This document shows positions 1 to 59,155 of a stretch of DNA of 59,155 nt, in pieces. The DNA lies in contig JAQGON010000095.1 of assembly GCA_028293565.1 (NCBI GenBank), positions 1 through 59,155 of the forward strand, written 5' to 3'. A program made the position numbers and the translations under genes. Every line of letters begins with the position of its first letter. Position 1 is the stretch's first letter. The stretch is from Verrucomicrobiota bacterium (GTDB lineage Bacteria > Verrucomicrobiota > Verrucomicrobiia > Opitutales > Opitutaceae). The notes beneath the pieces are model-generated. The model saw nothing but the letters and a program-made list of their open reading frames with translations, ran no database searches and was not told where the DNA came from.

Positions 1-186
1 GCCGACTCGCTCGCCCATGGAACGCCGGCGCGCCATTGGCCGCTGCCCGAAAAATTTGGCCGGCGGAATGACCCCCGGCAGATTTTCGGCGGACTGGATT
101 TGTGGGATAACCGGCCGGCCGACGACACGTGGCAGGCCGAGGATTTTCCTGGGCGCGAAGAATGGCTCAGGGAGCAGGCACCCTGA
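1..186 (+). CDS. C-terminal end of an unidentified protein (5' truncated by window)
   Basis: Frame 1 is open from the first base to a TGA at 184-186 and gives about 61 residues rich in charged and aromatic residues (…HWPLPEKFG…, …GGLDLWDNRP…), ending in EEWLREQAP. The composition looks like a real protein and differs from the overlapping frames, but I do not recognise the family. The stop lies inside the start region of the following MFS gene, which suggests the two are translationally coupled and belong to one transcription unit. The coordinates depend only on the open frame and the stop, so the call is tentative. Confidence 0.45.
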   Translation, partial: ADSLAHGTPARHWPLPEKFGRRNDPRQIFGGLDLWDNRPADDTWQAEDFPGREEWLREQAP

Positions 187-1433
187 TCGCCGCACGGGTG
201 AATGTTTCCACCGCACCGGTCGCGGCTGACCGGCCATCCTCCCGCGCCTGGATGACCGTGGCGCTGCTCTGCGTCGTCGCCTGCCTGAACTACCTCGACC
301 GCGTGATGCTCACGACGATGCGGGGATCGATCCAGGAGGCGATCCCGATGACGGACGCGCAGTTCGGCCTGCTGACCTCGGCGTTTCTTTGGGTTTACGC
401 CGTCCTCAGCCCGTTCGCGGGATTCCTTGCTGATCGTTTTGGCCGGGCCCGGATGATTATCACGAGCCTGTTCGTGTGGTCGAGCATCACGTGGCTGACC
501 GCGCACGCGCACTCATATGAGCAACTCCTGATGGCGCGGGCCCTCCTCGGCGTGAGCGAGGCCTGCTACATTCCCGCGGCGCTGGCATTGATCTCGGACT
601 ATCATCGCGGCGGCACGCGATCGATGGCGACCGGACTGCACATGATCGCGGTGTCGATCGGCGCCGGCCTGGGCGGACTGGGCGGGGTGATCGCGGAACA
701 TGGGAAATGGAATTCACCTTTCATTCTCTTCGGGGCGATCGGGGTCGGCTACAGCGGACTGCTGCTCATCTTCCTGCGGGATGCTCCGCGGGCCGACGCC
801 GGACCGGTCGTGAAAGTGAACCTGGGCGCGTCGCTGAAGAGCCTTTTCAGCCACGGCTCTTTCCTCCTCGCGATGCTGTACTGGGGACTGCTGGGCATCG
901 CGGGATGGGCGGTGGTGGGCTGGCTGCCGACTTACTTCGGCGATCATTTTCACCTCTCCCAAGGCGAGGCCGGCATGTCGGCCACGGGTTACCTGCAACC
1001 GGCGGCCTGGGGCGGCATTCTCCTGGGGGCGTGGCTGGCGGACCGATGGAGCCGCCGGAATCCGCGCGGGCGGATTTTTGCGGTGGCGATCAGCCTCGGG
1101 GTCGCGGTGCCCTGTATCCTGATCGGCAGCCACACCGACGTCTTCGCCATCGCGCTCGTCGGATTCATGCTGCACTCGGCCGCCTATAATTTCAGCGACT
1201 CGAACATGATGCCGATCCTGTGCATGGTTACCGACGTGCGCTATCGCGCGACCGGCTATGGCCTGCTCAACCTGTTCGGCTGCGCGATGGGCGGCCTCAC
1301 CATTTATGTGGGCGGTGCGTTGCGCGACGCCCACGTGGATCTCGCCCATATTTTCGAAGGCGCCGCGGTGGGAATGGCGCTTTGCGCGATCCTCCTGCTG
1401 TGCATGAAGCCGCGGCCAGACGACGGTGCGTGA
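162..1433 (+). CDS. MFS permease, anion:cation symporter / sugar-acid type
   Basis: A protein of about 423 residues with some 12 hydrophobic segments. The first membrane segment carries LNYLDRVML, followed by the MFS loop motif GFLADRFGRARM between segments 2 and 3. This pattern (N-Y-x-D-R in TM1, FLWVYA in TM2) is typical of the MFS_1 branch that carries hexuronates, sugar acids and organic anions, so import of an organic acid across the inner membrane is likely; the substrate is unknown. ATG 162 overlaps the upstream gene by 25 bp. GTG 129 and GTG 198 are alternatives, and no start has a strong ribosome site. Two related permeases lie at 27361 and 53298, each inside another catabolic cluster. 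Confidence 0.8.
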   Translation: MAQGAGTLIAARVNVSTAPVAADRPSSRAWMTVALLCVVACLNYLDRVMLTTMRGSIQEAIPMTDAQFGLLTSAFLWVYAVLSPFAGFLADRFGRARMIITSLFVWSSITWLTAHAHSYEQLLMARALLGVSEACYIPAALALISDYHRGGTRSMATGLHMIAVSIGAGLGGLGGVIAEHGKWNSPFILFGAIGVGYSGLLLIFLRDAPRADAGPVVKVNLGASLKSLFSHGSFLLAMLYWGLLGIAGWAVVGWLPTYFGDHFHLSQGEAGMSATGYLQPAAWGGILLGAWLADRWSRRNPRGRIFAVAISLGVAVPCILIGSHTDVFAIALVGFMLHSAAYNFSDSNMMPILCMVTDVRYRATGYGLLNLFGCAMGGLTIYVGGALRDAHVDLAHIFEGAAVGMALCAILLLCMKPRPDDGA

Positions 1434-1578
1434 GAGCGGAAAGGGTTTATTTCAACCTCAAGCCCAGGCTCCGGAGCAGGGGGCAGACGTCGCCATCCGC
1501 ACCGAGGAGATCAGGACCCTGCTGATCGCGCGGTCGAACGACCCGCAGGGCGGAGGGGACGATCGCGTTCCTGAATCC

Positions 1579-2847
1579 TTATTCCGCCTGGAGGGGATAT
1601 TTCCCGGTCGCATACTGCTCGTGCCACACCTCGAGGATTTCCTTGGTGAACTGCTTGAGCGAACGCGGTTCCCCGACGGCCTTGAGCATCTCGGGCAGCC
1701 AGCGCTTGCCGAACCGCACGTGCTGAGTCTCGTCAGCCATGTCGTAGCGGACGAACTGTTCGTTGAGTCGATGACCGAGCTGGCGATGCGCTTCGAGGCG
1801 GCGCAGCCGGTAGGGAAACACGTTTGCCTCATTGCCCATGGTGAGCATTCCGTATTGTTCGACGGGGGTGAACTGGCTGCGCCAGCGGAACACCGCGAGT
1901 GCCTGCGGGGCCTTGTACGGATCGTGCTGATGCAGCGTCATCCACTCGTAGCCCATGAGTCCATGCCGCACCTCGTCGTACAGGTGACGGGCGAGATCGT
2001 AGAAAAATTCCCAGGTAATGGGCACCGCTGTCATTTGGAACATCACCAGTCCGATGGTCTCGGCCGCGAGCATCTCGGTCGAGTACCGCTCGAACTCCCA
2101 GCTGGTGTGTTCGCCGTAGTCGGCTTCGTTCGGTGTATTGCCCCAGATGCCGGCCACGGTTTCGGCGTTGGTGAAACGCTCGTCGCGCGCGGCTTCGTTA
2201 GGCGGGACAAAGTTGCGGCGGACCGCGGGCGCGATCGCCGGCGCGGCCGGACGGGTTGCCTCGCCCGTGATCCCTCCGGCGTCGCGGAGGAGCGCGTGGA
2301 TATAGTCGGCCCAAGGTGCGACCGCGGAATCAAAACGGCGCTCGGCTTCCCACTGGACGAGCAGTTTCTCGATCCGCGCGATCTGCGCGCGTTCGTCCAG
2401 GAGGATGTGCGCGATGGCGTAGACGCTCGGCAGGTCGCTGTTCGGAAAGGTCGTGGACTCGTGTTTCTCCATCGCCGCGCACAACGCGGGCTTGAGCACC
2501 CGCCAGAACGCGACGGCCAGCGCCAGTTCGTTCGGGGCGTGCAGGATTTCCTCCATCAGCCGGAGGAGGGCGGGATCGGCGGGATTCTGGAACGCGGGAG
2601 ACTGGATTTCGCGCAGGCGGAGATAGAGTCCGTTCACATGCAGGCTGTCTTCCCAGATGGCCCGCCCGATCTCGCACTTGAGTTCAAAACGCGCGGCCTT
2701 CGCGAGCCAGCCCGCCAGCACCCGCATGCTCCGCTGTTCGATATACCGATAGCGGTTCAGCAGCCGCCGGTTGGAGTCGATGTCGATCTCATCGATGATC
2801 TGCGTTTCCGGAACGTCCGGCGGAATTGACTCGGGTGGGAAGGACAC
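1579..2847 (-). CDS. Ferritin-like di-iron protein (DUF455-like)
   Basis: A 422-residue, mostly helical protein. The C-terminal half carries two EXXH motifs on separate helices, DEVRH (around residue 285) and DETQH (around residue 385). These are the usual ligands of a carboxylate-bridged di-iron centre in ferritin-like enzymes. The N-terminal half has a further helix with WEDSLH that might be a degenerate partner. The best guess is a DUF455/MiaE-like ferritin-fold protein, possibly an oxygenase or oxidase. The start is a GTG. It lies 171 bp downstream of a 2-oxoglutarate/Fe dioxygenase-like gene on the same strand, so two iron-dependent oxidative proteins may be co-expressed. The substrate is not evident. 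Confidence 0.6.
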   Translation of the reverse strand: MSFPPESIPPDVPETQIIDEIDIDSNRRLLNRYRYIEQRSMRVLAGWLAKAARFELKCEIGRAIWEDSLHVNGLYLRLREIQSPAFQNPADPALLRLMEEILHAPNELALAVAFWRVLKPALCAAMEKHESTTFPNSDLPSVYAIAHILLDERAQIARIEKLLVQWEAERRFDSAVAPWADYIHALLRDAGGITGEATRPAAPAIAPAVRRNFVPPNEAARDERFTNAETVAGIWGNTPNEADYGEHTSWEFERYSTEMLAAETIGLVMFQMTAVPITWEFFYDLARHLYDEVRHGLMGYEWMTLHQHDPYKAPQALAVFRWRSQFTPVEQYGMLTMGNEANVFPYRLRRLEAHRQLGHRLNEQFVRYDMADETQHVRFGKRWLPEMLKAVGEPRSLKQFTKEILEVWHEQYATGKYPLQAE

Positions 2848-3018
2848 GGTGATCGGGATTTTGGGCGGGAGACTGGATTTGTCGATGGTCTGCGGGTTGG
2901 TCTTTTTTTTGGGCCGGAAACTTTTCCTCCGGTTGATCCGGCCGGCCGGCGCACCCTTGCCCCCGTTCGGGGAAGTCCGGATGAACTGCCATCCGCGTGC
3001 GCCGGTGTTGTTGCATCC

Positions 3019-3840
3019 TCAAAGATCTTGCTCGAAAGCCCTCACCTCCGCGAAGCGGCTGCGGCCTCGCACCAACCGGCCGAGGCGCGGCTTGCGATCG
3101 TTGTAGACCTCGACGGCGTCGGCGTCCGCGTAGCGGAAGAACAAGACGCGGCGGTCGCGATCCTTCGAAAAGTTTCCCTCGGATTTGTGCAGGGTCCAGC
3201 AGGAGAAAATGAGGCAGTCGCCGGCGCGCAGGGGCATCGGCACGGCCTTTGACTCATCCGGACGGATGACGATTTCGCGATGAGCCTGTTTGTCGGCCGC
3301 CGTCAGTCCTGACGCGATCTGCCCCTGTTTGTGGCTGCCCGGAATGATCCAGAGGCAGCCGGTCTCGCGGTCATTGTCCTCGAGCGCGGTCAGACACGTG
3401 ACCGCGTTGTACGGCTCGAGCTCGCCATACCCGTTGTCCTGATGCCAGGCGAAGGGCTTGGTGTTGCCGCGCATCTTGAACGTCAGCTGGGACGTGACGC
3501 CCTTGAGATTCGGGCCAATGATCTGGCTGGCGGCCTCCACCAGCGGGCCCTCGAAATAGTAATCGCGCACCGCGCTCGAACGATGATGGATGTTGGGGAG
3601 GAGGGCATTCTCGAGCCAGCTCGCCGTCGGGTCGTAGGGTCCTTTCTCGGCGGTCCAGGCGGCCATGCATTCGTCGACCAGGCGATGAATCCCGGCCGGC
3701 GTCAGGACCGACTTCAGCACCAGGAAACCCTGTTCCTGGAAAGTCGCGAGTTCCGCGGAAGTCAGGAGGCGGTGGTTGAAAAGTTCGGGGGCCATGCGGG
3801 TGGCGGAGGGGCTCATGGGTGGTTTGTCCGATTTCGTCAC
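3019..3840 (-). CDS. Phytanoyl-CoA dioxygenase (PhyH) family protein
   Basis: A 273-residue protein with the Fe(II)/2-oxoglutarate dioxygenase signature. H133-Q-D135 (AWHQDNGY) and H218 (CWTLHKSEGN) form the iron facial triad, and an arginine near 230 (DRRVLFFRY) is placed to bind 2-oxoglutarate. GCLWIIPGSHKQG around 161-173 is a characteristic PhyH stretch. The family hydroxylates varied small molecules, and bacterial members act on amino acids, phosphonates, lipids and natural products. It is divergent from an AraC regulator with only 70 bp between the start codons, so it is probably controlled by that regulator. Confidence 0.82.
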   Translation of the reverse strand: MTKSDKPPMSPSATRMAPELFNHRLLTSAELATFQEQGFLVLKSVLTPAGIHRLVDECMAAWTAEKGPYDPTASWLENALLPNIHHRSSAVRDYYFEGPLVEAASQIIGPNLKGVTSQLTFKMRGNTKPFAWHQDNGYGELEPYNAVTCLTALEDNDRETGCLWIIPGSHKQGQIASGLTAADKQAHREIVIRPDESKAVPMPLRAGDCLIFSCWTLHKSEGNFSKDRDRRVLFFRYADADAVEVYNDRKPRLGRLVRGRSRFAEVRAFEQDL

Positions 3841-3910
3841 GGATTGGGCACGGTCGTTGGGACCGGCTCTTCGACAAGGCTCACTTTACCCATGGGGCGG
3901 AAAATTCTCA

Positions 3911-4744
3911 ATGGATGTTTCCATCGGAATGTTGCATGATTTTATCATGCCTTTTTTTGACGATGTCGAATGGATCAGTGGGGCGCACCTTCCGCAGTGC
4001 ACCGCGTGGGTCGACAAGGCGTTCCCGAATTATTACTGCCTCAACTACGCGCATCGCGGGGTCGTACAGTGGCGGACGGGCCGGCGCGCGTTCCTGGCGC
4101 TGAAGGCGCCGGTGGCGTGGTGGACTTTCCCGGGCCCCCGGTTCCAGTACGGCAGCCGGAACGGCGTGGCTTGGGATCATTACTTCGTCTGCTTCCGCGG
4201 GCCGCGGATTGCGAAGTTTGTGAAGGAAGGATTGCTGGTTTGCGACCCCCGGCAGGCGTGGGCGCGGATCCACGATCCCGCTGCGTTCAGCCGCGGATTC
4301 GAGGCCGTCATCGGTTCCGGACAGGATCTCACCCGGTTTCCCCAACGGCGCATTCACGGGCTCGAGAACCTGCTGCTGCATCTCACCGAGCCGCCCGCCC
4401 CCTCGGGTACGGGGGAGAGGGAGCAGCGGCTGCGACGCTTGGTCGACGAAATCCGGCGGGCGCCGGCGACGAACTGGGACTTCGGCGCGGAGGCCCGCCA
4501 GGTCGGAGTGTCGACGCCGCATTTTCACCGGTTGTTCCGCGGGCTGACCGGACTGCCGCCGCAACAGTTCGTGATCCGCACGCGGGTGGAGGCGGCCGCG
4601 CGTCACCTGTTGACGGGGGACAGTCCGCTGAAGTCGATCGCCGGGACGGTGGGCTGTCCGGACATCTACTATTTTTCCCGTCTCTTTCGGCGGCATTTCG
4701 GGATGCCGCCCGGACGCTATCGCCGCGAGGCCGGGCTACCGTGA
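3911..4744 (+). CDS. AraC-family transcriptional regulator
   Basis: A protein of about 277 residues. The N-terminal part (1-130) has a cupin-like ligand-binding pattern rich in aromatic residues (NYAHRGVVQW, WWTFPGPRFQYG). The C-terminal 100 residues hold two helix-turn-helix motifs: TNWDFGAEARQVGVSTPHFHRLF, and the typical second HTH ending DIYYFSRLFRRHFGMPPGRYR. I chose ATG 3911 because GGGCGGAA lies a few bases upstream; a longer reading frame from 3776 would run into the divergent PhyH gene, and ATGs at 3929 and 3947 are possible. It is divergent from the PhyH and di-iron genes, so it is a likely local regulator of them. Confidence 0.82.
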   Translation: MDVSIGMLHDFIMPFFDDVEWISGAHLPQCTAWVDKAFPNYYCLNYAHRGVVQWRTGRRAFLALKAPVAWWTFPGPRFQYGSRNGVAWDHYFVCFRGPRIAKFVKEGLLVCDPRQAWARIHDPAAFSRGFEAVIGSGQDLTRFPQRRIHGLENLLLHLTEPPAPSGTGEREQRLRRLVDEIRRAPATNWDFGAEARQVGVSTPHFHRLFRGLTGLPPQQFVIRTRVEAAARHLLTGDSPLKSIAGTVGCPDIYYFSRLFRRHFGMPPGRYRREAGLP

Positions 4745-4745
4745 A

Positions 4746-4771
4746 CGGTCGCGCCGTCAGCGGCGCGACCG
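4746..4771. terminator. Perfect GC-rich hairpin between convergent genes
   Basis: An 11-bp perfect stem (CGGTCGCGCCG / CGGCGCGACCG) closes a TCAG loop in the 34-bp gap between the stops of the AraC gene (4744) and the Tat-signal PLP enzyme (4779). No T-run follows on either strand, so a bidirectional, intrinsic-like or 3'-end-stabilising hairpin is inferred from position and symmetry. Confidence 0.6.
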
Positions 4772-4778
4772 GGTCGCC

Positions 4779-6086
4779 TCACGCGAGGCCGTCATGGCGC
4801 GCGACAAGCAGCAAGTCGGCGAACCGGTCCAGCTCGGCCTCGGTGGAGTAAAGAGCCGGAACGACCCGCAGTCCCCGGAACTCCGCGTGTTCCACGCCGG
4901 CGACAAGCACCCGGTGACGTTCCCAGAGCCAGGCGGCGAGTTTCGGCGGCGACAACCCGGGCGCCACATCGATGCTCATGATGGCTCCGCCCAAGCCGGG
5001 CTTTCGGCTGGTGTTCAAAGTCACGCCGGGCAGTTCGGCGAGACGGGAAACCCAGCGCTCGCGCAGCCAGACGAGGCGCTCGCGCTTTCGCTCGACGCCG
5101 ACCATCTCCCAGAAGTCCAGGGCCGCGCCGATCGCCAAGTAGGGCGCGGCGGAGGCGGTCCCGATCGCTTCAAAGCGGCGGATGTCAGTGGGAGCCCGGT
5201 CGGTCGGCGGCTGCAAAGGCCAGATGGTCGGAATCAGCTCTTTCCTGATATAAAGAAAGCCAGTGCCGTGCGGGGCGCTGAGCCACTTGTGGAGCGAAGT
5301 GACGTAGATGTCGCAATCCAGCTCATCCCGCGTTGCAGCCACATGGGAAAAACCGTGGGCTCCGTCGACAATCACCAGGATTCCCTGCGCGCGGACCATC
5401 TGCACCACCGCGCGAATCGGCATGACTTGCCCGGTCAGCTGGAAGACATGAGACAGGAGGAGCACCCTCGTGCGCGGGGTAATTGCATTGGCGAAAGCCT
5501 GGACCACTGCGCCAGCGTCTTCGGCAGGCACCGCCGGCAGTTTTATCTGGCGGACCACAATCCCCTCTCTCGCCTGGCGCTGCAGGAGGTCGTTGTGGAA
5601 ACGGTGATAGTCCTGGGTCGTGGTCAGAACCTCGTCTCCCGGATTCAGTTTGATCCCGAGCGCCACCGCGAGGAAGCCCTCGGTGGTGTTGCGGGTAATT
5701 GCCATCTCCTCAGCCTCGCAGCCGAATGCCTTGGCGAGCCGGGTGCGCACGCCTTCCACCTGTGGCCACAGGACGCGGCTATTGGTATGGGAGGGTGCTT
5801 CGTTCGCCTTCGACCAAGCCTGCAAGAAAGCCTGGTTCACGATCGCCGGCGCGGGCTGGAGTCCGCCATTCTCCATGTTGAGAATCGAACGATCCACCGC
5901 CCACGATTGCTGGATTTCGGACCAAAATTTTTCGGCGGGAGCCGTCCGCGCCCGCTTCGCCGCAGCCACGGCGTCGTCGAACCTCGAAGATTCTTGTTCG
6001 GCCGCTCGCGCTGTCGGCACAAAAAAGCCGGGGGCCGTGGCCCCGGCGGCCGCAAGGCCGGTAAGGAATTTCCGTCGGTTAAGCAT
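4779..6086 (-). CDS. Tat-exported class V aminotransferase-fold PLP enzyme (isopenicillin-N epimerase-like)
   Basis: A 435-residue protein that starts with a twin-arginine signal: R4-R5 in NRRKFLTG, a hydrophobic stretch LAAAGATAPGFFV, and a likely cleavage site after TARA (about residue 28). The rest is a fold-type I PLP enzyme. K267 (SLHKWLSAPHG) is the Schiff-base lysine and D241/H244 (VDGAHGFSH) sit at the cofactor pocket, the pattern of isopenicillin-N epimerase-like and cysteine desulfurase-like proteins. Tat export suggests folding with PLP in the cytoplasm and action in the periplasm. Convergent with the AraC gene; the substrate is unknown. Confidence 0.8.
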   Translation of the reverse strand: MLNRRKFLTGLAAAGATAPGFFVPTARAAEQESSRFDDAVAAAKRARTAPAEKFWSEIQQSWAVDRSILNMENGGLQPAPAIVNQAFLQAWSKANEAPSHTNSRVLWPQVEGVRTRLAKAFGCEAEEMAITRNTTEGFLAVALGIKLNPGDEVLTTTQDYHRFHNDLLQRQAREGIVVRQIKLPAVPAEDAGAVVQAFANAITPRTRVLLLSHVFQLTGQVMPIRAVVQMVRAQGILVIVDGAHGFSHVAATRDELDCDIYVTSLHKWLSAPHGTGFLYIRKELIPTIWPLQPPTDRAPTDIRRFEAIGTASAAPYLAIGAALDFWEMVGVERKRERLVWLRERWVSRLAELPGVTLNTSRKPGLGGAIMSIDVAPGLSPPKLAAWLWERHRVLVAGVEHAEFRGLRVVPALYSTEAELDRFADLLLVARHDGLA

Positions 6087-6498
6087 CAGGAATAAAGTTT
6101 AAGGGCGAGGGAAGGGATCGCTGCCAGCGCGATTGCATGAGCCGAAACGCGAAGAGATCAAGCCAGCGGCGTGGGGAAAAGGCCGCGTTGCGTCTCTTTT
6201 TAGGCAGCCGAAGGATTGTATACGAATGATTCTGATCGGTTCTTGGTGTCAACCCCTTTGCGGAAGCGTCGTGGTGCATCCGATCGATGTTTCTGAAGGC
6301 GACGAAACGAAGGGGACTCCTCTTGATCGCGCTGCTTCGCTCCGGATCGGAATTGACAGGGAATGCGTCGGGAAAATGATACTATTATATACATTTATTT
6401 AGGAATTCACCCGGCAGGTTGATGTCAGCCTCCGCCAGCCAAGCGAACGCCGCAGCGTCATGCCGCTGGGTTTTCCTCGCAGGTCCGTCAAGCCGCTC
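6087..6498. other. 412-bp intergenic region between divergent genes
   Basis: No coding frame here looks real. The left part holds the upstream region of the minus-strand Tat-signal enzyme. The right part is unusually AT-rich (around 6376-6402) and contains the candidate promoter described separately. No repeat, RNA or attachment site was seen. Confidence 0.5.
6353..6383 (+). promoter_or_regulatory. Candidate sigma-70 type promoter for the first HpaI-type aldolase
   Basis: TTGACA at 6353-6358 is a perfect -35, followed after 19 bp by GATACT (6378-6383) and an AT-rich tract. The spacing is two bases longer than ideal. It would place a start near 6390, about 110 bp upstream of ATG 6499. Confidence 0.35.
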
Positions 6499-7317
6499 AT
6501 GAAAACCCGCGCCAGCCGGATCCTGCAGCTGCTCGTCGATGGGAAGCTGCCCACGGTCCTGAAGATCAATTTGGCCGATCCGCGCGTCATTGAGATCGCT
6601 GGACTCTGCGGGGTCGACTCGGTCTGGCTCTGCCAGGAACACGTCCCCAACGATTGGCTTTCGCTGGAAAACCAGATCCGTGCCGCGCGGCTGCACAACA
6701 TCGACTCGCTCGTGCGGGTCAGCCGCGGCGGCTATAGCGATTACATCCGGCCCCTGGAGGCGGACGCGACCGGCATCATCGTGCCCCACGTTGCGAGTGA
6801 GGACGAAGCAAGGCAGATCGTGGACTGGGTGCGGTTCAAGCCGATCGGCCAGCGCGCCCTCGATGGCGGCAACGGCGATGGCCAGTTTTGCCTGCTCCCC
6901 GTCGAGGAGTATCTTGCCCATTCCAATCGCGAACGGCTCATTATCCTGCAGATCGAATCGCCCGAGGCCCTCGAGAATGTCGAGAAAATCGCCGCCGTCC
7001 CTGGCTTCAACGGCCTGCTCTTTGGACCCGGCGACTTCAGCCATCGGATTGGCAAGGCCGGCCAGCTCGGGGCTCCCGAGGTGGTCGCCGCCCGCAAACG
7101 CGTCGCCGCAGCGTGTCGCAAGCACGGCAAGTTTGCCATGTCCGCCGGGCTGATCGCGCCGTTCCCCGAGCTCGTCGACGAAGGCTACCGGGTGTTTGGA
7201 GTCGGCGCCGATGTCGTCGGGCTCGTTGGGTACGTCCAGCAGCGCATCGCTCTCATCCAGAGCCACATTTCCGCGCTCGCGATTGCAATCCCGCCTCTCC
7301 ATTCGCCGTATTCCTGA
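6499..7317 (+). CDS. HpcH/HpaI family aldolase (2-keto-3-deoxy sugar acid type)
   Basis: A protein of 272 residues. The class II pyruvate aldolase residues are in place: E47-H48 (CQEHVPNDW), R73 (LVRVSRG), metal ligands E153 (QIESPEALENVE) and D179 (GPGDFSHRIG). Members cleave 2-oxo-3-deoxy acids, such as 2-keto-3-deoxy-L-rhamnonate or 4-hydroxy-2-oxoheptanedioate, to pyruvate and an aldehyde. ATG 6499 was chosen over 6460 because the paralogue at 18684-19505 begins with the same MKTR. No catabolic partner lies directly next to it. Its close similarity to the second copy suggests duplication within the locus. Confidence 0.85.
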   Translation: MKTRASRILQLLVDGKLPTVLKINLADPRVIEIAGLCGVDSVWLCQEHVPNDWLSLENQIRAARLHNIDSLVRVSRGGYSDYIRPLEADATGIIVPHVASEDEARQIVDWVRFKPIGQRALDGGNGDGQFCLLPVEEYLAHSNRERLIILQIESPEALENVEKIAAVPGFNGLLFGPGDFSHRIGKAGQLGAPEVVAARKRVAAACRKHGKFAMSAGLIAPFPELVDEGYRVFGVGADVVGLVGYVQQRIALIQSHISALAIAIPPLHSPYS

Positions 7318-7500
7318 CGGGCGGATTGGGTCTGACCCACCGGGCCATCGCGAAATAAACGGGGCTCCGGAGATTCGCGACGGTATCCGCAAGGCGAGGC
7401 CGTTTGCACCCGGTGGCCTGCACGAATCCAAAGTGGATGATCGGCGCCGCCAGATAAAGGCCGCGTCAGCCATGGAATTCGGTGCGCAAACACGTTTGCC

Positions 7501-8307
7501 TCACGTGACATCGCCCTCGATTGCCCAAAGCGAATTCCGAGCCGGTATCCGGCGCGATTCGCTGAAGTGATGCACGGCCACGGGCAGGTCGGCCAGCGGG
7601 GTGGGGCGACTGACCAGAAACTCGGCCCATTCGCCGCCAAGGTGGGCGACGTAGGCCAGGTGAAATTGCTCGATGGATCCGGGGCCGGTGGGTTCAGCGG
7701 GGAAAAGGACCGGGCCCGTGTCCACCTGGTAGTAACCGTGACGCTCGCTGTAGTTCACCGTTTTCACGGGATACTCGAGGGTGACCTCGCCGCCTTCGAT
7801 CGCGACGGTCGTCCGCGAAACCACGCGGCGGTCCGAAGCGAGGGTCTCGATCACCTCATGGATTGACCCAAGCTGGAGGGCGGCGCACCGACGCAACGCG
7901 AGGGAGTGAGTTTCAAAGGCGAGGTTGGGATCGACGCATTGGCGTTCCGGCTGAACGCCTAGGCTCGGAGGGAAAAGCATCTCACCCTTGTCCGCCTTGT
8001 CCCATCGCTTGATGACCATGAACTGGTCGGCGCCCATCACCGCGCACATGTCGGCGTTTGGCTGCATCCACACATCGCGCTCCACGAACACCTGCTCCGT
8101 CTTGCACGAGGCGCCGAGACCAAACTCCTCCTGGCGGCCGTCGCGGGAAACCGTCGCCAAGCACTCCAACGGCATGCGCACGTTGTTGAGGGTCGTTGGC
8201 GGGGGACGCGACACCGTCAGCATCGGTTTTTTGAGCGTGTCGTTGCGCCAGCGGAGAAATGACCGATCAAAATCACAGACCGAGGAACGGGAGATGGGCG
8301 TGGTCAT
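7501..8307 (-). CDS. Conserved-looking protein of unknown function
   Basis: A 268-residue protein without signal peptide or membrane segment. I do not recognise the family. It alternates short beta-rich stretches (VSRTTVAIEGGEVTLEYPVK, YYQVDTGPVLFP), has three cysteines in the first half, and ends with …RNSLWAIEGDVT. Its ATG shares one base with the stop of a small upstream frame (TGATG at 8305-8309), typical of translational coupling. It converges with the aldolase gene, with 183 bp of non-coding sequence between them in which I see nothing specific. Confidence 0.55.
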   Translation of the reverse strand: MTTPISRSSVCDFDRSFLRWRNDTLKKPMLTVSRPPPTTLNNVRMPLECLATVSRDGRQEEFGLGASCKTEQVFVERDVWMQPNADMCAVMGADQFMVIKRWDKADKGEMLFPPSLGVQPERQCVDPNLAFETHSLALRRCAALQLGSIHEVIETLASDRRVVSRTTVAIEGGEVTLEYPVKTVNYSERHGYYQVDTGPVLFPAEPTGPGSIEQFHLAYVAHLGGEWAEFLVSRPTPLADLPVAVHHFSESRRIPARNSLWAIEGDVT

Positions 8308-8474
8308 CAGGGAGGGCAGCTCCGGCGACGAGTGTGGTCCACTTCGCTCGGTGCCGTAACCGTGGGAAGCGAATCGAAAGCCCGAAGCTCCGCCGCCAAC
8401 ACGATCAATAAGGGGTGCCTAAGGTCTGGTTTGGGCGGCGGCTGTCGGCCGAAAAGTTTGGCGATCAACCCCAT
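8307..8474 (-). CDS. Possible small protein coupled to the downstream unknown gene
   Basis: A 55-residue frame starting at ATG 8474 (MGLIAKLFGRQPPP…) and ending in a TGA that overlaps the ATG of the next gene as TGATG. The frame is also open upstream as far as about 8590 with plausible protein-like sequence (…WYPNEWNNHSD…), so it may be the 3' part of a longer or decayed gene. Third-position GC is lower than in neighbouring genes. The overlap is the main support. Confidence 0.35.
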   Translation of the reverse strand: MGLIAKLFGRQPPPKPDLRHPLLIVLAAELRAFDSLPTVTAPSEVDHTRRRSCPP

Positions 8475-8726
8475 GGCATCCGGTTGTTGGTTTGGGAAGA
8501 GGACATCGGTGAGCGGAGCCGAAGGATCGCTGTGGTTGTTCCACTCGTTAGGGTACCAAGCAGCGCTCCGCAAGAGAACGCGCGTCGCTAAGCACGATTT
8601 GCCGCGGCTGCCCCAACGCGCTGTTTGCGCTGCGGGGATTTTGGGTCGAGCCGCGCGTGCAGGCAACGCGTTCCACCTTGTTTTGAACCCACTTGAGCCT
8701 GGACCCGCTTCTGGCACGTTCCCGGC
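8308..8726. other. 419-bp stretch with no certain gene
   Basis: Apart from the small minus-strand frame at 8307-8474, I see only short frames with poor codon bias. The right end must contain the promoter of the AraC gene at 8727. A TGA at 8694 in the AraC frame rules out a substantially longer N-terminus. No repeat or RNA gene was recognised. Confidence 0.4.
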
Positions 8727-9401
8727 GTGACCTTCAGCAAGACGAATCTCTGGTATCTCGGCGCGCATTTCATGGCGAACATCCAGGCTCGCGACCGGGC
8801 GTCGGCCCGCCGGAATCTCGATCTCATCCTTCGCATGATCGAGCGCGAAAGCGATGGCCGGTTCGGATATTTCAAGCTCCGCACCCTTCAGGTTTTGACG
8901 AACGCCAACCGCGCGGCTTTCAACGCCGGAGCTTCCACCGAACTGCTGAATACGCACAGCCTGGAGATTGTCCGGGAAATTGACGAAGTTCAATCGGCCC
9001 CGCCGTTGCTCCGGATTGCGCACGGCGCCGTCGACAAGACCATCGGCCTGGTCCCGGTCGCCAACGAGTACCGCGACCGGATCGTCCAGGAGGCAATTGC
9101 CCATATCCGCGACCACTTTGCCGAGGACATGACGCGGGAAACCATTGGGCAAAAGCTGGGATGCAGCCCCACGCATTTCAGCCGGATATTTTCACAGTCC
9201 ACCGGGTACACGTTTCGCGATTTCCTGATCCAATGCCGCCTCGAAAAAGCCAAGGAGCTCCTGCGAAATTCGCACCTGCACATCCGTGAAATTGCCGAGC
9301 AGGTGGGCTACGACGATCCGTTCCAGTTCTCCAAACTCTTCCGAAATCGCCTCGGCATGAGTCCGCGCCAATTTCGGGAGGCGCGCCTGTCTGCCGGTTG
9401 A
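8727..9401 (+). CDS. AraC-family transcriptional regulator, short form
   Basis: A 224-residue protein. The N-terminal half is a helical domain (RNLDLILRMIERE, NRAAFNAGASTELL) like the linker domain of PocR/YesN-type regulators. The C-terminal half has the double HTH of AraC proteins: TIGQKLGCSPTHFSRIFSQSTG, and IAEQVGYDDPFQFSKLFRNRLGMSPRQFR. The start is a GTG, and an in-frame TGA 33 bp upstream limits the N-terminus. It lacks a cupin ligand domain, so the effector is unknown. It converges with the P450 gene, only 11 bp apart at the stops. Confidence 0.8.
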   Translation: MTFSKTNLWYLGAHFMANIQARDRASARRNLDLILRMIERESDGRFGYFKLRTLQVLTNANRAAFNAGASTELLNTHSLEIVREIDEVQSAPPLLRIAHGAVDKTIGLVPVANEYRDRIVQEAIAHIRDHFAEDMTRETIGQKLGCSPTHFSRIFSQSTGYTFRDFLIQCRLEKAKELLRNSHLHIREIAEQVGYDDPFQFSKLFRNRLGMSPRQFREARLSAG

Positions 9402-9412
9402 GTGCTCCTTCT

Positions 9413-10657
9413 TCAAGCGGCCCGAGCGGCGACGCGGGCGCGGAGATGGCTCAGGCCGCGCAACATGCCGTTCTTCCAAGCCGGATTGTCTTCCAGAACT
9501 TCCAGTCGATAGGGGCCGTTGAGCAGTTCTTCGAGTGCGGTCTGCACTTCCAGCCGGGCGAGCGATGCACCGAGGCAGAAGTGCGCGCCATGACCGAACG
9601 CGACGTGACGGACGGGCGAACGTTTGACGTCGAGGCGGTCGGGATCCGGATTGGCGGCGGGATCGCGGTTGGCCGAGCCCAGAAACTGCAGGACAATCTG
9701 GCCGCGGCGCAGCGACTGCCCGCGCAGTTCGCAGTCTTCGGTGACGACCCGGCGATTCCGCTGGAAGGGCGAGTCGAAGCGCAGCAGTTCCTCCACGGCG
9801 TTGCGGATCAGCGGCGGATTCGCGCGCAGCATCTCGCGCTCGGCCGGGTGCTGGTGCAGGCGGAGAATACTCGTCCCGAGGAGATTGGTGGTGGTTTCGT
9901 GGCCCCCAATCAGAATGGTGGTCAGCGTCGAGATCATCTCGTCGTCGCTGAGCTTGTCGCCGGCCTCGCGCGCTTGAACGAGCGCCGTCACCAGGTCGTC
10001 CTTCGGGTGTGCTTTTCGCTCTTCCGTCAAAGTGTGAAACCGGTTGCGCAGGCGCACGAGGGCGGCGTTGGAAGCGAGCAGGACATCCTCGGAAGGTCGC
10101 GGCGTCGCCATGAACTCGACGGTCTTGCCCGACCAGAGCTTGAAGTCGTCCCGCTCTTCCTCCGGCACGCCCATCATCTCGGTGATGACGGTGATGGGGA
10201 GCGGATACGCCAGGTCCCGCACGACATCCACCTCCTCGTTTCTCCCGGCGATCTGGGCCAGGATGCCGCGGACAACCTGGCGGATGCGATCTTGCAGGCG
10301 CCGGATTGCCGCCGGGGTGAATCCCTGCTGCACGAGCCGGCGCAATCGCGAGTGATCGCCGCCGTCGACGTTGATGAGGCCGGTGTTGTAATGGGAGATC
10401 AGCGGCCGGATTTTTTCCTGAAATGAAACCGCCAGTTCCGACTCGAACACCGCGGTCAGCCGGCGAACGCTGGAGAAGCGATCGGGGTTATTGAGCGTCG
10501 CCACGATGTCATCATGCCGCGTCAGCAGCCAGCAGCCCCATGATTGCGACCAGCAAACCGGGGCGTTTTCCCGCAATTCCGAATAGAGCGGGTAGGGGTT
10601 GCGCATGAATTCCTCGCTCTGCAACCGAGCATCGACGGGAAAATCGGGAGGGGTCAT
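9413..10657 (-). CDS. Cytochrome P450 monooxygenase
   Basis: A 414-residue soluble bacterial-type P450. The I-helix oxygen-binding motif is GGHETT (251-256), the K-helix ExxR is E290-R293 (EELLRF), and the haem loop FGHGAHFCLG (354-363) has the proximal cysteine at 361. ATG 10657 was chosen because it gives the normal length and N-terminus (PPDFPVDARLQSEEFMRNPYPLY); a frame to 10774 adds an unlikely arginine-rich tail. It lies 49 bp after the racemase gene on the same strand, so it is probably the last gene of the hydantoinase-type operon. No ferredoxin or reductase gene is nearby. Hydroxylation or N/O-dealkylation of the substrate is plausible. Confidence 0.9.
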   Translation of the reverse strand: MTPPDFPVDARLQSEEFMRNPYPLYSELRENAPVCWSQSWGCWLLTRHDDIVATLNNPDRFSSVRRLTAVFESELAVSFQEKIRPLISHYNTGLINVDGGDHSRLRRLVQQGFTPAAIRRLQDRIRQVVRGILAQIAGRNEEVDVVRDLAYPLPITVITEMMGVPEEERDDFKLWSGKTVEFMATPRPSEDVLLASNAALVRLRNRFHTLTEERKAHPKDDLVTALVQAREAGDKLSDDEMISTLTTILIGGHETTTNLLGTSILRLHQHPAEREMLRANPPLIRNAVEELLRFDSPFQRNRRVVTEDCELRGQSLRRGQIVLQFLGSANRDPAANPDPDRLDVKRSPVRHVAFGHGAHFCLGASLARLEVQTALEELLNGPYRLEVLEDNPAWKNGMLRGLSHLRARVAARAA

Positions 10658-10706
10658 CGGTGGATCGAGAGGGTTCGTTGCGGAACAGGCTTGATCGCGG
10701 ACTGCG

Positions 10707-11465
10707 TCAGGCGCGCGGACGCCGCGCGCGCAGCTGGGCGACTTCCGCCGCCGGAGGTTTCTGCCAGGTCCCATAGCGGCTCACCACCGGGAGGCCGGCC
10801 TGGCGCGCTTCGACGAGGAACTCCGTAGTTTTGAAACCGGTGAGGACCGGGTCGATGATCGGCACCCCCTGCAGGTCACCGCGACCGGCCACCGTGAGAG
10901 GACAGCTTTGGAGCGTGCAACCCATGAGGATGGCCTCCGCGCCGTCTTCCTCGATGCATTTCCGGGCCACGTCGAGCGTGCGCTGGACGAGAATGGCGGG
11001 ATCGGTGCGTTCGGCGTACGACTCGCGAGCCGACAGGTTGATGTGGCGGACGGACGCCAGCTTTGAATCGGTGCCGTAGAGCTGGGCGAGTTCGCGATAG
11101 CAGTGGACAGTCTTGGGCTCGGTCGCGATGACCGAGTAGCGCTGCGAGATTTGGTTCACGTAGTGCGCGCTGGATTCGAAGGCGCCCGTGACGACGATGT
11201 CGGCCACTTCCCGCGCCTCGCCCAGGCCGGGATCGTAGCAGCAGCAGATGAAGACGGCGTCGAAACCCTGGTCCTGTGCGCGCAGCACGCGTTCGACGAC
11301 CGCCGAGGCGCATTGAAGCCGATAGTAGATGTAGGTGACGTAGTTCAGCGGAAAGACATCCGCGATGTTCTCGAAGACGAGTTCGGTGTCGGGACGCGCG
11401 ACGCGACGGCAGTGCTCGGCTTCGAGCGTGACACCGGCGAAGGGATTCAGGACGAGGATTTTCAT
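10707..11465 (-). CDS. Asp/Glu/hydantoin racemase family protein
   Basis: A 252-residue protein beginning MKILVLNPF. It has the two-cysteine layout of the family: a catalytic cysteine in FICCCYDPGLGEAREV around residue 70-75, and a second in ILMGCTLQSCPL near residue 185. Members racemise or epimerise carbon next to a carbonyl, as in 5-substituted hydantoins, aspartate, glutamate or allantoin. Its ATG overlaps the stop of the sarcosine oxidase-like gene as ATGA (11462-11465). With HyuA/HyuB upstream, hydantoin racemase is the most consistent reading, but maleate isomerase-like relatives share the fold. Confidence 0.75.
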   Translation of the reverse strand: MKILVLNPFAGVTLEAEHCRRVARPDTELVFENIADVFPLNYVTYIYYRLQCASAVVERVLRAQDQGFDAVFICCCYDPGLGEAREVADIVVTGAFESSAHYVNQISQRYSVIATEPKTVHCYRELAQLYGTDSKLASVRHINLSARESYAERTDPAILVQRTLDVARKCIEEDGAEAILMGCTLQSCPLTVAGRGDLQGVPIIDPVLTGFKTTEFLVEARQAGLPVVSRYGTWQKPPAAEVAQLRARRPRA

Positions 11466-12601
11466 AGGAGTGCGGGGAAGCGGTTTAGCCGGAAAAGGGA
11501 AATGTCCTGCGCGGGCGCGCGCCCCTGGACCATTTGGGCAAGGACCTCGCCGATCACCGGAGTGAACTTGAACCCGTGGCCCGAACACGGTGAGCAGAGG
11601 ATGACGCGCGCCGTTTCCGGATGATGGTCGATGATGAAATTCTGGTCGTCGGTGAACGTCTGCAGGCACGCCTGATGCGCCACCGCACGTCCGGCGAGCG
11701 CGCCAAAGGTGTTGTGCATGAATTGGGAAAGATTCTGGAGGTCCGACGGCAACAGCCGGTCGTGCTGCGCGTCCGCCGAATCGAGGACGGTGCCGCCGCT
11801 GGTTTCGGCCGTCTTGACTGAACGGCCGTCGAGCGTGGGAAAACCGTAGAAGTCTCCGCCGCGGTTTTTCAGGATGAAGACCGGACAGACTTCAGGTCGG
11901 AAAAGGCTCATGTCGGCCATCTCGAACCAGACCTGGACCTTTCGTTTCAGCGTCAGGCTGACGCCCAGCTTGCGCAGTTCCGGAATGATCCAGGCTCCGG
12001 TGGTGAGGACCAGTTTTTCGGCGCGCAGCCGGCGCTTGTCCGTGCGCACCTCGACCCCGTTGGCATCGGCGCGCCACGAGATCATGCGTTCGTCGGACAT
12101 GAGGGTGGCGCCTTCCTCCAGGGCCGAAGCCGCATGGGCCTTCACGAAGGCTTCGGGATCGCCGAAGCCTCCCGCCGGGTCGAAATAAACAATGGAATCA
12201 TCGGGGAGGTTGAAGTGCGGATAGCGCGCCCGCGCCTCCTCGACCGTCCAGCACGCGTGCGGCAGATCGTGCGTGGCGAAACATTTTTCCATCCCGCGAT
12301 GAAAGGCACTGCCGACGACGCCCGCGGTGATCAGCCCCACGTTGTGGAAAAGCTTCACGTTTCGGCGGCGTTCGAGCTCTTCGATCAGCTCGTAGCTCCG
12401 GTGCATCAGGGGCACATAGGAAGGATCGAGGAAATAGGCCTTCCGGATAATCCGCGAATCGCCGTGGCTGCTTCCCCTTTGATGGCCGGGCTCGAACTGT
12501 TCGATCCCGCAGACCTGGAGGCCTTCCTGCGCGAGATGGTAGAGCGCGCTGCTGCCCATGCCGCCGACCCCCGCCACGATGACATCGTAGGAGTCAGGCA
12601 T
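11462..12601 (-). CDS. FAD-dependent N-methyl amino acid oxidase (monomeric sarcosine oxidase / SolA type)
   Basis: A 379-residue protein of the DAO family. The FAD dinucleotide motif is VAGVGGMGSS near residues 9-17. HGDSRIIRKAYF around 50 and CSGHGFKFTPVIGE near 340 are signatures of monomeric sarcosine oxidase and N-methyltryptophan oxidase. C312 (QACLQTF) matches the cysteine that binds FAD covalently in that family. Such enzymes oxidise N-methyl or secondary amino acids to the amino acid, aldehyde and H2O2. ATG 12601 overlaps the end of hyuB by 8 bp; an upstream GTG at 12649 would add 16 residues. Its place after HyuAB suggests it acts on the N-substituted amino acid released by ring opening. 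Confidence 0.82.
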   Translation of the reverse strand: MPDSYDVIVAGVGGMGSSALYHLAQEGLQVCGIEQFEPGHQRGSSHGDSRIIRKAYFLDPSYVPLMHRSYELIEELERRRNVKLFHNVGLITAGVVGSAFHRGMEKCFATHDLPHACWTVEEARARYPHFNLPDDSIVYFDPAGGFGDPEAFVKAHAASALEEGATLMSDERMISWRADANGVEVRTDKRRLRAEKLVLTTGAWIIPELRKLGVSLTLKRKVQVWFEMADMSLFRPEVCPVFILKNRGGDFYGFPTLDGRSVKTAETSGGTVLDSADAQHDRLLPSDLQNLSQFMHNTFGALAGRAVAHQACLQTFTDDQNFIIDHHPETARVILCSPCSGHGFKFTPVIGEVLAQMVQGRAPAQDISLFRLNRFPALL

Positions 12602-14279
12602 CGGAATGGCCGTAATGTTGGCGCGCGAAGTCCGGCGAAATGTAACCATTCTCCTGATCGAGGGCGATGGCCTCGCGCGTGCGTTCGCTTGGCGCGCCCC
12701 AGCCGCCGCCGCCCGGGGTCTCGATGCGGATGCGGTCGCCGTGTCGGAGCGTGACCACGGTCTTGGTCGGCAATTCCCGCTCTGTCCCGTCCGCCGAGAT
12801 CAGATAGGTGTGGGCGCCGCGGGCCTGCCCGCCGCCGTCGAGGCCCCAAGGAGTGAACCGGCGGCGGTCCGAACTCAGGGTCATGGTCGCGAGCTTTCCG
12901 AGGAACAGAAATTCGCGGACCAGCCCGCAACCGCCCCGGAATTTTCCGGCACCGCCGCTGTCGGCGATCAAGCCATACCGCACGACCCGGAGCGGATAGC
13001 TCCGCTCGACGACTTCAACCGGCGTGTTCTGCGTATTCGTCAGGTGGTTTTGCACGCCATCCTCCCCGTCGAGGTCGTGGCACGCGCCCGTCCCGCCGCC
13101 GTAGGTTTCGACGAAATTGAAATAGCCTCCGGTCGCCGGATTGATCCCGCCGATGTTGGTCAGGTTCATTTCGCTGCTGCACGCGGCGCAGACTTTCTTC
13201 GGCGCGCATTGGTAGAGGGCGCCCAGGATGACATCGACGACCCGCTGGTCGGTGAGGATGTTGGCGTTCCCGATCGCGGCCGGGAAACGGGCCTGAAGGA
13301 GCGAGCCCTCCTCGGCCAGGACGGTGATGGGGCGATGCGCCCCGGCGCAGCTCGGAAGGTCGGGATCGACCACCGCCTTCATGGCGTAATACACGCAGGC
13401 GCGCGCGGCGGAGATGCGGGCGTTGAGCGGTCCGGCAACCTGGGGCGACGTCCCGGCGAAATCGGCGACGAGTTCGCCGCCGCCGACGGTGAGCTTCACG
13501 CGAATCCGGACCGGCGGCCCGCCGGCGCCATCGTCATCGAGAAAATCCTCGAAACTGTACGTCCCCGGCTTCAGCTGTGCCAGGCCCGCGCGCATGCTGG
13601 CTTCGGCATGGTCGAGAATCGCGGCGAGATCCCGCGCGATCTCCGGAGCCGTCGCCACCTTGTAGCACTCGAGCACGCGCTTCGTCGCCGTCGTCGCGGC
13701 CGCCCATTGCGCCATGAGATCCCCCTTGAGTTCCCGCTGCGTGCGAACGTTCTGCCGGATGAGGTCGTAGATGGCCTCGTTCATGACCCCGCGCGAAAAC
13801 AGTTTGATCGGCGGGATCTGCAGCCCCTCCTGATAAATTTCCGTCACCCCGAACGGCATGCTGCCGGGCGCGTAGCCGCCCATGTCGACGTGGTGCGAGG
13901 TCGTCACGATCAGCAGGACCGGCTGTCCTGCGTGGAAAACGGCCGACAACATGGAGACGTCGGGCAGGTGTCCCGGGCCATCGGGGTAGGGCAGGTTCGT
14001 GATGACCGCGTCGCCCTCCTCCAGCTGCGCGAGCGGAACCTTGGCGAGGACCGAGCGGATCACTCCAGGCATGATGCCGAGGTGCAGCGGCGTGCCGACC
14101 TCTGCCTGCGCGATGATCTCGCCGTTGGGGAGGGCGAGCGCCGTCGAACAGTCGAAACGGTCGCGGATGTTCGGCGAATAACTCGCGCGGATCATGGCGG
14201 CGCAGACTTCCTCGGCGATGCCCCGCCAGCGGTTGCGGAGAATTTCGAGCTGGATGGGATTGACGGCGGGAAGGCTCAT
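12594..14279 (-). CDS. hyuB: Hydantoinase/oxoprolinase B-type subunit
   Basis: A 561-residue protein starting MSLPAVNPIQLEILRNRW. Family features include IAEEVCAAMIRASYSPNIRDR, followed by FDCSTAL and NGEIIAQAEVGTPLHLG, a central DVSML…HHVDMGG and a C-terminal GGCGLVREF with NTPVEVVERSYPLRV. HyuB works with HyuA in ATP-dependent hydrolysis of cyclic amides such as 5-oxoproline and N-methylhydantoin, or in related carboxylases. The start overlaps the HyuA stop as ATGA (14276-14279), so the two subunits are likely made in equal amounts. The C-terminal HSDA end overlaps the next gene by 8 bp. Confidence 0.88.
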   Translation of the reverse strand: MSLPAVNPIQLEILRNRWRGIAEEVCAAMIRASYSPNIRDRFDCSTALALPNGEIIAQAEVGTPLHLGIMPGVIRSVLAKVPLAQLEEGDAVITNLPYPDGPGHLPDVSMLSAVFHAGQPVLLIVTTSHHVDMGGYAPGSMPFGVTEIYQEGLQIPPIKLFSRGVMNEAIYDLIRQNVRTQRELKGDLMAQWAAATTATKRVLECYKVATAPEIARDLAAILDHAEASMRAGLAQLKPGTYSFEDFLDDDGAGGPPVRIRVKLTVGGGELVADFAGTSPQVAGPLNARISAARACVYYAMKAVVDPDLPSCAGAHRPITVLAEEGSLLQARFPAAIGNANILTDQRVVDVILGALYQCAPKKVCAACSSEMNLTNIGGINPATGGYFNFVETYGGGTGACHDLDGEDGVQNHLTNTQNTPVEVVERSYPLRVVRYGLIADSGGAGKFRGGCGLVREFLFLGKLATMTLSSDRRRFTPWGLDGGGQARGAHTYLISADGTERELPTKTVVTLRHGDRIRIETPGGGGWGAPSERTREAIALDQENGYISPDFARQHYGHSDA

Positions 14280-16324
14280 GGGACGCGAGGGGCGGTGGCG
14301 ACGCGCAACACCAGATTTCCGAAGGGATCCACCGTCGCTTCGTGACTCGGCGGCACCCACGTCGTGGTGTCGGGCTGCTCGATCACGGCCGGGCCGTCGA
14401 TGACGGCGCCGGCCGAGAGTGAAAACCGGCGGTAGACGGCGGCCTCGACCTTTTTCCCGTGCAGAAACACGTCGCGCTGGCCGATGCGCGCCGGGCTCGT
14501 TTCGGGCGAATAGGGTGGCGTCACGCTCTTGCGCTCGCGGAGAGTCACCACCGCCCACAGCGCCACGATTTCAACGGGCTCGTCGGCGAATGCATAACCG
14601 AAGAGACGGCGATGCGCCTCATGAAAGAGCGCCGCCACCGCCTGAATCTGGAGGGGACCGTCCGGGAGATCCACCGTGAGAGCGTGGCTCTGGCCCTGAT
14701 AACGCAGCTGCAGGCGACGATCGAGACGATGGAGTTTTTCGCCGTCGGCCTTGAGGCCGAGGCGTCCGCCGGCCTCGTGTTCGAGACTGGCGAATCTGCC
14801 GGCCAGGTCCGACACCGCCGAGGCGTCCAGCGGACGGAGCCACGTCTGAAGCTGCTCCTCGCGCATTTCGGAAATCAGCAAACCGACCGCCGAGAAGACC
14901 CCGGGCAAAACCGGCACGATCACTTCGGCGAGGCCCATTTCATCGGCGAGTTCCGCGCCATGAAGCGCGCCGGCGCCGCCAAACATGCAGAGCGAGAACC
15001 GCGCCGGGTCGTGGCCGCGCTCGACGGTGAGCTTGCGGATCGCGGCCGTCATCCGCGCATTGACGACCCGGATCATGCCCTCGGCCGTTTCTTCGACGCC
15101 GAGTCCCAGCCGCGATGCGAGGCGCGTTTCAATCGCCCGCCGAGCCGCGGCCAGGTCGAGATCCATGCCGCCCGCGAGCGACGAGCGCGCCGCGATGCGT
15201 CCGAGGACGAGATTGGCGTCCGTCACCGTGGGCTCGATCCCGCCGCGGCCGTAGCACACCGGACCGGGCACCGCCCCGGCCGATTGCGGACCGACGCGCA
15301 GCGCCCCGCCGGCGTCGATCCATCCGATGCTGCCGCCGCCCGCGCCGACCGTGTGGATGTCGATCATCGGGACGTTGATCGCGAGTCCGCTGATATCCGA
15401 GCGGCTCGAGTAGCCCATTTTCCCCCCGTGGATGACCGAGACGTCAAAGCTCGTGCCGCCGATGTCCGCCGTGATGAGATCGGACCGGCCGGTTTCCGCG
15501 GCAAGACGGACGCCGGCGACTACGCCGCCCGCCGGTCCGGAGAGCAGGGTCTCGACGCTCCGTTCGCCGGCGACCGCGGCGGTGGTCATGCCTCCGTTGG
15601 ACTTCATGATGAAGAGCGACGACGGCAGGAATTTCTGGCTCAGGCTCGATTTCAGCCGTTCGAGATAACTCTGCATCTTCGGCTGGACGTAACTGTTGAT
15701 CACACACGTGCTGAAACGTTCGTATTCGCCCTGGCTCCGGACGACCTCGTGGGACAGGCAAACCTTCGTTCCCGGCAGGTGATGCAGCAGGAGTTCGCGC
15801 ACGGCGCATTCGTGCGCGGGGTTCACGTAACTGTTCAGGAGACCGACGGCGATGGACTCTATTTTCCCCGCCCTGAGGAGCGAAATGACCGCATCGAGCG
15901 AACGGAGGTCGAGCGGCGTCTCGATCGTCCCATCGCACAGGATCCGTTCGGGCACTTCGAAGATGAGCGAGCGCGGCACGATCGATTTCGGACGGCGGCC
16001 GCGCAGATCATACAGGCGCGGACGGTTCTGGCGCTGGATGATGAGCACGTCGCGAAAACCCTCCGTCGTCAGGAACGCCGTTCGCGCACCCTTGCGCTCG
16101 AGCACGGCATTCGTGGCCACCGTGGATCCGTGGATGAGGTGATCGATTTCCGCGCGGTCGAGTCCCTCGCGCGCGCACATTTCGATGATCCCGTTGCAAA
16201 GGGCTTCGCCGGGGTCGTGCGGAGTGCTGTGCACCTTGTGAAAAAACCGGCGGCCGTCTTCGACATTGATGGCCACCAAGTCGGTGAACGTCCCGCCGGT
16301 ATCGATGCCAATGCGCCAGCTCAT
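14276..16324 (-). CDS. hyuA: Hydantoinase/oxoprolinase A-type subunit
   Basis: A 682-residue protein with the N-terminal IGIDTGGTFTDLV phosphate-binding loop (5-17) and a second ASKHA-fold element ITADIGGTSFDVSVI around 288-302. HGSTVATNAVLERKGARTAFLTT (about 65-87) is the hallmark of the HyuA/oxoprolinase family. The length matches the usual 650-720. With HyuB it forms the ATP-dependent cyclic amide hydrolase in the cytoplasm. The ATG overlaps the aminotransferase stop (16321-16324), and the stop overlaps the HyuB start. An acetone carboxylase-like activity is possible in this superfamily, but no gamma subunit gene is present. Confidence 0.88.
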   Translation of the reverse strand: MSWRIGIDTGGTFTDLVAINVEDGRRFFHKVHSTPHDPGEALCNGIIEMCAREGLDRAEIDHLIHGSTVATNAVLERKGARTAFLTTEGFRDVLIIQRQNRPRLYDLRGRRPKSIVPRSLIFEVPERILCDGTIETPLDLRSLDAVISLLRAGKIESIAVGLLNSYVNPAHECAVRELLLHHLPGTKVCLSHEVVRSQGEYERFSTCVINSYVQPKMQSYLERLKSSLSQKFLPSSLFIMKSNGGMTTAAVAGERSVETLLSGPAGGVVAGVRLAAETGRSDLITADIGGTSFDVSVIHGGKMGYSSRSDISGLAINVPMIDIHTVGAGGGSIGWIDAGGALRVGPQSAGAVPGPVCYGRGGIEPTVTDANLVLGRIAARSSLAGGMDLDLAAARRAIETRLASRLGLGVEETAEGMIRVVNARMTAAIRKLTVERGHDPARFSLCMFGGAGALHGAELADEMGLAEVIVPVLPGVFSAVGLLISEMREEQLQTWLRPLDASAVSDLAGRFASLEHEAGGRLGLKADGEKLHRLDRRLQLRYQGQSHALTVDLPDGPLQIQAVAALFHEAHRRLFGYAFADEPVEIVALWAVVTLRERKSVTPPYSPETSPARIGQRDVFLHGKKVEAAVYRRFSLSAGAVIDGPAVIEQPDTTTWVPPSHEATVDPFGNLVLRVATAPRVP

Positions 16325-17613
16325 GTGGTGCAGATTTCCGCCAGGACGCGGAGGAACGTTTCGACTTCCCGCGGCGAGTTATAGTGGGCGAGCGAAACCC
16401 GCACGACCTCCGGGACCCCGAGCGCGGCGAGCGTGTGTCCCGAGTAGGCATCGCTCACGCGGTCATGGACGATCACGCCGTGATTTCCGAACTGCTGCAC
16501 AATTTCCCCGGTGGGCCGTCCCTTGATCGTGAAGGCAAAGACCGCTTCGCGACCGCGGCCCGGGTCGCGCTGACCGTGAAGCGTGACCTGCGGATGACTG
16601 CCCAGGCCCGGCAGGCGCCCGACACCGTCGAGCAGGAGCCGGCTCAGCGCGGTCTCATGCCGGGCAATCGCCTGCATGCCGGCCGCGAGCTGGCTGCGCC
16701 GGTCGCGTTGCGCGACGGAGGAATCCGCCTGGGTCCCGAGCCACGACAGATAATCCACCACGCACGTGAACGCGGCAAATCCGCCGGGATCGCGCGTTCC
16801 TAGGTCCCAGTCGCTCGAGGGTTTTCCGAGCAATTGCGCGTGCGGCAGTTTTGCGAGACGCGGGCTGACATAGGCGAAGGCGAGGCCCGGTTTGGAAAAG
16901 ACCTTGTAAGCCGAGAACACGTAGGCGTCCACGGCGGAGGCGTCGACGTCGACGAGGCAGTGCTGGGTGTGTTGGGCGCCGTCGACCACGATGATGGCTT
17001 GCGGCGCCCGGGAGCGCACGCGTCCCACGACGTCGTTCAAGTCGGACTGTCCGCCCGTGATGTTGGACGCATGGATGAACGACACCGCGACGGTGCCGGA
17101 GTCGACCTGCGCGGCGAACGCGTCGGCGTCCAGTGCGCCGGTTTGCCGGTTGAGCGGAACCACGCGGCGTTCCAGCCCGTGGCGGTCCGCGAGAAATTTC
17201 GCCGCGTCGTAAAACGAGGCGTGATCCAGCTCGCTGCAGACCAGGTTGGTGCCGCGAATGCCCGCGACGGCAGCGGAAAGGAGGCGGAACGCGCAGGCGG
17301 TCGTGCTTTGGTCGCAGAGGATGGTGCCGTCGCGCGCGTTCAGGAACGTCGCGACGTCCGCTCGTCCGCCCTTGATCACGCGGCCGACTTCGCGCGAGGC
17401 GGCGTTTTCGCGCCCGGCGTTGTCCGGCAGCGAGGCGTACTTCTGGTCGGCGTCGAAGACGCTGCGAAGCGTCAGCCCGCCGCCGGCGTTTTCAAAATAA
17501 ACGCGCGCACCGGTGAAGGGATCGCGTTCGGCGTGGAGGAACCGGCTGCGGATGGCCTCGAGCAGCGAGGCATCGAAGAGTTTCTCCGGAGGGCTGACGA
17601 TGACAGCTGGCAT
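16321..17613 (-). CDS. Class V aminotransferase / cysteine desulfurase-like PLP enzyme
   Basis: A 430-residue fold-type I PLP protein. Visible are the N-terminal VYFENAGGG, H131 (SELDHASF) that stacks on PLP, D211 in IIVVDGAQHTQH, and K237 (VFSAYKVFSKPG) as Schiff-base lysine. The desulfurase active-site cysteine loop is not obvious, so a role as aminotransferase, lyase or epimerase is more likely than Fe-S assembly. It is translationally coupled to hyuA (ATGA) and probably handles the amino acid made or consumed in this pathway. The 139 bp upstream to the DapA-like gene shows no terminator. Confidence 0.8.
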   Translation of the reverse strand: MPAVIVSPPEKLFDASLLEAIRSRFLHAERDPFTGARVYFENAGGGLTLRSVFDADQKYASLPDNAGRENAASREVGRVIKGGRADVATFLNARDGTILCDQSTTACAFRLLSAAVAGIRGTNLVCSELDHASFYDAAKFLADRHGLERRVVPLNRQTGALDADAFAAQVDSGTVAVSFIHASNITGGQSDLNDVVGRVRSRAPQAIIVVDGAQHTQHCLVDVDASAVDAYVFSAYKVFSKPGLAFAYVSPRLAKLPHAQLLGKPSSDWDLGTRDPGGFAAFTCVVDYLSWLGTQADSSVAQRDRRSQLAAGMQAIARHETALSRLLLDGVGRLPGLGSHPQVTLHGQRDPGRGREAVFAFTIKGRPTGEIVQQFGNHGVIVHDRVSDAYSGHTLAALGVPEVVRVSLAHYNSPREVETFLRVLAEICTT

Positions 17614-17752
17614 GCACCCACTCTAGCAGTTTGAGGCGCGCGAAACCCATGGGCTTTCGTGCTCTTTCATGTTGTCCGGTGCGGGTCGTTCGAAGGGAGC
17701 CTTTGATTGAATCCCAGCTGGTCTGCAGGACTTCCTGCGGCGAGAGCTTCCG

Positions 17753-18691
17753 TTAGGGCGAGCGCCACGCTTCGCCCAGGGAAGCGCGCAGCGCCGCCGC
17801 ATCCGCTTCGGTGGGACCGGCATAAGGCGGCAGGAGGCGAAGGGGAAAGTCCGGCGCTTTCATCCGGTAGAGCAGCTTGTCGAAAGCGCCGTCCATGTGG
17901 TAGCGACCCGAGCCCAGCCGGAGGAGGGTCGCGAGCATCTCGCGCAGCTGGACGATCATCTCCCTGCGCCGGGCGTCGTCGCAGGACACGAATTCAAGTC
18001 CCCGCCGGTCGGAAACGGAGGAAAGCGAAATCAGCAGGCCGCAATCCCCGACGGTGCGCGCTTCCGCGTAGCCGAATTCCGTGAAGAAAAAGCGCAGCCG
18101 CGGCGAGAGGTCCATCAGTTCACGGACCTTGACCGGATCCTGAATCCCCGTCTTCACCGCGACGAGGTTGGGATGGGCGGCCACCAGCCGGCGGTACTCG
18201 GTCGCTCCCAGGATGCGGCCCGCCCGCGAGAGGTTATAGTGCAGAAACCGGCAGTCGGGGAAACGGCCGCACGACTCGGCAAAAAAGCGATCGAGCTCCG
18301 TGTCGTTGAGCGCGCCCCAGCTCGGAAGCGAGAGCTGGAACTCCCGATATCCCAAGGCGCGCCCGAATTCGATCCGCTCGATCACCGTGCCCAGCGAAAG
18401 GGAAATGACCCCCAGCATCGGTTGCGCGGAATGCCGGAGAGAACTCTTCCAGAACGCCGTCGCGATCTGGCGAAACTGGGCCTCCGACACGGCATAGCCT
18501 TCGCCCGCGGTTCCAAAAACATAGAGATACGGCGTCAAGCCGCGCGCGATCGCGGCGACCTGCTGGTCGAAGGCGGCTTCGTCGAACTCGAAGCGGTCGG
18601 TCCAGGGCACGACGGCCGTGCCGAGGATGGCGCGGTCCTGCATGGGGGTCATCTTCGGGGTGGGGAGAGTCGACACGGCGGGCTCAGGCAT
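17753..18691 (-). CDS. Dihydrodipicolinate synthase/N-acetylneuraminate lyase family protein
   Basis: A 312-residue TIM-barrel class I aldolase. K180 (NLVAVKTG) is the Schiff-base lysine, Y152 (LHYNLSRAG) is the catalytic tyrosine, and GTAGEG (60-65) is the carboxylate-binding loop that replaces GTTGE. The family condenses or cleaves pyruvate with an aldehyde. Catabolic members also dehydrate sugar acids. Its ATG 18691 overlaps the stop of the HpaI-type aldolase by 8 bp; ATG at 18652 is an alternative. Two aldolase-type genes in tandem suggest that the pathway yields a 2-oxo acid that is split to pyruvate or a close analogue. Confidence 0.82.
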   Translation of the reverse strand: MPEPAVSTLPTPKMTPMQDRAILGTAVVPWTDRFEFDEAAFDQQVAAIARGLTPYLYVFGTAGEGYAVSEAQFRQIATAFWKSSLRHSAQPMLGVISLSLGTVIERIEFGRALGYREFQLSLPSWGALNDTELDRFFAESCGRFPDCRFLHYNLSRAGRILGATEYRRLVAAHPNLVAVKTGIQDPVKVRELMDLSPRLRFFFTEFGYAEARTVGDCGLLISLSSVSDRRGLEFVSCDDARRREMIVQLREMLATLLRLGSGRYHMDGAFDKLLYRMKAPDFPLRLLPPYAGPTEADAAALRASLGEAWRSP

Positions 18692-19505
18692 AGGTGGATT
18701 TTGCCGGCGGCCTGGCGGCAGGGGGGAGGCCGGTGAATTGTTCGCGCATGAAGTCGACGCGCTGTTTGAAATAGAGGCCGAGCCCATAGACGTCGGAGCC
18801 GCAGCCGAAGACGCGGTAGCCTTCCTCCAGCAATTCCGGCAGCGGCGCCATCAATCCCGGCAGCATCGCAACTTTTCCATGCTTGCGCGCCGCCGCTCCG
18901 ATCCGCTTGCGTGCGCTCACGATCTCCGGGGAGTCCATCTTGCCCACCTTGCCGATGCGGTGGCTGAAATCTCCCGCGCCGAAAAGCAGCATGTCAAAAC
19001 CCGGAACCGCGGCGATCTTCTCCACGTTCTCCAAGGCCTCGGGCGATTCGATTTGCAGGACCACCACAATCTCCTCGTTGGAGTGACGAATGTAGTCGTC
19101 CATCGGAAGCTGGCAGAAAAGGCCGTCGACATTTCCGCCGTCGAGCGCGCGTTTCCCGAGCGGGTGAAACCGGGTCCATTCCACGATCTGGCGGGCTTCC
19201 TCGGCCGACGCGACGTGGGGCACGATGATGCCGGTGGCCCCGGCTTCGAGGGGGAGGATGTAATTGCTGTAGCTTCCCCGCGCGACCCGGACGAAGCAGT
19301 CGACGTCGTGAATGCGCGCGGCACGAATCTGGTTTTCGATGGCAACCCAGTCATTGGGGACATGCTCGGTGCACAACCAGACGGCATCGGTCCCGGAAAG
19401 TCCGGCGAGCTCGATCGCGCGCGGATCGGAAAGGTTGAGTTTCAGCATCGTCGGGATTTGCCCCTGACGAAGCTGCGCTAGCACACGACTGCCTCGGGTT
19501 TTCAT
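18684..19505 (-). CDS. HpcH/HpaI family aldolase, second copy
   Basis: A 273-residue protein collinear with the aldolase at 6499-7317 and sharing all key residues: E47-H48 (CTEHVPNDW), R73 (FVRVARG), E153 (QIESPEALENVE), D179 (GAGDFSHRIG). It is the first gene of the eight-gene minus-strand operon and is divergent from the GntR regulator, whose start lies 258 bp away. It most likely releases pyruvate from a 2-oxo acid in the pathway. The start MKTR is shared with the paralogue, supporting ATG 19505. Confidence 0.86.
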   Translation of the reverse strand: MKTRGSRVLAQLRQGQIPTMLKLNLSDPRAIELAGLSGTDAVWLCTEHVPNDWVAIENQIRAARIHDVDCFVRVARGSYSNYILPLEAGATGIIVPHVASAEEARQIVEWTRFHPLGKRALDGGNVDGLFCQLPMDDYIRHSNEEIVVVLQIESPEALENVEKIAAVPGFDMLLFGAGDFSHRIGKVGKMDSPEIVSARKRIGAAARKHGKVAMLPGLMAPLPELLEEGYRVFGCGSDVYGLGLYFKQRVDFMREQFTGLPPAARPPAKSTYA

Positions 19506-19763
19506 GGAAGGATGTGGGCGAAGGCAGGGATTTCAGTTGGAAGTTTCATGGTTCGGTATTCCCGGCGGAGGTTGCCCGCTTGGACTTACACAGAAGTTTC
19601 CTCGTTTGGATACAAGAAAATTCAAAATGGTCTAGATAGAAGGCAAAGGTTGGTTTTCAGCGGAGTTCTGGTGTTTTCCTGTTTCCCGAATCCCGACTTA
19701 TTGACATTAATGGATATCCTCCTAGGTCTTTTCCCGCGCGGGACCCGATCTTCCGTTCGATTT
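19506..19763. promoter_or_regulatory. Divergent regulatory region of the GntR gene and the eight-gene operon
   Basis: 258 bp between the aldolase ATG (minus) and the GntR ATG (plus). It is more AT-rich than its surroundings. TTGACA lies at 19701-19706, but no good -10 follows. Short palindromes GGATATCC (19712-19719), CCTAGG (19721-19726) and CCCGCGCGGG (19733-19742) cluster just before the GntR start and could be part of an operator. No single operator can be assigned. Confidence 0.35.
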
Positions 19764-20555
19764 ATGAGTGAACCCGATAATGAAGGCTTTCCGACTGAAA
19801 ATGCCCACACGCAGCGGGCATATGAATTTATCCGCCAGAAGATCCTGGGCGGCGCATATTCGCCTGGTTATCGATTGAAGACCCTTGTGCTGGCCAAAGA
19901 GTCGGGGGTGAGCCGGACTCCCGTTCGGGAGGCTTTGCGCCAATTGCAGAGCGAGGGGCTCGTGGACATCCTGCCCCGGCTGGGAGCGAGCGTTCGTGCG
20001 GTCAACTTCGCGCAGTTCAAGGAAATGTGCGAGGTGCGGCTTGCGCTGGAGTCTTTTTCCGCCGAACAAGCGGCGCGCAATCGGGAGCCGGAGGACATCA
20101 TCGATCTGGAGGAAGCGTACCGGGAAATGGAAAAACTCGTCGCGGCTCTCGAGCAGGTGAGCGACTCCGAGAAGCTGCTGCAGGAGCTGGTGGCCCAGGA
20201 TATCAGATTCCATCTCGCGGTGCTGAAGGCGGCGGGAAATAGCCTGCTCAAGGCGGAGGTGCTTCGCCTGCACCTGTTCAGCCGGCTCGTGCGACTGGAT
20301 GTCGGCAAGATGCCGGAAGGTTCGCGGGATCAGATCGTCGTCGACACCCCGGAGCGCCGGCGGTGGGTGCTCAGCTGTCATCACAAGATTTTCCTGGCCA
20401 TTCAAAAGGGGGAGCCCGAGGCGGCCGGTCGGGCGATGCACGAGCATTTGAGGGATATCATCGATCGCGGTGTCATGGCGATGGCGCGCGCCCAAAAGCG
20501 CCGCGAAGAGCGAGCGGTGCCTCATTCGGGCGCGTTCTACGCGACGAACAACTGA
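19764..20555 (+). CDS. GntR-family transcriptional regulator, FadR/FCD subfamily
   Basis: A 263-residue protein. The winged HTH is at about 14-75 (AYEFIRQKILGGAYSPGYRL, VLAKESGVSRTPVREALRQLQSEGLV). The C-terminal FCD domain has the metal-site pattern D-x3-H (QDIRFHLAVLKAAGN), H in LSCHHKIFLAI and H in MHEHLRD. FCD proteins sense organic acids through a bound metal and usually repress an adjacent catabolic operon. It is divergent from the aldolase-hyuAB operon and 245 bp upstream of the TonB receptor, so it could control either side. ATG 19764 was chosen over an upstream extension to 19512 because conserved sequence starts right after it. Confidence 0.88.
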   Translation: MSEPDNEGFPTENAHTQRAYEFIRQKILGGAYSPGYRLKTLVLAKESGVSRTPVREALRQLQSEGLVDILPRLGASVRAVNFAQFKEMCEVRLALESFSAEQAARNREPEDIIDLEEAYREMEKLVAALEQVSDSEKLLQELVAQDIRFHLAVLKAAGNSLLKAEVLRLHLFSRLVRLDVGKMPEGSRDQIVVDTPERRRWVLSCHHKIFLAIQKGEPEAAGRAMHEHLRDIIDRGVMAMARAQKRREERAVPHSGAFYATNN

Positions 20556-20668
20556 TCCGGTTTCCTTCGGCGTCTGGACCTGTCGACATGACGTCCACGC
20601 CTTTCGCGCATCGATCCGCCACCGGGAGCGGCGCGCCTCCGTCATTTAAGACAAAGTGATCCTGTTAT

Positions 20669-20680
20669 TTGACATTGACA
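20669..20680 (+). promoter_or_regulatory. Two overlapping TTGACA-type -35 boxes upstream of the TonB receptor
   Basis: TTGACATTGACA gives two adjacent perfect -35 hexamers about 120-130 bp before ATG 20801 in a short AT-rich stretch. No convincing -10 follows at 16-18 bp, so only the -35 similarity is seen. Confidence 0.25.
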
Positions 20681-20800
20681 GCGTTTTTAGATTCTGAGGA
20701 ATTCAAGTGTATGCAAAGAGTGTCGAAGCGCGTGGGTTTCATTGTTTCGAGCTCTTTCTTTCCGGTACATGCTCAGTTCCCAACACCAAATCAGACCTGC

Positions 20801-22939
20801 ATGAAAACGAACTCCGTCTCCCAGACGTTAAGGAAGTTAATGTTAGTCGGTTTAGCGATCGCGTCCCCATCGGGACTTCTCCTGGCCCAAACCGCGAGTC
20901 CGCCTGCGACAACGGACACGTCGAAGCTCCAAGATTCGGACGCCGTGAAATTAAGTCCCTTTACGGTTTCGGAGACCCAGCGATCGCCCTGGAATTCCCA
21001 GCAGACCTTTTCCGGCAGCCGCGTCGCGGAAAACATCATGGATGTGCCGATCAACATCTCGATCATCACGAGTGATTTTCTCCAGACCATTGGCGCCACC
21101 AATCTCACTGAGGTGCTCAACTATGCCGGCAGCGGCGTGAACCAGCGCGTGAGTTATCGTGACGACGTTTCGATTCGCGGGTTCCGCGAACAGGTCAACC
21201 GCGATGGCATCGCGTACACCGGGTACGGCAACCCGGGTTACTACGACGTTGATCGCATCGAGGTCATCAAGGGGCCGACGGCCCTGGTCTATGGTAACTT
21301 CAGTTCGATCGGGGGCACGGTGAATTATGTGACGAAGCGGCCGACCGCGACTGCGCAGGGCGAGTCGCATCTGTCGGTGGGCAGCGATTCCTTTTATTCC
21401 GCGGATGTCACCCAGCGGGGACCGCTGACCCAGGACGGAAAGGTCCGCTATCGGGTGACGCTGGGCGGCCAATATTTCGGCGGTTACAAGAACGAGGAAT
21501 ATGAAAACATCCGTGCCGTGAGCGGCAGCCTGGACTGGAGCGTCTCGAAGCAAGTTGAAGTGCACTTCGACTACGCGCACGGCGACAATGTCCGGCGGGA
21601 TTTCAACCGGTCGCTGGTCGATCCGGTCACGAACACGCTCTCCAATCTTCCCGCGGATTTCTCGACCAGCGCGCCCTGGAGCAAGGTGCAGTCGACCAAC
21701 GACCGTTACCGGATCGAAGTCATTTATCAGCCGACCAGCAACCTCACGGCGCGCGTCCTCGGCAACAGCTTCGAGAACGACTACTGGTACCGGATTCCCC
21801 AGCCGACGCCGGGGTTGAAGGCGTCGGAATCTCCCAATTACGTTTCGATCGGCCAGCGCTTCCTCGCCTTCGATTTGAAGGACAAGAAGCAGGACGTGCA
21901 GGCGGACATCACCTGGACTGTTCCCATTGCCGACTTCGCCAAGAACCGGCTCACCGCAGGCTGGGCGGACGTGTACAGTTCCAATTTCCAGAATCTGCTC
22001 ATCGCTCCCTTGCCCGACCTGCTGATTTCCACCCCGTTCAACCAGCGGCCGGGCGAGCCCGCGAGGTCGACCTGGGCCTACCTGCTGGAAAACACGACGT
22101 CGCGGTCCGAGGGTTGGACCGCGTATGTGCAGGATGCCCTGACGCTTTTCCATGATCACCTGATCCTGGTGGCGGGCATCCGCGATGTCCCGAGCGGTGC
22201 CACGAGCAAGGGCGTCGCCACCACCGTGCCGCGTTACGGCATCGTCTACAAGGTGAACGACGGGCTCTCGCTCTATGGCGGCTATGCGAAATCGTTCAGC
22301 CCGCTGTCGGGCTCGGATCTCTTGGGACATGCCTATCAGGACATCTATGGAGAGGACAAGGAAGTCGGCATCAAGGTGAACACGCTGGGCGGCCGGCTGT
22401 TTGGCTCCGTCGCCTATTTCGATATTCTCAACGATCCGGTCGTGACCCAAGTGCAGGTCATCGACCCGCGGACCGGCCTCCTGGTGTTCGGAAACCAGCA
22501 GACGGGCAAGCAGACGAACAAGGGCTTCGAGGTCGACATGGGGACACAGTGGGACCTCGGGCCCGGGCAGCTGCTCGGCTTCGCCACCTACTACGCCGCC
22601 GACCCGAAGGATGTCACGGGCCTGAAGCCCGCGCGCGTCGTGTCGCGCAAGGCGACCGTTTTCGTGAGGTACGAATTCAAGACCGGGCCGGCGAAGGGCT
22701 TCAGCTTCGGCGGAGGCATGTCGGAATTCGGCAGCCAGCTCGGCACGGGTATCGCAGTCGAGCCCGGCTACACGCTCTATAGTGCGATCCTGGGTTATAC
22801 CGTGAAGCGCTGGAGTGTCGCGGTGAACTTCGACAATATCACCAACGTCAAGGATGCCATCCTCGGGTCCGAAGCAAACTTCTCGATCAACACGGAGCGT
22901 CCTTTCAGCACCAAGGTTTCGTGTAGCTACCATTGGTAG
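20801..22939 (+). CDS. TonB-dependent outer membrane receptor
   Basis: A 712-residue protein with a signal peptide (cleavage near LLLAQ, residue 29). The mature N-terminus carries KLSPFTVSE, a pattern common in Opitutaceae receptors. The plug domain follows (VPINISIITSDFLQ, DVSIRGFREQ, IEVIKGPTALVYG, GGTVNYVTKRP), then a 22-strand-type barrel ending in the aromatic YHW. It imports a ligand too large or scarce for porins, possibly the oligosaccharide handled by the next genes. ATG 20801 gives a normal signal peptide; the frame is open to 20669. It is a single receptor without a SusD partner. Confidence 0.93.
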   Translation: MKTNSVSQTLRKLMLVGLAIASPSGLLLAQTASPPATTDTSKLQDSDAVKLSPFTVSETQRSPWNSQQTFSGSRVAENIMDVPINISIITSDFLQTIGATNLTEVLNYAGSGVNQRVSYRDDVSIRGFREQVNRDGIAYTGYGNPGYYDVDRIEVIKGPTALVYGNFSSIGGTVNYVTKRPTATAQGESHLSVGSDSFYSADVTQRGPLTQDGKVRYRVTLGGQYFGGYKNEEYENIRAVSGSLDWSVSKQVEVHFDYAHGDNVRRDFNRSLVDPVTNTLSNLPADFSTSAPWSKVQSTNDRYRIEVIYQPTSNLTARVLGNSFENDYWYRIPQPTPGLKASESPNYVSIGQRFLAFDLKDKKQDVQADITWTVPIADFAKNRLTAGWADVYSSNFQNLLIAPLPDLLISTPFNQRPGEPARSTWAYLLENTTSRSEGWTAYVQDALTLFHDHLILVAGIRDVPSGATSKGVATTVPRYGIVYKVNDGLSLYGGYAKSFSPLSGSDLLGHAYQDIYGEDKEVGIKVNTLGGRLFGSVAYFDILNDPVVTQVQVIDPRTGLLVFGNQQTGKQTNKGFEVDMGTQWDLGPGQLLGFATYYAADPKDVTGLKPARVVSRKATVFVRYEFKTGPAKGFSFGGGMSEFGSQLGTGIAVEPGYTLYSAILGYTVKRWSVAVNFDNITNVKDAILGSEANFSINTERPFSTKVSCSYHW

Positions 22940-22955
22940 GCCGCGGCTCGTGCAT

Positions 22956-22976
22956 CCCGGCAGGTCGATTGCCGGG
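22956..22976 (+). terminator. Small hairpin after the TonB receptor gene
   Basis: CCCGGCA and TGCCGGG form a perfect 7-bp stem with a 7-base loop, 16 bp after the receptor stop and 33 bp before the next gene. There is no T-run. It may lower downstream expression or protect the receptor mRNA rather than stop transcription fully. Confidence 0.4.
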
Positions 22977-23009
22977 TTGCGCGCCGTCAACCCCAGCCCC
23001 TGAACCCAA

Positions 23010-24566
23010 ATGAAATTCCCAAGAGCGCTCATCCTTGTCGTCATTTCCTCGATCGCGGCCGCCGACGGCGGCGCCGCACCGCTCGCGGTCGGTGCGCGAA
23101 AACAGCTGTTCATGGACGAGCGGTTCGTCGAACAGGCCGAGAACGTCATCTGGCGGATGAACAGCCCGGTGAAGGCGGGAGCTGTCCTCACCGGGACAAA
23201 TTCCTGGGAAAACGGCATCGTCTCCGGCGCGGGAACGGTGATCGAGGACGGCGGAAAATTCCGGCTCTGGTACACCGCCTGTCCGGCCTCGGGTCATCCG
23301 CTCGCGTTGTTCCGGCTGTGCTATGCGGAATCGAAGGACGGCATCACGTGGGTGAAGCCTAGCCTCGGCATCTACGAATGGCAGGGATCGAAGGCCAACA
23401 ACATCCTCATGGAAAGCAGCATTGAGAATGGCGGAGGCGTTTTCGTCGATCCCACCGCCCCGGCGCAGCAGCGCTACAAGCTGCTCGCCCGTCTTTCCGA
23501 GGTGAAAGTGCTCACCGCAGGGCACGATCCCCAGTGGGGCAACGCGCCCCATGGTTCGGGCCTCTATATCTATACTTCGCCGGATGGCCTGCACTGGGAA
23601 CTGCAGCCCACGCGGGTTTTTCCGTTCTCGCCCGACACGGTCAACATGGCGCTGTTCGACGACCGCACGAAGCGGTTCCTGGCCTACCTGCGGACGTGGA
23701 ATGGCGACCAGCGCCGGGTGGGTGTCGCCGAGATCGAGAACGTGCTCGCGCCCTGGCCCTACGACAAGAACGTGCCGCCCCGTGCCATCGGGAAGTTCGC
23801 GGTCGCCCCGGGTTTCCCGGTGCCCGACAAGGAGATTCCCGATGCCTTCGGAGTGGACGCCGGCGATCCGCCCGCGGTGGATCACTATACCTCGGCGACC
23901 GTCAAATATCCCTGGGCCGAGGACGTGTACCTGATGTTTCCCAGCCCGTATCGGCACTTCCCGCCGCCGCCGGCCAGTCTGCATCAAAACGACGGCCTGC
24001 TGGACATCGCGCTGGCGATCAGCCGCGACGGTCGGAAATTCCACCGGGTCTCGCGCTTTCCTTATATCGAGATGGGCCTCAGGGGCGCCTCCGATTCCGG
24101 CTCGATGTACATGTTCATCGGGATGCTTCGCCACGATACGGAGCTCTTCCAATATTACGGGGGTTGTGACTGGACGCACGGCGGCTTCGAAGGCGTGCCG
24201 GAAATGCGGAATCGGGGCGGCGTCTGCCTGACGCGGCAGCGGCTGGACGGTTTCGTTTCCCTCGAAGCGGATGAAAAGGGGGGCCAGTTCACCACCCCGG
24301 CGTTGAGCTTCGAGGGCACGCAGCTGACGCTCAATCTGAACGCCTCGGCGACCGGGGAGGTGTGGGTGGAACTGCGCGATGCCGACGGACACGCGCTTCC
24401 GGGTTATGCATTCGCGGACAGCGATTCAATCGGCCAGAACGACGTCGCCAAGGTGGTGACCTGGCGCGGCGGCAAGGCCGATGTCGGCGCGCTTGCGGGC
24501 CGGGCCATCCGGATCGCCTTCAAAATGCGCACGGCAAAATTGTATGCGTTTCAATTTCTCCCCTAA
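23010..24566 (+). CDS. Secreted beta-propeller glycoside hydrolase-like protein (GH32/GH43/GH130 fold), copy 1
   Basis: A 518-residue protein with a signal peptide (MKFPRALILVVISSIAAA). Repeats of the form FRLWYTACP / LCYAESKDGITWVKPSLGIYEW / YTSPDGLHWE are those of five-bladed propellers in GH32/43/68/130-like proteins and in many uncharacterised proteins of Planctomycetota and Verrucomicrobiota. The C-terminal 110 residues form a beta-sandwich-like domain (LNLNASATGEVWVELRDADG). The next gene encodes a paralogue with the same architecture, 12 bp away. It probably acts on a glycan in the periplasm or outside. The catalytic acids cannot be assigned with confidence. Confidence 0.72.
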   Translation: MKFPRALILVVISSIAAADGGAAPLAVGARKQLFMDERFVEQAENVIWRMNSPVKAGAVLTGTNSWENGIVSGAGTVIEDGGKFRLWYTACPASGHPLALFRLCYAESKDGITWVKPSLGIYEWQGSKANNILMESSIENGGGVFVDPTAPAQQRYKLLARLSEVKVLTAGHDPQWGNAPHGSGLYIYTSPDGLHWELQPTRVFPFSPDTVNMALFDDRTKRFLAYLRTWNGDQRRVGVAEIENVLAPWPYDKNVPPRAIGKFAVAPGFPVPDKEIPDAFGVDAGDPPAVDHYTSATVKYPWAEDVYLMFPSPYRHFPPPPASLHQNDGLLDIALAISRDGRKFHRVSRFPYIEMGLRGASDSGSMYMFIGMLRHDTELFQYYGGCDWTHGGFEGVPEMRNRGGVCLTRQRLDGFVSLEADEKGGQFTTPALSFEGTQLTLNLNASATGEVWVELRDADGHALPGYAFADSDSIGQNDVAKVVTWRGGKADVGALAGRAIRIAFKMRTAKLYAFQFLP

Positions 24567-24577
24567 AAAATCCAACC

Positions 24578-26059
24578 ATGATGACCAGATTCCTACGGAG
24601 TATCGCGTGTGCAGGGGCGGGGCTTTCCTGCGCGGCCCTCATGGCCGCGGCGGCGCCTCTCCCCATCGGTGGCCGGCTCGAGCTGTTTGTTGATCGCTAC
24701 CTCATCGACCATATGGAGGGGTTGCGGCTCACCCTCCAGCGTCCCCAGCTGCGCGAGATTGTGTTTCGCTTCGACCAGCCGTGGGAGCAGCCGTTCGCCG
24801 GCGCTGTTTCGATCGTGAAGGACGGACCCACCTACATGATGTATTACCGGGGTGTGAACCGCGGAGCCAACGGTGACTACGATGGCACCACCGAAGTCAG
24901 CTGTTATGCGGAAAGCACCGACGGCATCCACTGGGTCCGGCCCAACCTGGGTTTGTTCGAGTACCGGGGTTCGAAGGCGAACAATATCATTCTGCCATCG
25001 GACAATCCGCATCACGTTTCCCACAATCTCATGGTGACGCTCGACCCGCGGCCGGGCGTGCCTCCCGCCGAACGATTCAAAGCCATCGGGGGCACCCGCA
25101 AGAGCGGCCTGTTCCGCTATGTGTCGGGCGACGGCATTCATTGGAAACTGTTTTCCGAGCAGCCGATCTTCGTGAATTACGCGCTCGATACGCTGAACGT
25201 CCTGACCTGGTCTCCCGCCGAGAATTGCTACGTGATTTACCTGCGCACCTGGAGTGGCGGCGGAACGCCCAGCCATCCCAAGAACGATGGGGTGCGCACG
25301 ATCAGCCGCTCGACATCGGCGGACTTCGCGACCTGGACGGAGCCGCAACAGATGGAAATCGAAGGGCCGCTGGAGGACATCTACACCAACGGCACCCATC
25401 CCTATTTCCGCGCGCCGCATATCCTCATCGCCCTTCCGTTTCGTTTCTCGCCGGACCGGCAGGTCTACTCCGACGAGATGATGACGGAGCACGGGGTGCA
25501 TTTCACCCAGAGAAAGGGACTTTCGGACGGCGTGCTCATGACCTCCCGGGGCGGGAACCGTTATGATCGAACGTTCATGGAATCCTTCATCCGGCCGGGC
25601 CCGGATTTCGGGGCCTGGGTCGCGCGGAGCTCCGTTCCGGCGGTGGGAGTCGTGCCGACGGGTGAGCGCGAAATGTCGATCTACACGACCACGCATCATA
25701 CGACGCCCGACTATCATGTCCGGCGCTATTCCCTGCGCACGGATGGTTTCTCCAGCGTCAACGCACCCTATGCCGGCGGGGAGCTGGTGACGAAACCCCT
25801 GGTTTTCTCGGGGGCAAAATTGGTGCTCAATTACGAGACCTCCGCCTCGGGAGGTGTCCAGGTCGAGGTTCAGGATGAAGCCGGTCATCCGCTGCCCGGT
25901 TTTTCGCTCGCCGAGTCGCCGCTGATCCTGGGCGACGAGATCGACCGCGAGGTCAAATGGGCGTCGGGCTCTTCCCTGGCGGCGCTGGCCGGCCGGCCGG
26001 TCCGGTTGCGTTTTGTGATGAAAGACGCCGATTTGTATTCGCTGCAGTTCCGGCCTTGA
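24578..26059 (+). CDS. Secreted beta-propeller glycoside hydrolase-like protein, copy 2
   Basis: A 493-residue protein with a signal peptide (FLRSIACAGAGLSCAALMAAAAP). The propeller motifs are collinear with the preceding gene (MYYRGVNRG, CYAESTDGIHWVRPNLGLFEY, KANNIIL, YVSGDGIHWK) and it has the same C-terminal sandwich domain (LNYETSASGGVQVEVQDEAG … LYSLQFRP). The start is ATG 24578 or the adjacent ATG 24581. The tandem pair probably arose by duplication and may attack two linkages of one substrate. Catalytic activity is not proven by the sequence. Confidence 0.72.
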   Translation: MMTRFLRSIACAGAGLSCAALMAAAAPLPIGGRLELFVDRYLIDHMEGLRLTLQRPQLREIVFRFDQPWEQPFAGAVSIVKDGPTYMMYYRGVNRGANGDYDGTTEVSCYAESTDGIHWVRPNLGLFEYRGSKANNIILPSDNPHHVSHNLMVTLDPRPGVPPAERFKAIGGTRKSGLFRYVSGDGIHWKLFSEQPIFVNYALDTLNVLTWSPAENCYVIYLRTWSGGGTPSHPKNDGVRTISRSTSADFATWTEPQQMEIEGPLEDIYTNGTHPYFRAPHILIALPFRFSPDRQVYSDEMMTEHGVHFTQRKGLSDGVLMTSRGGNRYDRTFMESFIRPGPDFGAWVARSSVPAVGVVPTGEREMSIYTTTHHTTPDYHVRRYSLRTDGFSSVNAPYAGGELVTKPLVFSGAKLVLNYETSASGGVQVEVQDEAGHPLPGFSLAESPLILGDEIDREVKWASGSSLAALAGRPVRLRFVMKDADLYSLQFRP

Positions 26060-26156
26060 AACAACGTCGTGCCGAACGAATGAGTCTTCGCCACATTCCC
26101 CTTTTCGCTCCGCCAGGGGGCTCGGCGCCTGGGTTCGGTCCTTCGGATTCCATCCC

Positions 26157-27317
26157 GTGCATGAACGCGTGACGATCCGCGGTGGGCGTGTCGTGCTGCC
26201 CGAAAGCGTGCTCGAAAACGCCACCCTCGTGATCGAGCGCGGGGTCATCCGCGATGTCATCCCGGGGCGGACGGAAACGCGGAGCGATGACGGCGCGACC
26301 TTCGATGCGACCGGTTCCGTGATCGGCCCCGGTTTCATCGATCCGCATTGTCACGGGGACGGAGTCACGCGGTTCTTTGACGACCCTGATCGGGTCGCGG
26401 CGAATTTACTGCGGCAGGGGACCACCGGCGTCCTGGCCACGCTCGGCTATCCGGATATGGTTCGGGATGACATCGGCGGGCAGCTGCAGCGCTTCGCAGC
26501 CTCCCTGCAGCCGCAGGCAAGGGACGTGTTGGCGGGGGTGCATCTCGAGGGCCCTTACGTCAACCGGAAGTACGGCGCGCAAACCTCCCGCGGCGTCATC
26601 AAGGACTTCGATCCCGTCGAATATGGCGCCCTGATTGCGCGGTACGGCAAACTGATCAAGTGGTGGACCTGCGCTCCGGAACTGCCGGGCGCGGGGGAAT
26701 TCATCGCGGCGGTTGCGGCACATGGGCATGTGGTAGCCGCCGGCCACACGGAGGCGACGCCCGAACAGATCGAGCGGGCGATCCGGCTCGGCTTGCGGGT
26801 GATCACGCATTGGACGAATGCGACGGGCAATCCGGCGGCGGCCGCCTATCTCGGCACGCGCCGGCCTGGCATCGATGAAGCGGCCCTGGTCTTCGACGAA
26901 CTGTCGGCGGAAATCATTCCCGACTCCGGTGGGCGCCATGTGCATCCGCTCATGGCAAAGTTGCTCTACAAGGCCAAGGGACCGGATCGCGTGCTCGTCA
27001 TCACGGACGCGGGTTATGGGCGCGCCGACGATCCGACGGATCCGAAACTGGCGGAACTCGATGTGTCGATCGACCGCGACGGAAACCTGGCGGGTTCGCG
27101 CCTGACGATGGCCGGCGCGGCGCGCAATTTCCGCCAGTTCTCCGGCTGCACGTGGCCGGAGTTGTTTCGCATGGCTTCGCTAAACGCCGCGCGGCTTCTC
27201 GGCATTTCGCGGGAAGTGGGCTCGATCGAACCCGGCAAGCTGGCCAATCTGGTCGTGTGCGACGAAGGACTCCGGGTGAGGCAGACGTTTCTTCGCGGGC
27301 GCGAAGTGCTGCCATGA
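26157..27317 (+). CDS. Amidohydrolase, N-acetylglucosamine-6-phosphate deacetylase (NagA)-like
   Basis: A 386-residue cytoplasmic amidohydrolase. The residues match the NagA pattern: H64-x-H66 (GFIDPHCHG), metal ligand E131 (GVHLEGPYV), H197 (AAGHTEAT), H218 (VITHWTNA) and the catalytic aspartate D284 (VITDAGYG). NagA removes acetyl from GlcNAc-6-P, but the substrate-binding elements differ (THWTNATGN instead of THLFNAM), so another N-acyl compound is possible. It starts with GTG 26157, 97 bp after the second propeller gene, and is followed closely by an MFS permease. The context points to processing of an imported acylated sugar. Confidence 0.75.
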   Translation: MHERVTIRGGRVVLPESVLENATLVIERGVIRDVIPGRTETRSDDGATFDATGSVIGPGFIDPHCHGDGVTRFFDDPDRVAANLLRQGTTGVLATLGYPDMVRDDIGGQLQRFAASLQPQARDVLAGVHLEGPYVNRKYGAQTSRGVIKDFDPVEYGALIARYGKLIKWWTCAPELPGAGEFIAAVAAHGHVVAAGHTEATPEQIERAIRLGLRVITHWTNATGNPAAAAYLGTRRPGIDEAALVFDELSAEIIPDSGGRHVHPLMAKLLYKAKGPDRVLVITDAGYGRADDPTDPKLAELDVSIDRDGNLAGSRLTMAGAARNFRQFSGCTWPELFRMASLNAARLLGISREVGSIEPGKLANLVVCDEGLRVRQTFLRGREVLP

Positions 27318-27360
27318 TGTCGCGGCATGTCGGCGCTGCGGCGCACGGCGGAAAAGCGGG

Positions 27361-28617
27361 ATGAAATTTTTTGCCGCAGGAGCCCTTCCGCGCTGGCGGA
27401 CCGATGCCTTCCTCGCGATGGCGGTGGGCCTGAATTATGCGGACCGCTCGATCCTCCCGGCGATCTTTCCGGGACTGCGCGGAGATCTCGGCCTGTCGGA
27501 CGTCACCTTTGGCGTGCTGGGTTCGCTTTTCCTGTGGAGCTATGCGCTGTGCGGCCCGTTTGCCGGCATGCTCGCCGATCGTTACTCCCGCCGGCTTCAG
27601 GTGATGGTGAGCCTGGCGGCCTGGAGCGGGGCGACGCTTCTCGCGGGTGCTGCGACCGGGTTCCTCATGCTCGCGGCCCTGCGGATTGTGCTCGGAATCA
27701 CGGAGGCCCTGTACCTCCCGGCAGGAGCGGCTTTGTTGGGAGACCTACATGGCCCGGCAACGCGCGGCCGCGCGATGGGCCTGCAGCTGCTGTCCCAGAG
27801 TGCCGGCGTGATCCTGGGCAGTGCCTGCGCCGGGTTCATTGCCGAACGCTACGGCTGGCGGCTGAGCTTCGTGCTTCTGGGCTCGGTCGGCATCGCCTTG
27901 GCCCTCGTCGCCGGAAAGTTCCTCGGAAAGCCTCCGGCGCCCGCGAAGGCGGGAGCGGCCCGCGCCAGCGCCGGTGAATCGCTCCGGTATCTGCTGCGGA
28001 CCCCGACCTTTGTGCTTTTGCTGGTGGAAACCATTCTGGGGGGTTCGGCCGTGTGGATTTTTTTCAACTGGATGCCGCTGTACCTCTATGAGGTGCACGG
28101 CATGAAGATGGGCGAGGCGGGTTTTGCGGGGATGGCAATGCTGCAGGGCGCGAGCATGCTGGGCATCGTCGCCGGCGCGGCGATTTCCGATCGCGCGGTC
28201 CGCCGGTCGGCCTCGAGTCGACTGCTGGTCTTTGGCCTCGCTTACCTCGCCGCCGCACCCTGCCTGCTGATATTCCTGTCCGGGCCGACGTATGGCTGGG
28301 TCGTCGCCTCCGTCGCGGGCTTTTCCTTCCTGCGCGCCCTGGGCTCGGTCAACGAACTGCCCGTCCTCTGCGATGTGATTCCCCCGCCTTTCCGATCCAC
28401 GGCCATCGGGATATTCGTGGCCTGCGCCTGCGCGGCCGGGGGCGCGGGAATTCTTTTTGCCGCGTTGCTTAAACAAAGCCTGGGCCTGGCCGCGATCTTC
28501 GGCGCATTGAGCGGGATGTTCGTCATCGCCGGCCTGGCGCTGCTCTTCGGCCATCGCCGCCTGATCCGGGGAGATATCAAACGCGCAAGCGCATGGATCG
28601 ATGCGCAGCCCGCCTGA
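27361..28617 (+). CDS. MFS permease (organic anion / sugar-acid type)
   Basis: A 418-residue protein with 12 predicted membrane segments. TM1 carries LNYADRSILP and the loop GMLADRYSRR follows TM2 (FLWSYALCGPFAG), the same pattern as the permeases at 162 and 53298. A putative ribosome site (GGAAAAGCGGG) precedes ATG 27361. It probably brings the periplasmic product of the propeller enzymes into the cell for the NagA-like enzyme. Confidence 0.85.
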   Translation: MKFFAAGALPRWRTDAFLAMAVGLNYADRSILPAIFPGLRGDLGLSDVTFGVLGSLFLWSYALCGPFAGMLADRYSRRLQVMVSLAAWSGATLLAGAATGFLMLAALRIVLGITEALYLPAGAALLGDLHGPATRGRAMGLQLLSQSAGVILGSACAGFIAERYGWRLSFVLLGSVGIALALVAGKFLGKPPAPAKAGAARASAGESLRYLLRTPTFVLLLVETILGGSAVWIFFNWMPLYLYEVHGMKMGEAGFAGMAMLQGASMLGIVAGAAISDRAVRRSASSRLLVFGLAYLAAAPCLLIFLSGPTYGWVVASVAGFSFLRALGSVNELPVLCDVIPPPFRSTAIGIFVACACAAGGAGILFAALLKQSLGLAAIFGALSGMFVIAGLALLFGHRRLIRGDIKRASAWIDAQPA

Positions 28618-28640
28618 CCTTCTTCCCTCGTGCCAAAGCC

Positions 28641-29687
28641 ATGAATCCCGTGCGCGCCACCTCCTTTCTGCCGGCCTCGCGTTACCCGCTGCGGCAGTTC
28701 AATGACTGGCCGCGTCCGCTGCCGGGAATCACGTTCGACCGGGTGATCGGCGTCGGCGTGGACTCGCGCGGCTTGGTTTATGTGGCCCATCGCGGCGAAC
28801 ATCCGCTGATCTGTTTGCATCCGGACGGGAGTTTTTGCCGGGAGGTGGGAGCGAACGTGAATCGCCAGAGCGTGGCCTACGCTCGGCGCGGACCGGTGCC
28901 GGTCCCGCTGGCGACGCGTTACTGGCTCCATGGCTTGCACGTCGATCCGTGGGACAATGTGTGGGTGACCGATGTATGGCGGCATCTCGTGATGAAGTTC
29001 GATCCCGAGGGCGAACTCGTCATGACGCTCGGCGTGGATGGCGAGTTCGGTGCCGACGAGCGGCGGTTTAACCTGCCGACCCACGTGTGCGTGCTGCCGT
29101 CGGGCGAATTCTTCGTCACCGACGGCTACGGCAATTCGCGCATCGTGAAATTCAACGCGCGCGGCGAGCGGTTGATGGAGTGGGGGACCCGGGGAATCGG
29201 CCCGGGGGAGTTTCACACGCCGCACGTCATCATCCTCGGCCCGGATGAAAGGCTTTATGTCTCGGATCGGGAGAACGACCGCGTGCAGGTGTTTGATCAA
29301 GGCGGGAAACTCCAGGCGATCTGGCCCGGGCTTCATTCGGTCGACGGACTTTGCGTGGCGCCCCAGGGCGGCTTTTTTGCCGCGGTAGGCGTGGACCACG
29401 CCGTGGTTCACCTCGATGGTGAGGGGCGCGCGCAGGAGGTGTGGGGCGAACGCGGCATGTTCCGCTACCCGCACGGGATCGCGACCGGGCCCGATGGCGC
29501 CATCTACGTGGCGGATAGCGGCGACTGGTGGGAACTGGATCCGCTGACGGCGCACCTGCCGCGGCGCGAGTACAAGCTGGCGCCTCGCGTCGGAGGAGAA
29601 GGCAGTGCCGTCACGAAATGGGTGCCGACCGGTCCAGCCTTCCCTCCCCAGGCCGGGGCCGGGCCGCGAGCCATCCTTCGCTCATAA
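28641..29687 (+). CDS. NHL-repeat beta-propeller protein
   Basis: A 348-residue protein with several NHL-type repeats: GVGVDSRGLVYVAHRGEHPL, GLHVDPWDNVWVTDVWRHLVMKFD, THVCVLPSGEFFVTDGYGNSRIVKFN, HVIILGPDERLYVSDRENDRVQVFD and GIATGPDGAIYVADSG. This forms a six-bladed propeller like peptidyl-alpha-hydroxyglycine alpha-amidating lyases and many sugar-binding or lactonase-like proteins. No signal peptide is evident. A lyase, lactonase or binding role is possible. It lies 23 bp after the MFS gene and 7 bp before the next gene, so it is in one operon. Confidence 0.72.
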   Translation: MNPVRATSFLPASRYPLRQFNDWPRPLPGITFDRVIGVGVDSRGLVYVAHRGEHPLICLHPDGSFCREVGANVNRQSVAYARRGPVPVPLATRYWLHGLHVDPWDNVWVTDVWRHLVMKFDPEGELVMTLGVDGEFGADERRFNLPTHVCVLPSGEFFVTDGYGNSRIVKFNARGERLMEWGTRGIGPGEFHTPHVIILGPDERLYVSDRENDRVQVFDQGGKLQAIWPGLHSVDGLCVAPQGGFFAAVGVDHAVVHLDGEGRAQEVWGERGMFRYPHGIATGPDGAIYVADSGDWWELDPLTAHLPRREYKLAPRVGGEGSAVTKWVPTGPAFPPQAGAGPRAILRS

Positions 29688-29694
29688 AGTCACG

Positions 29695-31503
29695 ATGCAA
29701 CTGTCAGTGACGGTGGATTTCCCGGACGATATCTGCAAAGGACCTTTCGACCACGCGAAGCTCGAGGCGATGATGAGGGCCATCCGCGAGACCGGCGCGA
29801 CTCGCGTGTATTGGCTCTACTATGGGGGAGTGGCGGCGGGCGATCCCGGCCGGGGAAATATCTGGGAAGCGCACTGGGCAACGTATGGACCGCAAACCAT
29901 CGCGACCCTGGGCGAGCCGTTGCGGGCGGCGGTGAAGGCGGCGCACGCGCAGGGTCTCGAAATCATCGGCGTGCTTAAACCGTATAACGGCGGACTCTCC
30001 GGCAGTTACCCGCTCGGTTCGCCGGACGCGAAGACCGGTTCCCGGCTCACGAAGATTGGCGGAAATATCCAGCAGGTGATTCCTTTTTTGGAAGAGCATC
30101 CCGAGATGCGATTGCAGCGTCGGCTCGAGGACGGCGTCAGTGTGAGCGGCGCGACGATTGCCGAGATCCGGCTGACCAAGGCGGACGCGGGAGAAACACG
30201 ACTGCGGCCGGAGCACCTGCGCCTGTGGGTGAGCGAAGATAATTTCCAGTACCGTCTCCTTCCACTTGTCCCGACGGGCAGCGTGAGCGTGGAAAAAGCG
30301 GCGCGCGAGGTGCGCGATTATCACGGCAACGTGCTCACTCGCGCAGGCGAACCGGTTCGCGTGATTCGACTGACCGGACTCGACGTGCGGTCTCGCTTCG
30401 TCGTCATCACGACCACGTGGTCGGAGGGTGACGGCGATTTTCGCAACACCCCGCTCGGCCTGGTCGAAGTCCGCAATGCGCACGGCCAGCCGTTGGAGTG
30501 CGTGGTCGCCACCCACGCGGCGGCGTGGATTCAACCGCGGGATTTCCGCACCTATGGCTTGGACTACGATCTGGGCTTCGGACATTGGCCGGTGACATTG
30601 GACGCGCCATGGGCGGGCGTCCAAGGCGATCCGCGCCAGGCCTTCTCCGGGGAGGACGAGTTCTCGAACCACACGCTGTTCGGACGCGGTCCCGCCGGTG
30701 GATTTGTTGGCATCGCCCTCGGAAAGAACGCCTCCCTTCCGGCGGTTCCGTGCGAAGCGTATCCCGAGGTCAGGGCGCTGTGGTGCGGCTGGGTGACGGC
30801 GATGCTCGACGCGGGAGTCGATGGGCTGAACCTGAGGATTTCCGCGCACGGGTGCATGTCCGACGAACCGGAAGCATATGGCTGGAACCCTCCCGTGCTG
30901 CAGGCCTGCCGGGAAAGATTCGGCCCGGGTCCGGTCGATCCGGCCCAGTTGGCCAAAGTGCGCGGGGACCATTACACGGCATTCCTGCGCGAGGCGGCGA
31001 TGCTGGTGAGGGCGCGCGGGCGAAAGTTGCACGTTCATCTCCACGCGGAAGCCTTTCGGCGGGATCTGACCTTCGGGCAACAGAATGGGATGCCGGCGAA
31101 TATCGAGTTCCAGTGGCGGCGCTGGATGGAGGAAGGATGGGTGGATGAGGCCTATTTGAGAACCAGCTGGTTTGAAGCGGCCGAGGATCCGCTGGGGACG
31201 AAACACACGGGCCGCAGCCAACTCGCCCGCATGCTCGCTGATCCCGTCGTGGAGGAGATGCTGGGCGTTGCGCGGCAGCGGAGCATTCCGGTTACGCTCA
31301 ATCGCTATATCGGCCGTGCGGCCGGCCTGGCCGAGTACCTCGATGACCTCTCCCTGATCGCACGCGATGGACGCTTCGCGGGTTTCGATGTCTACGAATT
31401 CTTCGACCTGGCCCAAGCCGATCCGCAGCGCCTGGAATTGACGCCGCGACACGGCCGGCTCGTCGGGTTGAGGCAGCGCTGGACCGAACTGACTTCCCGA
31501 TAA
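29695..31503 (+). CDS. TIM-barrel protein, glycoside hydrolase-like, function unknown
   Basis: A 602-residue cytoplasmic protein. N-terminal strands (VTVDFPDD, TRVYWLYYGG) and C-terminal strands (VDGLNLRISAHGC, KLHVHLHAEAF, PANIEFQWRRWMEEGWVDEAYLRTSW) suggest a (beta/alpha)8 barrel like the family-10-like glycosidases. A beta-rich insertion lies at about 160-270. E and H residues at strand ends (e.g. HLHAEAF) could be catalytic, but I cannot assign a family. ATG 29695 follows the NHL gene by 7 bp, so it is co-translated. Confidence 0.6.
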   Translation: MQLSVTVDFPDDICKGPFDHAKLEAMMRAIRETGATRVYWLYYGGVAAGDPGRGNIWEAHWATYGPQTIATLGEPLRAAVKAAHAQGLEIIGVLKPYNGGLSGSYPLGSPDAKTGSRLTKIGGNIQQVIPFLEEHPEMRLQRRLEDGVSVSGATIAEIRLTKADAGETRLRPEHLRLWVSEDNFQYRLLPLVPTGSVSVEKAAREVRDYHGNVLTRAGEPVRVIRLTGLDVRSRFVVITTTWSEGDGDFRNTPLGLVEVRNAHGQPLECVVATHAAAWIQPRDFRTYGLDYDLGFGHWPVTLDAPWAGVQGDPRQAFSGEDEFSNHTLFGRGPAGGFVGIALGKNASLPAVPCEAYPEVRALWCGWVTAMLDAGVDGLNLRISAHGCMSDEPEAYGWNPPVLQACRERFGPGPVDPAQLAKVRGDHYTAFLREAAMLVRARGRKLHVHLHAEAFRRDLTFGQQNGMPANIEFQWRRWMEEGWVDEAYLRTSWFEAAEDPLGTKHTGRSQLARMLADPVVEEMLGVARQRSIPVTLNRYIGRAAGLAEYLDDLSLIARDGRFAGFDVYEFFDLAQADPQRLELTPRHGRLVGLRQRWTELTSR

Positions 31504-31536
31504 AACCGCGATCTCTCAGGAAATGAATAAATCCCC

Positions 31537-32316
31537 ATGAATCCCACCAATTCCTTTGCAGGCAAAAAAATCTGGGTGACCGGCGGCGCCGGTTACCTCG
31601 GCACTCCCGTGACGTGTGCGCTCGATGCGCTCGCCGAGCACGTGGTCTGTTTCGACCTCCCGGGACGCGCCGAGGCGCTGGTCCGCGAGCAGAAACTTGC
31701 CCGCACCCGCGCCATTTCCGCGGATGTGAACGACCCGGCGGCCCTGCCTTTGCTGGTGGAAAAGATCGTGGCGGAGCACGGCGTGCCGGACGGCTTGGTT
31801 CACCTGGCGTTCGCGTCGTCGGCCGGAAAAACTTTCGAAGCGCTCTCGGCCGCGGATTTTCAAAATACCTTCGACCGCGCCCTGACCCCGACCTTTGTGC
31901 TTTGCCGCGAGGTGGCGCAGCGGATGAAGCCCCGGGGCAGCGGCAACATCGTGCTCTTCGGGAGCATGTACGGCATCGTTTCACCGGATCCGCGCATCTA
32001 TCATGCGCCGATGATCACGAATCCGATCGATTACGGCGCCAGCAAGGCGGCGATTATCCAGATGGTGCGGTACCTCGCGGTTCACTACGGACCCTCCGGT
32101 CTCAGGTTCAACTGCGTCACGCCCGGCCCTTTTCCGAACAAGGCCTCGCAGGCCGCCGCGCCCGCGTTTATCGAGGACCTGTCGCGAAAAACCGCACTGA
32201 ACCGGGTCGGCCAAAACACGGAGATCGTGGGCCCCACGCTCTTCCTCCTTTCCGACGCCGCCAGCTTCGTCACCGGACACAGCCTGGTCGTGGACGGCGG
32301 CTGGACCGCGTGGTGA
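31537..32316 (+). CDS. Short-chain dehydrogenase/reductase (SDR)
   Basis: A 259-residue classical SDR. The NAD(P)-binding loop TGGAGYLG is at 15-22, a catalytic serine is in IVLFGSMYG, YGASK carries the catalytic Tyr-Lys pair, and the C-terminus has the typical VTGHSLVVDGGWTAW. An acidic residue after beta-2 (CFDLPG) favours NAD over NADP. It is the last gene of the plus-strand run starting with the TonB receptor and probably oxidises or reduces a sugar or polyol intermediate. Confidence 0.87.
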   Translation: MNPTNSFAGKKIWVTGGAGYLGTPVTCALDALAEHVVCFDLPGRAEALVREQKLARTRAISADVNDPAALPLLVEKIVAEHGVPDGLVHLAFASSAGKTFEALSAADFQNTFDRALTPTFVLCREVAQRMKPRGSGNIVLFGSMYGIVSPDPRIYHAPMITNPIDYGASKAAIIQMVRYLAVHYGPSGLRFNCVTPGPFPNKASQAAAPAFIEDLSRKTALNRVGQNTEIVGPTLFLLSDAASFVTGHSLVVDGGWTAW

Positions 32317-32358
32317 TCGCGGCGCGTTAACCGCGAGGCTGCGGACCCGGATTTTTAC

Positions 32359-32385
32359 CGCGAAGGTCGCGAAGAGCGCGAAGGT
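32359..32385. repeat. Three tandem 9-bp units of CGCGAAGGT type
   Basis: CGCGAAGGT, CGCGAAGAG and CGCGAAGGT follow each other directly in the 111-bp gap between the SDR and the CBM9-like gene stops. Similar degenerate CGCGAAG tracts are, as far as I recall, common between genes in Verrucomicrobiota. Confidence 0.6.
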
Positions 32386-32427
32386 GGGGGGCGATCCGCG
32401 AAATCCGTGGTTACAAAACCAAGTCTT

Positions 32428-33096
32428 TCAGACGTGCGCAGTGAAAGCCGGAACTCGAAACTGCAGCCATTCCTCGGCACGATGAAATCCGGCGCCGCGA
32501 TGCGGGGTGGTGGATGAAACCATCGGCGCGCGACCGGGCCCGCAATCGTAGCGACTGAAGGAAAACTGCCAGAGACTGGTCTCGCGCAGAAATTCCTCCG
32601 GCACCAAGGGGCCGACGGGAATTTCCATCGCCACCCGCCAGCGACCGAGGTTCGGTTCGGGCACCGCGCGCGACGAAAAATGCGGGTCGGACAGGAGGTA
32701 TTGATCGACCCCATGATCACGGGGCGCATGCAGGCGCGGATAGTGGAGGTCGAGCGTCACGCCGTTCGGTGCCACGTGAAACTCAAAATAATCCGGCCGC
32801 GCCGTATGCCGCAGGAAAACCTCGAACGTGTCTCCCAGATCCCAGAGCGGATCATTGTGGTTTTTCCCTTCCGTCATGATGTCCGTGTCCTGCATTTCCG
32901 CCAGGACGACGAAGGCATCGGGAGTCGATGCCAGCCACACCCTTCCTGGACGGAAACCGGCATCGGGCTGCGCGAGCCAGGTTTGGGCGAACGACAAAGG
33001 TGTCACCGCTCGCCATGCGGGCGGCGGCCAATGAGGCAGCGTGCACCACGCGGCGAGGTCGGCGTTCGGCAGTTGGAGAATCGAGGGAGGAGGCAT
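32428..33096 (-). CDS. CBM9-like carbohydrate-binding domain protein
   Basis: A 222-residue protein consisting of one beta-sandwich domain: WLASTPDAFVVLAEMQD, then DPLWDLGDTFEVFLR, YFEFHVAPNG, VTLDLHYPR and a C-terminal WQFSFSRYD. This order (D-x-x-W-x-x-G-D-x-x-E-V-F followed by E-F-x-V-x-P-N-G) is that of CBM9-like and DOMON-like sugar- or haem-binding modules. No signal peptide is visible from ATG 33096 or from GTG 33120. It converges with the SDR and is divergent from the sugar porter. Confidence 0.65.
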   Translation of the reverse strand: MPPPSILQLPNADLAAWCTLPHWPPPAWRAVTPLSFAQTWLAQPDAGFRPGRVWLASTPDAFVVLAEMQDTDIMTEGKNHNDPLWDLGDTFEVFLRHTARPDYFEFHVAPNGVTLDLHYPRLHAPRDHGVDQYLLSDPHFSSRAVPEPNLGRWRVAMEIPVGPLVPEEFLRETSLWQFSFSRYDCGPGRAPMVSSTTPHRGAGFHRAEEWLQFRVPAFTAHV

Positions 33097-33149
33097 GCGA
33101 CAACGAAAGAACGAGGGCACGGCCGGGAGGCAATCGCGGCAATCACGAT

Positions 33150-33265
33150 TCGAAGGGTGGCATGGGTCTCCCGACCCATATGAACTCGTTCCGTGTTGGA
33201 TTCATGAACTCTGTTTCATCGGGGACTGAGTCGAACCATGAGTCGGAGACCCATGCTACTTTCGA
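33150..33265. repeat. Imperfect inverted repeat upstream of the sugar porter gene
   Basis: Arms at about 33150-33179 and 33236-33265 share GCATGGGTCTCC, a following GAC and flanking TCGAA, with a 56-base spacer. It lies in the region between the divergent CBM9-like and sugar-porter genes. It may be a regulatory hairpin or a REP-like element. Confidence 0.6.
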
Positions 33266-33339
33266 CTCCTTCTCCGCATTTAACAGTTCGAGTCCGATTT
33301 TCCTTTTGGCCGCGCGGGCGCGGGACGAGGATGCGGTCG

Positions 33340-34767
33340 ATGAATCGGTCAGCACCCCGGACCGGAGCGGTGACGGCGCCGCGACTGGATTCGTTCCTCC
33401 TGCTGCTCTGCAGCGTGGCGTCGCTGGGCGGGTTCCTGTTCGGGTTCGATACGGCGGTGATTTCCGGGACGATCGCCATGGTCGTCGCGCAGTTTCACCT
33501 GAGCCCGTTCCAGGAGGGATTCTTTGCGAGCGCGGCGCTCATGGGATGTGTCATCGGCACGGCGGCGAGCGGGACGCTGAGTGACCGCATTGGCCGGAAG
33601 CCCGTGCTGCTGCTTTCCGCTGTGCTGTTCGTCGCCTCGGCCGCCGCGTGCGCGGTGCCGGATGCGTTCGAGACCCTGGTTGTCGCGCGCATCGCGAGCG
33701 GCATTGCCGTCGGCGTGGCCTCGGTGGTGGCGCCGATGTACATTTCCGAATTCGCGCCGGCCTCGAGTCGCGGGCGATTCGTGGCGCTGTACCAGTTGTC
33801 GATCGTGATCGGGGTTCTGCTCGCGTACTATTCCAACTGGCTGTTGGTGCGCAACGCCGCCCAGGCCGCGCCGGGTTTCGTGGGGTGGTTTGGTCCGCGC
33901 ATCATGCAGGCGGAGCCATGGCGCGCGATGTTCGGCGCGGCGATCTTTCCGGCTTTCGCCTTTGGCGCGCTGCTGATGGCCGTGCCCGAAAGCCCGCGCT
34001 GGCTTTGGCGGAAGGGAAGGCGGGAACAGGCCGCGGCGATTGCCGCGCGACTGGCGAATGGAGGCGACATCCTGGGCGGCGGGCTCGCCGAGGAGTCGCC
34101 GGACAGCGGTTCATGGCGGGATCTGTTTCGCCCCGGGCTGCGCAGCGCGCTGTTCGTGGCGGTGATGCTCTCCGTGTTCGGGCAGCTGTCGGGCGTGAGC
34201 ATCGTCGTGTACTACGGCCCGAAAATCCTGGCCAGCGCCGGCTTCGCGAAGGAGGCGGCGCTGCTCGGGCAGGTGGGGTTCGGGCTGATCAACCTTGTCG
34301 CCACGCTGGTCGCGATGACGATCATCGATCGCTTCGGCCGCAGGCCGCTGCTGATTTTTGGCACGGCGGCGGTGGCGCTCACGCTGTTCGCGACGGGTGC
34401 GGTTTTCGGCTCCGCCGGCGGCGGCACGCCCTCGGCCACGGCCGCATTGTGGATCGGCATCCTGATCTGCGTCTACATGGCCGCCGTGGCGATTTCGATC
34501 TGCTCGGTGATTTGGGTCATCACGGCGGAGATCTTCCCAACCAGCGTGCGGGGCCGCGGGACTTCGCTCGCGACGCTGGCGAACTGGACGACGAACACGT
34601 TGAGCGCGCTCTTTTTCCCGGTGGTGGTCAACGCGGTCGGGATGGCCGCCGGCTGTTACGTCATCGGCGCCATTTGCGTGGTCGCGACGTGGTTTTACTG
34701 GAAGCGCGTGCCCGAGACGAAGGGCAAGACGCTCGAGCAGATCGAGCAGATGTGGGTGCGGAAGTAG
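33340..34767 (+). CDS. Sugar porter family MFS transporter (XylE/GLUT type)
   Basis: A 475-residue protein of 12 membrane segments. Sugar-porter signatures are present: GGFLFGFDTAVISG in TM1, GTLSDRIGRKPVL between TM2 and TM3, a GRF motif (SSRGRFVALYQ), PESPRWLWRKGR, DRFGRRPLLIFG and the C-terminal VPETKGKTLEQIEQM. These transporters are H+-coupled importers of xylose, arabinose, glucose or polyols. ATG 33340 was chosen because GAGG lies 9 bases upstream; 33331 and the far upstream 33238 are alternatives. The following gene encodes an epimerase family protein. Confidence 0.9.
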   Translation: MNRSAPRTGAVTAPRLDSFLLLLCSVASLGGFLFGFDTAVISGTIAMVVAQFHLSPFQEGFFASAALMGCVIGTAASGTLSDRIGRKPVLLLSAVLFVASAAACAVPDAFETLVVARIASGIAVGVASVVAPMYISEFAPASSRGRFVALYQLSIVIGVLLAYYSNWLLVRNAAQAAPGFVGWFGPRIMQAEPWRAMFGAAIFPAFAFGALLMAVPESPRWLWRKGRREQAAAIAARLANGGDILGGGLAEESPDSGSWRDLFRPGLRSALFVAVMLSVFGQLSGVSIVVYYGPKILASAGFAKEAALLGQVGFGLINLVATLVAMTIIDRFGRRPLLIFGTAAVALTLFATGAVFGSAGGGTPSATAALWIGILICVYMAAVAISICSVIWVITAEIFPTSVRGRGTSLATLANWTTNTLSALFFPVVVNAVGMAAGCYVIGAICVVATWFYWKRVPETKGKTLEQIEQMWVRK

Positions 34768-35082
34768 CGCCGCATCCGGCCACCCTCGAGGCGCCTCCGC
34801 GAGGAAATTCCGAGGGAAGGGTTGGCCGCAAAAAAGCACAAGGGCCCGGCGGCTCCGAATCGAATCCCGCGTGCGCCCATAGGCGCGATGGCGGCTCCTT
34901 CGCAGTCCCAAGGCCCTTGCGCATTTTTTGCGGCCAACTCTTCCGTACCGGGGTTTTCACCGCTCCGGTTTCCTGACGGAAACACTGTTATGGAAAATAC
35001 CCTAGCGTCCATTCGTGGCGGGAATCGGTCCCGGCGGCGCGGAGCGTTGCATTCGATGGCTTGGGTCCGTAGAACGCGCGGC
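34768..35082. other. 315-bp intergenic region with a large palindrome
   Basis: The region between the sugar porter and the AGE-type gene. Its main content is the 130-bp palindromic element at 34815-34944. Some ATGs at 34990 and 35056 are in frame with the downstream gene, but the sequence before 35083 does not resemble the family. Confidence 0.6.
34815..34944. repeat. 130-bp nearly perfect palindromic element
   Basis: The left arm 34815-34846 and right arm 34912-34944 pair along 32-33 bases with two mismatches and one bulge (GGAAGGGTTGGCCGC … AAGGGCC). The 65-base loop holds a further hairpin, GCGCC-CATA-GGCGC. A run of six T's lies in the right arm. It lies after the sugar porter stop, so it could end its transcript, but the length and nested structure fit a REP/MITE-like repeat. 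Confidence 0.75.
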
Positions 35083-36282
35083 ATGTTGTCCGCCGCGAGG
35101 CTCGCTCAACTCCGCGCGGTTTACCGCGCGGACCTGCTCGAAAGCTGCATTCCATTCTGGCTCCGACACGGCGTCGACCACCTGCATGGCGGGATGCTCA
35201 CCGGGCTCGCCGAGGACGGGACGCTGATCGACTCGGACAAGGCGGTGTGGCTCCAGGGGCGCTCCGTGTGGACGTTTGCCACGCTCTACAACACCGTCGA
35301 GGCGAAGCCGGAGTGGCTGGCGACGGCGGAGAGCTGCCTGCAGTTCATCGAGCGGTGCTGCCACGGCGAAAACGACAAGCTCTATTTCTCGGTGACGCGC
35401 GAGGGTCGTCCGCTCCGCATGCGCCGCTACGTTTTCAGCGAATGCTTCGCGGCGATCGGCAGCGCCGCGCTCTCGCGGGCGACCCGGAATCCGGCGCTGG
35501 CGGCGAAGGCGATCGGGTATTTCGCGACTTATCTCCGTCACAGCTTCACTCCAGGGGTGATGCCGCCCAAAACGGATCCCGCGGTGCGTCCCCAGAAGGG
35601 TCTCGCGTCCCAGATGATTGCGATCGCGACGGCGCAGGAGTTGCGCGCCAACCTGGGTGACGTGACGGTGGACGGCCGCCCGTGCTCCGAATGGATCGAG
35701 CGCTCGATCGCGGAAATCGAACGGGATTTCTTCAAGCCGCAGCTCGGCGCGTTGATGGAAACGGTCGGGCCGGACGGGGAAGTCATCGATCACTTCGACG
35801 GCCGGCTCCTCAATCCCGGCCACGCGATCGAGTGCGCCTGGTTCATCCTGCACGAGGCCAAGCACCGCGCCGATCCGCGGCTGGTGCGGCTCGGGTGCGG
35901 CATCCTCGACTGCATGTGGGAGCGCGGATGGGACCGGGAGCACGGCGGGCTTTTTTATTTCACGGACGTGCGCGGGCTGCCGGTGCAGGAGTACTGGGCG
36001 CAGATGAAATTCTGGTGGCCGCACAACGAGGCGGAGATTGCGACGCTGCTCGCGTGGCAGATGACGCGGGATCCGAAGTACGCGCGCTGGCATGGCGAGG
36101 TCCACGAGTGGTCGCATCGCGTTTTCGCCGATCCGCGGCACGGGGAGTGGTTCGGGTACGCGCACCGCGACGGACAAATCTCGACCCGCCTGAAAGGCAA
36201 CCTGTGGAAGGGACCGTTTCATCTCCCCCGGATGCAGTGGTACTGCGGCCGTCTGGTCGAGGAGCTGATCGCTTCGCAGTGA
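35083..36282 (+). CDS. N-acylglucosamine 2-epimerase (AGE) family protein
   Basis: A 399-residue (alpha/alpha)6-barrel protein. It starts MLSAARLAQLRAVYRADLLESCIPFW, and carries the family blocks DKAVWLQGRSVWTFATLYN, RRYVFSECFAAIG, LNPGHAIECAWFILHEA, WDREHGGLFYF, EYWAQMKFWWPHNEAEIA and FGYAHRDG. The conserved histidines in NPGHAIE and WWPHNE match the catalytic pair. Members epimerise GlcNAc or free sugars such as cellobiose and mannose at C2. The start was set at ATG 35083 because family similarity begins there. It is probably expressed with, or near, the sugar porter. Confidence 0.87.
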   Translation: MLSAARLAQLRAVYRADLLESCIPFWLRHGVDHLHGGMLTGLAEDGTLIDSDKAVWLQGRSVWTFATLYNTVEAKPEWLATAESCLQFIERCCHGENDKLYFSVTREGRPLRMRRYVFSECFAAIGSAALSRATRNPALAAKAIGYFATYLRHSFTPGVMPPKTDPAVRPQKGLASQMIAIATAQELRANLGDVTVDGRPCSEWIERSIAEIERDFFKPQLGALMETVGPDGEVIDHFDGRLLNPGHAIECAWFILHEAKHRADPRLVRLGCGILDCMWERGWDREHGGLFYFTDVRGLPVQEYWAQMKFWWPHNEAEIATLLAWQMTRDPKYARWHGEVHEWSHRVFADPRHGEWFGYAHRDGQISTRLKGNLWKGPFHLPRMQWYCGRLVEELIASQ

Positions 36283-36316
36283 CCGCGGAAAACCAGAGCC
36301 GGGGAAGGGCCGCGAA

Positions 36317-37093
36317 CTAGTCGCGCAGATCTGCCGCGTCGACGAATCCTCTATTTCGCAAAAACGCCATGAACTCCTGCGCCACGAATTGATGCGCTTG
36401 CGGCGTGAGGTGAACGCCGTCCCGGAGGATCCAACGTTCCGGTCCGGTCGCAGTGATTTTTTTGCGCAGGAGCAGATCCAGGTCAAAGAGAGGATACCCC
36501 ATGCGACGGGCGACGGCGCGCGTGCGCTGGCGATACTCCTCCACGCATTGATCGAGCCCGCCCCAACGGGCATAGTAGGAGTCGCCGTGAAATGCGTGCC
36601 ACGCATTGATGACCGGAGGAAAGGTTACCAGCACGGGCTTGCCGCCGCGTTCCTTCACAAGCCGGCAGATCGTGAGGAGGTTGAGCTCGAATTGCTCGAC
36701 GCTGACATGCCGGGCATCGTGGGTGGCGTCGTTTCCGCCGAACTCGATCGCAACCACACCGGGGAGATGCGGGTACACGTCGCGCTCGATCCGCTTCATG
36801 CCCTCGGCGGAAGTGTTGGCATTCCCGCCCGCGTTGAAAACCGAAACTCCGGGACGACCTGGACCGTCCTCGGCCTGCATGCGGTGCGCGAGAAGCTCAA
36901 CCCAGCCCTCGCCGACGGGAACGGCGTAACCACGGGTGATGGAATCGCCGAATGCGACGAGGTTTTCAGGAAACGCTTGCTTCGGGGTTCGCAGATGACA
37001 GCCGGCGGAAACGACGAGCATGCCGGCGAGCGCCGCGCACCAGACGAGGCGCGGCGATTTCGCACCGGGTGAAATGGGGCGGTCGCGAATCAT
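36317..37093 (-). CDS. SGNH/GDSL hydrolase, probable lipoprotein
   Basis: A 258-residue protein. A hydrophobic segment followed by VSAGC (cysteine near 32) looks like a lipobox, so the protein is probably lipid-anchored outside the inner membrane. SGNH blocks follow: FGDSITRGY (Ser), NAGGNANTS (Gly), EFGGNDATHD (Asn) and RDGVHLTPQAH (Asp/His). It removes acyl groups, probably acetyl esters from a polysaccharide or oligosaccharide. Its ATG overlaps the upstream GH-A gene stop as ATGA (37090-37093), so it is the last gene of that operon. It converges with the AGE-type gene. Confidence 0.85.
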   Translation of the reverse strand: MIRDRPISPGAKSPRLVWCAALAGMLVVSAGCHLRTPKQAFPENLVAFGDSITRGYAVPVGEGWVELLAHRMQAEDGPGRPGVSVFNAGGNANTSAEGMKRIERDVYPHLPGVVAIEFGGNDATHDARHVSVEQFELNLLTICRLVKERGGKPVLVTFPPVINAWHAFHGDSYYARWGGLDQCVEEYRQRTRAVARRMGYPLFDLDLLLRKKITATGPERWILRDGVHLTPQAHQFVAQEFMAFLRNRGFVDAADLRD

Positions 37094-39888
37094 TGGGCGA
37101 CCAGGCCGCATTGCTGCGCCAGTTGCTGGGCCGTAAGCGTCCGGCTCGTAATATAAATGGGCGATCCGGAGAGTCGCACGACTTTGCCGGCGAGCGGGGC
37201 GCCGCAAATATCGGCGGCGGCCGCCGCCGAGGGAAGCTTCAGCCCCCAATTTTTTCCTGAGGCCGGACCCGCGTCCCACGCGATCAGGACGGCTTGGTTG
37301 TCGCCTGCGAAAGCGTAGCCGCGCACTGTGGTCGTCGCGTGACGCTCCCCTTCCTCCGGGATGACCCACGGCGTTGAAAACACGGGCTTGGGCCCGAGCA
37401 TTCGCGCCATGGCCGACGAGGCCACGTAGGTTTTCCTAGGCATGGCGTCGGGACCGATGAAGACATTCTCGACATCGCGGCGTGCGTCATTGGCGTCGCC
37501 GGTGACCGGTTCATGCCAGAAGATCTTTTCCACGCCGTGGGCGAGCATGATGGTCGAAAAACGAACGAGGTAGTCGCCGCACTGCTGCTCGCTCATGAGC
37601 AGCCGGTTCCCGGCGAAATCCTCCGGCGCCGCCGACCATGGGAGAGACGGAAATTCGTCGAGGCCATAATATCCGGCCTCCGTCGCCCAGATCGGTTTGG
37701 TTGTGCCGCTTTCCTTCATTGCGCGGTGAATGCGCTCCATGTCGGGGACAAATGTCTCCGGCGCCCGGACGCCGGCGTACGGGTGAAGGTTGAGGATGTC
37801 CACATAGGCGAGGCCGCCGGCCTTGATGAATTCGTCGCCGAAGGGAATTTCCGACTGGATGGCGATCCCGCCGATGACCTTCGCGCCGGGATTGGCCGAC
37901 CGGATCGCCGCGCTCGCTCCCTTGAGCAGCGAAAGGTAGGTGCCGACGGTGTAGTTTCCTTTTTTCGGCAGGCAGAAATCGGGCACCCACAGCGGTTCGT
38001 TCAGAAATTCCCAATAGCCGACCGAACTCTTGTAGTGCGCCGCCGCCTTCGCGACGAAGTCGAACAAAAGCTTCGGCTCCCTCGGCGCATAGGCCAGGCG
38101 GTACCAGAGCCGATTGGGCACGGACGCGGGCGCTTCGGATGCCCAGGCGGTCGACGGATTGGAGGGAAGCAGGCTCAGGATGTTCATCCCGGCGTCCTGG
38201 AGGCGCGCAATGTGCGGATCAATCGTTGCGAACGAGAGCTTGCCGGGCTCGGGCTCCGCCCACTCCCAGTTCACCGACCAGTCGCGCACCCAGGTAATGC
38301 CGGCCAGCTTGATTTGCCGGCAGGCTTCCGCCGTGGTCGGGCCGTGGTTCAAGCCGAACGGTGAGTCGGCATGGGCGTAGGGTTCGATCACTGCCAGCGG
38401 CAGGGTGCGGGAGTGTCCGCGACCCCCGGCCACCCACGAAAACCGGACGCGAAAAAACCCGGCGGAAAGCTGCAGCGGAACCGGCTGGTTGATCCTTCCG
38501 TGCGCCGGAACCGTGAGGGAAATATTCAGTGCGGGGAGCGGACGGTCCCAATAGTCCGTGAGCCGAACACTCACCATGACGTTCACCGGCGCGGCCGACA
38601 CATTGCTGCCGGACACATTGATCACGACCGGCGCGCCGGCGGAATAGACGTTGCCATATCGCCCGGAGTTGAAGCCCAGCGTCACGGGCTCGTTTGCCTC
38701 GAAGGGTGTCGCCGTTTCCCCGGCTTCGAGCTGGACCGCATCCGCCCTGAAGGTAACGGGCGTCGATGGAGAAATCTTGCTCACATCGGGTCCCACCGCG
38801 ACGAAGACGCCGTCGTCAGGGGCGACGACCGTGTACGAATAGCGCTGCCAGTTTTCGGTCAGCACCACTTCTTTGGTCATTGGCTGAACGTTCTTTCGCG
38901 CGTCGCCGTTAAAATTGAACTGCAAGACTCCCGTGATGCCGGGCCGGTCGGAGCGCATGTCGGCGGACAACGTGTAAGGGCGGCCCTTTTCGACTTCGAT
39001 CCATCCACGATTGGCGGTGAGCAACCTCGATTGCGCGAGCTGTTCCGGCGGCCAGCAGTCGAAATAGCTCTGCGGGGTCGAGCCCGCTCCCAAGGTCAGA
39101 CGATACGACTGCGTTCCGTCGGATGCCGGACCCGCTTCCACGCTGCCGTACAGGCCGGCGATATTCCCCCCGAACCTGAGCGGTTTCCCGAGAGACAACC
39201 ACCCATCGGCGCCGCACTCGAAAGAGCCGTTCGGCACGAGGTTCTTGCTGCCGAGGGCCGGCAGCCGCGGTTGAAATTTTGGCACGGCGGTCTCCGCCCG
39301 CGATGCCGAGTCGCCGCCCGCGAGGGAGACATCGTCGAGCCAGAGGGTGCCTTTCGAAGCGAACGTGAAGGTCAGCTTGAAATTCTCCGGGAGCACGTCG
39401 GCGGTCGTCATGAACTCGAGGCGATATTTCCGCCACTCGCTCGTCGGAGAGACCGTCGCGGCGAGCGGGGGCGGCCCCGATGCCTCTACGTCGTCAATTC
39501 GTACCTGCAGGCTCTCGTTCGCGGTTCCCAGGGCTTTGGCCTGGAAAGTGAGAGTGTATTTCTGGCGCGCATACAGGGCGATGCCCCGCTGAAATGCTTC
39601 GACGTGGATCGCGCCAGTGACGCGGCTGGCTGGTGCCGGATCCAGCGTGCGCTCGATTTTCAACGCGTGGGCGCTGTCGGGGCCTTCGTCGATCGACCAT
39701 GTCGCGGCGGCTCGGTTGTTTTCGTCCTCGGTCCGGCTCCAGCCTGCGGGAAAGTTATGGACCATCTGCTCGAACGAGCCGTTGGTCACAAGTTCCTGCG
39801 CGGCCACGCCCGTGAGGCAGGCGAAAAGATTCAGGATCGAAACGGCGAGAAGCCGCCGCATGCGCGTCACTTGATTTATTTGGTCCAT
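37090..39888 (-). CDS. Secreted clan GH-A glycosidase with N-terminal carbohydrate-binding domains (copy 1)
   Basis: A 932-residue protein with a signal peptide (LLAVSILNLFACLTGVAAQ). Two CBM4/9-like sandwich domains start at ELVTNGSFEQM and at NLVPNGSFECG. A linker sandwich follows, then a TIM barrel (SPFGLNHGPTTAEACRQIKLAGITWVRDW). E631 (WEFLNEPLW) is the acid/base and E737 (IWATEAGYY) the nucleophile, the clan GH-A pattern, closest in feel to GH39/GH5/GH30. A paralogue is at 44619-47000. ATG 39888 has AAGGGA upstream; ATG 39861 is also possible. The 186 bp between it and the GH127-like gene contain nothing obvious. Confidence 0.85.
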   Translation of the reverse strand: MDQINQVTRMRRLLAVSILNLFACLTGVAAQELVTNGSFEQMVHNFPAGWSRTEDENNRAAATWSIDEGPDSAHALKIERTLDPAPASRVTGAIHVEAFQRGIALYARQKYTLTFQAKALGTANESLQVRIDDVEASGPPPLAATVSPTSEWRKYRLEFMTTADVLPENFKLTFTFASKGTLWLDDVSLAGGDSASRAETAVPKFQPRLPALGSKNLVPNGSFECGADGWLSLGKPLRFGGNIAGLYGSVEAGPASDGTQSYRLTLGAGSTPQSYFDCWPPEQLAQSRLLTANRGWIEVEKGRPYTLSADMRSDRPGITGVLQFNFNGDARKNVQPMTKEVVLTENWQRYSYTVVAPDDGVFVAVGPDVSKISPSTPVTFRADAVQLEAGETATPFEANEPVTLGFNSGRYGNVYSAGAPVVINVSGSNVSAAPVNVMVSVRLTDYWDRPLPALNISLTVPAHGRINQPVPLQLSAGFFRVRFSWVAGGRGHSRTLPLAVIEPYAHADSPFGLNHGPTTAEACRQIKLAGITWVRDWSVNWEWAEPEPGKLSFATIDPHIARLQDAGMNILSLLPSNPSTAWASEAPASVPNRLWYRLAYAPREPKLLFDFVAKAAAHYKSSVGYWEFLNEPLWVPDFCLPKKGNYTVGTYLSLLKGASAAIRSANPGAKVIGGIAIQSEIPFGDEFIKAGGLAYVDILNLHPYAGVRAPETFVPDMERIHRAMKESGTTKPIWATEAGYYGLDEFPSLPWSAAPEDFAGNRLLMSEQQCGDYLVRFSTIMLAHGVEKIFWHEPVTGDANDARRDVENVFIGPDAMPRKTYVASSAMARMLGPKPVFSTPWVIPEEGERHATTTVRGYAFAGDNQAVLIAWDAGPASGKNWGLKLPSAAAAADICGAPLAGKVVRLSGSPIYITSRTLTAQQLAQQCGLVAQ

Positions 39889-40074
39889 AGCAGGTCCCTT
39901 TCGTGAATCTCCTCGATGTGTTTCTCCGCCCGAGCGATCGCCGGCAGGTTGTTCGCGGGTGAATCGAGGCAGAAAGAAACGGCGGAGACATCGTCGCGCC
40001 GCACGCGCGAGACGAATGACGCTGGACAGCGGCGGAAGAAGGCGGAGGAGAGCGAGCGGCTGCTTCATGAAGGA

Positions 40075-43000
40075 TTATCGAGCGCGCGGTGCCGCGGCCC
40101 CGCGGGCCGGCTGCAATTCGAACCATGAGCGGTACTCGTCGCCAAAAATTCCGGCGCTCGAAAAGTCACAAACGACGATTCGCCGGCCGTCTCCGTCGGT
40201 CAGGCGCGCGAGCACCCATGGGCCTGCGCCTTCCGGCAGGGCGATCGGGTCCATGGTAATTCCCCGCGGGTTGAGTGGGCCCGAATACGGGACGTGCTCG
40301 CCGGCATACCGGCCATCGCTGGCGAAGAGCAAGGGCCCGCGGAAGACGCAGACTTTTCCCGCGTAATCTTCGCGGCCAGCCTCGACGCGAGGGGTGAAAT
40401 CCAGTTCGAGTCCAATCTCATCACCCGCAGTCCACCGCCGACGAATCGAAGCGTAATTTCCTGCCGCCGGTTCCGGAAGCTGCCGGCCGTTCAGCGTCAG
40501 GCGCGTCCGGATCGACCACGACGGGATGCGGAGCAAGAGGGTGAATGTTTCGGAATCGCGGACCCCCACCTTCAGGCGGATTGCTCCGTGCGCAGGATAA
40601 TCGGTGACCTGCTCGAGGCTGACCCTGTTGCCCGAAGGAAGTTCGGCCGCGATTTTCGAAGGCCCGTAGAAATTCAGCGCCAGCCCGTCGCCGTGCCGCA
40701 TCACCGCCCAGTTGGCGAGGTTGCCGATGGCGCGGGCGGCATTCGTCGAACAGCAGCTCAGCTCGGCTCCATCGGACGGGCCCTGCCGCAGGACGTTGAA
40801 CTGCCTCAGTCCGTCGGGCGGCGTGTTGTATGTCGAGCATGTCCCGTCGGATGGAATCGAGCCGAGCGCACTGTTCAGCGTGCTCCATTCAAGTTCGTCG
40901 GCGGCGGACGATTCACCGGAGATCCGCAGCATGTCCGTGGACAGGAGCGTCCATGCCACCGTGCAACACGTCTCGATGGTGCCGCGGTTGAGGGGCGTGC
41001 CCAGCAATCCCTCGTTGGTCGAGAAGCCACCCGTGGTGTGCCGTTCCGTGTTTCTCAACGTCCGCCAAAGATGCTCGAAATCGTCCCGGTAATCCGTTTC
41101 GCCCGTGAGCCAGTGCATTTCGGAAAGAGCCATGAGGTTGTGCACGCCCTCCCAGCGGCGCACCGGGAAGGCCGTGATCGGTGCGCGCTCCTGCCCGAGG
41201 CGGTGGTAGGCCACGCCGCCCGGCTCATTCCAAGCTTCGTGAATCACGTAGCTGGCGAAGTCGCGGTATCGGACATCGCCCGTCGCGCGGCAGAGCCGGA
41301 CGATGGCATGGCTCACCGCCTCGTTCGCACCGCCGTTCTTGGGCAGCGTCGCGCCGGCGGGCCCGTAGATTCGAAGGACCAGGTCGCCGATCTTTCGCGC
41401 CGCTTCGAGCGCGGCCCGATCACCGGTGTCCTCATGATAATCCAGCAATCCGATCAGCACCGCGTAGTGATTCCACAGCGCCAGATATTCCTCGGGCCCT
41501 TCGAATGGGCCCAGATAACCATCGGCGCGCTGCGTTGCGATCAGCTCGCGGACGTAGGCATCGATCTGGGTCTTCAACTCGGGATTGCGGGACAATCGCC
41601 AGACGAGCTGCGCCGAACTCAGGTATTGTCCCGGAAAAACCCCCGCCCAAGGCGGGACGTTTTTTTCCGGTCGTTCCCGCAGCATGCGAAGCAGGCCGGG
41701 ATTCCGCCGCGTGAATTCGACCATGTAGCGTCCGAGCCGTTCGACGCGTCCGCCAAGAAAACCGCCGAGCTCGATCGTCAACCCCGCCGGGCGTTGAAGT
41801 TTCGGGGCGATTCGTTCGGTGGGGATCGGCTTCCGGTTCGACACGTCGATCCGGCGGAACGAGAGCCGGCGCAATTCCCGCGCGCGCGTTTCGCCTTGTG
41901 GGGATTTAGCGGCGACCGTCCACCGGACGTCGCTCCCGCCCGCCTGCGCGGAGGTCAGGGTCAGGCCAAGGTTCAGCCCCGCCGGAAGACGCGCGAGCGG
42001 TCTCCCGCCATGCGCGTCCGTGAAGAGCAGCACTTCGTAATTTTCCGCGCCCAGCGCCGGCAGCCAGGACAGCGTCACGCCGCCGGGCTTATACGATTCG
42101 GCACCGTCGACCGGACCGATCAGCTGCGGCGGCGGGAGCGGGACCAATCGGCCGCTGGCTTGTTCGAGCGGTCCTGTCGCGACCAGCGGATTGGGGTCGC
42201 TCAAATTCAGCGCCGTGGCTTCGAGCCAGGCCGGCGACAGCTCGCCGCGCATGCCGCGGAGGTCCTCGATGTCGCCGCCGAACTGGGTTTCCGCTGCGTC
42301 GGAAATCCCACGGCCGATGCGAATGGTGGACAATGGCGGGCCCGGTGCGGCGGAATCATTTTTCGTCGCGACGCCATCCAACGCCAATGTCCGGGCGCCG
42401 GTATGGGCGTCATAGGAAACCACCGCCGAGTGCCAGCGCGCGGGGTCGACGCCGCCGAGCGCCAGTTCGGACCCGCCGCTGCGGACGAGGATGCGACGGC
42501 CTTCGACGATGACATCCAGGCCCGCGCCCGAAAACAACGTCATGGGGCCGGCCAGCGTCGCGCACCGAAAGCGGCAGGCCAGCGTCAATCGCGTCCCGCC
42601 GGCGGCCGCCTGAATTTCCAGGAAGCCGCGATGTTGCCGGTCGAGAGTGAGCCATGGGTGCGATTGCTCCATGATCAGGCCCGGAGTCCATCCGTTCTGG
42701 ACGACGTAGCCGGTTCGCGCGACCACGGCCCTGCGACTGGATGAATCCTTCGTCTCGCCCGCGAGCGGGAGCACGAACAAATGGGAACCGTTCCACACCT
42801 GGCCCGACGCGAGAGGCGGCGCGGCACGGTGGCCGAAATACAAATCGAATCCGCCGCTCGCGGCCCCGCCTAGGATCCGCGGGACGCGCACGGTGAAACA
42901 AATGGCGTTCGGATTCCATGACACTTTTTCCAGGGGAAGGATTTCCCCGCTCGCGCCGATGGCTCGGAGGTCGCCGCCGTCAGGCGAGGCGAGGGTGCGG

Positions 43001-43200
43001 GCGAACTGCGCGTCGGTCAGGCGCATGCGCAGGGGAAAATCCGCGAGCGTTCCTTCGATCGCGCGGGCGTCAATTGAGACATGCTGCCGGTACGGCCAAT
43101 CTCCGTTCCACCAATCCCCGGCGGGCGCTGCCGCGCCCGCCAGCGGCAAGCCGGCAAACATCAGGCACGCGCGAAAGGCGGCGGCGTGCGAATGGCTCAT
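40075..43200 (-). CDS. Secreted GH127 family protein (beta-L-arabinofuranosidase-like) with DUF2341 and LamG-like domains
   Basis: A 1041-residue protein with a signal peptide. DUF2341 (WWNGDWPYRQHVSIDA) covers about 28-150. A LamG/concanavalin-like domain follows to about 340, then a fibronectin-III-like stretch to 440. The catalytic (alpha/alpha)6 part starts near 480. E743 and C745 (TIETCC) and the pair C816-C817 (LSCCSTN) correspond to the Zn ligands and catalytic cysteine of HypBA1-type GH127 enzymes (E338, C340, C417, C418). It probably releases L-arabinofuranose or a similar sugar. It starts 12 bp after the DegT gene stop, so it belongs to the same operon. Confidence 0.85.
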   Translation of the reverse strand: MSHSHAAAFRACLMFAGLPLAGAAAPAGDWWNGDWPYRQHVSIDARAIEGTLADFPLRMRLTDAQFARTLASPDGGDLRAIGASGEILPLEKVSWNPNAICFTVRVPRILGGAASGGFDLYFGHRAAPPLASGQVWNGSHLFVLPLAGETKDSSSRRAVVARTGYVVQNGWTPGLIMEQSHPWLTLDRQHRGFLEIQAAAGGTRLTLACRFRCATLAGPMTLFSGAGLDVIVEGRRILVRSGGSELALGGVDPARWHSAVVSYDAHTGARTLALDGVATKNDSAAPGPPLSTIRIGRGISDAAETQFGGDIEDLRGMRGELSPAWLEATALNLSDPNPLVATGPLEQASGRLVPLPPPQLIGPVDGAESYKPGGVTLSWLPALGAENYEVLLFTDAHGGRPLARLPAGLNLGLTLTSAQAGGSDVRWTVAAKSPQGETRARELRRLSFRRIDVSNRKPIPTERIAPKLQRPAGLTIELGGFLGGRVERLGRYMVEFTRRNPGLLRMLRERPEKNVPPWAGVFPGQYLSSAQLVWRLSRNPELKTQIDAYVRELIATQRADGYLGPFEGPEEYLALWNHYAVLIGLLDYHEDTGDRAALEAARKIGDLVLRIYGPAGATLPKNGGANEAVSHAIVRLCRATGDVRYRDFASYVIHEAWNEPGGVAYHRLGQERAPITAFPVRRWEGVHNLMALSEMHWLTGETDYRDDFEHLWRTLRNTERHTTGGFSTNEGLLGTPLNRGTIETCCTVAWTLLSTDMLRISGESSAADELEWSTLNSALGSIPSDGTCSTYNTPPDGLRQFNVLRQGPSDGAELSCCSTNAARAIGNLANWAVMRHGDGLALNFYGPSKIAAELPSGNRVSLEQVTDYPAHGAIRLKVGVRDSETFTLLLRIPSWSIRTRLTLNGRQLPEPAAGNYASIRRRWTAGDEIGLELDFTPRVEAGREDYAGKVCVFRGPLLFASDGRYAGEHVPYSGPLNPRGITMDPIALPEGAGPWVLARLTDGDGRRIVVCDFSSAGIFGDEYRSWFELQPARGAAAPRAR

Positions 43201-43211
43201 GAGGCCGGCCT

Positions 43212-44471
43212 TTAACGGCTCAAGACCGGCTCTGCGCGCAGCGCATCCCTGATCGCACGGATCGCCGCGTCCTCATGAGCGGGAGTGAGGCAGGAGGGAA
43301 TCGGCAGCAGGACGGAGCGCTCGAAGAGGGCGTCGCTTCGCGGGCACGCGCCTTTTTGGTAGTCGTAAACGCTCTCCCGGTTTTCCGGCGACGACCACGG
43401 ATTGCCGGCGGCGGAGAGCGGAGTCTTCCTGACGAGCGAGACAATGTTCGAATAGATGTGCAGGCCGTAGTCTGCGATCCGAAACACATTGTGCAGGCCG
43501 TGTTCACGCAGCTGGGCCGACAACCGCTGCGCCGTCTCCGGATTTTCCAGCAGCATGATGATGAAAGGTCCGCAGTCGCCTTCGGCGTCCGCGAGCTTGC
43601 GAAACTTCAGTCCCGGCAGGTTGGCGAGGCCGGCCTTTATCCGCTGCTTGGATGCGCGCATCCGTCCCAGGATGGCGGGGAGTTTTTTCAACTGCACGCC
43701 GGCGACGGCGCCGCACAACTCGGTCATGCGCCGTCCCTGTCCCCACGAAAGCGCGTCATCGTCCGGCTGCGCGAGCCGGCCGTTCTTGCGGACCATCCCC
43801 ATGTCGTGCGCCGCGAACGCGCGTTCGTAGAGGCGGGCATCGTCGGTGACGAGCAGGCCGCCCTCGCCGCAGGTGATGTTCTTGTTCAGCTGCAGGCTGA
43901 AAATTCCCATCCGCCCGATTGAACCCACCTTGCGGCCACGGTAGGTGCCCCCGTTGCACTGCGCGCAGTCCTCGAGGACTGGAATTCCCCGGCGGTTGGC
44001 GATGGCCATGACCGCGTCCATGTCGCACGGCGATCCGGCCATGTGAATCGCGACGATGAGCCTGGTGCGCGCGGTAATCGCGCCCTCGAGCGAGGCGGCG
44101 CTGAGGTTGAGCGAGTCATCGACCTCGGCGAGGACGGGGATTCCGCCGACCTGGACGATGGCGCCGACGGAGGCGACCCAGAGGAAGGATGGCACGATCA
44201 CCTCGCACCCCGGCCCGATGCCGAGCGCGGTCATCGCGCAGACGAGCGCGCCGGTGCCGCTGTTGACGGCGAGGGCGTGCTTGACGCCATAGAACTCGCG
44301 CGCGGCGGCCTCAAAGTCGTCCACATGCCGCGGCGGCTTCACGCCATAGTAACGAAACAGGGATCCGTTGCGCAGGACGTCGAGCACCGCCTGCTCTTCC
44401 TTTTCGTCGATCCAGTGCACACCGGGGAATTCTTGGGGCCACTCGAGGCCGCCGGGGAGTTTTTTGTTCAT
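43212..44471 (-). CDS. DegT/DnrJ/EryC1/StrS family PLP aminotransferase
   Basis: A 419-residue protein. It has VNSGTGALVCAM near the N-terminus, the PLP-phosphate loop, VLEDCAQCNGG with the PLP-binding aspartate, and K197 (SLQLNKNITCGEGG) as Schiff-base lysine. RYYGVKPPRHVDDFE resembles scyllo-inosose and keto-sugar aminotransferases. Such enzymes make amino-sugars or amino-cyclitols, or degrade them in reverse. It is the first gene of the operon with GH127, GH-A and SGNH genes and has regulatory element A 85 bp upstream. No nucleotide-sugar gene is nearby, so catabolic use of an amino compound or keto-sugar is possible. Confidence 0.85.
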   Translation of the reverse strand: MNKKLPGGLEWPQEFPGVHWIDEKEEQAVLDVLRNGSLFRYYGVKPPRHVDDFEAAAREFYGVKHALAVNSGTGALVCAMTALGIGPGCEVIVPSFLWVASVGAIVQVGGIPVLAEVDDSLNLSAASLEGAITARTRLIVAIHMAGSPCDMDAVMAIANRRGIPVLEDCAQCNGGTYRGRKVGSIGRMGIFSLQLNKNITCGEGGLLVTDDARLYERAFAAHDMGMVRKNGRLAQPDDDALSWGQGRRMTELCGAVAGVQLKKLPAILGRMRASKQRIKAGLANLPGLKFRKLADAEGDCGPFIIMLLENPETAQRLSAQLREHGLHNVFRIADYGLHIYSNIVSLVRKTPLSAAGNPWSSPENRESVYDYQKGACPRSDALFERSVLLPIPSCLTPAHEDAAIRAIRDALRAEPVLSR

Positions 44472-44531
44472 CGTGTTCGGGGATTGGATTTAATTTGGGC
44501 CGGATCGGCCGGCCTCCGAATTCCGGAGGCG

Positions 44532-44589
44532 AGTATGGCGGCCTTTGGCGTGGCAGGCTACGCCTATGGACTCAAACAGTGGCATTATT
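44532..44589 (-). promoter_or_regulatory. Regulatory element A with -10 box, upstream of the DegT-GH127 operon
   Basis: Read toward the DegT gene, the 34-bp element at 44556-44589 has AATAATGCCACTG, then TTTGAGTCC and ATAGGCGTAGCC. After exactly 18 bp comes CATACT (44532-44537) as -10. No TTGACA-type -35 is present; the element covers that place. The predicted transcript start is about 54 bp before ATG 44471. Three further copies lie at 50506, 56893 and 58042. Confidence 0.7.
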
Positions 44590-44618
44590 TGCTCAAGCAA
44601 ATCCAGATTCGCGGTGTC

Positions 44619-47000
44619 TCAAAATCCCTGGGTCGAAGGCGCGGACGGCGTTCCCGTCCGGCTGCTCGTCCGGAGAATCTGCGCGCGCGCAAGGTCGCTG
44701 GCCGGCATGAGCTCCGTCACGAGGTACACGGGAGAGTCGCCGAGCGCCACCATGTGACCGTTGCCGCCCTCCTGGAGTTTCGTGCCGACAATCGAGTAGG
44801 CGTCGACGTCGCGCGGAATCTTCAGCATCCACCGGTGATCGCGCGGTCGGCCGGCGGGCGCCCAGGCGGCCAGAACGGCTTTGTTTCCGGCCTGGAAAGC
44901 GTAGCCGTAAACAGAGTCGGTCGGAAAACCATCCAGGGAGGCCGGCTTGCTGAGCGGAGCGGCGTACTTGAAATCCGGGCCCAGGAGGTTGGCGAGATAG
45001 GCGAGCGCCGGATAGAATTTCTGCGGCGTGCCGCCGGGCCCGAGCAGCGGATTGCCGAGATCGCGCATGCCGTCGTTCACTTCGCCGGAGCTGCCCTGGT
45101 GATAGAAGATTTTTTCCACCCCGTGCGAGAGCATGATGATCGCGTGGCGCACGGAATGGTCGGCGGCCACCTTTTCATTCTCCATGGGATAGGGAAAACT
45201 GGGGTCGACCCACGGCTTCCGCGGTTTGTCGTCTTCCGCGTAGTAGCCGGCTTCCGTGACCCAGATTGGCTTCCGTCCCGCCGGGGACGCGTCCATGAGC
45301 GCGGCCAACTCTTCCATCTGCGGGATGAAATATTCCGGCGCGTCCTCAAAGAACCCGTACGGATGGATGTTGAGGATATCGATCAGGCCCAGGCCGCCGT
45401 CGCGGATGAATTCGGGGGCGCGATGGAGCACCTCGAGCGAGAAACCGCCGACAAGCTGGGCGTGGGGATCCGCTTCCCGGATCGTTTTCGAGGCGAGCTT
45501 GAGCAGCTTGAGATAGTCCTGCGCGTTGTACGTGAAGCCAGGCACGCCTCGATACGGCGCGGGCAGTGCGGTGCTCGTGGTGGGTTCGTTGAGGAATTCC
45601 CACGTCCCGATGCGCCCGCGGTAGCGGCTGATCGTGTTCTGGAGGTAGCGGGTGAGATCCGCCGGATCCCTGGGTGCGGCTGCGAGCCACACCCATTCCG
45701 CCGGGGCGCGCCACGCCGTTGGGACGATGTGAATGTCCGGCGGCATCGAACTCGCCCACTTCGCGGAAGCGAACGCGGGGAGCAGCGCGAGGACTTTCCA
45801 ACCGGCTTGCTCCAGGCGTCCAACCTGGCGATCCGCTTCCTCCCAGCGGAAAGCACCGGGCTTGGGCTGCACTTCCTGCCAGTCGAGCGACCATTCCCGG
45901 GCCCAGAAAATTCCCGCCCTCCGGAACTGTCTCAGCAGGTCCGGATTCGTCGGCGCGTGGTTCAGCCCGAAAAGTGTCCGGGGAGATTGGTACTCCTGGA
46001 CCACGGCCATCGGAAACGAGCTTTCGTGATGCAGCTCTCCCGCCGTGGCGACGGCGGTGACCCGATAGTAGCCGGTGCCCGGCACCGTCACGGGAATTTC
46101 CTCGCAAACGCTCCGGCCCGGGGGCGCGTGGATCACATACCGCTGCTCGGGAAGCCCGGCGTCGAAATAATCGGTGAGCGACACCGCCACCGCAATATCC
46201 GCCGGCTTGCCCGACCGGTTGACCGCCGCGACGCGCAGGGTCACCGGCGCGCCGGCGGAAAAGACGTTGCCGAAACGGCCGGAATCGACCGACGCTTCGA
46301 GCGGGGCGCGCGGAGCGTAGTCTGACGGCTGCGAGCCCGGTTCGAATTGCACCGCGTCGATCCAGACGCGGGCCTTGGCGTCGGGGTGTCCGCGCAAATC
46401 AGGACCGACTCCGACACAAACGCTCACGGACGTGGCCTTGAAGGTGAAGCTGTACCGCTCCCATTTATCGGTGAGGGTCACCGCCTTTTCCGAATTCGCC
46501 GGCGTGGGATCCGGCGCGGGGTCGCCGCCGAATCGCATGACCAGCCGGGCAGGGACGCCGGCGCGGTCCGCCTTCAAATAAGCAGAGAGGGTGTAAGTCT
46601 CCCCCGGCGTGACCGTGATCCACCCGAGGTTTACCGCGAGCGGCGCGAGTTGCACGACGGTCGTCGCGGGCCAGCAGTCGTAATAGGTCACCGGTGTCCT
46701 GCCGGGCCCGAGCACGACTTCGAGACTTTGCCCGCCTTCGAATTTTTCCGCGGCGGTGACCGTGCCGAAGAGCGACGACAGGTCGCCGCTCCAGCCGGTG
46801 GATTCTCCCAGGCTGGACCAGCCCGCGCCGCCGAGCTCGAAGCCGCTGTTGGGGACCAGATTTCTGGCGTCGGTCGGCGGAAGCCGGGGCTGCCAGCGCG
46901 CCGCGACCGGAGGCGGCGGATCCGAAAGCGCAGCCGAACAGGACCAGAGGCACGCGAGCGCGAAGGCCGCGACCCGGCGCATCGAGCGTTTTGGTTTCAT
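44619..47000 (-). CDS. Secreted clan GH-A glycosidase with carbohydrate-binding domain (copy 2)
   Basis: A 793-residue protein with a signal peptide (RRVAAFALACLWSCSAALS). An N-terminal CBM4/9-like domain begins NLVPNSGFELG, then comes a sandwich linker and a TIM barrel (FGLNHAPTNPDLLRQFRRAGIFWAREW). E472 (WEFLNEPTT) is the acid/base and E583 (IWVTEAGYY) the nucleophile. The architecture and motifs follow the enzyme at 37090-39888, but it lacks the extra first binding domain. It lies 49 bp after the GH2 gene and forms an operon with it. The substrate is probably a plant- or algal-type heteropolysaccharide. Confidence 0.85.
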   Translation of the reverse strand: MKPKRSMRRVAAFALACLWSCSAALSDPPPPVAARWQPRLPPTDARNLVPNSGFELGGAGWSSLGESTGWSGDLSSLFGTVTAAEKFEGGQSLEVVLGPGRTPVTYYDCWPATTVVQLAPLAVNLGWITVTPGETYTLSAYLKADRAGVPARLVMRFGGDPAPDPTPANSEKAVTLTDKWERYSFTFKATSVSVCVGVGPDLRGHPDAKARVWIDAVQFEPGSQPSDYAPRAPLEASVDSGRFGNVFSAGAPVTLRVAAVNRSGKPADIAVAVSLTDYFDAGLPEQRYVIHAPPGRSVCEEIPVTVPGTGYYRVTAVATAGELHHESSFPMAVVQEYQSPRTLFGLNHAPTNPDLLRQFRRAGIFWAREWSLDWQEVQPKPGAFRWEEADRQVGRLEQAGWKVLALLPAFASAKWASSMPPDIHIVPTAWRAPAEWVWLAAAPRDPADLTRYLQNTISRYRGRIGTWEFLNEPTTSTALPAPYRGVPGFTYNAQDYLKLLKLASKTIREADPHAQLVGGFSLEVLHRAPEFIRDGGLGLIDILNIHPYGFFEDAPEYFIPQMEELAALMDASPAGRKPIWVTEAGYYAEDDKPRKPWVDPSFPYPMENEKVAADHSVRHAIIMLSHGVEKIFYHQGSSGEVNDGMRDLGNPLLGPGGTPQKFYPALAYLANLLGPDFKYAAPLSKPASLDGFPTDSVYGYAFQAGNKAVLAAWAPAGRPRDHRWMLKIPRDVDAYSIVGTKLQEGGNGHMVALGDSPVYLVTELMPASDLARAQILRTSSRTGTPSAPSTQGF

Positions 47001-47049
47001 GACGCGCACGGTGCGAGCGGGGCCGGGAGATTCGCGGGTCGGGGGAAAA

Positions 47050-50000
47050 TCAACGCGCTGCGCGCTCCACGACCGCGCCATCCAGGACATCGGCGTAGGT
47101 GTTGAGGGAGAACCAGCGGGCGTTGTCGTGGCCCATCGAATACACGCGGATCCTTGCCGGCTGCCCCGCGACGATGGCGTCGCCCGGAACGGAAAGATAG
47201 AACAAGCCGGTCGCCTCCGGCCACGAGGACTGGCTGATCACCGGAACGAAACTGAGCACAAACCGTCCGTCGGCGCTCTGCCACGTCGACTGCTTGTTGG
47301 TGGAGTCGAAGTCGAGGATCTTGGCCCCGTTCACGCACAGGCCGAAGCCCATGTTGCTGGCCGTGGATTCCTTGAAGGCGGTGCCGCCGGCAAAGACAAA
47401 CGTGGTGCGACCGGGCGATTTTACCGGCGCAGTTTCCCAGACGATTTCGTGCAACGGTTCCTCCTGGCGGATCCGCAGGCACAGGCTGTTCGTCTCGCGG
47501 TAGCTGAGTCCGCGAGCCGTTTCGCCGACGTGCTTGAGCGTCTTCGCGTAGCCCGAGACCAGCGGGCCCTTCGTGAACGGCGATTTCGCGACGGCCGCGC
47601 GCAGGGTCTCGAAGGGAATTTCGCGGGCCGGATGGGGCAGCGTTTGGGCGCGGGCCAGCAGCTGCGCAAGCAGCCACCGACCCTCCGGGCCGCCGTGACG
47701 CAGCGCAGCGTCGAAGTTCAGTCCGCTCACGATCCACGAGCCCTGGCCGACCGCGGTTTCGAACAGCAGCGATTTGTTGCGCCACACGTAGTCGAAATCG
47801 AGTTCGCGCGTGAACGGCGTCGGGGCGCTGTGGACGTTGAGGGCGCGGATCAGGACGTCGGGCTGCGCGGTCAGGTCATCGAGAATCACAGTCTGCGCGC
47901 CCTGCAGCAGTCGAAACCATCCTGCGTCGCACCAGCCGTCGGGGGCCATGGCCTTCGTCACGGGCGAATCGTAGACCACCGTGCCCGCATTGCTGTCACC
48001 GGGAAACACACCGAGCCACCAAGCCGTTTTGAACGTCGTCACGTCGACGGGAAAAACATCGGTCGGCGAGAGCAGCACGACGCTGCTGCCCCGGCCGGTG
48101 ACGCGCAGCAGCCGTTCGTCGGGCTGGCGCGCCACGTAGACGGCCGGCGAGGGAAGGTCGCCCTCCGCCGGAATCGGCTTCGGCTCGAAGGCGGCGAGTG
48201 CAACGAGGAGATCGTCGCTCGCGTAGAGTGGATGGCGTTGCTCCAGTGCGGGAGGCTTCGCGGGATAGACCCATGCGTCCCACTGGTTCGTGAATTGTCG
48301 CCCGTCGGCCTTCAACTCGACCTTGACCAGGATTTTTTCCGGACCCGAGGGATCGGGCAGGTTGAACTCGATTCCCCCGAGCGCCGCGACTTCGCCCTGC
48401 GCCACGGCGGCGACCGCCAGGTGGTCGTGATGGAGAACATCGGAGCCACGCAGCACCTGCCAGGTGAGCTCCGCATTCTTGAACGCGGCCGGCGAATAAT
48501 TGGAAACCGAAAGCCGCAGGCGCGCCCGGTCGTTTCCGCGATAGTTTAGCTCCAGGCCGTCCTGCAGCAGCACGACGGGGCCGTTGATCTGCCGCACCTG
48601 TTCGGGCGTGATTGAATTCGGCCGGCGGTGCACGTCGAGCAGGCCGTTGGACCCGGGATACCAAGGCTGCAGGAGCCACCAGTGGTAGCCGGAGATCTTC
48701 GGGTTCTTGCGCAGCGCCTCGAGGTTCACCTTGTGGCAAAGGTAGTAAAGTTTCTCGGACTGCAGGGACCAGTTCGCAGTTTCGTCCAACAGCCCCTGCT
48801 TCGCGATCTTGTCGCGGGCGATGGTCAGCCAAAACGGCTTCACCGTCGTCCGGTCGTAGAGCGGGATCGAATCGAGGCGGGGGAAGCTGACGAAATTCCC
48901 TTCCTCGTGCGTGATGATGGGCTTGAGCGGATTTCCCGTCTTGAATTTCCCGGGGTTTTCCAGCGGAGACGTCAGGATGTCGAACATCACCGTATAGAAG
49001 TCCATCGTGGCGCGATCGGCGGTGCCGTCGACGAAGCCGGCGGGGAAAACTCCGTCGGTGTCGATGACCGGCCGGGTCGGATCGAGTTTCTTCGCGGTGT
49101 TGTAGAGTTCGGGGGCGAGGTCGACGCCCGCCCACAGCTCGTTGCCGATGCACCAGTCGAAGATCGATGGATGATTCCGGTAGCGCGTGATGGCGCCGGC
49201 CCATTCCTGCCGGTAGAGGTCGCGGGCCTTGCCCTTTGCGCGGTTGTAATAGCGCAGATAGGCGATCGGCAGCTCGGGCGAGACGAACATGCCGATTTCA
49301 TCGCAGGCCTCGTAGTACTCGGGCGGCAGGAAGTGACTGTGATGCCGGACGTAATTGAAACCGTAGCTTTTCGCGACCTTCAGCCGGTCGATGTAGAACT
49401 GTTTGTCGGACGGAGGCGCGATCGTGTCCGGGTAAACCGCGTCGTCGCCGTAGCCGTTCAGGTAATATTTCCTTCCGTTGACGTAGAAATCCGCACCGCG
49501 CACCTCGATGCTGCGCATGCCGAATCGCGACTCCACCGCGTCCAAGGCCTGATCGCCGCGAAGGAGCGTCAATCGGGCGCGATGGAGCAGCGGCGTTTCC
49601 GGCGTCCAGCGCGCCGCATCGGGCAGGTCCGCCGCAATCTCGACGCCGCTGTCGCCCGACGCCTGGGCCAGCGGCAGCGTGCGCTCGGCGGCCTTTCGCC
49701 CGTCCGGGCCGAATACTTCCAGGCGCACGGTGTCGGCTCCCGCCGCGACGCCGGCGATGCGCGCCGTGACCAGGCACCGTGCCGAATCCAGCTGCGGCCG
49801 CACGAACATTTCATCGAGCCACGTCGCGCTGCGGCGATCCAAATCGACGTGGCCCCAGATTCCACCCCAGAACGTGAACAGGTGGTCGGGAATATCGATG
49901 CACCCCATCAGCGGATCCACGTCGATCTGCTGCTGCGAATTGACCTGCAGCGTCACGTTGGCCGGCTGGCCCGGTTTCACGAACGGCGTCACATCGAACT

Positions 50001-50409
50001 CGAAACACGAAACATATCCCAGGTGGTACCCGACTTCGCGCTCGTTCACCCACACGCGCACTGCGCGATAGACGCCGCCAAAGCGGAGGAAGAAACGCTG
50101 GTCGCCCGTCGCCTCCGGCACGTTGACGGTCCGCTTGTACCAGCCCTTGCCGATGAAGTTGTGCCGCATCTTGGCCGTTTCCTCGCCGTAGCCCTGGGCC
50201 TCCCACGCGCCGGGAACCGTGATCGAGCCCGCCAGTTTCTTGCCCGCCGCGTACCACTGTTCCTTTTCGCCCACGTTTTCGGGGTCGAGCTGGAACGACC
50301 ACGCTCCATCCAGCGGGACCGTGGCACGCACGGTGTCCGGGGCTGCGAAGCTGGCGGAGGAGAGCAGCAGGGGGATGAACAGAAACAGGAATTTCCTGGG
50401 CGAAATCAT
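47050..50409 (-). CDS. Secreted glycoside hydrolase family 2 enzyme
   Basis: A 1119-residue protein with a signal peptide (FLFLFIPLLLSSASFAA). The GH2 N-terminal sugar-binding domain (VPLDGAWSFQLD, GKGWYKRTV, FLRFGGVYRAVRVWVN) and immunoglobulin-like domain precede the TIM barrel (MRSIEVRGADFYVNGRKYYLNG, YVRHHSHFLPPEYYEACDEIGMF). E424 (CIGNELW) is the acid/base; E502 or E503 (ITHEEGNF) is the likely nucleophile. The last 500 residues are beta-rich accessory domains. It could be a beta-galactosidase, beta-glucuronidase or beta-mannosidase type. It is the first gene of the operon with the second GH-A enzyme and has regulatory element B upstream. Confidence 0.87.
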   Translation of the reverse strand: MISPRKFLFLFIPLLLSSASFAAPDTVRATVPLDGAWSFQLDPENVGEKEQWYAAGKKLAGSITVPGAWEAQGYGEETAKMRHNFIGKGWYKRTVNVPEATGDQRFFLRFGGVYRAVRVWVNEREVGYHLGYVSCFEFDVTPFVKPGQPANVTLQVNSQQQIDVDPLMGCIDIPDHLFTFWGGIWGHVDLDRRSATWLDEMFVRPQLDSARCLVTARIAGVAAGADTVRLEVFGPDGRKAAERTLPLAQASGDSGVEIAADLPDAARWTPETPLLHRARLTLLRGDQALDAVESRFGMRSIEVRGADFYVNGRKYYLNGYGDDAVYPDTIAPPSDKQFYIDRLKVAKSYGFNYVRHHSHFLPPEYYEACDEIGMFVSPELPIAYLRYYNRAKGKARDLYRQEWAGAITRYRNHPSIFDWCIGNELWAGVDLAPELYNTAKKLDPTRPVIDTDGVFPAGFVDGTADRATMDFYTVMFDILTSPLENPGKFKTGNPLKPIITHEEGNFVSFPRLDSIPLYDRTTVKPFWLTIARDKIAKQGLLDETANWSLQSEKLYYLCHKVNLEALRKNPKISGYHWWLLQPWYPGSNGLLDVHRRPNSITPEQVRQINGPVVLLQDGLELNYRGNDRARLRLSVSNYSPAAFKNAELTWQVLRGSDVLHHDHLAVAAVAQGEVAALGGIEFNLPDPSGPEKILVKVELKADGRQFTNQWDAWVYPAKPPALEQRHPLYASDDLLVALAAFEPKPIPAEGDLPSPAVYVARQPDERLLRVTGRGSSVVLLSPTDVFPVDVTTFKTAWWLGVFPGDSNAGTVVYDSPVTKAMAPDGWCDAGWFRLLQGAQTVILDDLTAQPDVLIRALNVHSAPTPFTRELDFDYVWRNKSLLFETAVGQGSWIVSGLNFDAALRHGGPEGRWLLAQLLARAQTLPHPAREIPFETLRAAVAKSPFTKGPLVSGYAKTLKHVGETARGLSYRETNSLCLRIRQEEPLHEIVWETAPVKSPGRTTFVFAGGTAFKESTASNMGFGLCVNGAKILDFDSTNKQSTWQSADGRFVLSFVPVISQSSWPEATGLFYLSVPGDAIVAGQPARIRVYSMGHDNARWFSLNTYADVLDGAVVERAAR

Positions 50410-50481
50410 GAGGTAATTCTCCGGTCGGGGTTGGTGCACGATCCCGCTTCGGGATCCGGGGGGACAAGGCTCTGACCCGCG

Positions 50482-50539
50482 AGTATGCACGGCGGGAAGC
50501 CGGCGGGCTACGCCTATGAACTCAAAGAGTGACATTATT
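50482..50539 (-). promoter_or_regulatory. Regulatory element B with -10 box, upstream of the GH2 operon
   Basis: The element at 50506-50539, read toward the GH2 gene, is AATAATGTCACTC, TTTGAGTTC, ATAGGCGTAGCC. It differs from copy A at only a few positions. The -10 box CATACT (50482-50487) lies 18 bp after it, as in copy A, while the 18 bp between them are not conserved. The predicted 5' leader is about 66 bp. This strongly suggests that A and B bind the same protein. Confidence 0.7.
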
Positions 50540-50635
50540 CTCTCAGGCGCCCGGCGAAGGAATGCGGCGAGGGCGCGAAACCCCGCCGCAAAATAAAACC
50601 GAGGGCGGCCCGGCGTCCGGCTGACGGGAGGAGTT

Positions 50636-51772
50636 TCATGGTTGGAGCAGTCGGGCGCCGCCGGTGTATTTTTTTAACGCGTCGGCGTCGAGGGTGATAC
50701 CGAGGCCCGGTTTTGTCGGGATGGCGAGCATGCCGTCGGCGTCGAGTTTCCACCCGCCGACGGTGATTTCGTCGATGAAGGGCGAACCCGTGAGATACTC
50801 GACGAGGTCGGTGCCGGGAAAAGCCGAGGCGAGATGGAGGTCCGCCGCCAGGCCGACGGTGGTATTCCATCCATGGGGAATGAAACGAACGCCGAATTCC
50901 TGCGCCATCCAGGCGATCCGGCGCTCTTCGCTGAGTCCGCCGACTTTCGTGACATCCGGCTGGACGATGTCGAATGCGCGGGCTTGAAACCAGGGCAGGA
51001 AGGCCTGCCGGCGGGTCAACACCTCACCTCCCGCAATCGGCACCGGCGAGTGCTCCCGCAACGCCGCAAAATCCGCCAGGGCGTCCGGGTTCAAGGGTTC
51101 CTCGAACCACTCCACGTCGTATTCGGCCAGCATTTTCGCGGTGTTGAGCGCCCACTTGTAGCCATTCCCCCAATGGGCATCGCTCCCGCCGGCATCGACC
51201 ATGAGGCGGTGGCCGGGACCGATCGCCTCGCGCGCCGCCGCGACCATGGCGCGGTCATTCGCGGCATTGCGGCGACCAAAGGGTCCCCAACCAATCTTGA
51301 AGGCGCGAAATCCCCGGGCTTTCACCTGCAGCAGGTGATCGCGCAGTTTGGCCGGCTCATCCATGAGCAACGAGGCGTAAGGCTGCACGCGCTCGCGGTA
51401 ACATCCGCCCAGCAGGCGTCCCACCGGCTGGCCGGTGGCCTGCCCGAGGATGTCCCACATCGCGAGGTCGACGCCGCTGATCGCGTGGGTGATCGATCCG
51501 CCGCGCCCCAGCCAAAACGTGTTCTGGTGCAGCTTTTCGCTCACGCGTTCCGGCTCGAGCGGATTTTCGCCCCGATAGAGCGGCTCGAGGACGGCGAGCG
51601 CCGCGCGGACCAGAGCGTCATTGGTGAACGCGCTCCCGATGCCGACCAGCCCTTCGTCGGTGTGCACGGCCACCAGGGTGTGCACGCAATCGTCCGGTCG
51701 AAGCTCATTGCTCCAGCCGCCTTCAGGGGTGGCGCCGCGCAGGCCGGCACAGCGAATTTCACGAATCTTCAT
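50636..51772 (-). CDS. Enolase-superfamily sugar-acid dehydratase (mandelate racemase subgroup)
   Basis: A 378-residue protein. The metal ligands are D193 (MVDAGGSDA), E224 (WFEEPLNP) and E250 (AGGEVLTR). D273 (QPDVTKVGG) and H300 (FIPHGWN) form the His-Asp dyad of the mandelate racemase subgroup. K159 is in FKIGWGPFG, where the second lysine of a KxK motif is absent. Members dehydrate sugar acids such as galactonate, rhamnonate, fuconate or gluconate to 2-keto-3-deoxy acids. It is the last gene of the XylA-like operon, 14 bp after the M81 gene, so it probably acts after the Gfo/Idh oxidoreductase. Confidence 0.87.
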   Translation of the reverse strand: MKIREIRCAGLRGATPEGGWSNELRPDDCVHTLVAVHTDEGLVGIGSAFTNDALVRAALAVLEPLYRGENPLEPERVSEKLHQNTFWLGRGGSITHAISGVDLAMWDILGQATGQPVGRLLGGCYRERVQPYASLLMDEPAKLRDHLLQVKARGFRAFKIGWGPFGRRNAANDRAMVAAAREAIGPGHRLMVDAGGSDAHWGNGYKWALNTAKMLAEYDVEWFEEPLNPDALADFAALREHSPVPIAGGEVLTRRQAFLPWFQARAFDIVQPDVTKVGGLSEERRIAWMAQEFGVRFIPHGWNTTVGLAADLHLASAFPGTDLVEYLTGSPFIDEITVGGWKLDADGMLAIPTKPGLGITLDADALKKYTGGARLLQP

Positions 51773-51786
51773 GGGGTGGGCAGGGG

Positions 51787-53292
51787 TTAAGCAGGAGGGT
51801 GACGGCGGAAAAGCCGGGCGCGCGGCGTGAAGGGCACGCGGTCATCGAGCGGAAAAATCGGACGCGGGCACCGCGTGTGCCCGAGCCGCCGGAGATTGGC
51901 GCTCGTGGATCCGGGCGCATCGACGTTGATCATCCGCGCGCACCAGTCGGCGTACATGTGATGCTCACAGTGCGGGGACTTGATGACGACGGTGTCGAAG
52001 TGCCGCGGATTCTGTCCATGAGCATGAAAGAGCGCGCGGTCGTAGAGGCTCACCGCCCGACTGGTCGCGACGATCACGAAATTTCCGCTCTCGAGCACGG
52101 CGGTCGGGCCCGAGCGCCATTCCTCGCCAAAGGATTCGCTCCGGAAGCGGCCGTCGGAGAGCAACCGCACCTGTGCCGTGATGGCGAGCGGCGGGAAACG
52201 GTCCGGGTCGAGTGTCCCGCCGAGGGTCGTGCTGATCGTGGCGCCCACTCCGGCCGCGAACGCCTGCCGCACTGCCGGAGCGTCGACAATCGGCAGCAGC
52301 GTTCGTCCGCCGTGACCCGACTCCCTCAGCTGGCGGAGGATCGCGTTGCTGTCGCCGGACGCCCCGGAACTCGTGGCATCGGCGGCGTCGACGAGACCGG
52401 ACGTGCCGCGGGAAGTGCCGGCGGCGAGCCGCGCCATTTCCTCGAGGCTCACCAGCGGCACCTGCATTTTCCCGTGGTTGGCCCAGAAACCTTCGGCAAT
52501 GCGAAGGGCCTCGCGCTCGGCGAGAGCCGGGTCGTTGTCCGTCACGACGAAGCTGTACGTCTGAAGTTCGGGAACGTCGGTGAACGGGTTTCCGATGAAC
52601 AGCCCCGCGGAGAGGCCGCGGGGCGCAGACTCGGCGGCCTGCGCCGCGCGGATCGACTGGCCGAAAAGCCCGGTGGCGGTGATCAGCTCGTCACCGCGGA
52701 CGAGCGCCGGGATGGCGACCTTCGCCGTCACGGGTCGCACGCCTCCCTCCACCAGGCGCAGCAGGAGCCGCGCGGCCCGCTGTCCGGTCTCGAAAAAATC
52801 GACGTGGGGATACGTGTGGTACGCCACGATTGCGTCGCTGTGTTCCAGCATCCGATCGGTGGGAATGCCGTGAAGGTCGAGGGACAGGACGAGCGGCACT
52901 TCCTCCCCGACGATTTTCCGCGCCTCCCTCAGCAGGTAGCCTTCGGGATCCAGTTCCTGTTCGCTGGCCATCGCCCCGTGCATGCAGAAATAAATTCCGT
53001 CCGCCTTCGGCGCGGCGCGCAGGGCCCCGAGAAATTCGCGGGCGATATGCTCCCAGGCGCCTTGGCCGAGGGTTCCTCCGGAGGTGAGCAGGAACGCGCT
53101 GTACGTCGGCACCGCTTCGACGCCGGGCGTGGCGTCGAACACCGAGAGCGCGCCCCCGACCTCGTGCCGAACCGAGCGATGATACCGCAGCATTTCCTGG
53201 CCCTGCCGGAGGCCAAAGTCATCGAGGCCGCTGCGGTTTGGATTGAAGGTCGAGACCTCCTGCTTGCATTCGGCGATGAGGATCCGGCGCAT
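51787..53292 (-). CDS. M81 family metallopeptidase-like protein (MlrC type)
   Basis: A 501-residue protein starting MRRILIAECKQEVSTFNP, the usual M81 N-terminus. The Zn-ligand pattern is D and H in LSLDLHGIPTDRM and H in VAYHTYPHVDFFETG. The C-terminal MlrC_C part has VIKSPHCEHHMYADWCARMINVDAPGSTSANLRRL. MlrC cleaves linearised microcystin products, but most family members occur in unrelated catabolic operons and their substrate is unknown. Here the gene lies 5 bp after an MFS permease and 14 bp before a dehydratase, so it probably hydrolyses an amide or lactone-like bond of the same compound. Confidence 0.85.
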   Translation of the reverse strand: MRRILIAECKQEVSTFNPNRSGLDDFGLRQGQEMLRYHRSVRHEVGGALSVFDATPGVEAVPTYSAFLLTSGGTLGQGAWEHIAREFLGALRAAPKADGIYFCMHGAMASEQELDPEGYLLREARKIVGEEVPLVLSLDLHGIPTDRMLEHSDAIVAYHTYPHVDFFETGQRAARLLLRLVEGGVRPVTAKVAIPALVRGDELITATGLFGQSIRAAQAAESAPRGLSAGLFIGNPFTDVPELQTYSFVVTDNDPALAEREALRIAEGFWANHGKMQVPLVSLEEMARLAAGTSRGTSGLVDAADATSSGASGDSNAILRQLRESGHGGRTLLPIVDAPAVRQAFAAGVGATISTTLGGTLDPDRFPPLAITAQVRLLSDGRFRSESFGEEWRSGPTAVLESGNFVIVATSRAVSLYDRALFHAHGQNPRHFDTVVIKSPHCEHHMYADWCARMINVDAPGSTSANLRRLGHTRCPRPIFPLDDRVPFTPRARLFRRHPPA

Positions 53293-53297
53293 GGCGT

Positions 53298-54581
53298 TCA
53301 GTGGATCCGGGCGTAATCGCGCGGGAAAAGCATCTTGATGCCGACGACGACGACGACGGCGCCCACGACGTAGGCGACGGCCGTGGCCGTGAACAGCGAT
53401 TCGATGCCGACGGTCTGCTTCCACATTCCGCCGAGCAGCGGGGCGAAGCCGGCGACCAGTGCGCTGCAGAAATTGAGCACCCCAACGGCGGAGGCGCGGG
53501 TGTCCGCCGGGACAATTTCGAAAGCCGCGGGAAAAATATTTCCCATGAGCAAGCCGCTGAAGAGGCCGAATCCCGCCGCGGCGAAGCGGGTGGCAACGAG
53601 CGTTTCGCTCGAGCCGATCGCCTGCAGGCACGGAGCGCAGAGCAGCAGGCTGGCCGCGATGAGCCAGAGCCGTGACGCCTTCGTACGCAGATAGAGCCAG
53701 TCGGCGAGCGCGCCCCCCGCCAGCATGCCGACGAGCGTGGCACCCTGTAGAAAGGCGGTGGCGGTGAACGCCGCGTCGCTGAGACCCAGGCCGAACTTGC
53801 CATGGAGAAACGTCGGCAGCCAGCTGTAGAGCAACCAGAGTCCGACGCAGAAGATGGGAAATGCCACGCAGAGCACCCGGTAGGTGGGGACTTTCAACAG
53901 CGGCCAAAGCGCCAGGCTGGCGCCGGACGCCTTGGTTTCAATCTGCCGGCCTTCGTCGAACCCGCGGAGAAAGAGGCAATACGGAACCGCGTAGAGCAGG
54001 CCGACGATTCCGAGGACAATGAACGCCCCGCGCCACTGGCCCCGCTGCGCCATCCACCCGCCGAACCACGCGCCTCCGACCGTGCCGACGATCTGGGCGG
54101 TCGTGAGCACCGCGATGGCGCGCGACCGCTTTTCCGGCGCGTGCGCGTTGGCGGTGAGCGCGATCGCGGCGGGCATGTAAAGGCATTCGGACACGCCCAT
54201 CGCGGCGCGCAGCGCAAGCACCATGAAGGCTGAGTTCGCGAACCCGGTGCCGATGGTGACCAGGCTCCAGACCGCCAGGCTGCAGACCACCAGCATCCGC
54301 TTGGAGAAGCGGTCGGCGATTTGCCCTGCAAGCGGGCACCCGAAGCCATAAACCCAGAGGAAGACCGAGCCGGTCAGGCCGAGTTGCGTATCGGTGAGGT
54401 TGAGATCGGACTTCAGTGCCGGGAACATCGCGAACACCGCCTGGCGATCGCTGTAATTCAGAAAGTACGCGCCCCACATGAACGCCACGAGCCATGCGCT
54501 GGAACGGGCGACGCCGGGAGATCGGGTGGGTGGATGGGCGTCCAAGGGGGTGGATTTCGAGGTGCTCGGCGGAGACGGCAA
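53298..54581 (-). CDS. MFS permease (organic anion / sugar-acid type)
   Basis: A 427-residue protein of 12 membrane segments with LNYSDRQAVFA in TM1, FLWVYGFGCPLAG in TM2 and the loop GQIADRFSKRM. It is related to the permeases at 162 and 27361. It is encoded between the Gfo/Idh oxidoreductase (30 bp upstream) and the M81 gene (5 bp downstream) and most likely imports the pathway's substrate. The N-terminal 25 residues are proline- and serine-rich and presumably cytoplasmic. Confidence 0.87.
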   Translation of the reverse strand: MPSPPSTSKSTPLDAHPPTRSPGVARSSAWLVAFMWGAYFLNYSDRQAVFAMFPALKSDLNLTDTQLGLTGSVFLWVYGFGCPLAGQIADRFSKRMLVVCSLAVWSLVTIGTGFANSAFMVLALRAAMGVSECLYMPAAIALTANAHAPEKRSRAIAVLTTAQIVGTVGGAWFGGWMAQRGQWRGAFIVLGIVGLLYAVPYCLFLRGFDEGRQIETKASGASLALWPLLKVPTYRVLCVAFPIFCVGLWLLYSWLPTFLHGKFGLGLSDAAFTATAFLQGATLVGMLAGGALADWLYLRTKASRLWLIAASLLLCAPCLQAIGSSETLVATRFAAAGFGLFSGLLMGNIFPAAFEIVPADTRASAVGVLNFCSALVAGFAPLLGGMWKQTVGIESLFTATAVAYVVGAVVVVVGIKMLFPRDYARIH

Positions 54582-54611
54582 ATCGTGGACGCGGCACGGG
54601 TCCGCGCTCGT

Positions 54612-55769
54612 TCAGCGCGCCGGGAATTTCACCCACCGCGCGCCGCGCCGGGAGGATTTCACGACGGTATCGATGAAAACCATGCCTTCGATCCCATCCT
54701 CGATCGTGGGGAAGTCCAGGTCCTCCGGCTGTTTTTCGCCGCGCACTTCTGCGGCAATCGCGCGGAAAACCTCGCGGTAAATATTGGCAAACGCCTCGAG
54801 GTAGCCTTCGGGATGCCCCGGTGGAACCCGGCCGAAACGGGACGCGCGCGGGCTGAGGTAACCATTTCCCGCGCGCCAGATTTCGCGGGGCCGGTCCGGG
54901 TATTTCACCACCAGCTCGGTGGGAAATTCCTGGTGCCACTCGAGTGACGCCTTGTCGCCGTAGACCCGGAGGTTGAAGTTATTTTCGTCACCGACGCAGA
55001 TCTGCGACGCCATCAGCACGCCCTTGGCGCCGCCAATGAACCGGAGGAGGACGTTGCCGTCGTCGTCCAGTTTGCGGCCCGGCACGAAGCTCGTGAGGTC
55101 GGCGCAAAGTTCCTTGATGCGGAGTCCGCTGACATAGCGCGCAAGATTCTCCGCGTGGGTGCCGATGTCTCCCATGCACCCGGCCGCTCCGCTGCGCTTC
55201 GGGTCGGTCCGCCATGAAGCCTGCTTTTGGCCGCTGGCTTCCAGACGCGTCGAGAGCCAGCCTTGGGGATATTCCACGACCACCTTTCGGATGACGCCGA
55301 GGCGACCGTCGCGCACGAGGGCGCGGGCCTGTTTGATCATGGGAGTGCCCGTATAATTGTGCGTCAGGGCGAAAACCTTTCCGCTGCGGGCCACGATCCC
55401 CCGAAGCGTTCGCGCCTCGGCGAGATCGAACGTGACGGGTTTGTCGCAGACCACATTGAACCCGGCCTCGAGGAACAGCTTCGCCGGAGGGAAATGCTCG
55501 TGGTTGGGTGTGACAATCACGACAAAATCCAGGCGTTTCTCCCGCGGCATCGCCGCCTCCGCCCGGGCCATCGCCGCATAGTTTTCATATGTCCGGTCCG
55601 CAGGCAAAAAGAGGTCCAGGCCGGACTCGCGCGATCGCCGCGCGTCGCTCGAAAACGCGCCGGCGGCGAGCTCCGCCTGTCCGTCCATCTGGGCCGCGAT
55701 GCGATGAATGGCGCCGATGAAGGCGCCCCGTCCGCCGCCAATCATGCCGAAACGAAGTTTGCGATCCAT
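54612..55769 (-). CDS. Gfo/Idh/MocA family oxidoreductase
   Basis: A 385-residue protein. The N-terminal Rossmann fold has GMIGGGRGAFIG (about 8-19), and NHEHFPPAKLFLEAGFNVVCDKPV contains the family's (E/D)KP with the lysine. GAAGCMGDIGTHAENLARYV contains the catalytic Asp/His region. These enzymes oxidise sugars or cyclitols with NAD(P)+ in the cytoplasm, often 3-keto-sugar or inositol metabolism. It lies 28 bp after the XylA-like gene and 30 bp before the MFS gene in one operon. Confidence 0.9.
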   Translation of the reverse strand: MDRKLRFGMIGGGRGAFIGAIHRIAAQMDGQAELAAGAFSSDARRSRESGLDLFLPADRTYENYAAMARAEAAMPREKRLDFVVIVTPNHEHFPPAKLFLEAGFNVVCDKPVTFDLAEARTLRGIVARSGKVFALTHNYTGTPMIKQARALVRDGRLGVIRKVVVEYPQGWLSTRLEASGQKQASWRTDPKRSGAAGCMGDIGTHAENLARYVSGLRIKELCADLTSFVPGRKLDDDGNVLLRFIGGAKGVLMASQICVGDENNFNLRVYGDKASLEWHQEFPTELVVKYPDRPREIWRAGNGYLSPRASRFGRVPPGHPEGYLEAFANIYREVFRAIAAEVRGEKQPEDLDFPTIEDGIEGMVFIDTVVKSSRRGARWVKFPAR

Positions 55770-55797
55770 GGGTAGGGGGTGGGCTCGCGGCGTCGCG

Positions 55798-56841
55798 CTA
55801 TCTGGAACCGAGAAGGTGCTGGACCGTGTAAAGTTCCAATCCCTCGTAATCGCGCGCGGCCCGGAATTCCTCGACGCGTTTCCGGTCGTAGCTCCGGGCC
55901 TTGGCCACGAGATCGAGAAAGATCTGCCGGGTGTTTCTGAGGTGATCGGTCACCGGCGAGCCCTTTTGCGTCCGCATCGCCTTCACGTCGAGCCCGACGA
56001 ACTCCCCGTTCCGGCCATAGCCATTGTCCTCGAGGACGAGAACCTGGTTGAACGCGGCGCGCAGGTTCGTTGTCCCGAAATTTTTGTCCTGGTCGTACTT
56101 CAGTCCGTTCTGGTCGTTCAGGTGGACGCTGCCGAGTTTGTCATGCGCGAGCGCGAATGCCATCTCGTCACTCGGGTCGAGGTTGGCGAGGATCGCATGC
56201 GCGCTCTCGACGACGATTTTCACCCGCCGGTGGTCCTGAGACGCATAGGCGAGGGCCATCGCGTGGCCGGCCGTCGGCACGAAGGCGAGATCGGTGGGTT
56301 CGTTCGGCTTGGGCTCGATCCAGATCTCGATCTCCTTGTCGTAGGCGAGCATCTTGTTCAAAACCTCGAGCAGACGCCGGTAGGCGGTCACCACGTTCTT
56401 GGCTTCGCGGACATAGGTGCCTTCCCGCGCCAGCCACAGGACCACGGCTTTCGCTCCGACGGTGCGGGCGATGTCGATGGTTTGCAGGGTCCGGTCCAGG
56501 GCGTATTGGCGGTCCGCCGCGGAATTGGAGGTGTAGCCGCCGTCGATGGTTTCCGGCGCGAACCAGAGGCGGGGGGCGACGAATTCCGCCGCCAGGCCGT
56601 GGTTATTCAGGATGGCTCTCACGCCCGCCGCCTTGGCGAGCACCTGGGCGGGGGCAAGTTTTCCGATTTCAGGCACCACATCGTCGTCATGAAACTGGAC
56701 GCCCTCGAACCCCATGGGGCGATACAAGGCGTATTTTGCCTCATGGTCGTAAGGATGGCGGGTGCAGGGACCGAAAGGGTCGGCCCCTTCATTGATATTC
56801 CAGGGGCCGAAGGAGAACCGATAGTCGGGAGTTTTGGTCAT
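55798..56841 (-). CDS. Xylose isomerase-like TIM-barrel protein
   Basis: A 347-residue protein closely following class I xylose isomerases, which are usually about 390 residues. Present are H51 and D54 (QFHDDDVVP), E176 and K178 (WIEPKPNEP), E212 and H215 (VESAHA), D250 and D252 (YDQDKNFG), and D285 (LDVKAMR). The HID site of normal enzymes reads VHLNDQNG, so one metal-ligand aspartate (usually 245) is displaced by one position (N242/D243). A different aldose, or changed metal geometry, is possible. ATG 56841 is preferred over 56865. It is the first gene of a five-gene operon with regulatory element C directly upstream. Confidence 0.83.
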   Translation of the reverse strand: MTKTPDYRFSFGPWNINEGADPFGPCTRHPYDHEAKYALYRPMGFEGVQFHDDDVVPEIGKLAPAQVLAKAAGVRAILNNHGLAAEFVAPRLWFAPETIDGGYTSNSAADRQYALDRTLQTIDIARTVGAKAVVLWLAREGTYVREAKNVVTAYRRLLEVLNKMLAYDKEIEIWIEPKPNEPTDLAFVPTAGHAMALAYASQDHRRVKIVVESAHAILANLDPSDEMAFALAHDKLGSVHLNDQNGLKYDQDKNFGTTNLRAAFNQVLVLEDNGYGRNGEFVGLDVKAMRTQKGSPVTDHLRNTRQIFLDLVAKARSYDRKRVEEFRAARDYEGLELYTVQHLLGSR

Positions 56842-56867
56842 GAATGGGTCGGCGAACTGCCGCAATC

Positions 56868-56926
56868 ACTCTACCGAGGAAGCTCCGCCACCCGCTACGC
56901 CTATTCGCTCAAATACTGGCATTGTC
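56868..56926 (-). promoter_or_regulatory. Regulatory element C with -10-like box, upstream of the XylA-like operon
   Basis: The element at 56893-56926 reads, toward the gene, GACAATGCCAGTA, TTTGAGCGA, ATAGGCGTAGCG. Eighteen to nineteen bp further lies GTAGAGT, whose last six bases, TAGAGT (56868-56873), resemble a -10. The leader would be only about 20 bp. The overall arrangement equals copies A, B and D. Confidence 0.65.
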
Positions 56927-57092
56927 GTCTCATCCCTGCGCGTCCGGAGCTTTCGGCCCCGTTTGTCCGGCGGTATTCGATCCGGTCCCGCCGGGTAGCG
57001 GTTCACGGCGCGGAGGCGCACACTATCGTATCACGCGGATTTTTGCGCGACGGAGGAACGCGACCTTGTCGGCGGGGGCCCGGACGCCTTGG

Positions 57093-57986
57093 TCACCGGC
57101 GCTTGCGCTCGCGGTACGCGCTCGGGCTGATGCCAAACTCGCGACGGAAAAGTCGGTTGAAGAACGACAGCTGATTGAAGCCATGATCCAGGGCGATGTT
57201 GCCGATAAGGTCAGGGGTATCGAGCAGGGCGCGACAGACCGCCTGGAGCCGGACCTGGTTGAGAAAAGTCGAGAACGACTTGCCGGCGTGCCGCCGAAAC
57301 TGGCGGGCGAAGGTTGCCCGGCTCATGCTGGTGAGCCGGAGCAGCTCCGGCAGGCTCACTGAGCGGTGGTAGTGGGCGAGAATGAAACTGACCGCCTGCC
57401 GCACGGCCTCCTGGTGCTCGATCGTGCCCACCAGGGAGAAGGCGCGGGCCGACAGCGGCCGGACATCGCGGGCCGGCGCATTGGCCAGCCCGTCGAGAAT
57501 CTGCAGGAAAAGCGCCAGCCGGGCCAGGCCGACGAGGCTCGGCAACTCCTCGATGCGCCGGCGGGTGATCTCGGCGGTCCTGCCTTGGATGTGGAGGCCG
57601 CGGCGCGCGAACTCGGCCAGCGTGCGCAACGGCGCCGACTCGCCGAATTCCCAGATGCCGTGCTCCAGCGGAAAATCCCACTGGATGGCCACGCCGGCCG
57701 ACACGCTGCGCTGGTGCCAGTAGTGGGGCACGTTGGCGCCGATGAGCACGAGGTCGCCCGACTCGAATAATTCGATGTGATCCGCCACGAAACGCGTGCC
57801 GGCGCCGCGCTGGATCAGGGTCAGTTCCGTGGCGCGATGATAGTGCCAGTGGTCGCCCTGGCCCGGCATCGGCACCACCCGGTCGGGACCGTGAACGATT
57901 TCCACCCGGTTCACGCTCCGGTTCCACCGCAGCAGGCGCAGCGTGTTCGCCGTCCCGAACTGGATTTCTTCCCGCTGCGAGGGCAT
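57093..57986 (-). CDS. AraC-family transcriptional regulator with cupin domain
   Basis: A 297-residue protein. Residues 1-150 form a cupin sensor typical of sugar-responsive AraC proteins (GDHWHYHRATELTLIQRGAG, LFESGDLVLIGANVPHYW, VAIQWDFP). The C-terminus has two HTH motifs (LPELLRLTSMSRATFARQF, IALDHGFNQLSFFNRLFRREFGISPSAYR). ATG 57986 was chosen because the longer frame to 58178 is basic and runs through the promoter of the next gene. It lies between the XylA-like operon and the CoA transferase. Regulatory elements C and D lie on its two sides, which makes it the best candidate for binding all four elements. Confidence 0.87.
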   Translation of the reverse strand: MPSQREEIQFGTANTLRLLRWNRSVNRVEIVHGPDRVVPMPGQGDHWHYHRATELTLIQRGAGTRFVADHIELFESGDLVLIGANVPHYWHQRSVSAGVAIQWDFPLEHGIWEFGESAPLRTLAEFARRGLHIQGRTAEITRRRIEELPSLVGLARLALFLQILDGLANAPARDVRPLSARAFSLVGTIEHQEAVRQAVSFILAHYHRSVSLPELLRLTSMSRATFARQFRRHAGKSFSTFLNQVRLQAVCRALLDTPDLIGNIALDHGFNQLSFFNRLFRREFGISPSAYRERKRR

Positions 57987-58041
57987 TTCGTGTCGGGACG
58001 CTGCGCGCCGGGTCGCAAAAGGCAAGGAGGGACGGTGAGAC

Positions 58042-58099
58042 AACAGTGTCAGTGATTGAGCGCCGGAGCGTAGCGCCCGCCGGAATCTGTTGCGATGAT
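58042..58099 (+). promoter_or_regulatory. Regulatory element D with -10-like box, upstream of the CoA transferase
   Basis: The element at 58042-58075 on the plus strand reads GTGTCAGTG, ATTGAGCGC, AGCGTAGCG. It is the most divergent copy in the middle, but keeps CAGTG, TTGAG and GCGTAGCG at the same distances. GATGAT (58094-58099) follows at exactly 18 bp as a weak -10. The leader to ATG 58168 is about 62 bp. The element also lies 56 bp from the start of the divergent AraC gene. Confidence 0.6.
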
Positions 58100-58167
58100 G
58101 ACCGAACCGCCACATTCCCCGATCCTTTCCTGTAGCCATCCCGGAAATCCGCGGTTTTTTTGGCCTG

Positions 58168-59155
58168 ATGATGAACAAAGTTTACCCCGACGCCCGCGCC
58201 GCTGTGGCTGGCCTGCTCCACGACGACATGACGATCGCCGCCGGCGGTTTCGGCCTTTGCGGCATTCCGGAAAACCTGATTGCCGCCCTGCGCGACAGCG
58301 GCGCGCGAGGCCTGACCATCATCGGCAACAATGCGGGGGTCGACGGTTTCGGGATGGGAATGCTTTTGGCGACGCGTCAGGTCAGAAAGGTGTGCGCTTC
58401 CTACGTGGGCGAAAACAAGGAGTTCGAGCGCCAGGTGCTGGCGGGCGAACTCGAGCTTGAGCTCATTCCCCAGGGCACCCTGGCCGAAAGGCTGCGCGCG
58501 GGAGGCGCGGGCATTCCCGGCTTCTACACCCGCACCGCCTTCGGCACCCACCTCTCCGCCGGGAAGGAGACAAAGGTCTTTGGTGACAGGGAGTACGTGC
58601 TCGAAGCTGGCATCGTCGCCGAGCTTTCCCTCGTGAAGGCGTGGAAGGGCGACCGCTCCGGAAACCTCGTTTACCGCAAGACCGCGCGGAACTTCAATCC
58701 GATGATCGCGACCTGCGGCAAGGTCTGCATCGCCGAAGTCGAGGAACTGGTTGAAACCGGTGACCTCAACCCCGACGAAATTCATACCCCTGGCATTTAT
58801 GTGGACCGTATTCTCCGGGGGACCGGTTACGAGAAGCGGATCGAGTTTCGCACCGTCAGGGGCGCCTCGGCCTCGCGCAAGGAAACGCCGGTGCGGGAAA
58901 TGGTGGCGCAGCGGGCGGCAGGGGAACTGCGCGACGGCTACCATGTGAACCTTGGCATCGGGATTCCCACGCTGGTCGCGAATTTCATTCCGCCGGGAAT
59001 GAACGTGACGCTGCAGTCGGAGAACGGCCTCCTCGGCGTCGGCCCGTTTCCTGCGGAGGACGAGGTGGACCCTGACTTGATCAATGCCGGCAAGCAGACG
59101 ATCACGACCATCCCGGGCTCGGCTTTTTTCTCGAGCGCGGACTCGTTCGCAATGA
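58168..59155 (+). CDS. 3-oxoacid (succinyl-CoA:acetoacetate) CoA-transferase, alpha and beta fused; cut by window end
   Basis: The frame is open from ATG 58168 (or the next ATG 58171) to the last base, giving 329 residues. Residues 1-240 form the alpha part: [62 protein letters not shown] and FGTHL. The beta part starts near [35 protein letters not shown], and E285 (LQSENGLLG) is the catalytic glutamate that forms the CoA thioester. In most bacteria the two subunits are separate, so a fused form like the eukaryotic SCOT is notable. It transfers CoA between succinyl-CoA and a 3-oxo acid. Regulatory element D precedes it. Confidence 0.88.

Follow-up and report, generated by a model that had tools for sequence, protein, structure and literature searches.

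The window, a stretch of 59,155 nucleotides from a Verrucomicrobiota bacterium (contig JAQGON010000095.1), carries genes that we read, with about even confidence, as an accessory catabolic island, some 24 kb long with 17 to 18 shared genes. Its putative substrate would be an N-substituted cyclic amide derived from an amino acid (of lactam, hydantoin or diketopiperazine type), probably with a sugar or sugar acid attached on arrival. The sugar link is suggested by the outer genes, which are mostly unannotated; the presence of regulators, a TonB receptor and an MFS transporter is in keeping with an inducible pathway for uptake. N-substituted cyclic amides occur as solvents, drug metabolites, and glycated and peptide-derived compounds, and to our knowledge few bacterial routes for them have been worked out. 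If the reading is correct, the island would be a whole uptake-and-breakdown set that unites in one pathway candidates for an epimerase, a ring-opening enzyme driven by ATP and a PAL-like lyase from bacteria, its parts being of known kinds and their combination rare and unfamiliar. Identities below refer to two MAGs labelled Verrucomicrobia (L031 and L069, a neighbouring stretch of the same contig) and Opitutaceae (L032 and L073, both of G600).

8727..9401, plus strand: AraC-family regulator (HTH_18, 84.7 bits; identity 90% in L031, 66% in L032)
9413..10657, minus strand: cytochrome P450 (Pfam p450, 101.8 bits), core member in three genomes
10707..11465, minus strand: Asp/Glu/hydantoin-racemase-family epimerase (PF01177, Asp_Glu_race, 95.1 bits; dN/dS 0.022)
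11462..12601, minus strand: SOX, FAD enzyme of the monomeric sarcosine/N-methyl-amino-acid oxidase family (DAO, 150.6; PRK11259, 397.5 bits)
12594..14279, minus strand: HyuB, metal-site subunit of an ATP-dependent cyclic amide hydrolase (PF02538, Hydantoinase_B, 576 bits)
14276..16324, minus strand: HyuA, its ATP-binding subunit (PF01968, Hydantoinase_A, 312.5 bits)
16321..17613, minus strand: AT5, class V PLP enzyme, cysteine-desulfurase-like (PF00266, 127.6 bits)
17753..18691, minus strand: divergent DHDPS/NAL-superfamily lyase (PF00701, 23.3 bits against a cut-off of 22.1; 3na8, E 2e-4)
18684..19505, minus strand: HpcH1, HpcH/HpaI-family pyruvate aldolase (PF03328, 100 bits; 4tv5, E 8e-27)
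19605..19616, no strand: candidate GntR operator TTTGGATACAAG, from three aligned intergenic regions
19512..20555 (real start probably about 19764), plus strand: GntR/FCD regulator (FCD 79.7, GntR 56.6 bits; 83% in L031, 59% in G600)
20669..22939 (start probably 20801), plus strand: TonB-dependent receptor (PF00593, 98.7 bits; TIGR01783, 155.3 against a cut-off of 223.5)
23010..24566, plus strand: protein that looks secreted by eye, perhaps a propeller (no Pfam match; weak beta-1,2-mannobiose phosphorylase match in NCBIfam, E 0.013; low-confidence structure prediction, pLDDT 39.8)
24578..26059, plus strand: paralogue of the preceding protein (weak beta-1,2-mannobiose phosphorylase match, E 0.029), kept in L031 and G600
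26157..27317, plus strand: NagA-like amidohydrolase (TIGR00221, 189.6 bits against a cut-off of 225.65; 2vhl, E 6e-36)
27361..28617, plus strand: MFS transporter, anion/sugar-acid type (PF07690, 169.2 bits; TIGR00893 D-galactonate transporter, 129.2 against 395)
28641..29687, plus strand: PAL-like, putative alpha-hydroxyglycine lyase (rat PAL 3fvz, E 2.3e-28)
29695..31503, plus strand: TIM-barrel, glycoside-hydrolase-like protein (AlphaFold pLDDT 65.5; best Foldseek match beta-amylase, E 5.8e-6, with a low TM of 0.31)
32428..33120, minus strand: small conserved protein, carbohydrate-binding-like by eye alone (no Pfam match at E 1; 82% in L069, 57% in L073)

The eight genes from 19505 to 9413 are all present on the minus strand, as a sequence-only reading had described them, and the names it gave them are backed by Pfam and NCBIfam profile matches, the weak one being that of the DHDPS family (23.3 bits). 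They had been called mostly overlapping, and five of the seven junctions do overlap, since the gaps from HpcH1 to P450 are -8, +139, -4, -4, -8, -4 and +49 bp at the likely starts (DHDPS 18691, HyuB 14279, SOX 12601, racemase 11465, P450 10657); between AT5 and P450 four of five junctions overlap. The operon that was proposed is thus confirmed, with two corrections. It falls into two sub-units, since the 139-bp gap before AT5 contains a block strongly conserved with L031, and the AT5-to-P450 core stands apart from HpcH1 in L032/G600; and the functional unit reaches about 33120, well past the eight genes; its outer half (TonB, transporter, amidohydrolase, PAL-like lyase) had been omitted. The cluster is not a product of chance, as dN/dS values across orthologous pairs (13 cluster genes compared with L031 and five more with L069) range from 0.022 to 0.198; its genes are under purifying selection, and the racemase is the most conserved of them.

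Conservation of the island was followed in three genomes only. All 18 genes from AraC (8727) to 33120 recur in L031, where the flanks are unlike those of the window, and 17 of the 18 are also found, rearranged, in L032/G600. The fixed core, AT5-HyuA-HyuB-oxidase-racemase-P450, is kept with AraC in all three genomes, in two arrangements and with the same outer genes. The aldolases are separable and lie outside this core; the DHDPS-like protein of the window is present in L031, no counterpart was found in L032/L073, and the L032/G600 core is preceded, at a distance of about 5 kb, by a different gene of the DHDPS family (55.2 bits). In either arrangement the AraC gene adjoins the core: in the window it is convergent with the P450 end, and in L032 it lies upstream of AT5. 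The gene for the small 32428..33120 protein neighbours HpcH1 in G600. The source genome has a single HyuA match, and the island is missing from the three genus mates searched. In a quick HyuB tree of the loci in the analysis, the island branches with G325 (family f54) and with a spirochaete, apart from HyuB of the same order, as expected of an acquired module.

Linkage of HyuAB to the oxidase is uncommon. The sequence-only reading held that its pathway would fall if the two always stood separate, and it survives narrowly: in a tblastn search with the window oxidase (E 1e-6), matches occur in two (L031 and L032) of the 30 loci that carry HyuAB and are 9 kb or longer, the window itself aside. 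No such oxidase stands alongside HyuAB in its closest outside relatives (L050, L102, L106 and L107, 60 to 67% HyuB identity), or in 24 more distant loci of at least 9 kb searched likewise. HyuAB alone does not, therefore, imply an N-alkyl substrate. Elsewhere in the source genome a SOX-like gene (36%) lies near class V PLP, TonB and TIM-barrel genes, without HyuAB (L083).

HyuA and HyuB both have N-methylhydantoinase as their nearest solved chain (for HyuA, 487.7 bits with 7hk5 and 430.1 with 6yra), and both are homologous over nearly their full length to the ATP-dependent caprolactamase/N-methylhydantoinase group (CapAB 6yra; 7hk5). In printed alignments HyuA keeps equivalents of the CapA ATP-site residues Asp11, Asp18, Lys32 and Asp295, and HyuB keeps all of the CapB metal ligands Asp41, His99, Asp102 and His124, the residues being those named in PMC8453981. 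This conservation supports a predicted ATP-dependent ring-opening amidase, which, unlike caprolactamase itself, falls below both NCBIfam equivalog cut-offs (549.5 and 251.2 bits, each against 1000).

The SOX protein scores 397.5 with PRK11259, the model for N-methyl-L-tryptophan oxidase, whose cut-off is 257, and matches the solved chains 7exs (237.5 bits) and MSOX (about 200 bits). Its alignment retains Cys315, Lys265, Arg49, Arg52, Tyr254 and Lys348 in what we take to be MSOX numbering, where Cys315 presumably carries covalent FAD, Lys265 activates O2 and the Arg and Lys residues anchor the substrate carboxylate. A covalent-FAD secondary-amine oxidase with carboxylate anchors is thus supported by residue conservation. 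Unlike monomeric sarcosine oxidase, however, it has Thr at His269 and Gln at Tyr317, which we take to be pocket positions for sarcosine oxidase activity, and misses the TIGR01377 cut-off (256.1 against 479.65), so that sarcosine-like activity cannot be assumed.

For the racemase, the earlier assignment as an Asp/Glu/hydantoin racemase stands as to family (PF01177) and cysteine dyad, Cys75/Cys183 being equivalent to the catalytic Cys79/Cys184 of allantoin-hydantoin racemases, but not as to pocket: the alignment places Phe9 at the Asn/Asp12 position and Ala at Thr118, with Thr119 kept. Asn/Asp12 is found in 100% and Thr/Ser118 in 84.2% of allantoin-hydantoin racemases (PMC12661438). The protein is supported as a putative two-cysteine epimerase without the allantoin/hydantoin-racemase pocket. 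The family and dyad are shared with allantoin-hydantoin racemases and the OpaE/NozR epimerases alike (PMC12661438), while the island protein lacks the signature Asn/Asp12 of the former and has no exact match to OpaE-like or NozR-like residues.

In the proposed pathway the TonB receptor and MFS transporter would import the compound and the outer hydrolases would trim it, after which the racemase, given its dyad, may epimerise an acidic ring carbon so that both isomers are usable. HyuAB, whose catalytic residues are in place, would use ATP to open the ring to an N-alkyl amino acid, and the SOX-family oxidase, with its cofactor and carboxylate anchors, would attack the secondary-amine C-N bond to yield an aldehyde, H2O2 and a primary amino acid, the N-substituent probably being unlike that of sarcosine. 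AT5 could then work on the amino acid and HpcH1 cut the resulting keto acid to pyruvate. AT5 keeps the PLP Lys. It is not taken to be a cysteine desulfurase, as the alignment has no Cys at the SufS catalytic position (presumably Cys364) and it misses the cut-offs of all 15 NCBIfam models matched (TIGR01976, 171.5 against 352.35). Of the two aldolases named earlier, the HpcH/HpaI member is sound (100 bits), whereas the DHDPS assignment is weak (23.3 against 22.1), and neither belongs to the fixed core; a carbon skeleton ending as pyruvate, suggested by HpcH homology, is weak or unproven. What stands of the earlier pathway is a likely catabolic, non-creatinine route that couples the ATP-dependent hydrolysis of a cyclic amide to the oxidation of a secondary amine.

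By analogy, we read the island as working like N-methylpyrrolidone degradation, with HyuAB acting before an amino-acid oxidase. Under N-methylpyrrolidone metabolism, the rows of PMC6987047 that we cite give an N-methylhydantoin amidohydrolase (nmpA/nmpB), an amino-acid oxidase (nmpC) and nmpF, assigned through their similarity to Alicycliphilus BQ1. This nmp cluster likewise joins a HyuAB-type amidohydrolase to a linked amino-acid oxidase, but those rows contain no racemase, PLP enzyme, P450, aldolase, TonB or PAL-like gene, and the eight-gene operon, which holds no aldehyde dehydrogenase, lacks an equivalent of its nmpF semialdehyde dehydrogenase. Nor was an aldehyde dehydrogenase, and thus a linked succinate-semialdehyde dehydrogenase, found among the window genes scanned with Pfam (w53938, w55708 and w57211 were outside that scan). 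That this is a true creatinine/N-methylhydantoin pathway, its N-carbamoylsarcosine amidase encoded away from the island, is extremely unlikely. Such a reading could call on the N-methylhydantoinase likeness of HyuAB, which holds at family level only, and on the presence of a SOX-family oxidase, yet the SOX pocket is altered, the racemase, P450 and TonB are not needed, and Pfam and NCBIfam name no creatinine deaminase in the operon. Nor, as the earlier reading had it, is an amidase linked to HyuAB: no isochorismatase-family gene occurs among the Pfam-scanned window genes (again with w53938, w55708 and w57211 among those left out), which sets the island apart from that pathway. The one such gene found in the source genome's 239 contigs is unlinked (contig C134, 49.2 bits against a Pfam cut-off of 27) and reaches no NCBIfam cut-off (best biuret amidohydrolase, 27.2 against 370), although NCBIfam may hold no carbamoylsarcosine amidase model.

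A more specific form of the main catabolic-island reading, which we regard as unlikely though tenable, is a glycated or opine-like substrate: HyuAB would open an N-(deoxy-sugar) pyroglutamate or similar lactam, the SOX-family enzyme would split off the sugar oxidatively and the aldolases would process the sugar acid. The surroundings are of sugar type (GntR/FCD, sugar-acid-type MFS, NagA-like, TIM-barrel and possible propeller proteins), HpcH1 is close to 2-dehydro-3-deoxyglucarate aldolases such as 4tv5, and on contig C223 of the source genome a SOX-like gene (36%) lies near a TIM-barrel paralogue. HyuAB is also paired on the Priestia plasmid pBEH4, flanked by genes for a SIS-domain protein and a PfkB kinase and accompanied by a GntR gene, presumably as in fructosamine (frl) operons. 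Fructosyl-amine oxidases are, however, only distant relatives of SOX, which is far nearer MSOX (about 200 bits) than any solved one (33.6 at best); the Pfam-scanned cluster genes include no kinase or SIS deglycase, and the racemase and P450 would be superfluous. That HyuAB is merely a 5-oxoprolinase whose neighbours do unrelated work seems rather improbable. Same-clade relatives do occur elsewhere without these neighbours, and 60 of 72 HyuA matches in the order lie in open frames of 1,183 to 1,373 aa, which we take to be the length of fused 5-oxoprolinases, but the same six-gene core persists in three genomes and two arrangements with most of its window junctions overlapping, and HyuA is absent, at E 1e-60, from two genus mates, G066 and G260.

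It is highly improbable that the island handles an N-methylated ureide by an allantoin-like pathway, with HyuAB substituting for allantoinase, the PAL-like protein as ureidoglycolate lyase and the PLP enzyme as ureidoglycine transaminase. Both of the latter proteins are in the island, and the nearest solved racemases are the putative hydantoin racemase 3qvj (KpAllR in PMC12661438) and the allantoin racemase 5lfd; against this stand the Phe and Ala in the racemase pocket, the lack of any named allantoicase or urease in the operon, and an oxidase without an obvious role on urea nitrogen. A biosynthetic cluster, its P450, epimerase and PLP enzyme modifying some small-molecule product, is very unlikely. 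The polyketide-pathway enzyme PksS is among the solved chains nearest to the P450 (as are YjiB and BioI, in the best 60 of 143 matches), and the racemase pocket lacks the allantoin-type polar Asn12 and Thr118, as in the natural-product epimerases OpaE/NozR (PMC12661438). The operon has no assembly-line or ligase gene, however, and the amidase, amine oxidase and aldolase, the importers and two regulators point to breakdown.

Within the catabolic-island reading, the P450 and PAL-like lyase may together remove an amide-bound glycine-like group, by hydroxylation and then dealkylation, releasing glyoxylate. Such alpha-hydroxylation followed by a PAL-type lyase is the chemistry of animal peptide hormone amidation, in which PAL is fused to a copper monooxygenase. 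The PAL-like protein (w28593, 364 aa) aligns to rat PAL 3fvz in one stretch, residues 38-309, which covers most of the protein, and keeps all six active-site residues, which we take to be the Zn His triad and the Arg/Tyr/Arg catalytic residues of an NHL propeller; unlike PAL, it is bacterial, has no copper monooxygenase fusion and lies in a catabolic-looking island with a P450, whose operon contains no ferredoxin gene. It is doubtful, though conceivable, that this pair acts in such a way while an N-glycated or N-alkylated lactam is taken apart by the epimerase, the ATP-dependent lactamase and the amine oxidase; if so, the route by which cyclic amides from Maillard products, opines or peptides are broken down here would be new.

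The conserved block between the divergent HpcH1 and GntR genes, also seen in L031 and G600, is a weak candidate for a GntR operator, its motif TTGBATVCAA occurring once in the window and at least once in 25 of 100 shuffles. The TIM-barrel and PAL-like genes are paired in G268 as well.

In our judgement the chances are even that the shared island (8727-33120 of the window) is a catabolic island that joins the opening of a cyclic amide to the oxidation of an amine. Its parts are known, and the combination and the substrate would be new; no description of this gene set was found in the open-licence literature searched. The eight-gene operon claimed by the sequence-only reading is present on the minus strand, running from 19505 to 9413, and every one of its genes has a Pfam family match, with NCBIfam models matched in the profile search by all but the racemase (7/8). 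With likely starts used, overlaps of 4 or 8 bp occur at five of the seven junctions; the other two are gaps, of 139 bp before AT5, a class V PLP enzyme, and of 49 bp before the P450 gene. Because the 139-bp gap holds a block strongly conserved with L031, the closest locus found, the genes from AT5 to P450 are probably transcribed from a separate promoter.

The extent of the island was defined by comparison. Exact peptide patterns from the window HyuA were run against 84,980 species genomes, an approach that misses remote relatives, and yielded 23 loci, among which L031 (90%, labelled Verrucomicrobia), L032 (74%, labelled Opitutaceae) and L050 (55%) stood out. With protein identity to L031 at about 90%, the window probably comes from the same group. 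L031 holds the whole operon together with the GntR, TonB receptor, both propeller-like and AraC genes, and its neighbouring stretch, L069, holds the NagA-like, MFS, PAL-like, TIM-barrel and 32428-33120 genes, giving 18 island genes in common with the window. The SDR gene at 31537-32316 lies outside the shared set since it is absent from L069. At E 1e-10, the window neighbours beyond the shared block had no matches in L070, the other stretch flanking L031, or in L069 past the 32428-33120 homologue. In genome G600, one contig (L032 and L073) carries 17 of the 18 genes in a changed order, the DHDPS-like gene having no match: the six-gene core (AT5-HyuA-HyuB-SOX-racemase-P450) and the outer genes are convergent, AraC lies upstream of AT5, and the aldolase HpcH1 adjoins the 32428-33120 homologue. 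Extra genes are inserted there, including an additional propeller-like copy and a DAO-family oxidase gene (L073 17962-19191, 25% identity to SOX, adjoining the NagA-like gene) whose best model is soxB, at 106.2 bits against a cut-off of 529.45.

HyuA was not found at E 1e-60 in genus mates G066 and G260, nor were the racemase, HyuB (E 1e-90) or the TIM-barrel gene in G066, G260 and G586. Within a sample of 387 genomes from the phylum, only the window's own genome matched the racemase profile (E 1e-15) and 19 matched HyuB (E 1e-90); in the order, 3 of 273 genomes matched the TIM-barrel gene (E 1e-60), the window's own being counted in each case. From these comparisons we conclude that the island is accessory, and rare among the samples searched. 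In comparison with L031 and L069, 18 orthologous genes had dN/dS values between 0.022 and 0.198, the racemase (0.022) and HyuB (0.062) having the smallest; a value of 0.69 for w23010 (the gene starting at 23010) and L069 is a match to a paralogue, not an ortholog, and the GntR-L031 alignment contains three stops, which were taken as upstream of the likely GntR start. Against the more distant G600, dN/dS was 0.07 to 0.39 (dS 0.75 to 1.48), the 0.39 of NagA-L073 covering 88 residues only.

The gene products point to enzyme chemistries only, and from these we infer a substrate. In the racemase, alignment to solved chains shows the Cys dyad kept (Cys75, Cys183), with Phe at the place of Asn12 of the reference racemase KpAllR (3qvj), Ala at that of Thr118, and Thr119 kept. 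According to PMC12661438, allantoin-hydantoin racemases have Asn/Asp12 in 100% of cases and OpaE-like epimerases have hydrophobic residues, the OpaE substrate being a ketopiperazine-containing product. We take the replacement of Asn12 and Thr118, together with this hydrophobic precedent, to favour a cyclic substrate whose side chain is not a ureido group, and because of the same pocket an allantoin-type pathway has a low probability. The creatinine pathway as known was set aside because a linked N-carbamoylsarcosine amidase was not found among the Pfam-scanned window genes; the sequence-only reading had likewise seen no amidase in the operon. Among working precedents the closest is N-methylpyrrolidone degradation, where PMC6987047 places HyuAB together with an amino-acid oxidase. 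For the island, the order best supported by the residues is one in which the racemase would epimerise the substrate, HyuAB would open the ring with ATP, the substituted nitrogen would then be oxidised, and the resulting amino acid and keto acid would be processed. Ergothioneine, biotin, tRNA-hydantoin and cyclic dipeptides were also considered as hypothetical substrates.

Among solved structures HyuA scores best against an N-methylhydantoinase (487.7 bits) and the ATP-dependent caprolactamase (430.1 bits), with HyuB in agreement, and the HyuAB residues discussed in PMC8453981 are kept in alignments with solved relatives. The same paper reports that the caprolactamase CapAB required bicarbonate. 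Order-wide, 60 of 72 HyuA matches lie in open frames of 1,183 to 1,373 aa. We take this to be the length of fused 5-oxoprolinases. A quick HyuB tree, from which six overlapping loci and matches of at most 420 query residues had been excluded beforehand, and which went from 68 to 66 rows on removing overlapping loci (one G601 gene still stands twice, as L101 and L109), placed the window's split pair apart from the order's rows, its nearest outside relatives being L102 (G325, family f54) and L050. No match to the oxidase, racemase or AT5 was found beside HyuAB in L050, L102, L106 or L107. Beyond the window itself, SOX tblastn matches (E 1e-6) occurred in 2 of 30 HyuAB loci of at least 9 kb, L031 and L032, a count that drops overlapping loci L001, L054, L076, L089, L090, L091, L092, L099 and L100 and in which L046 and L049 are one contig and L106 and L107 one genome. 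Racemase-type genes do adjoin some other HyuAB pairs, as in Halocatena (a maleate isomerase by annotation) and in L109 (29% identity), where a racemase-family gene at 8431-9168 directly follows a different HyuAB pair in G601, the spirochaete genome behind L050. Plasmid matches were all below 60% identity (racemase, 290 records; HyuB, 912 records), and none of five plasmid HyuB neighbourhoods had a tblastn match to the window SOX at E 1e-6; in Thermomicrobium a gene annotated as a FAD-binding oxidoreductase lies some 4 kb off, and in Paracoccus pFER4 genes for sarcosine oxidase alpha and gamma lie at a distance of about 5 kb. On Priestia filamentosa pBEH4 (L085), HyuAB stands between genes for a SIS-domain protein and a PfkB kinase, and a GntR gene is also present; this is possibly a pathway for a glycated cyclic amide.

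The nearest solved chains to SOX are monomeric sarcosine oxidases, fructosyl-amine oxidases scoring far lower (33.6 bits at best). Its alignment keeps Cys315, Lys265, Arg49, Arg52, Tyr254 and Lys348 and replaces His269 by Thr and Tyr317 by Gln, in MSOX numbering, Cys315 presumably being the covalent-FAD site. We would expect the substrate to be a secondary amine, other than sarcosine, that carries a free carboxylate group. In the window's genome, contig C223 (L083; 106-1221, 1434-2711 and 11960-13642) carries a further SOX-like gene (36% identity), another class V PLP protein of Tat type and a TIM-barrel paralogue (36%), with TonB receptors on the same contig. Only one HyuA match occurs in the genome, so this SOX-like gene is without HyuAB, and since it lies near such paralogues, the oxidase may belong with sugar-type genes rather than with HyuAB. 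A sugar-linked substrate is a weaker reading than that of the island as catabolic.

Gene w28593 matches rat PAL at E 2.3e-28 and keeps Arg533, His585, Tyr654, His690, Arg706 and His786, which we take to be the PAL active site. The chain scoring highest in that search is a different NHL protein, Thin of Drosophila, which aligned in four short pieces, and NHL repeats are common; PAL-like lyase is thus a putative label. According to PMC12508155, its authors knew of no comparable dedicated lyase other than PAL. The PAL-like and TIM-barrel genes are also paired in G268. A HyuA match was found in 70 of 273 genomes of the order, G268 not being one of them, so that the pair is a module of its own. Structure search of the TIM-barrel protein gave low-TM matches only, those at the top being mostly glycoside hydrolases, and the predicted structure of the propeller-like protein has a pLDDT of 39.8. 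In alignment AT5 keeps what we take to be the PLP lysine and the carboxylate arginine, and the desulfurase cysteine is absent. Neither the P450 search against solved chains (best 60 of 143) nor the TonB receptor models gave an indication of substrate.

Several window features lie outside the island:
4779-6086, minus strand, second class V PLP protein with a Tat-like N-terminus (by eye)
6460-7317, plus strand, second HpcH/HpaI aldolase, 67% identity to the L031 HpcH1 homologue
37090-50535, minus strand, large proteins with GH127, GH2, weak GH42 and GH10, and CBM4/9 matches
51787-53907, minus strand, M81/MlrC family metallopeptidase

The best model for the PLP protein is PvdN (146.3 bits, well under its cut-off of 650), and homologues occur in L083 and L075 (37-39% identity). 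Upstream of the second aldolase, 6215-6226 has two mismatches to the candidate GntR operator, the window count of such sites being not above chance. The stretch at 37090-50535 is a predicted carbohydrate-degradation region near the island. Distant homologues of the metallopeptidase (about 30%) occur in HyuAB loci L041, L049, L051 and L052, four of the 30 loci of at least 9 kb.
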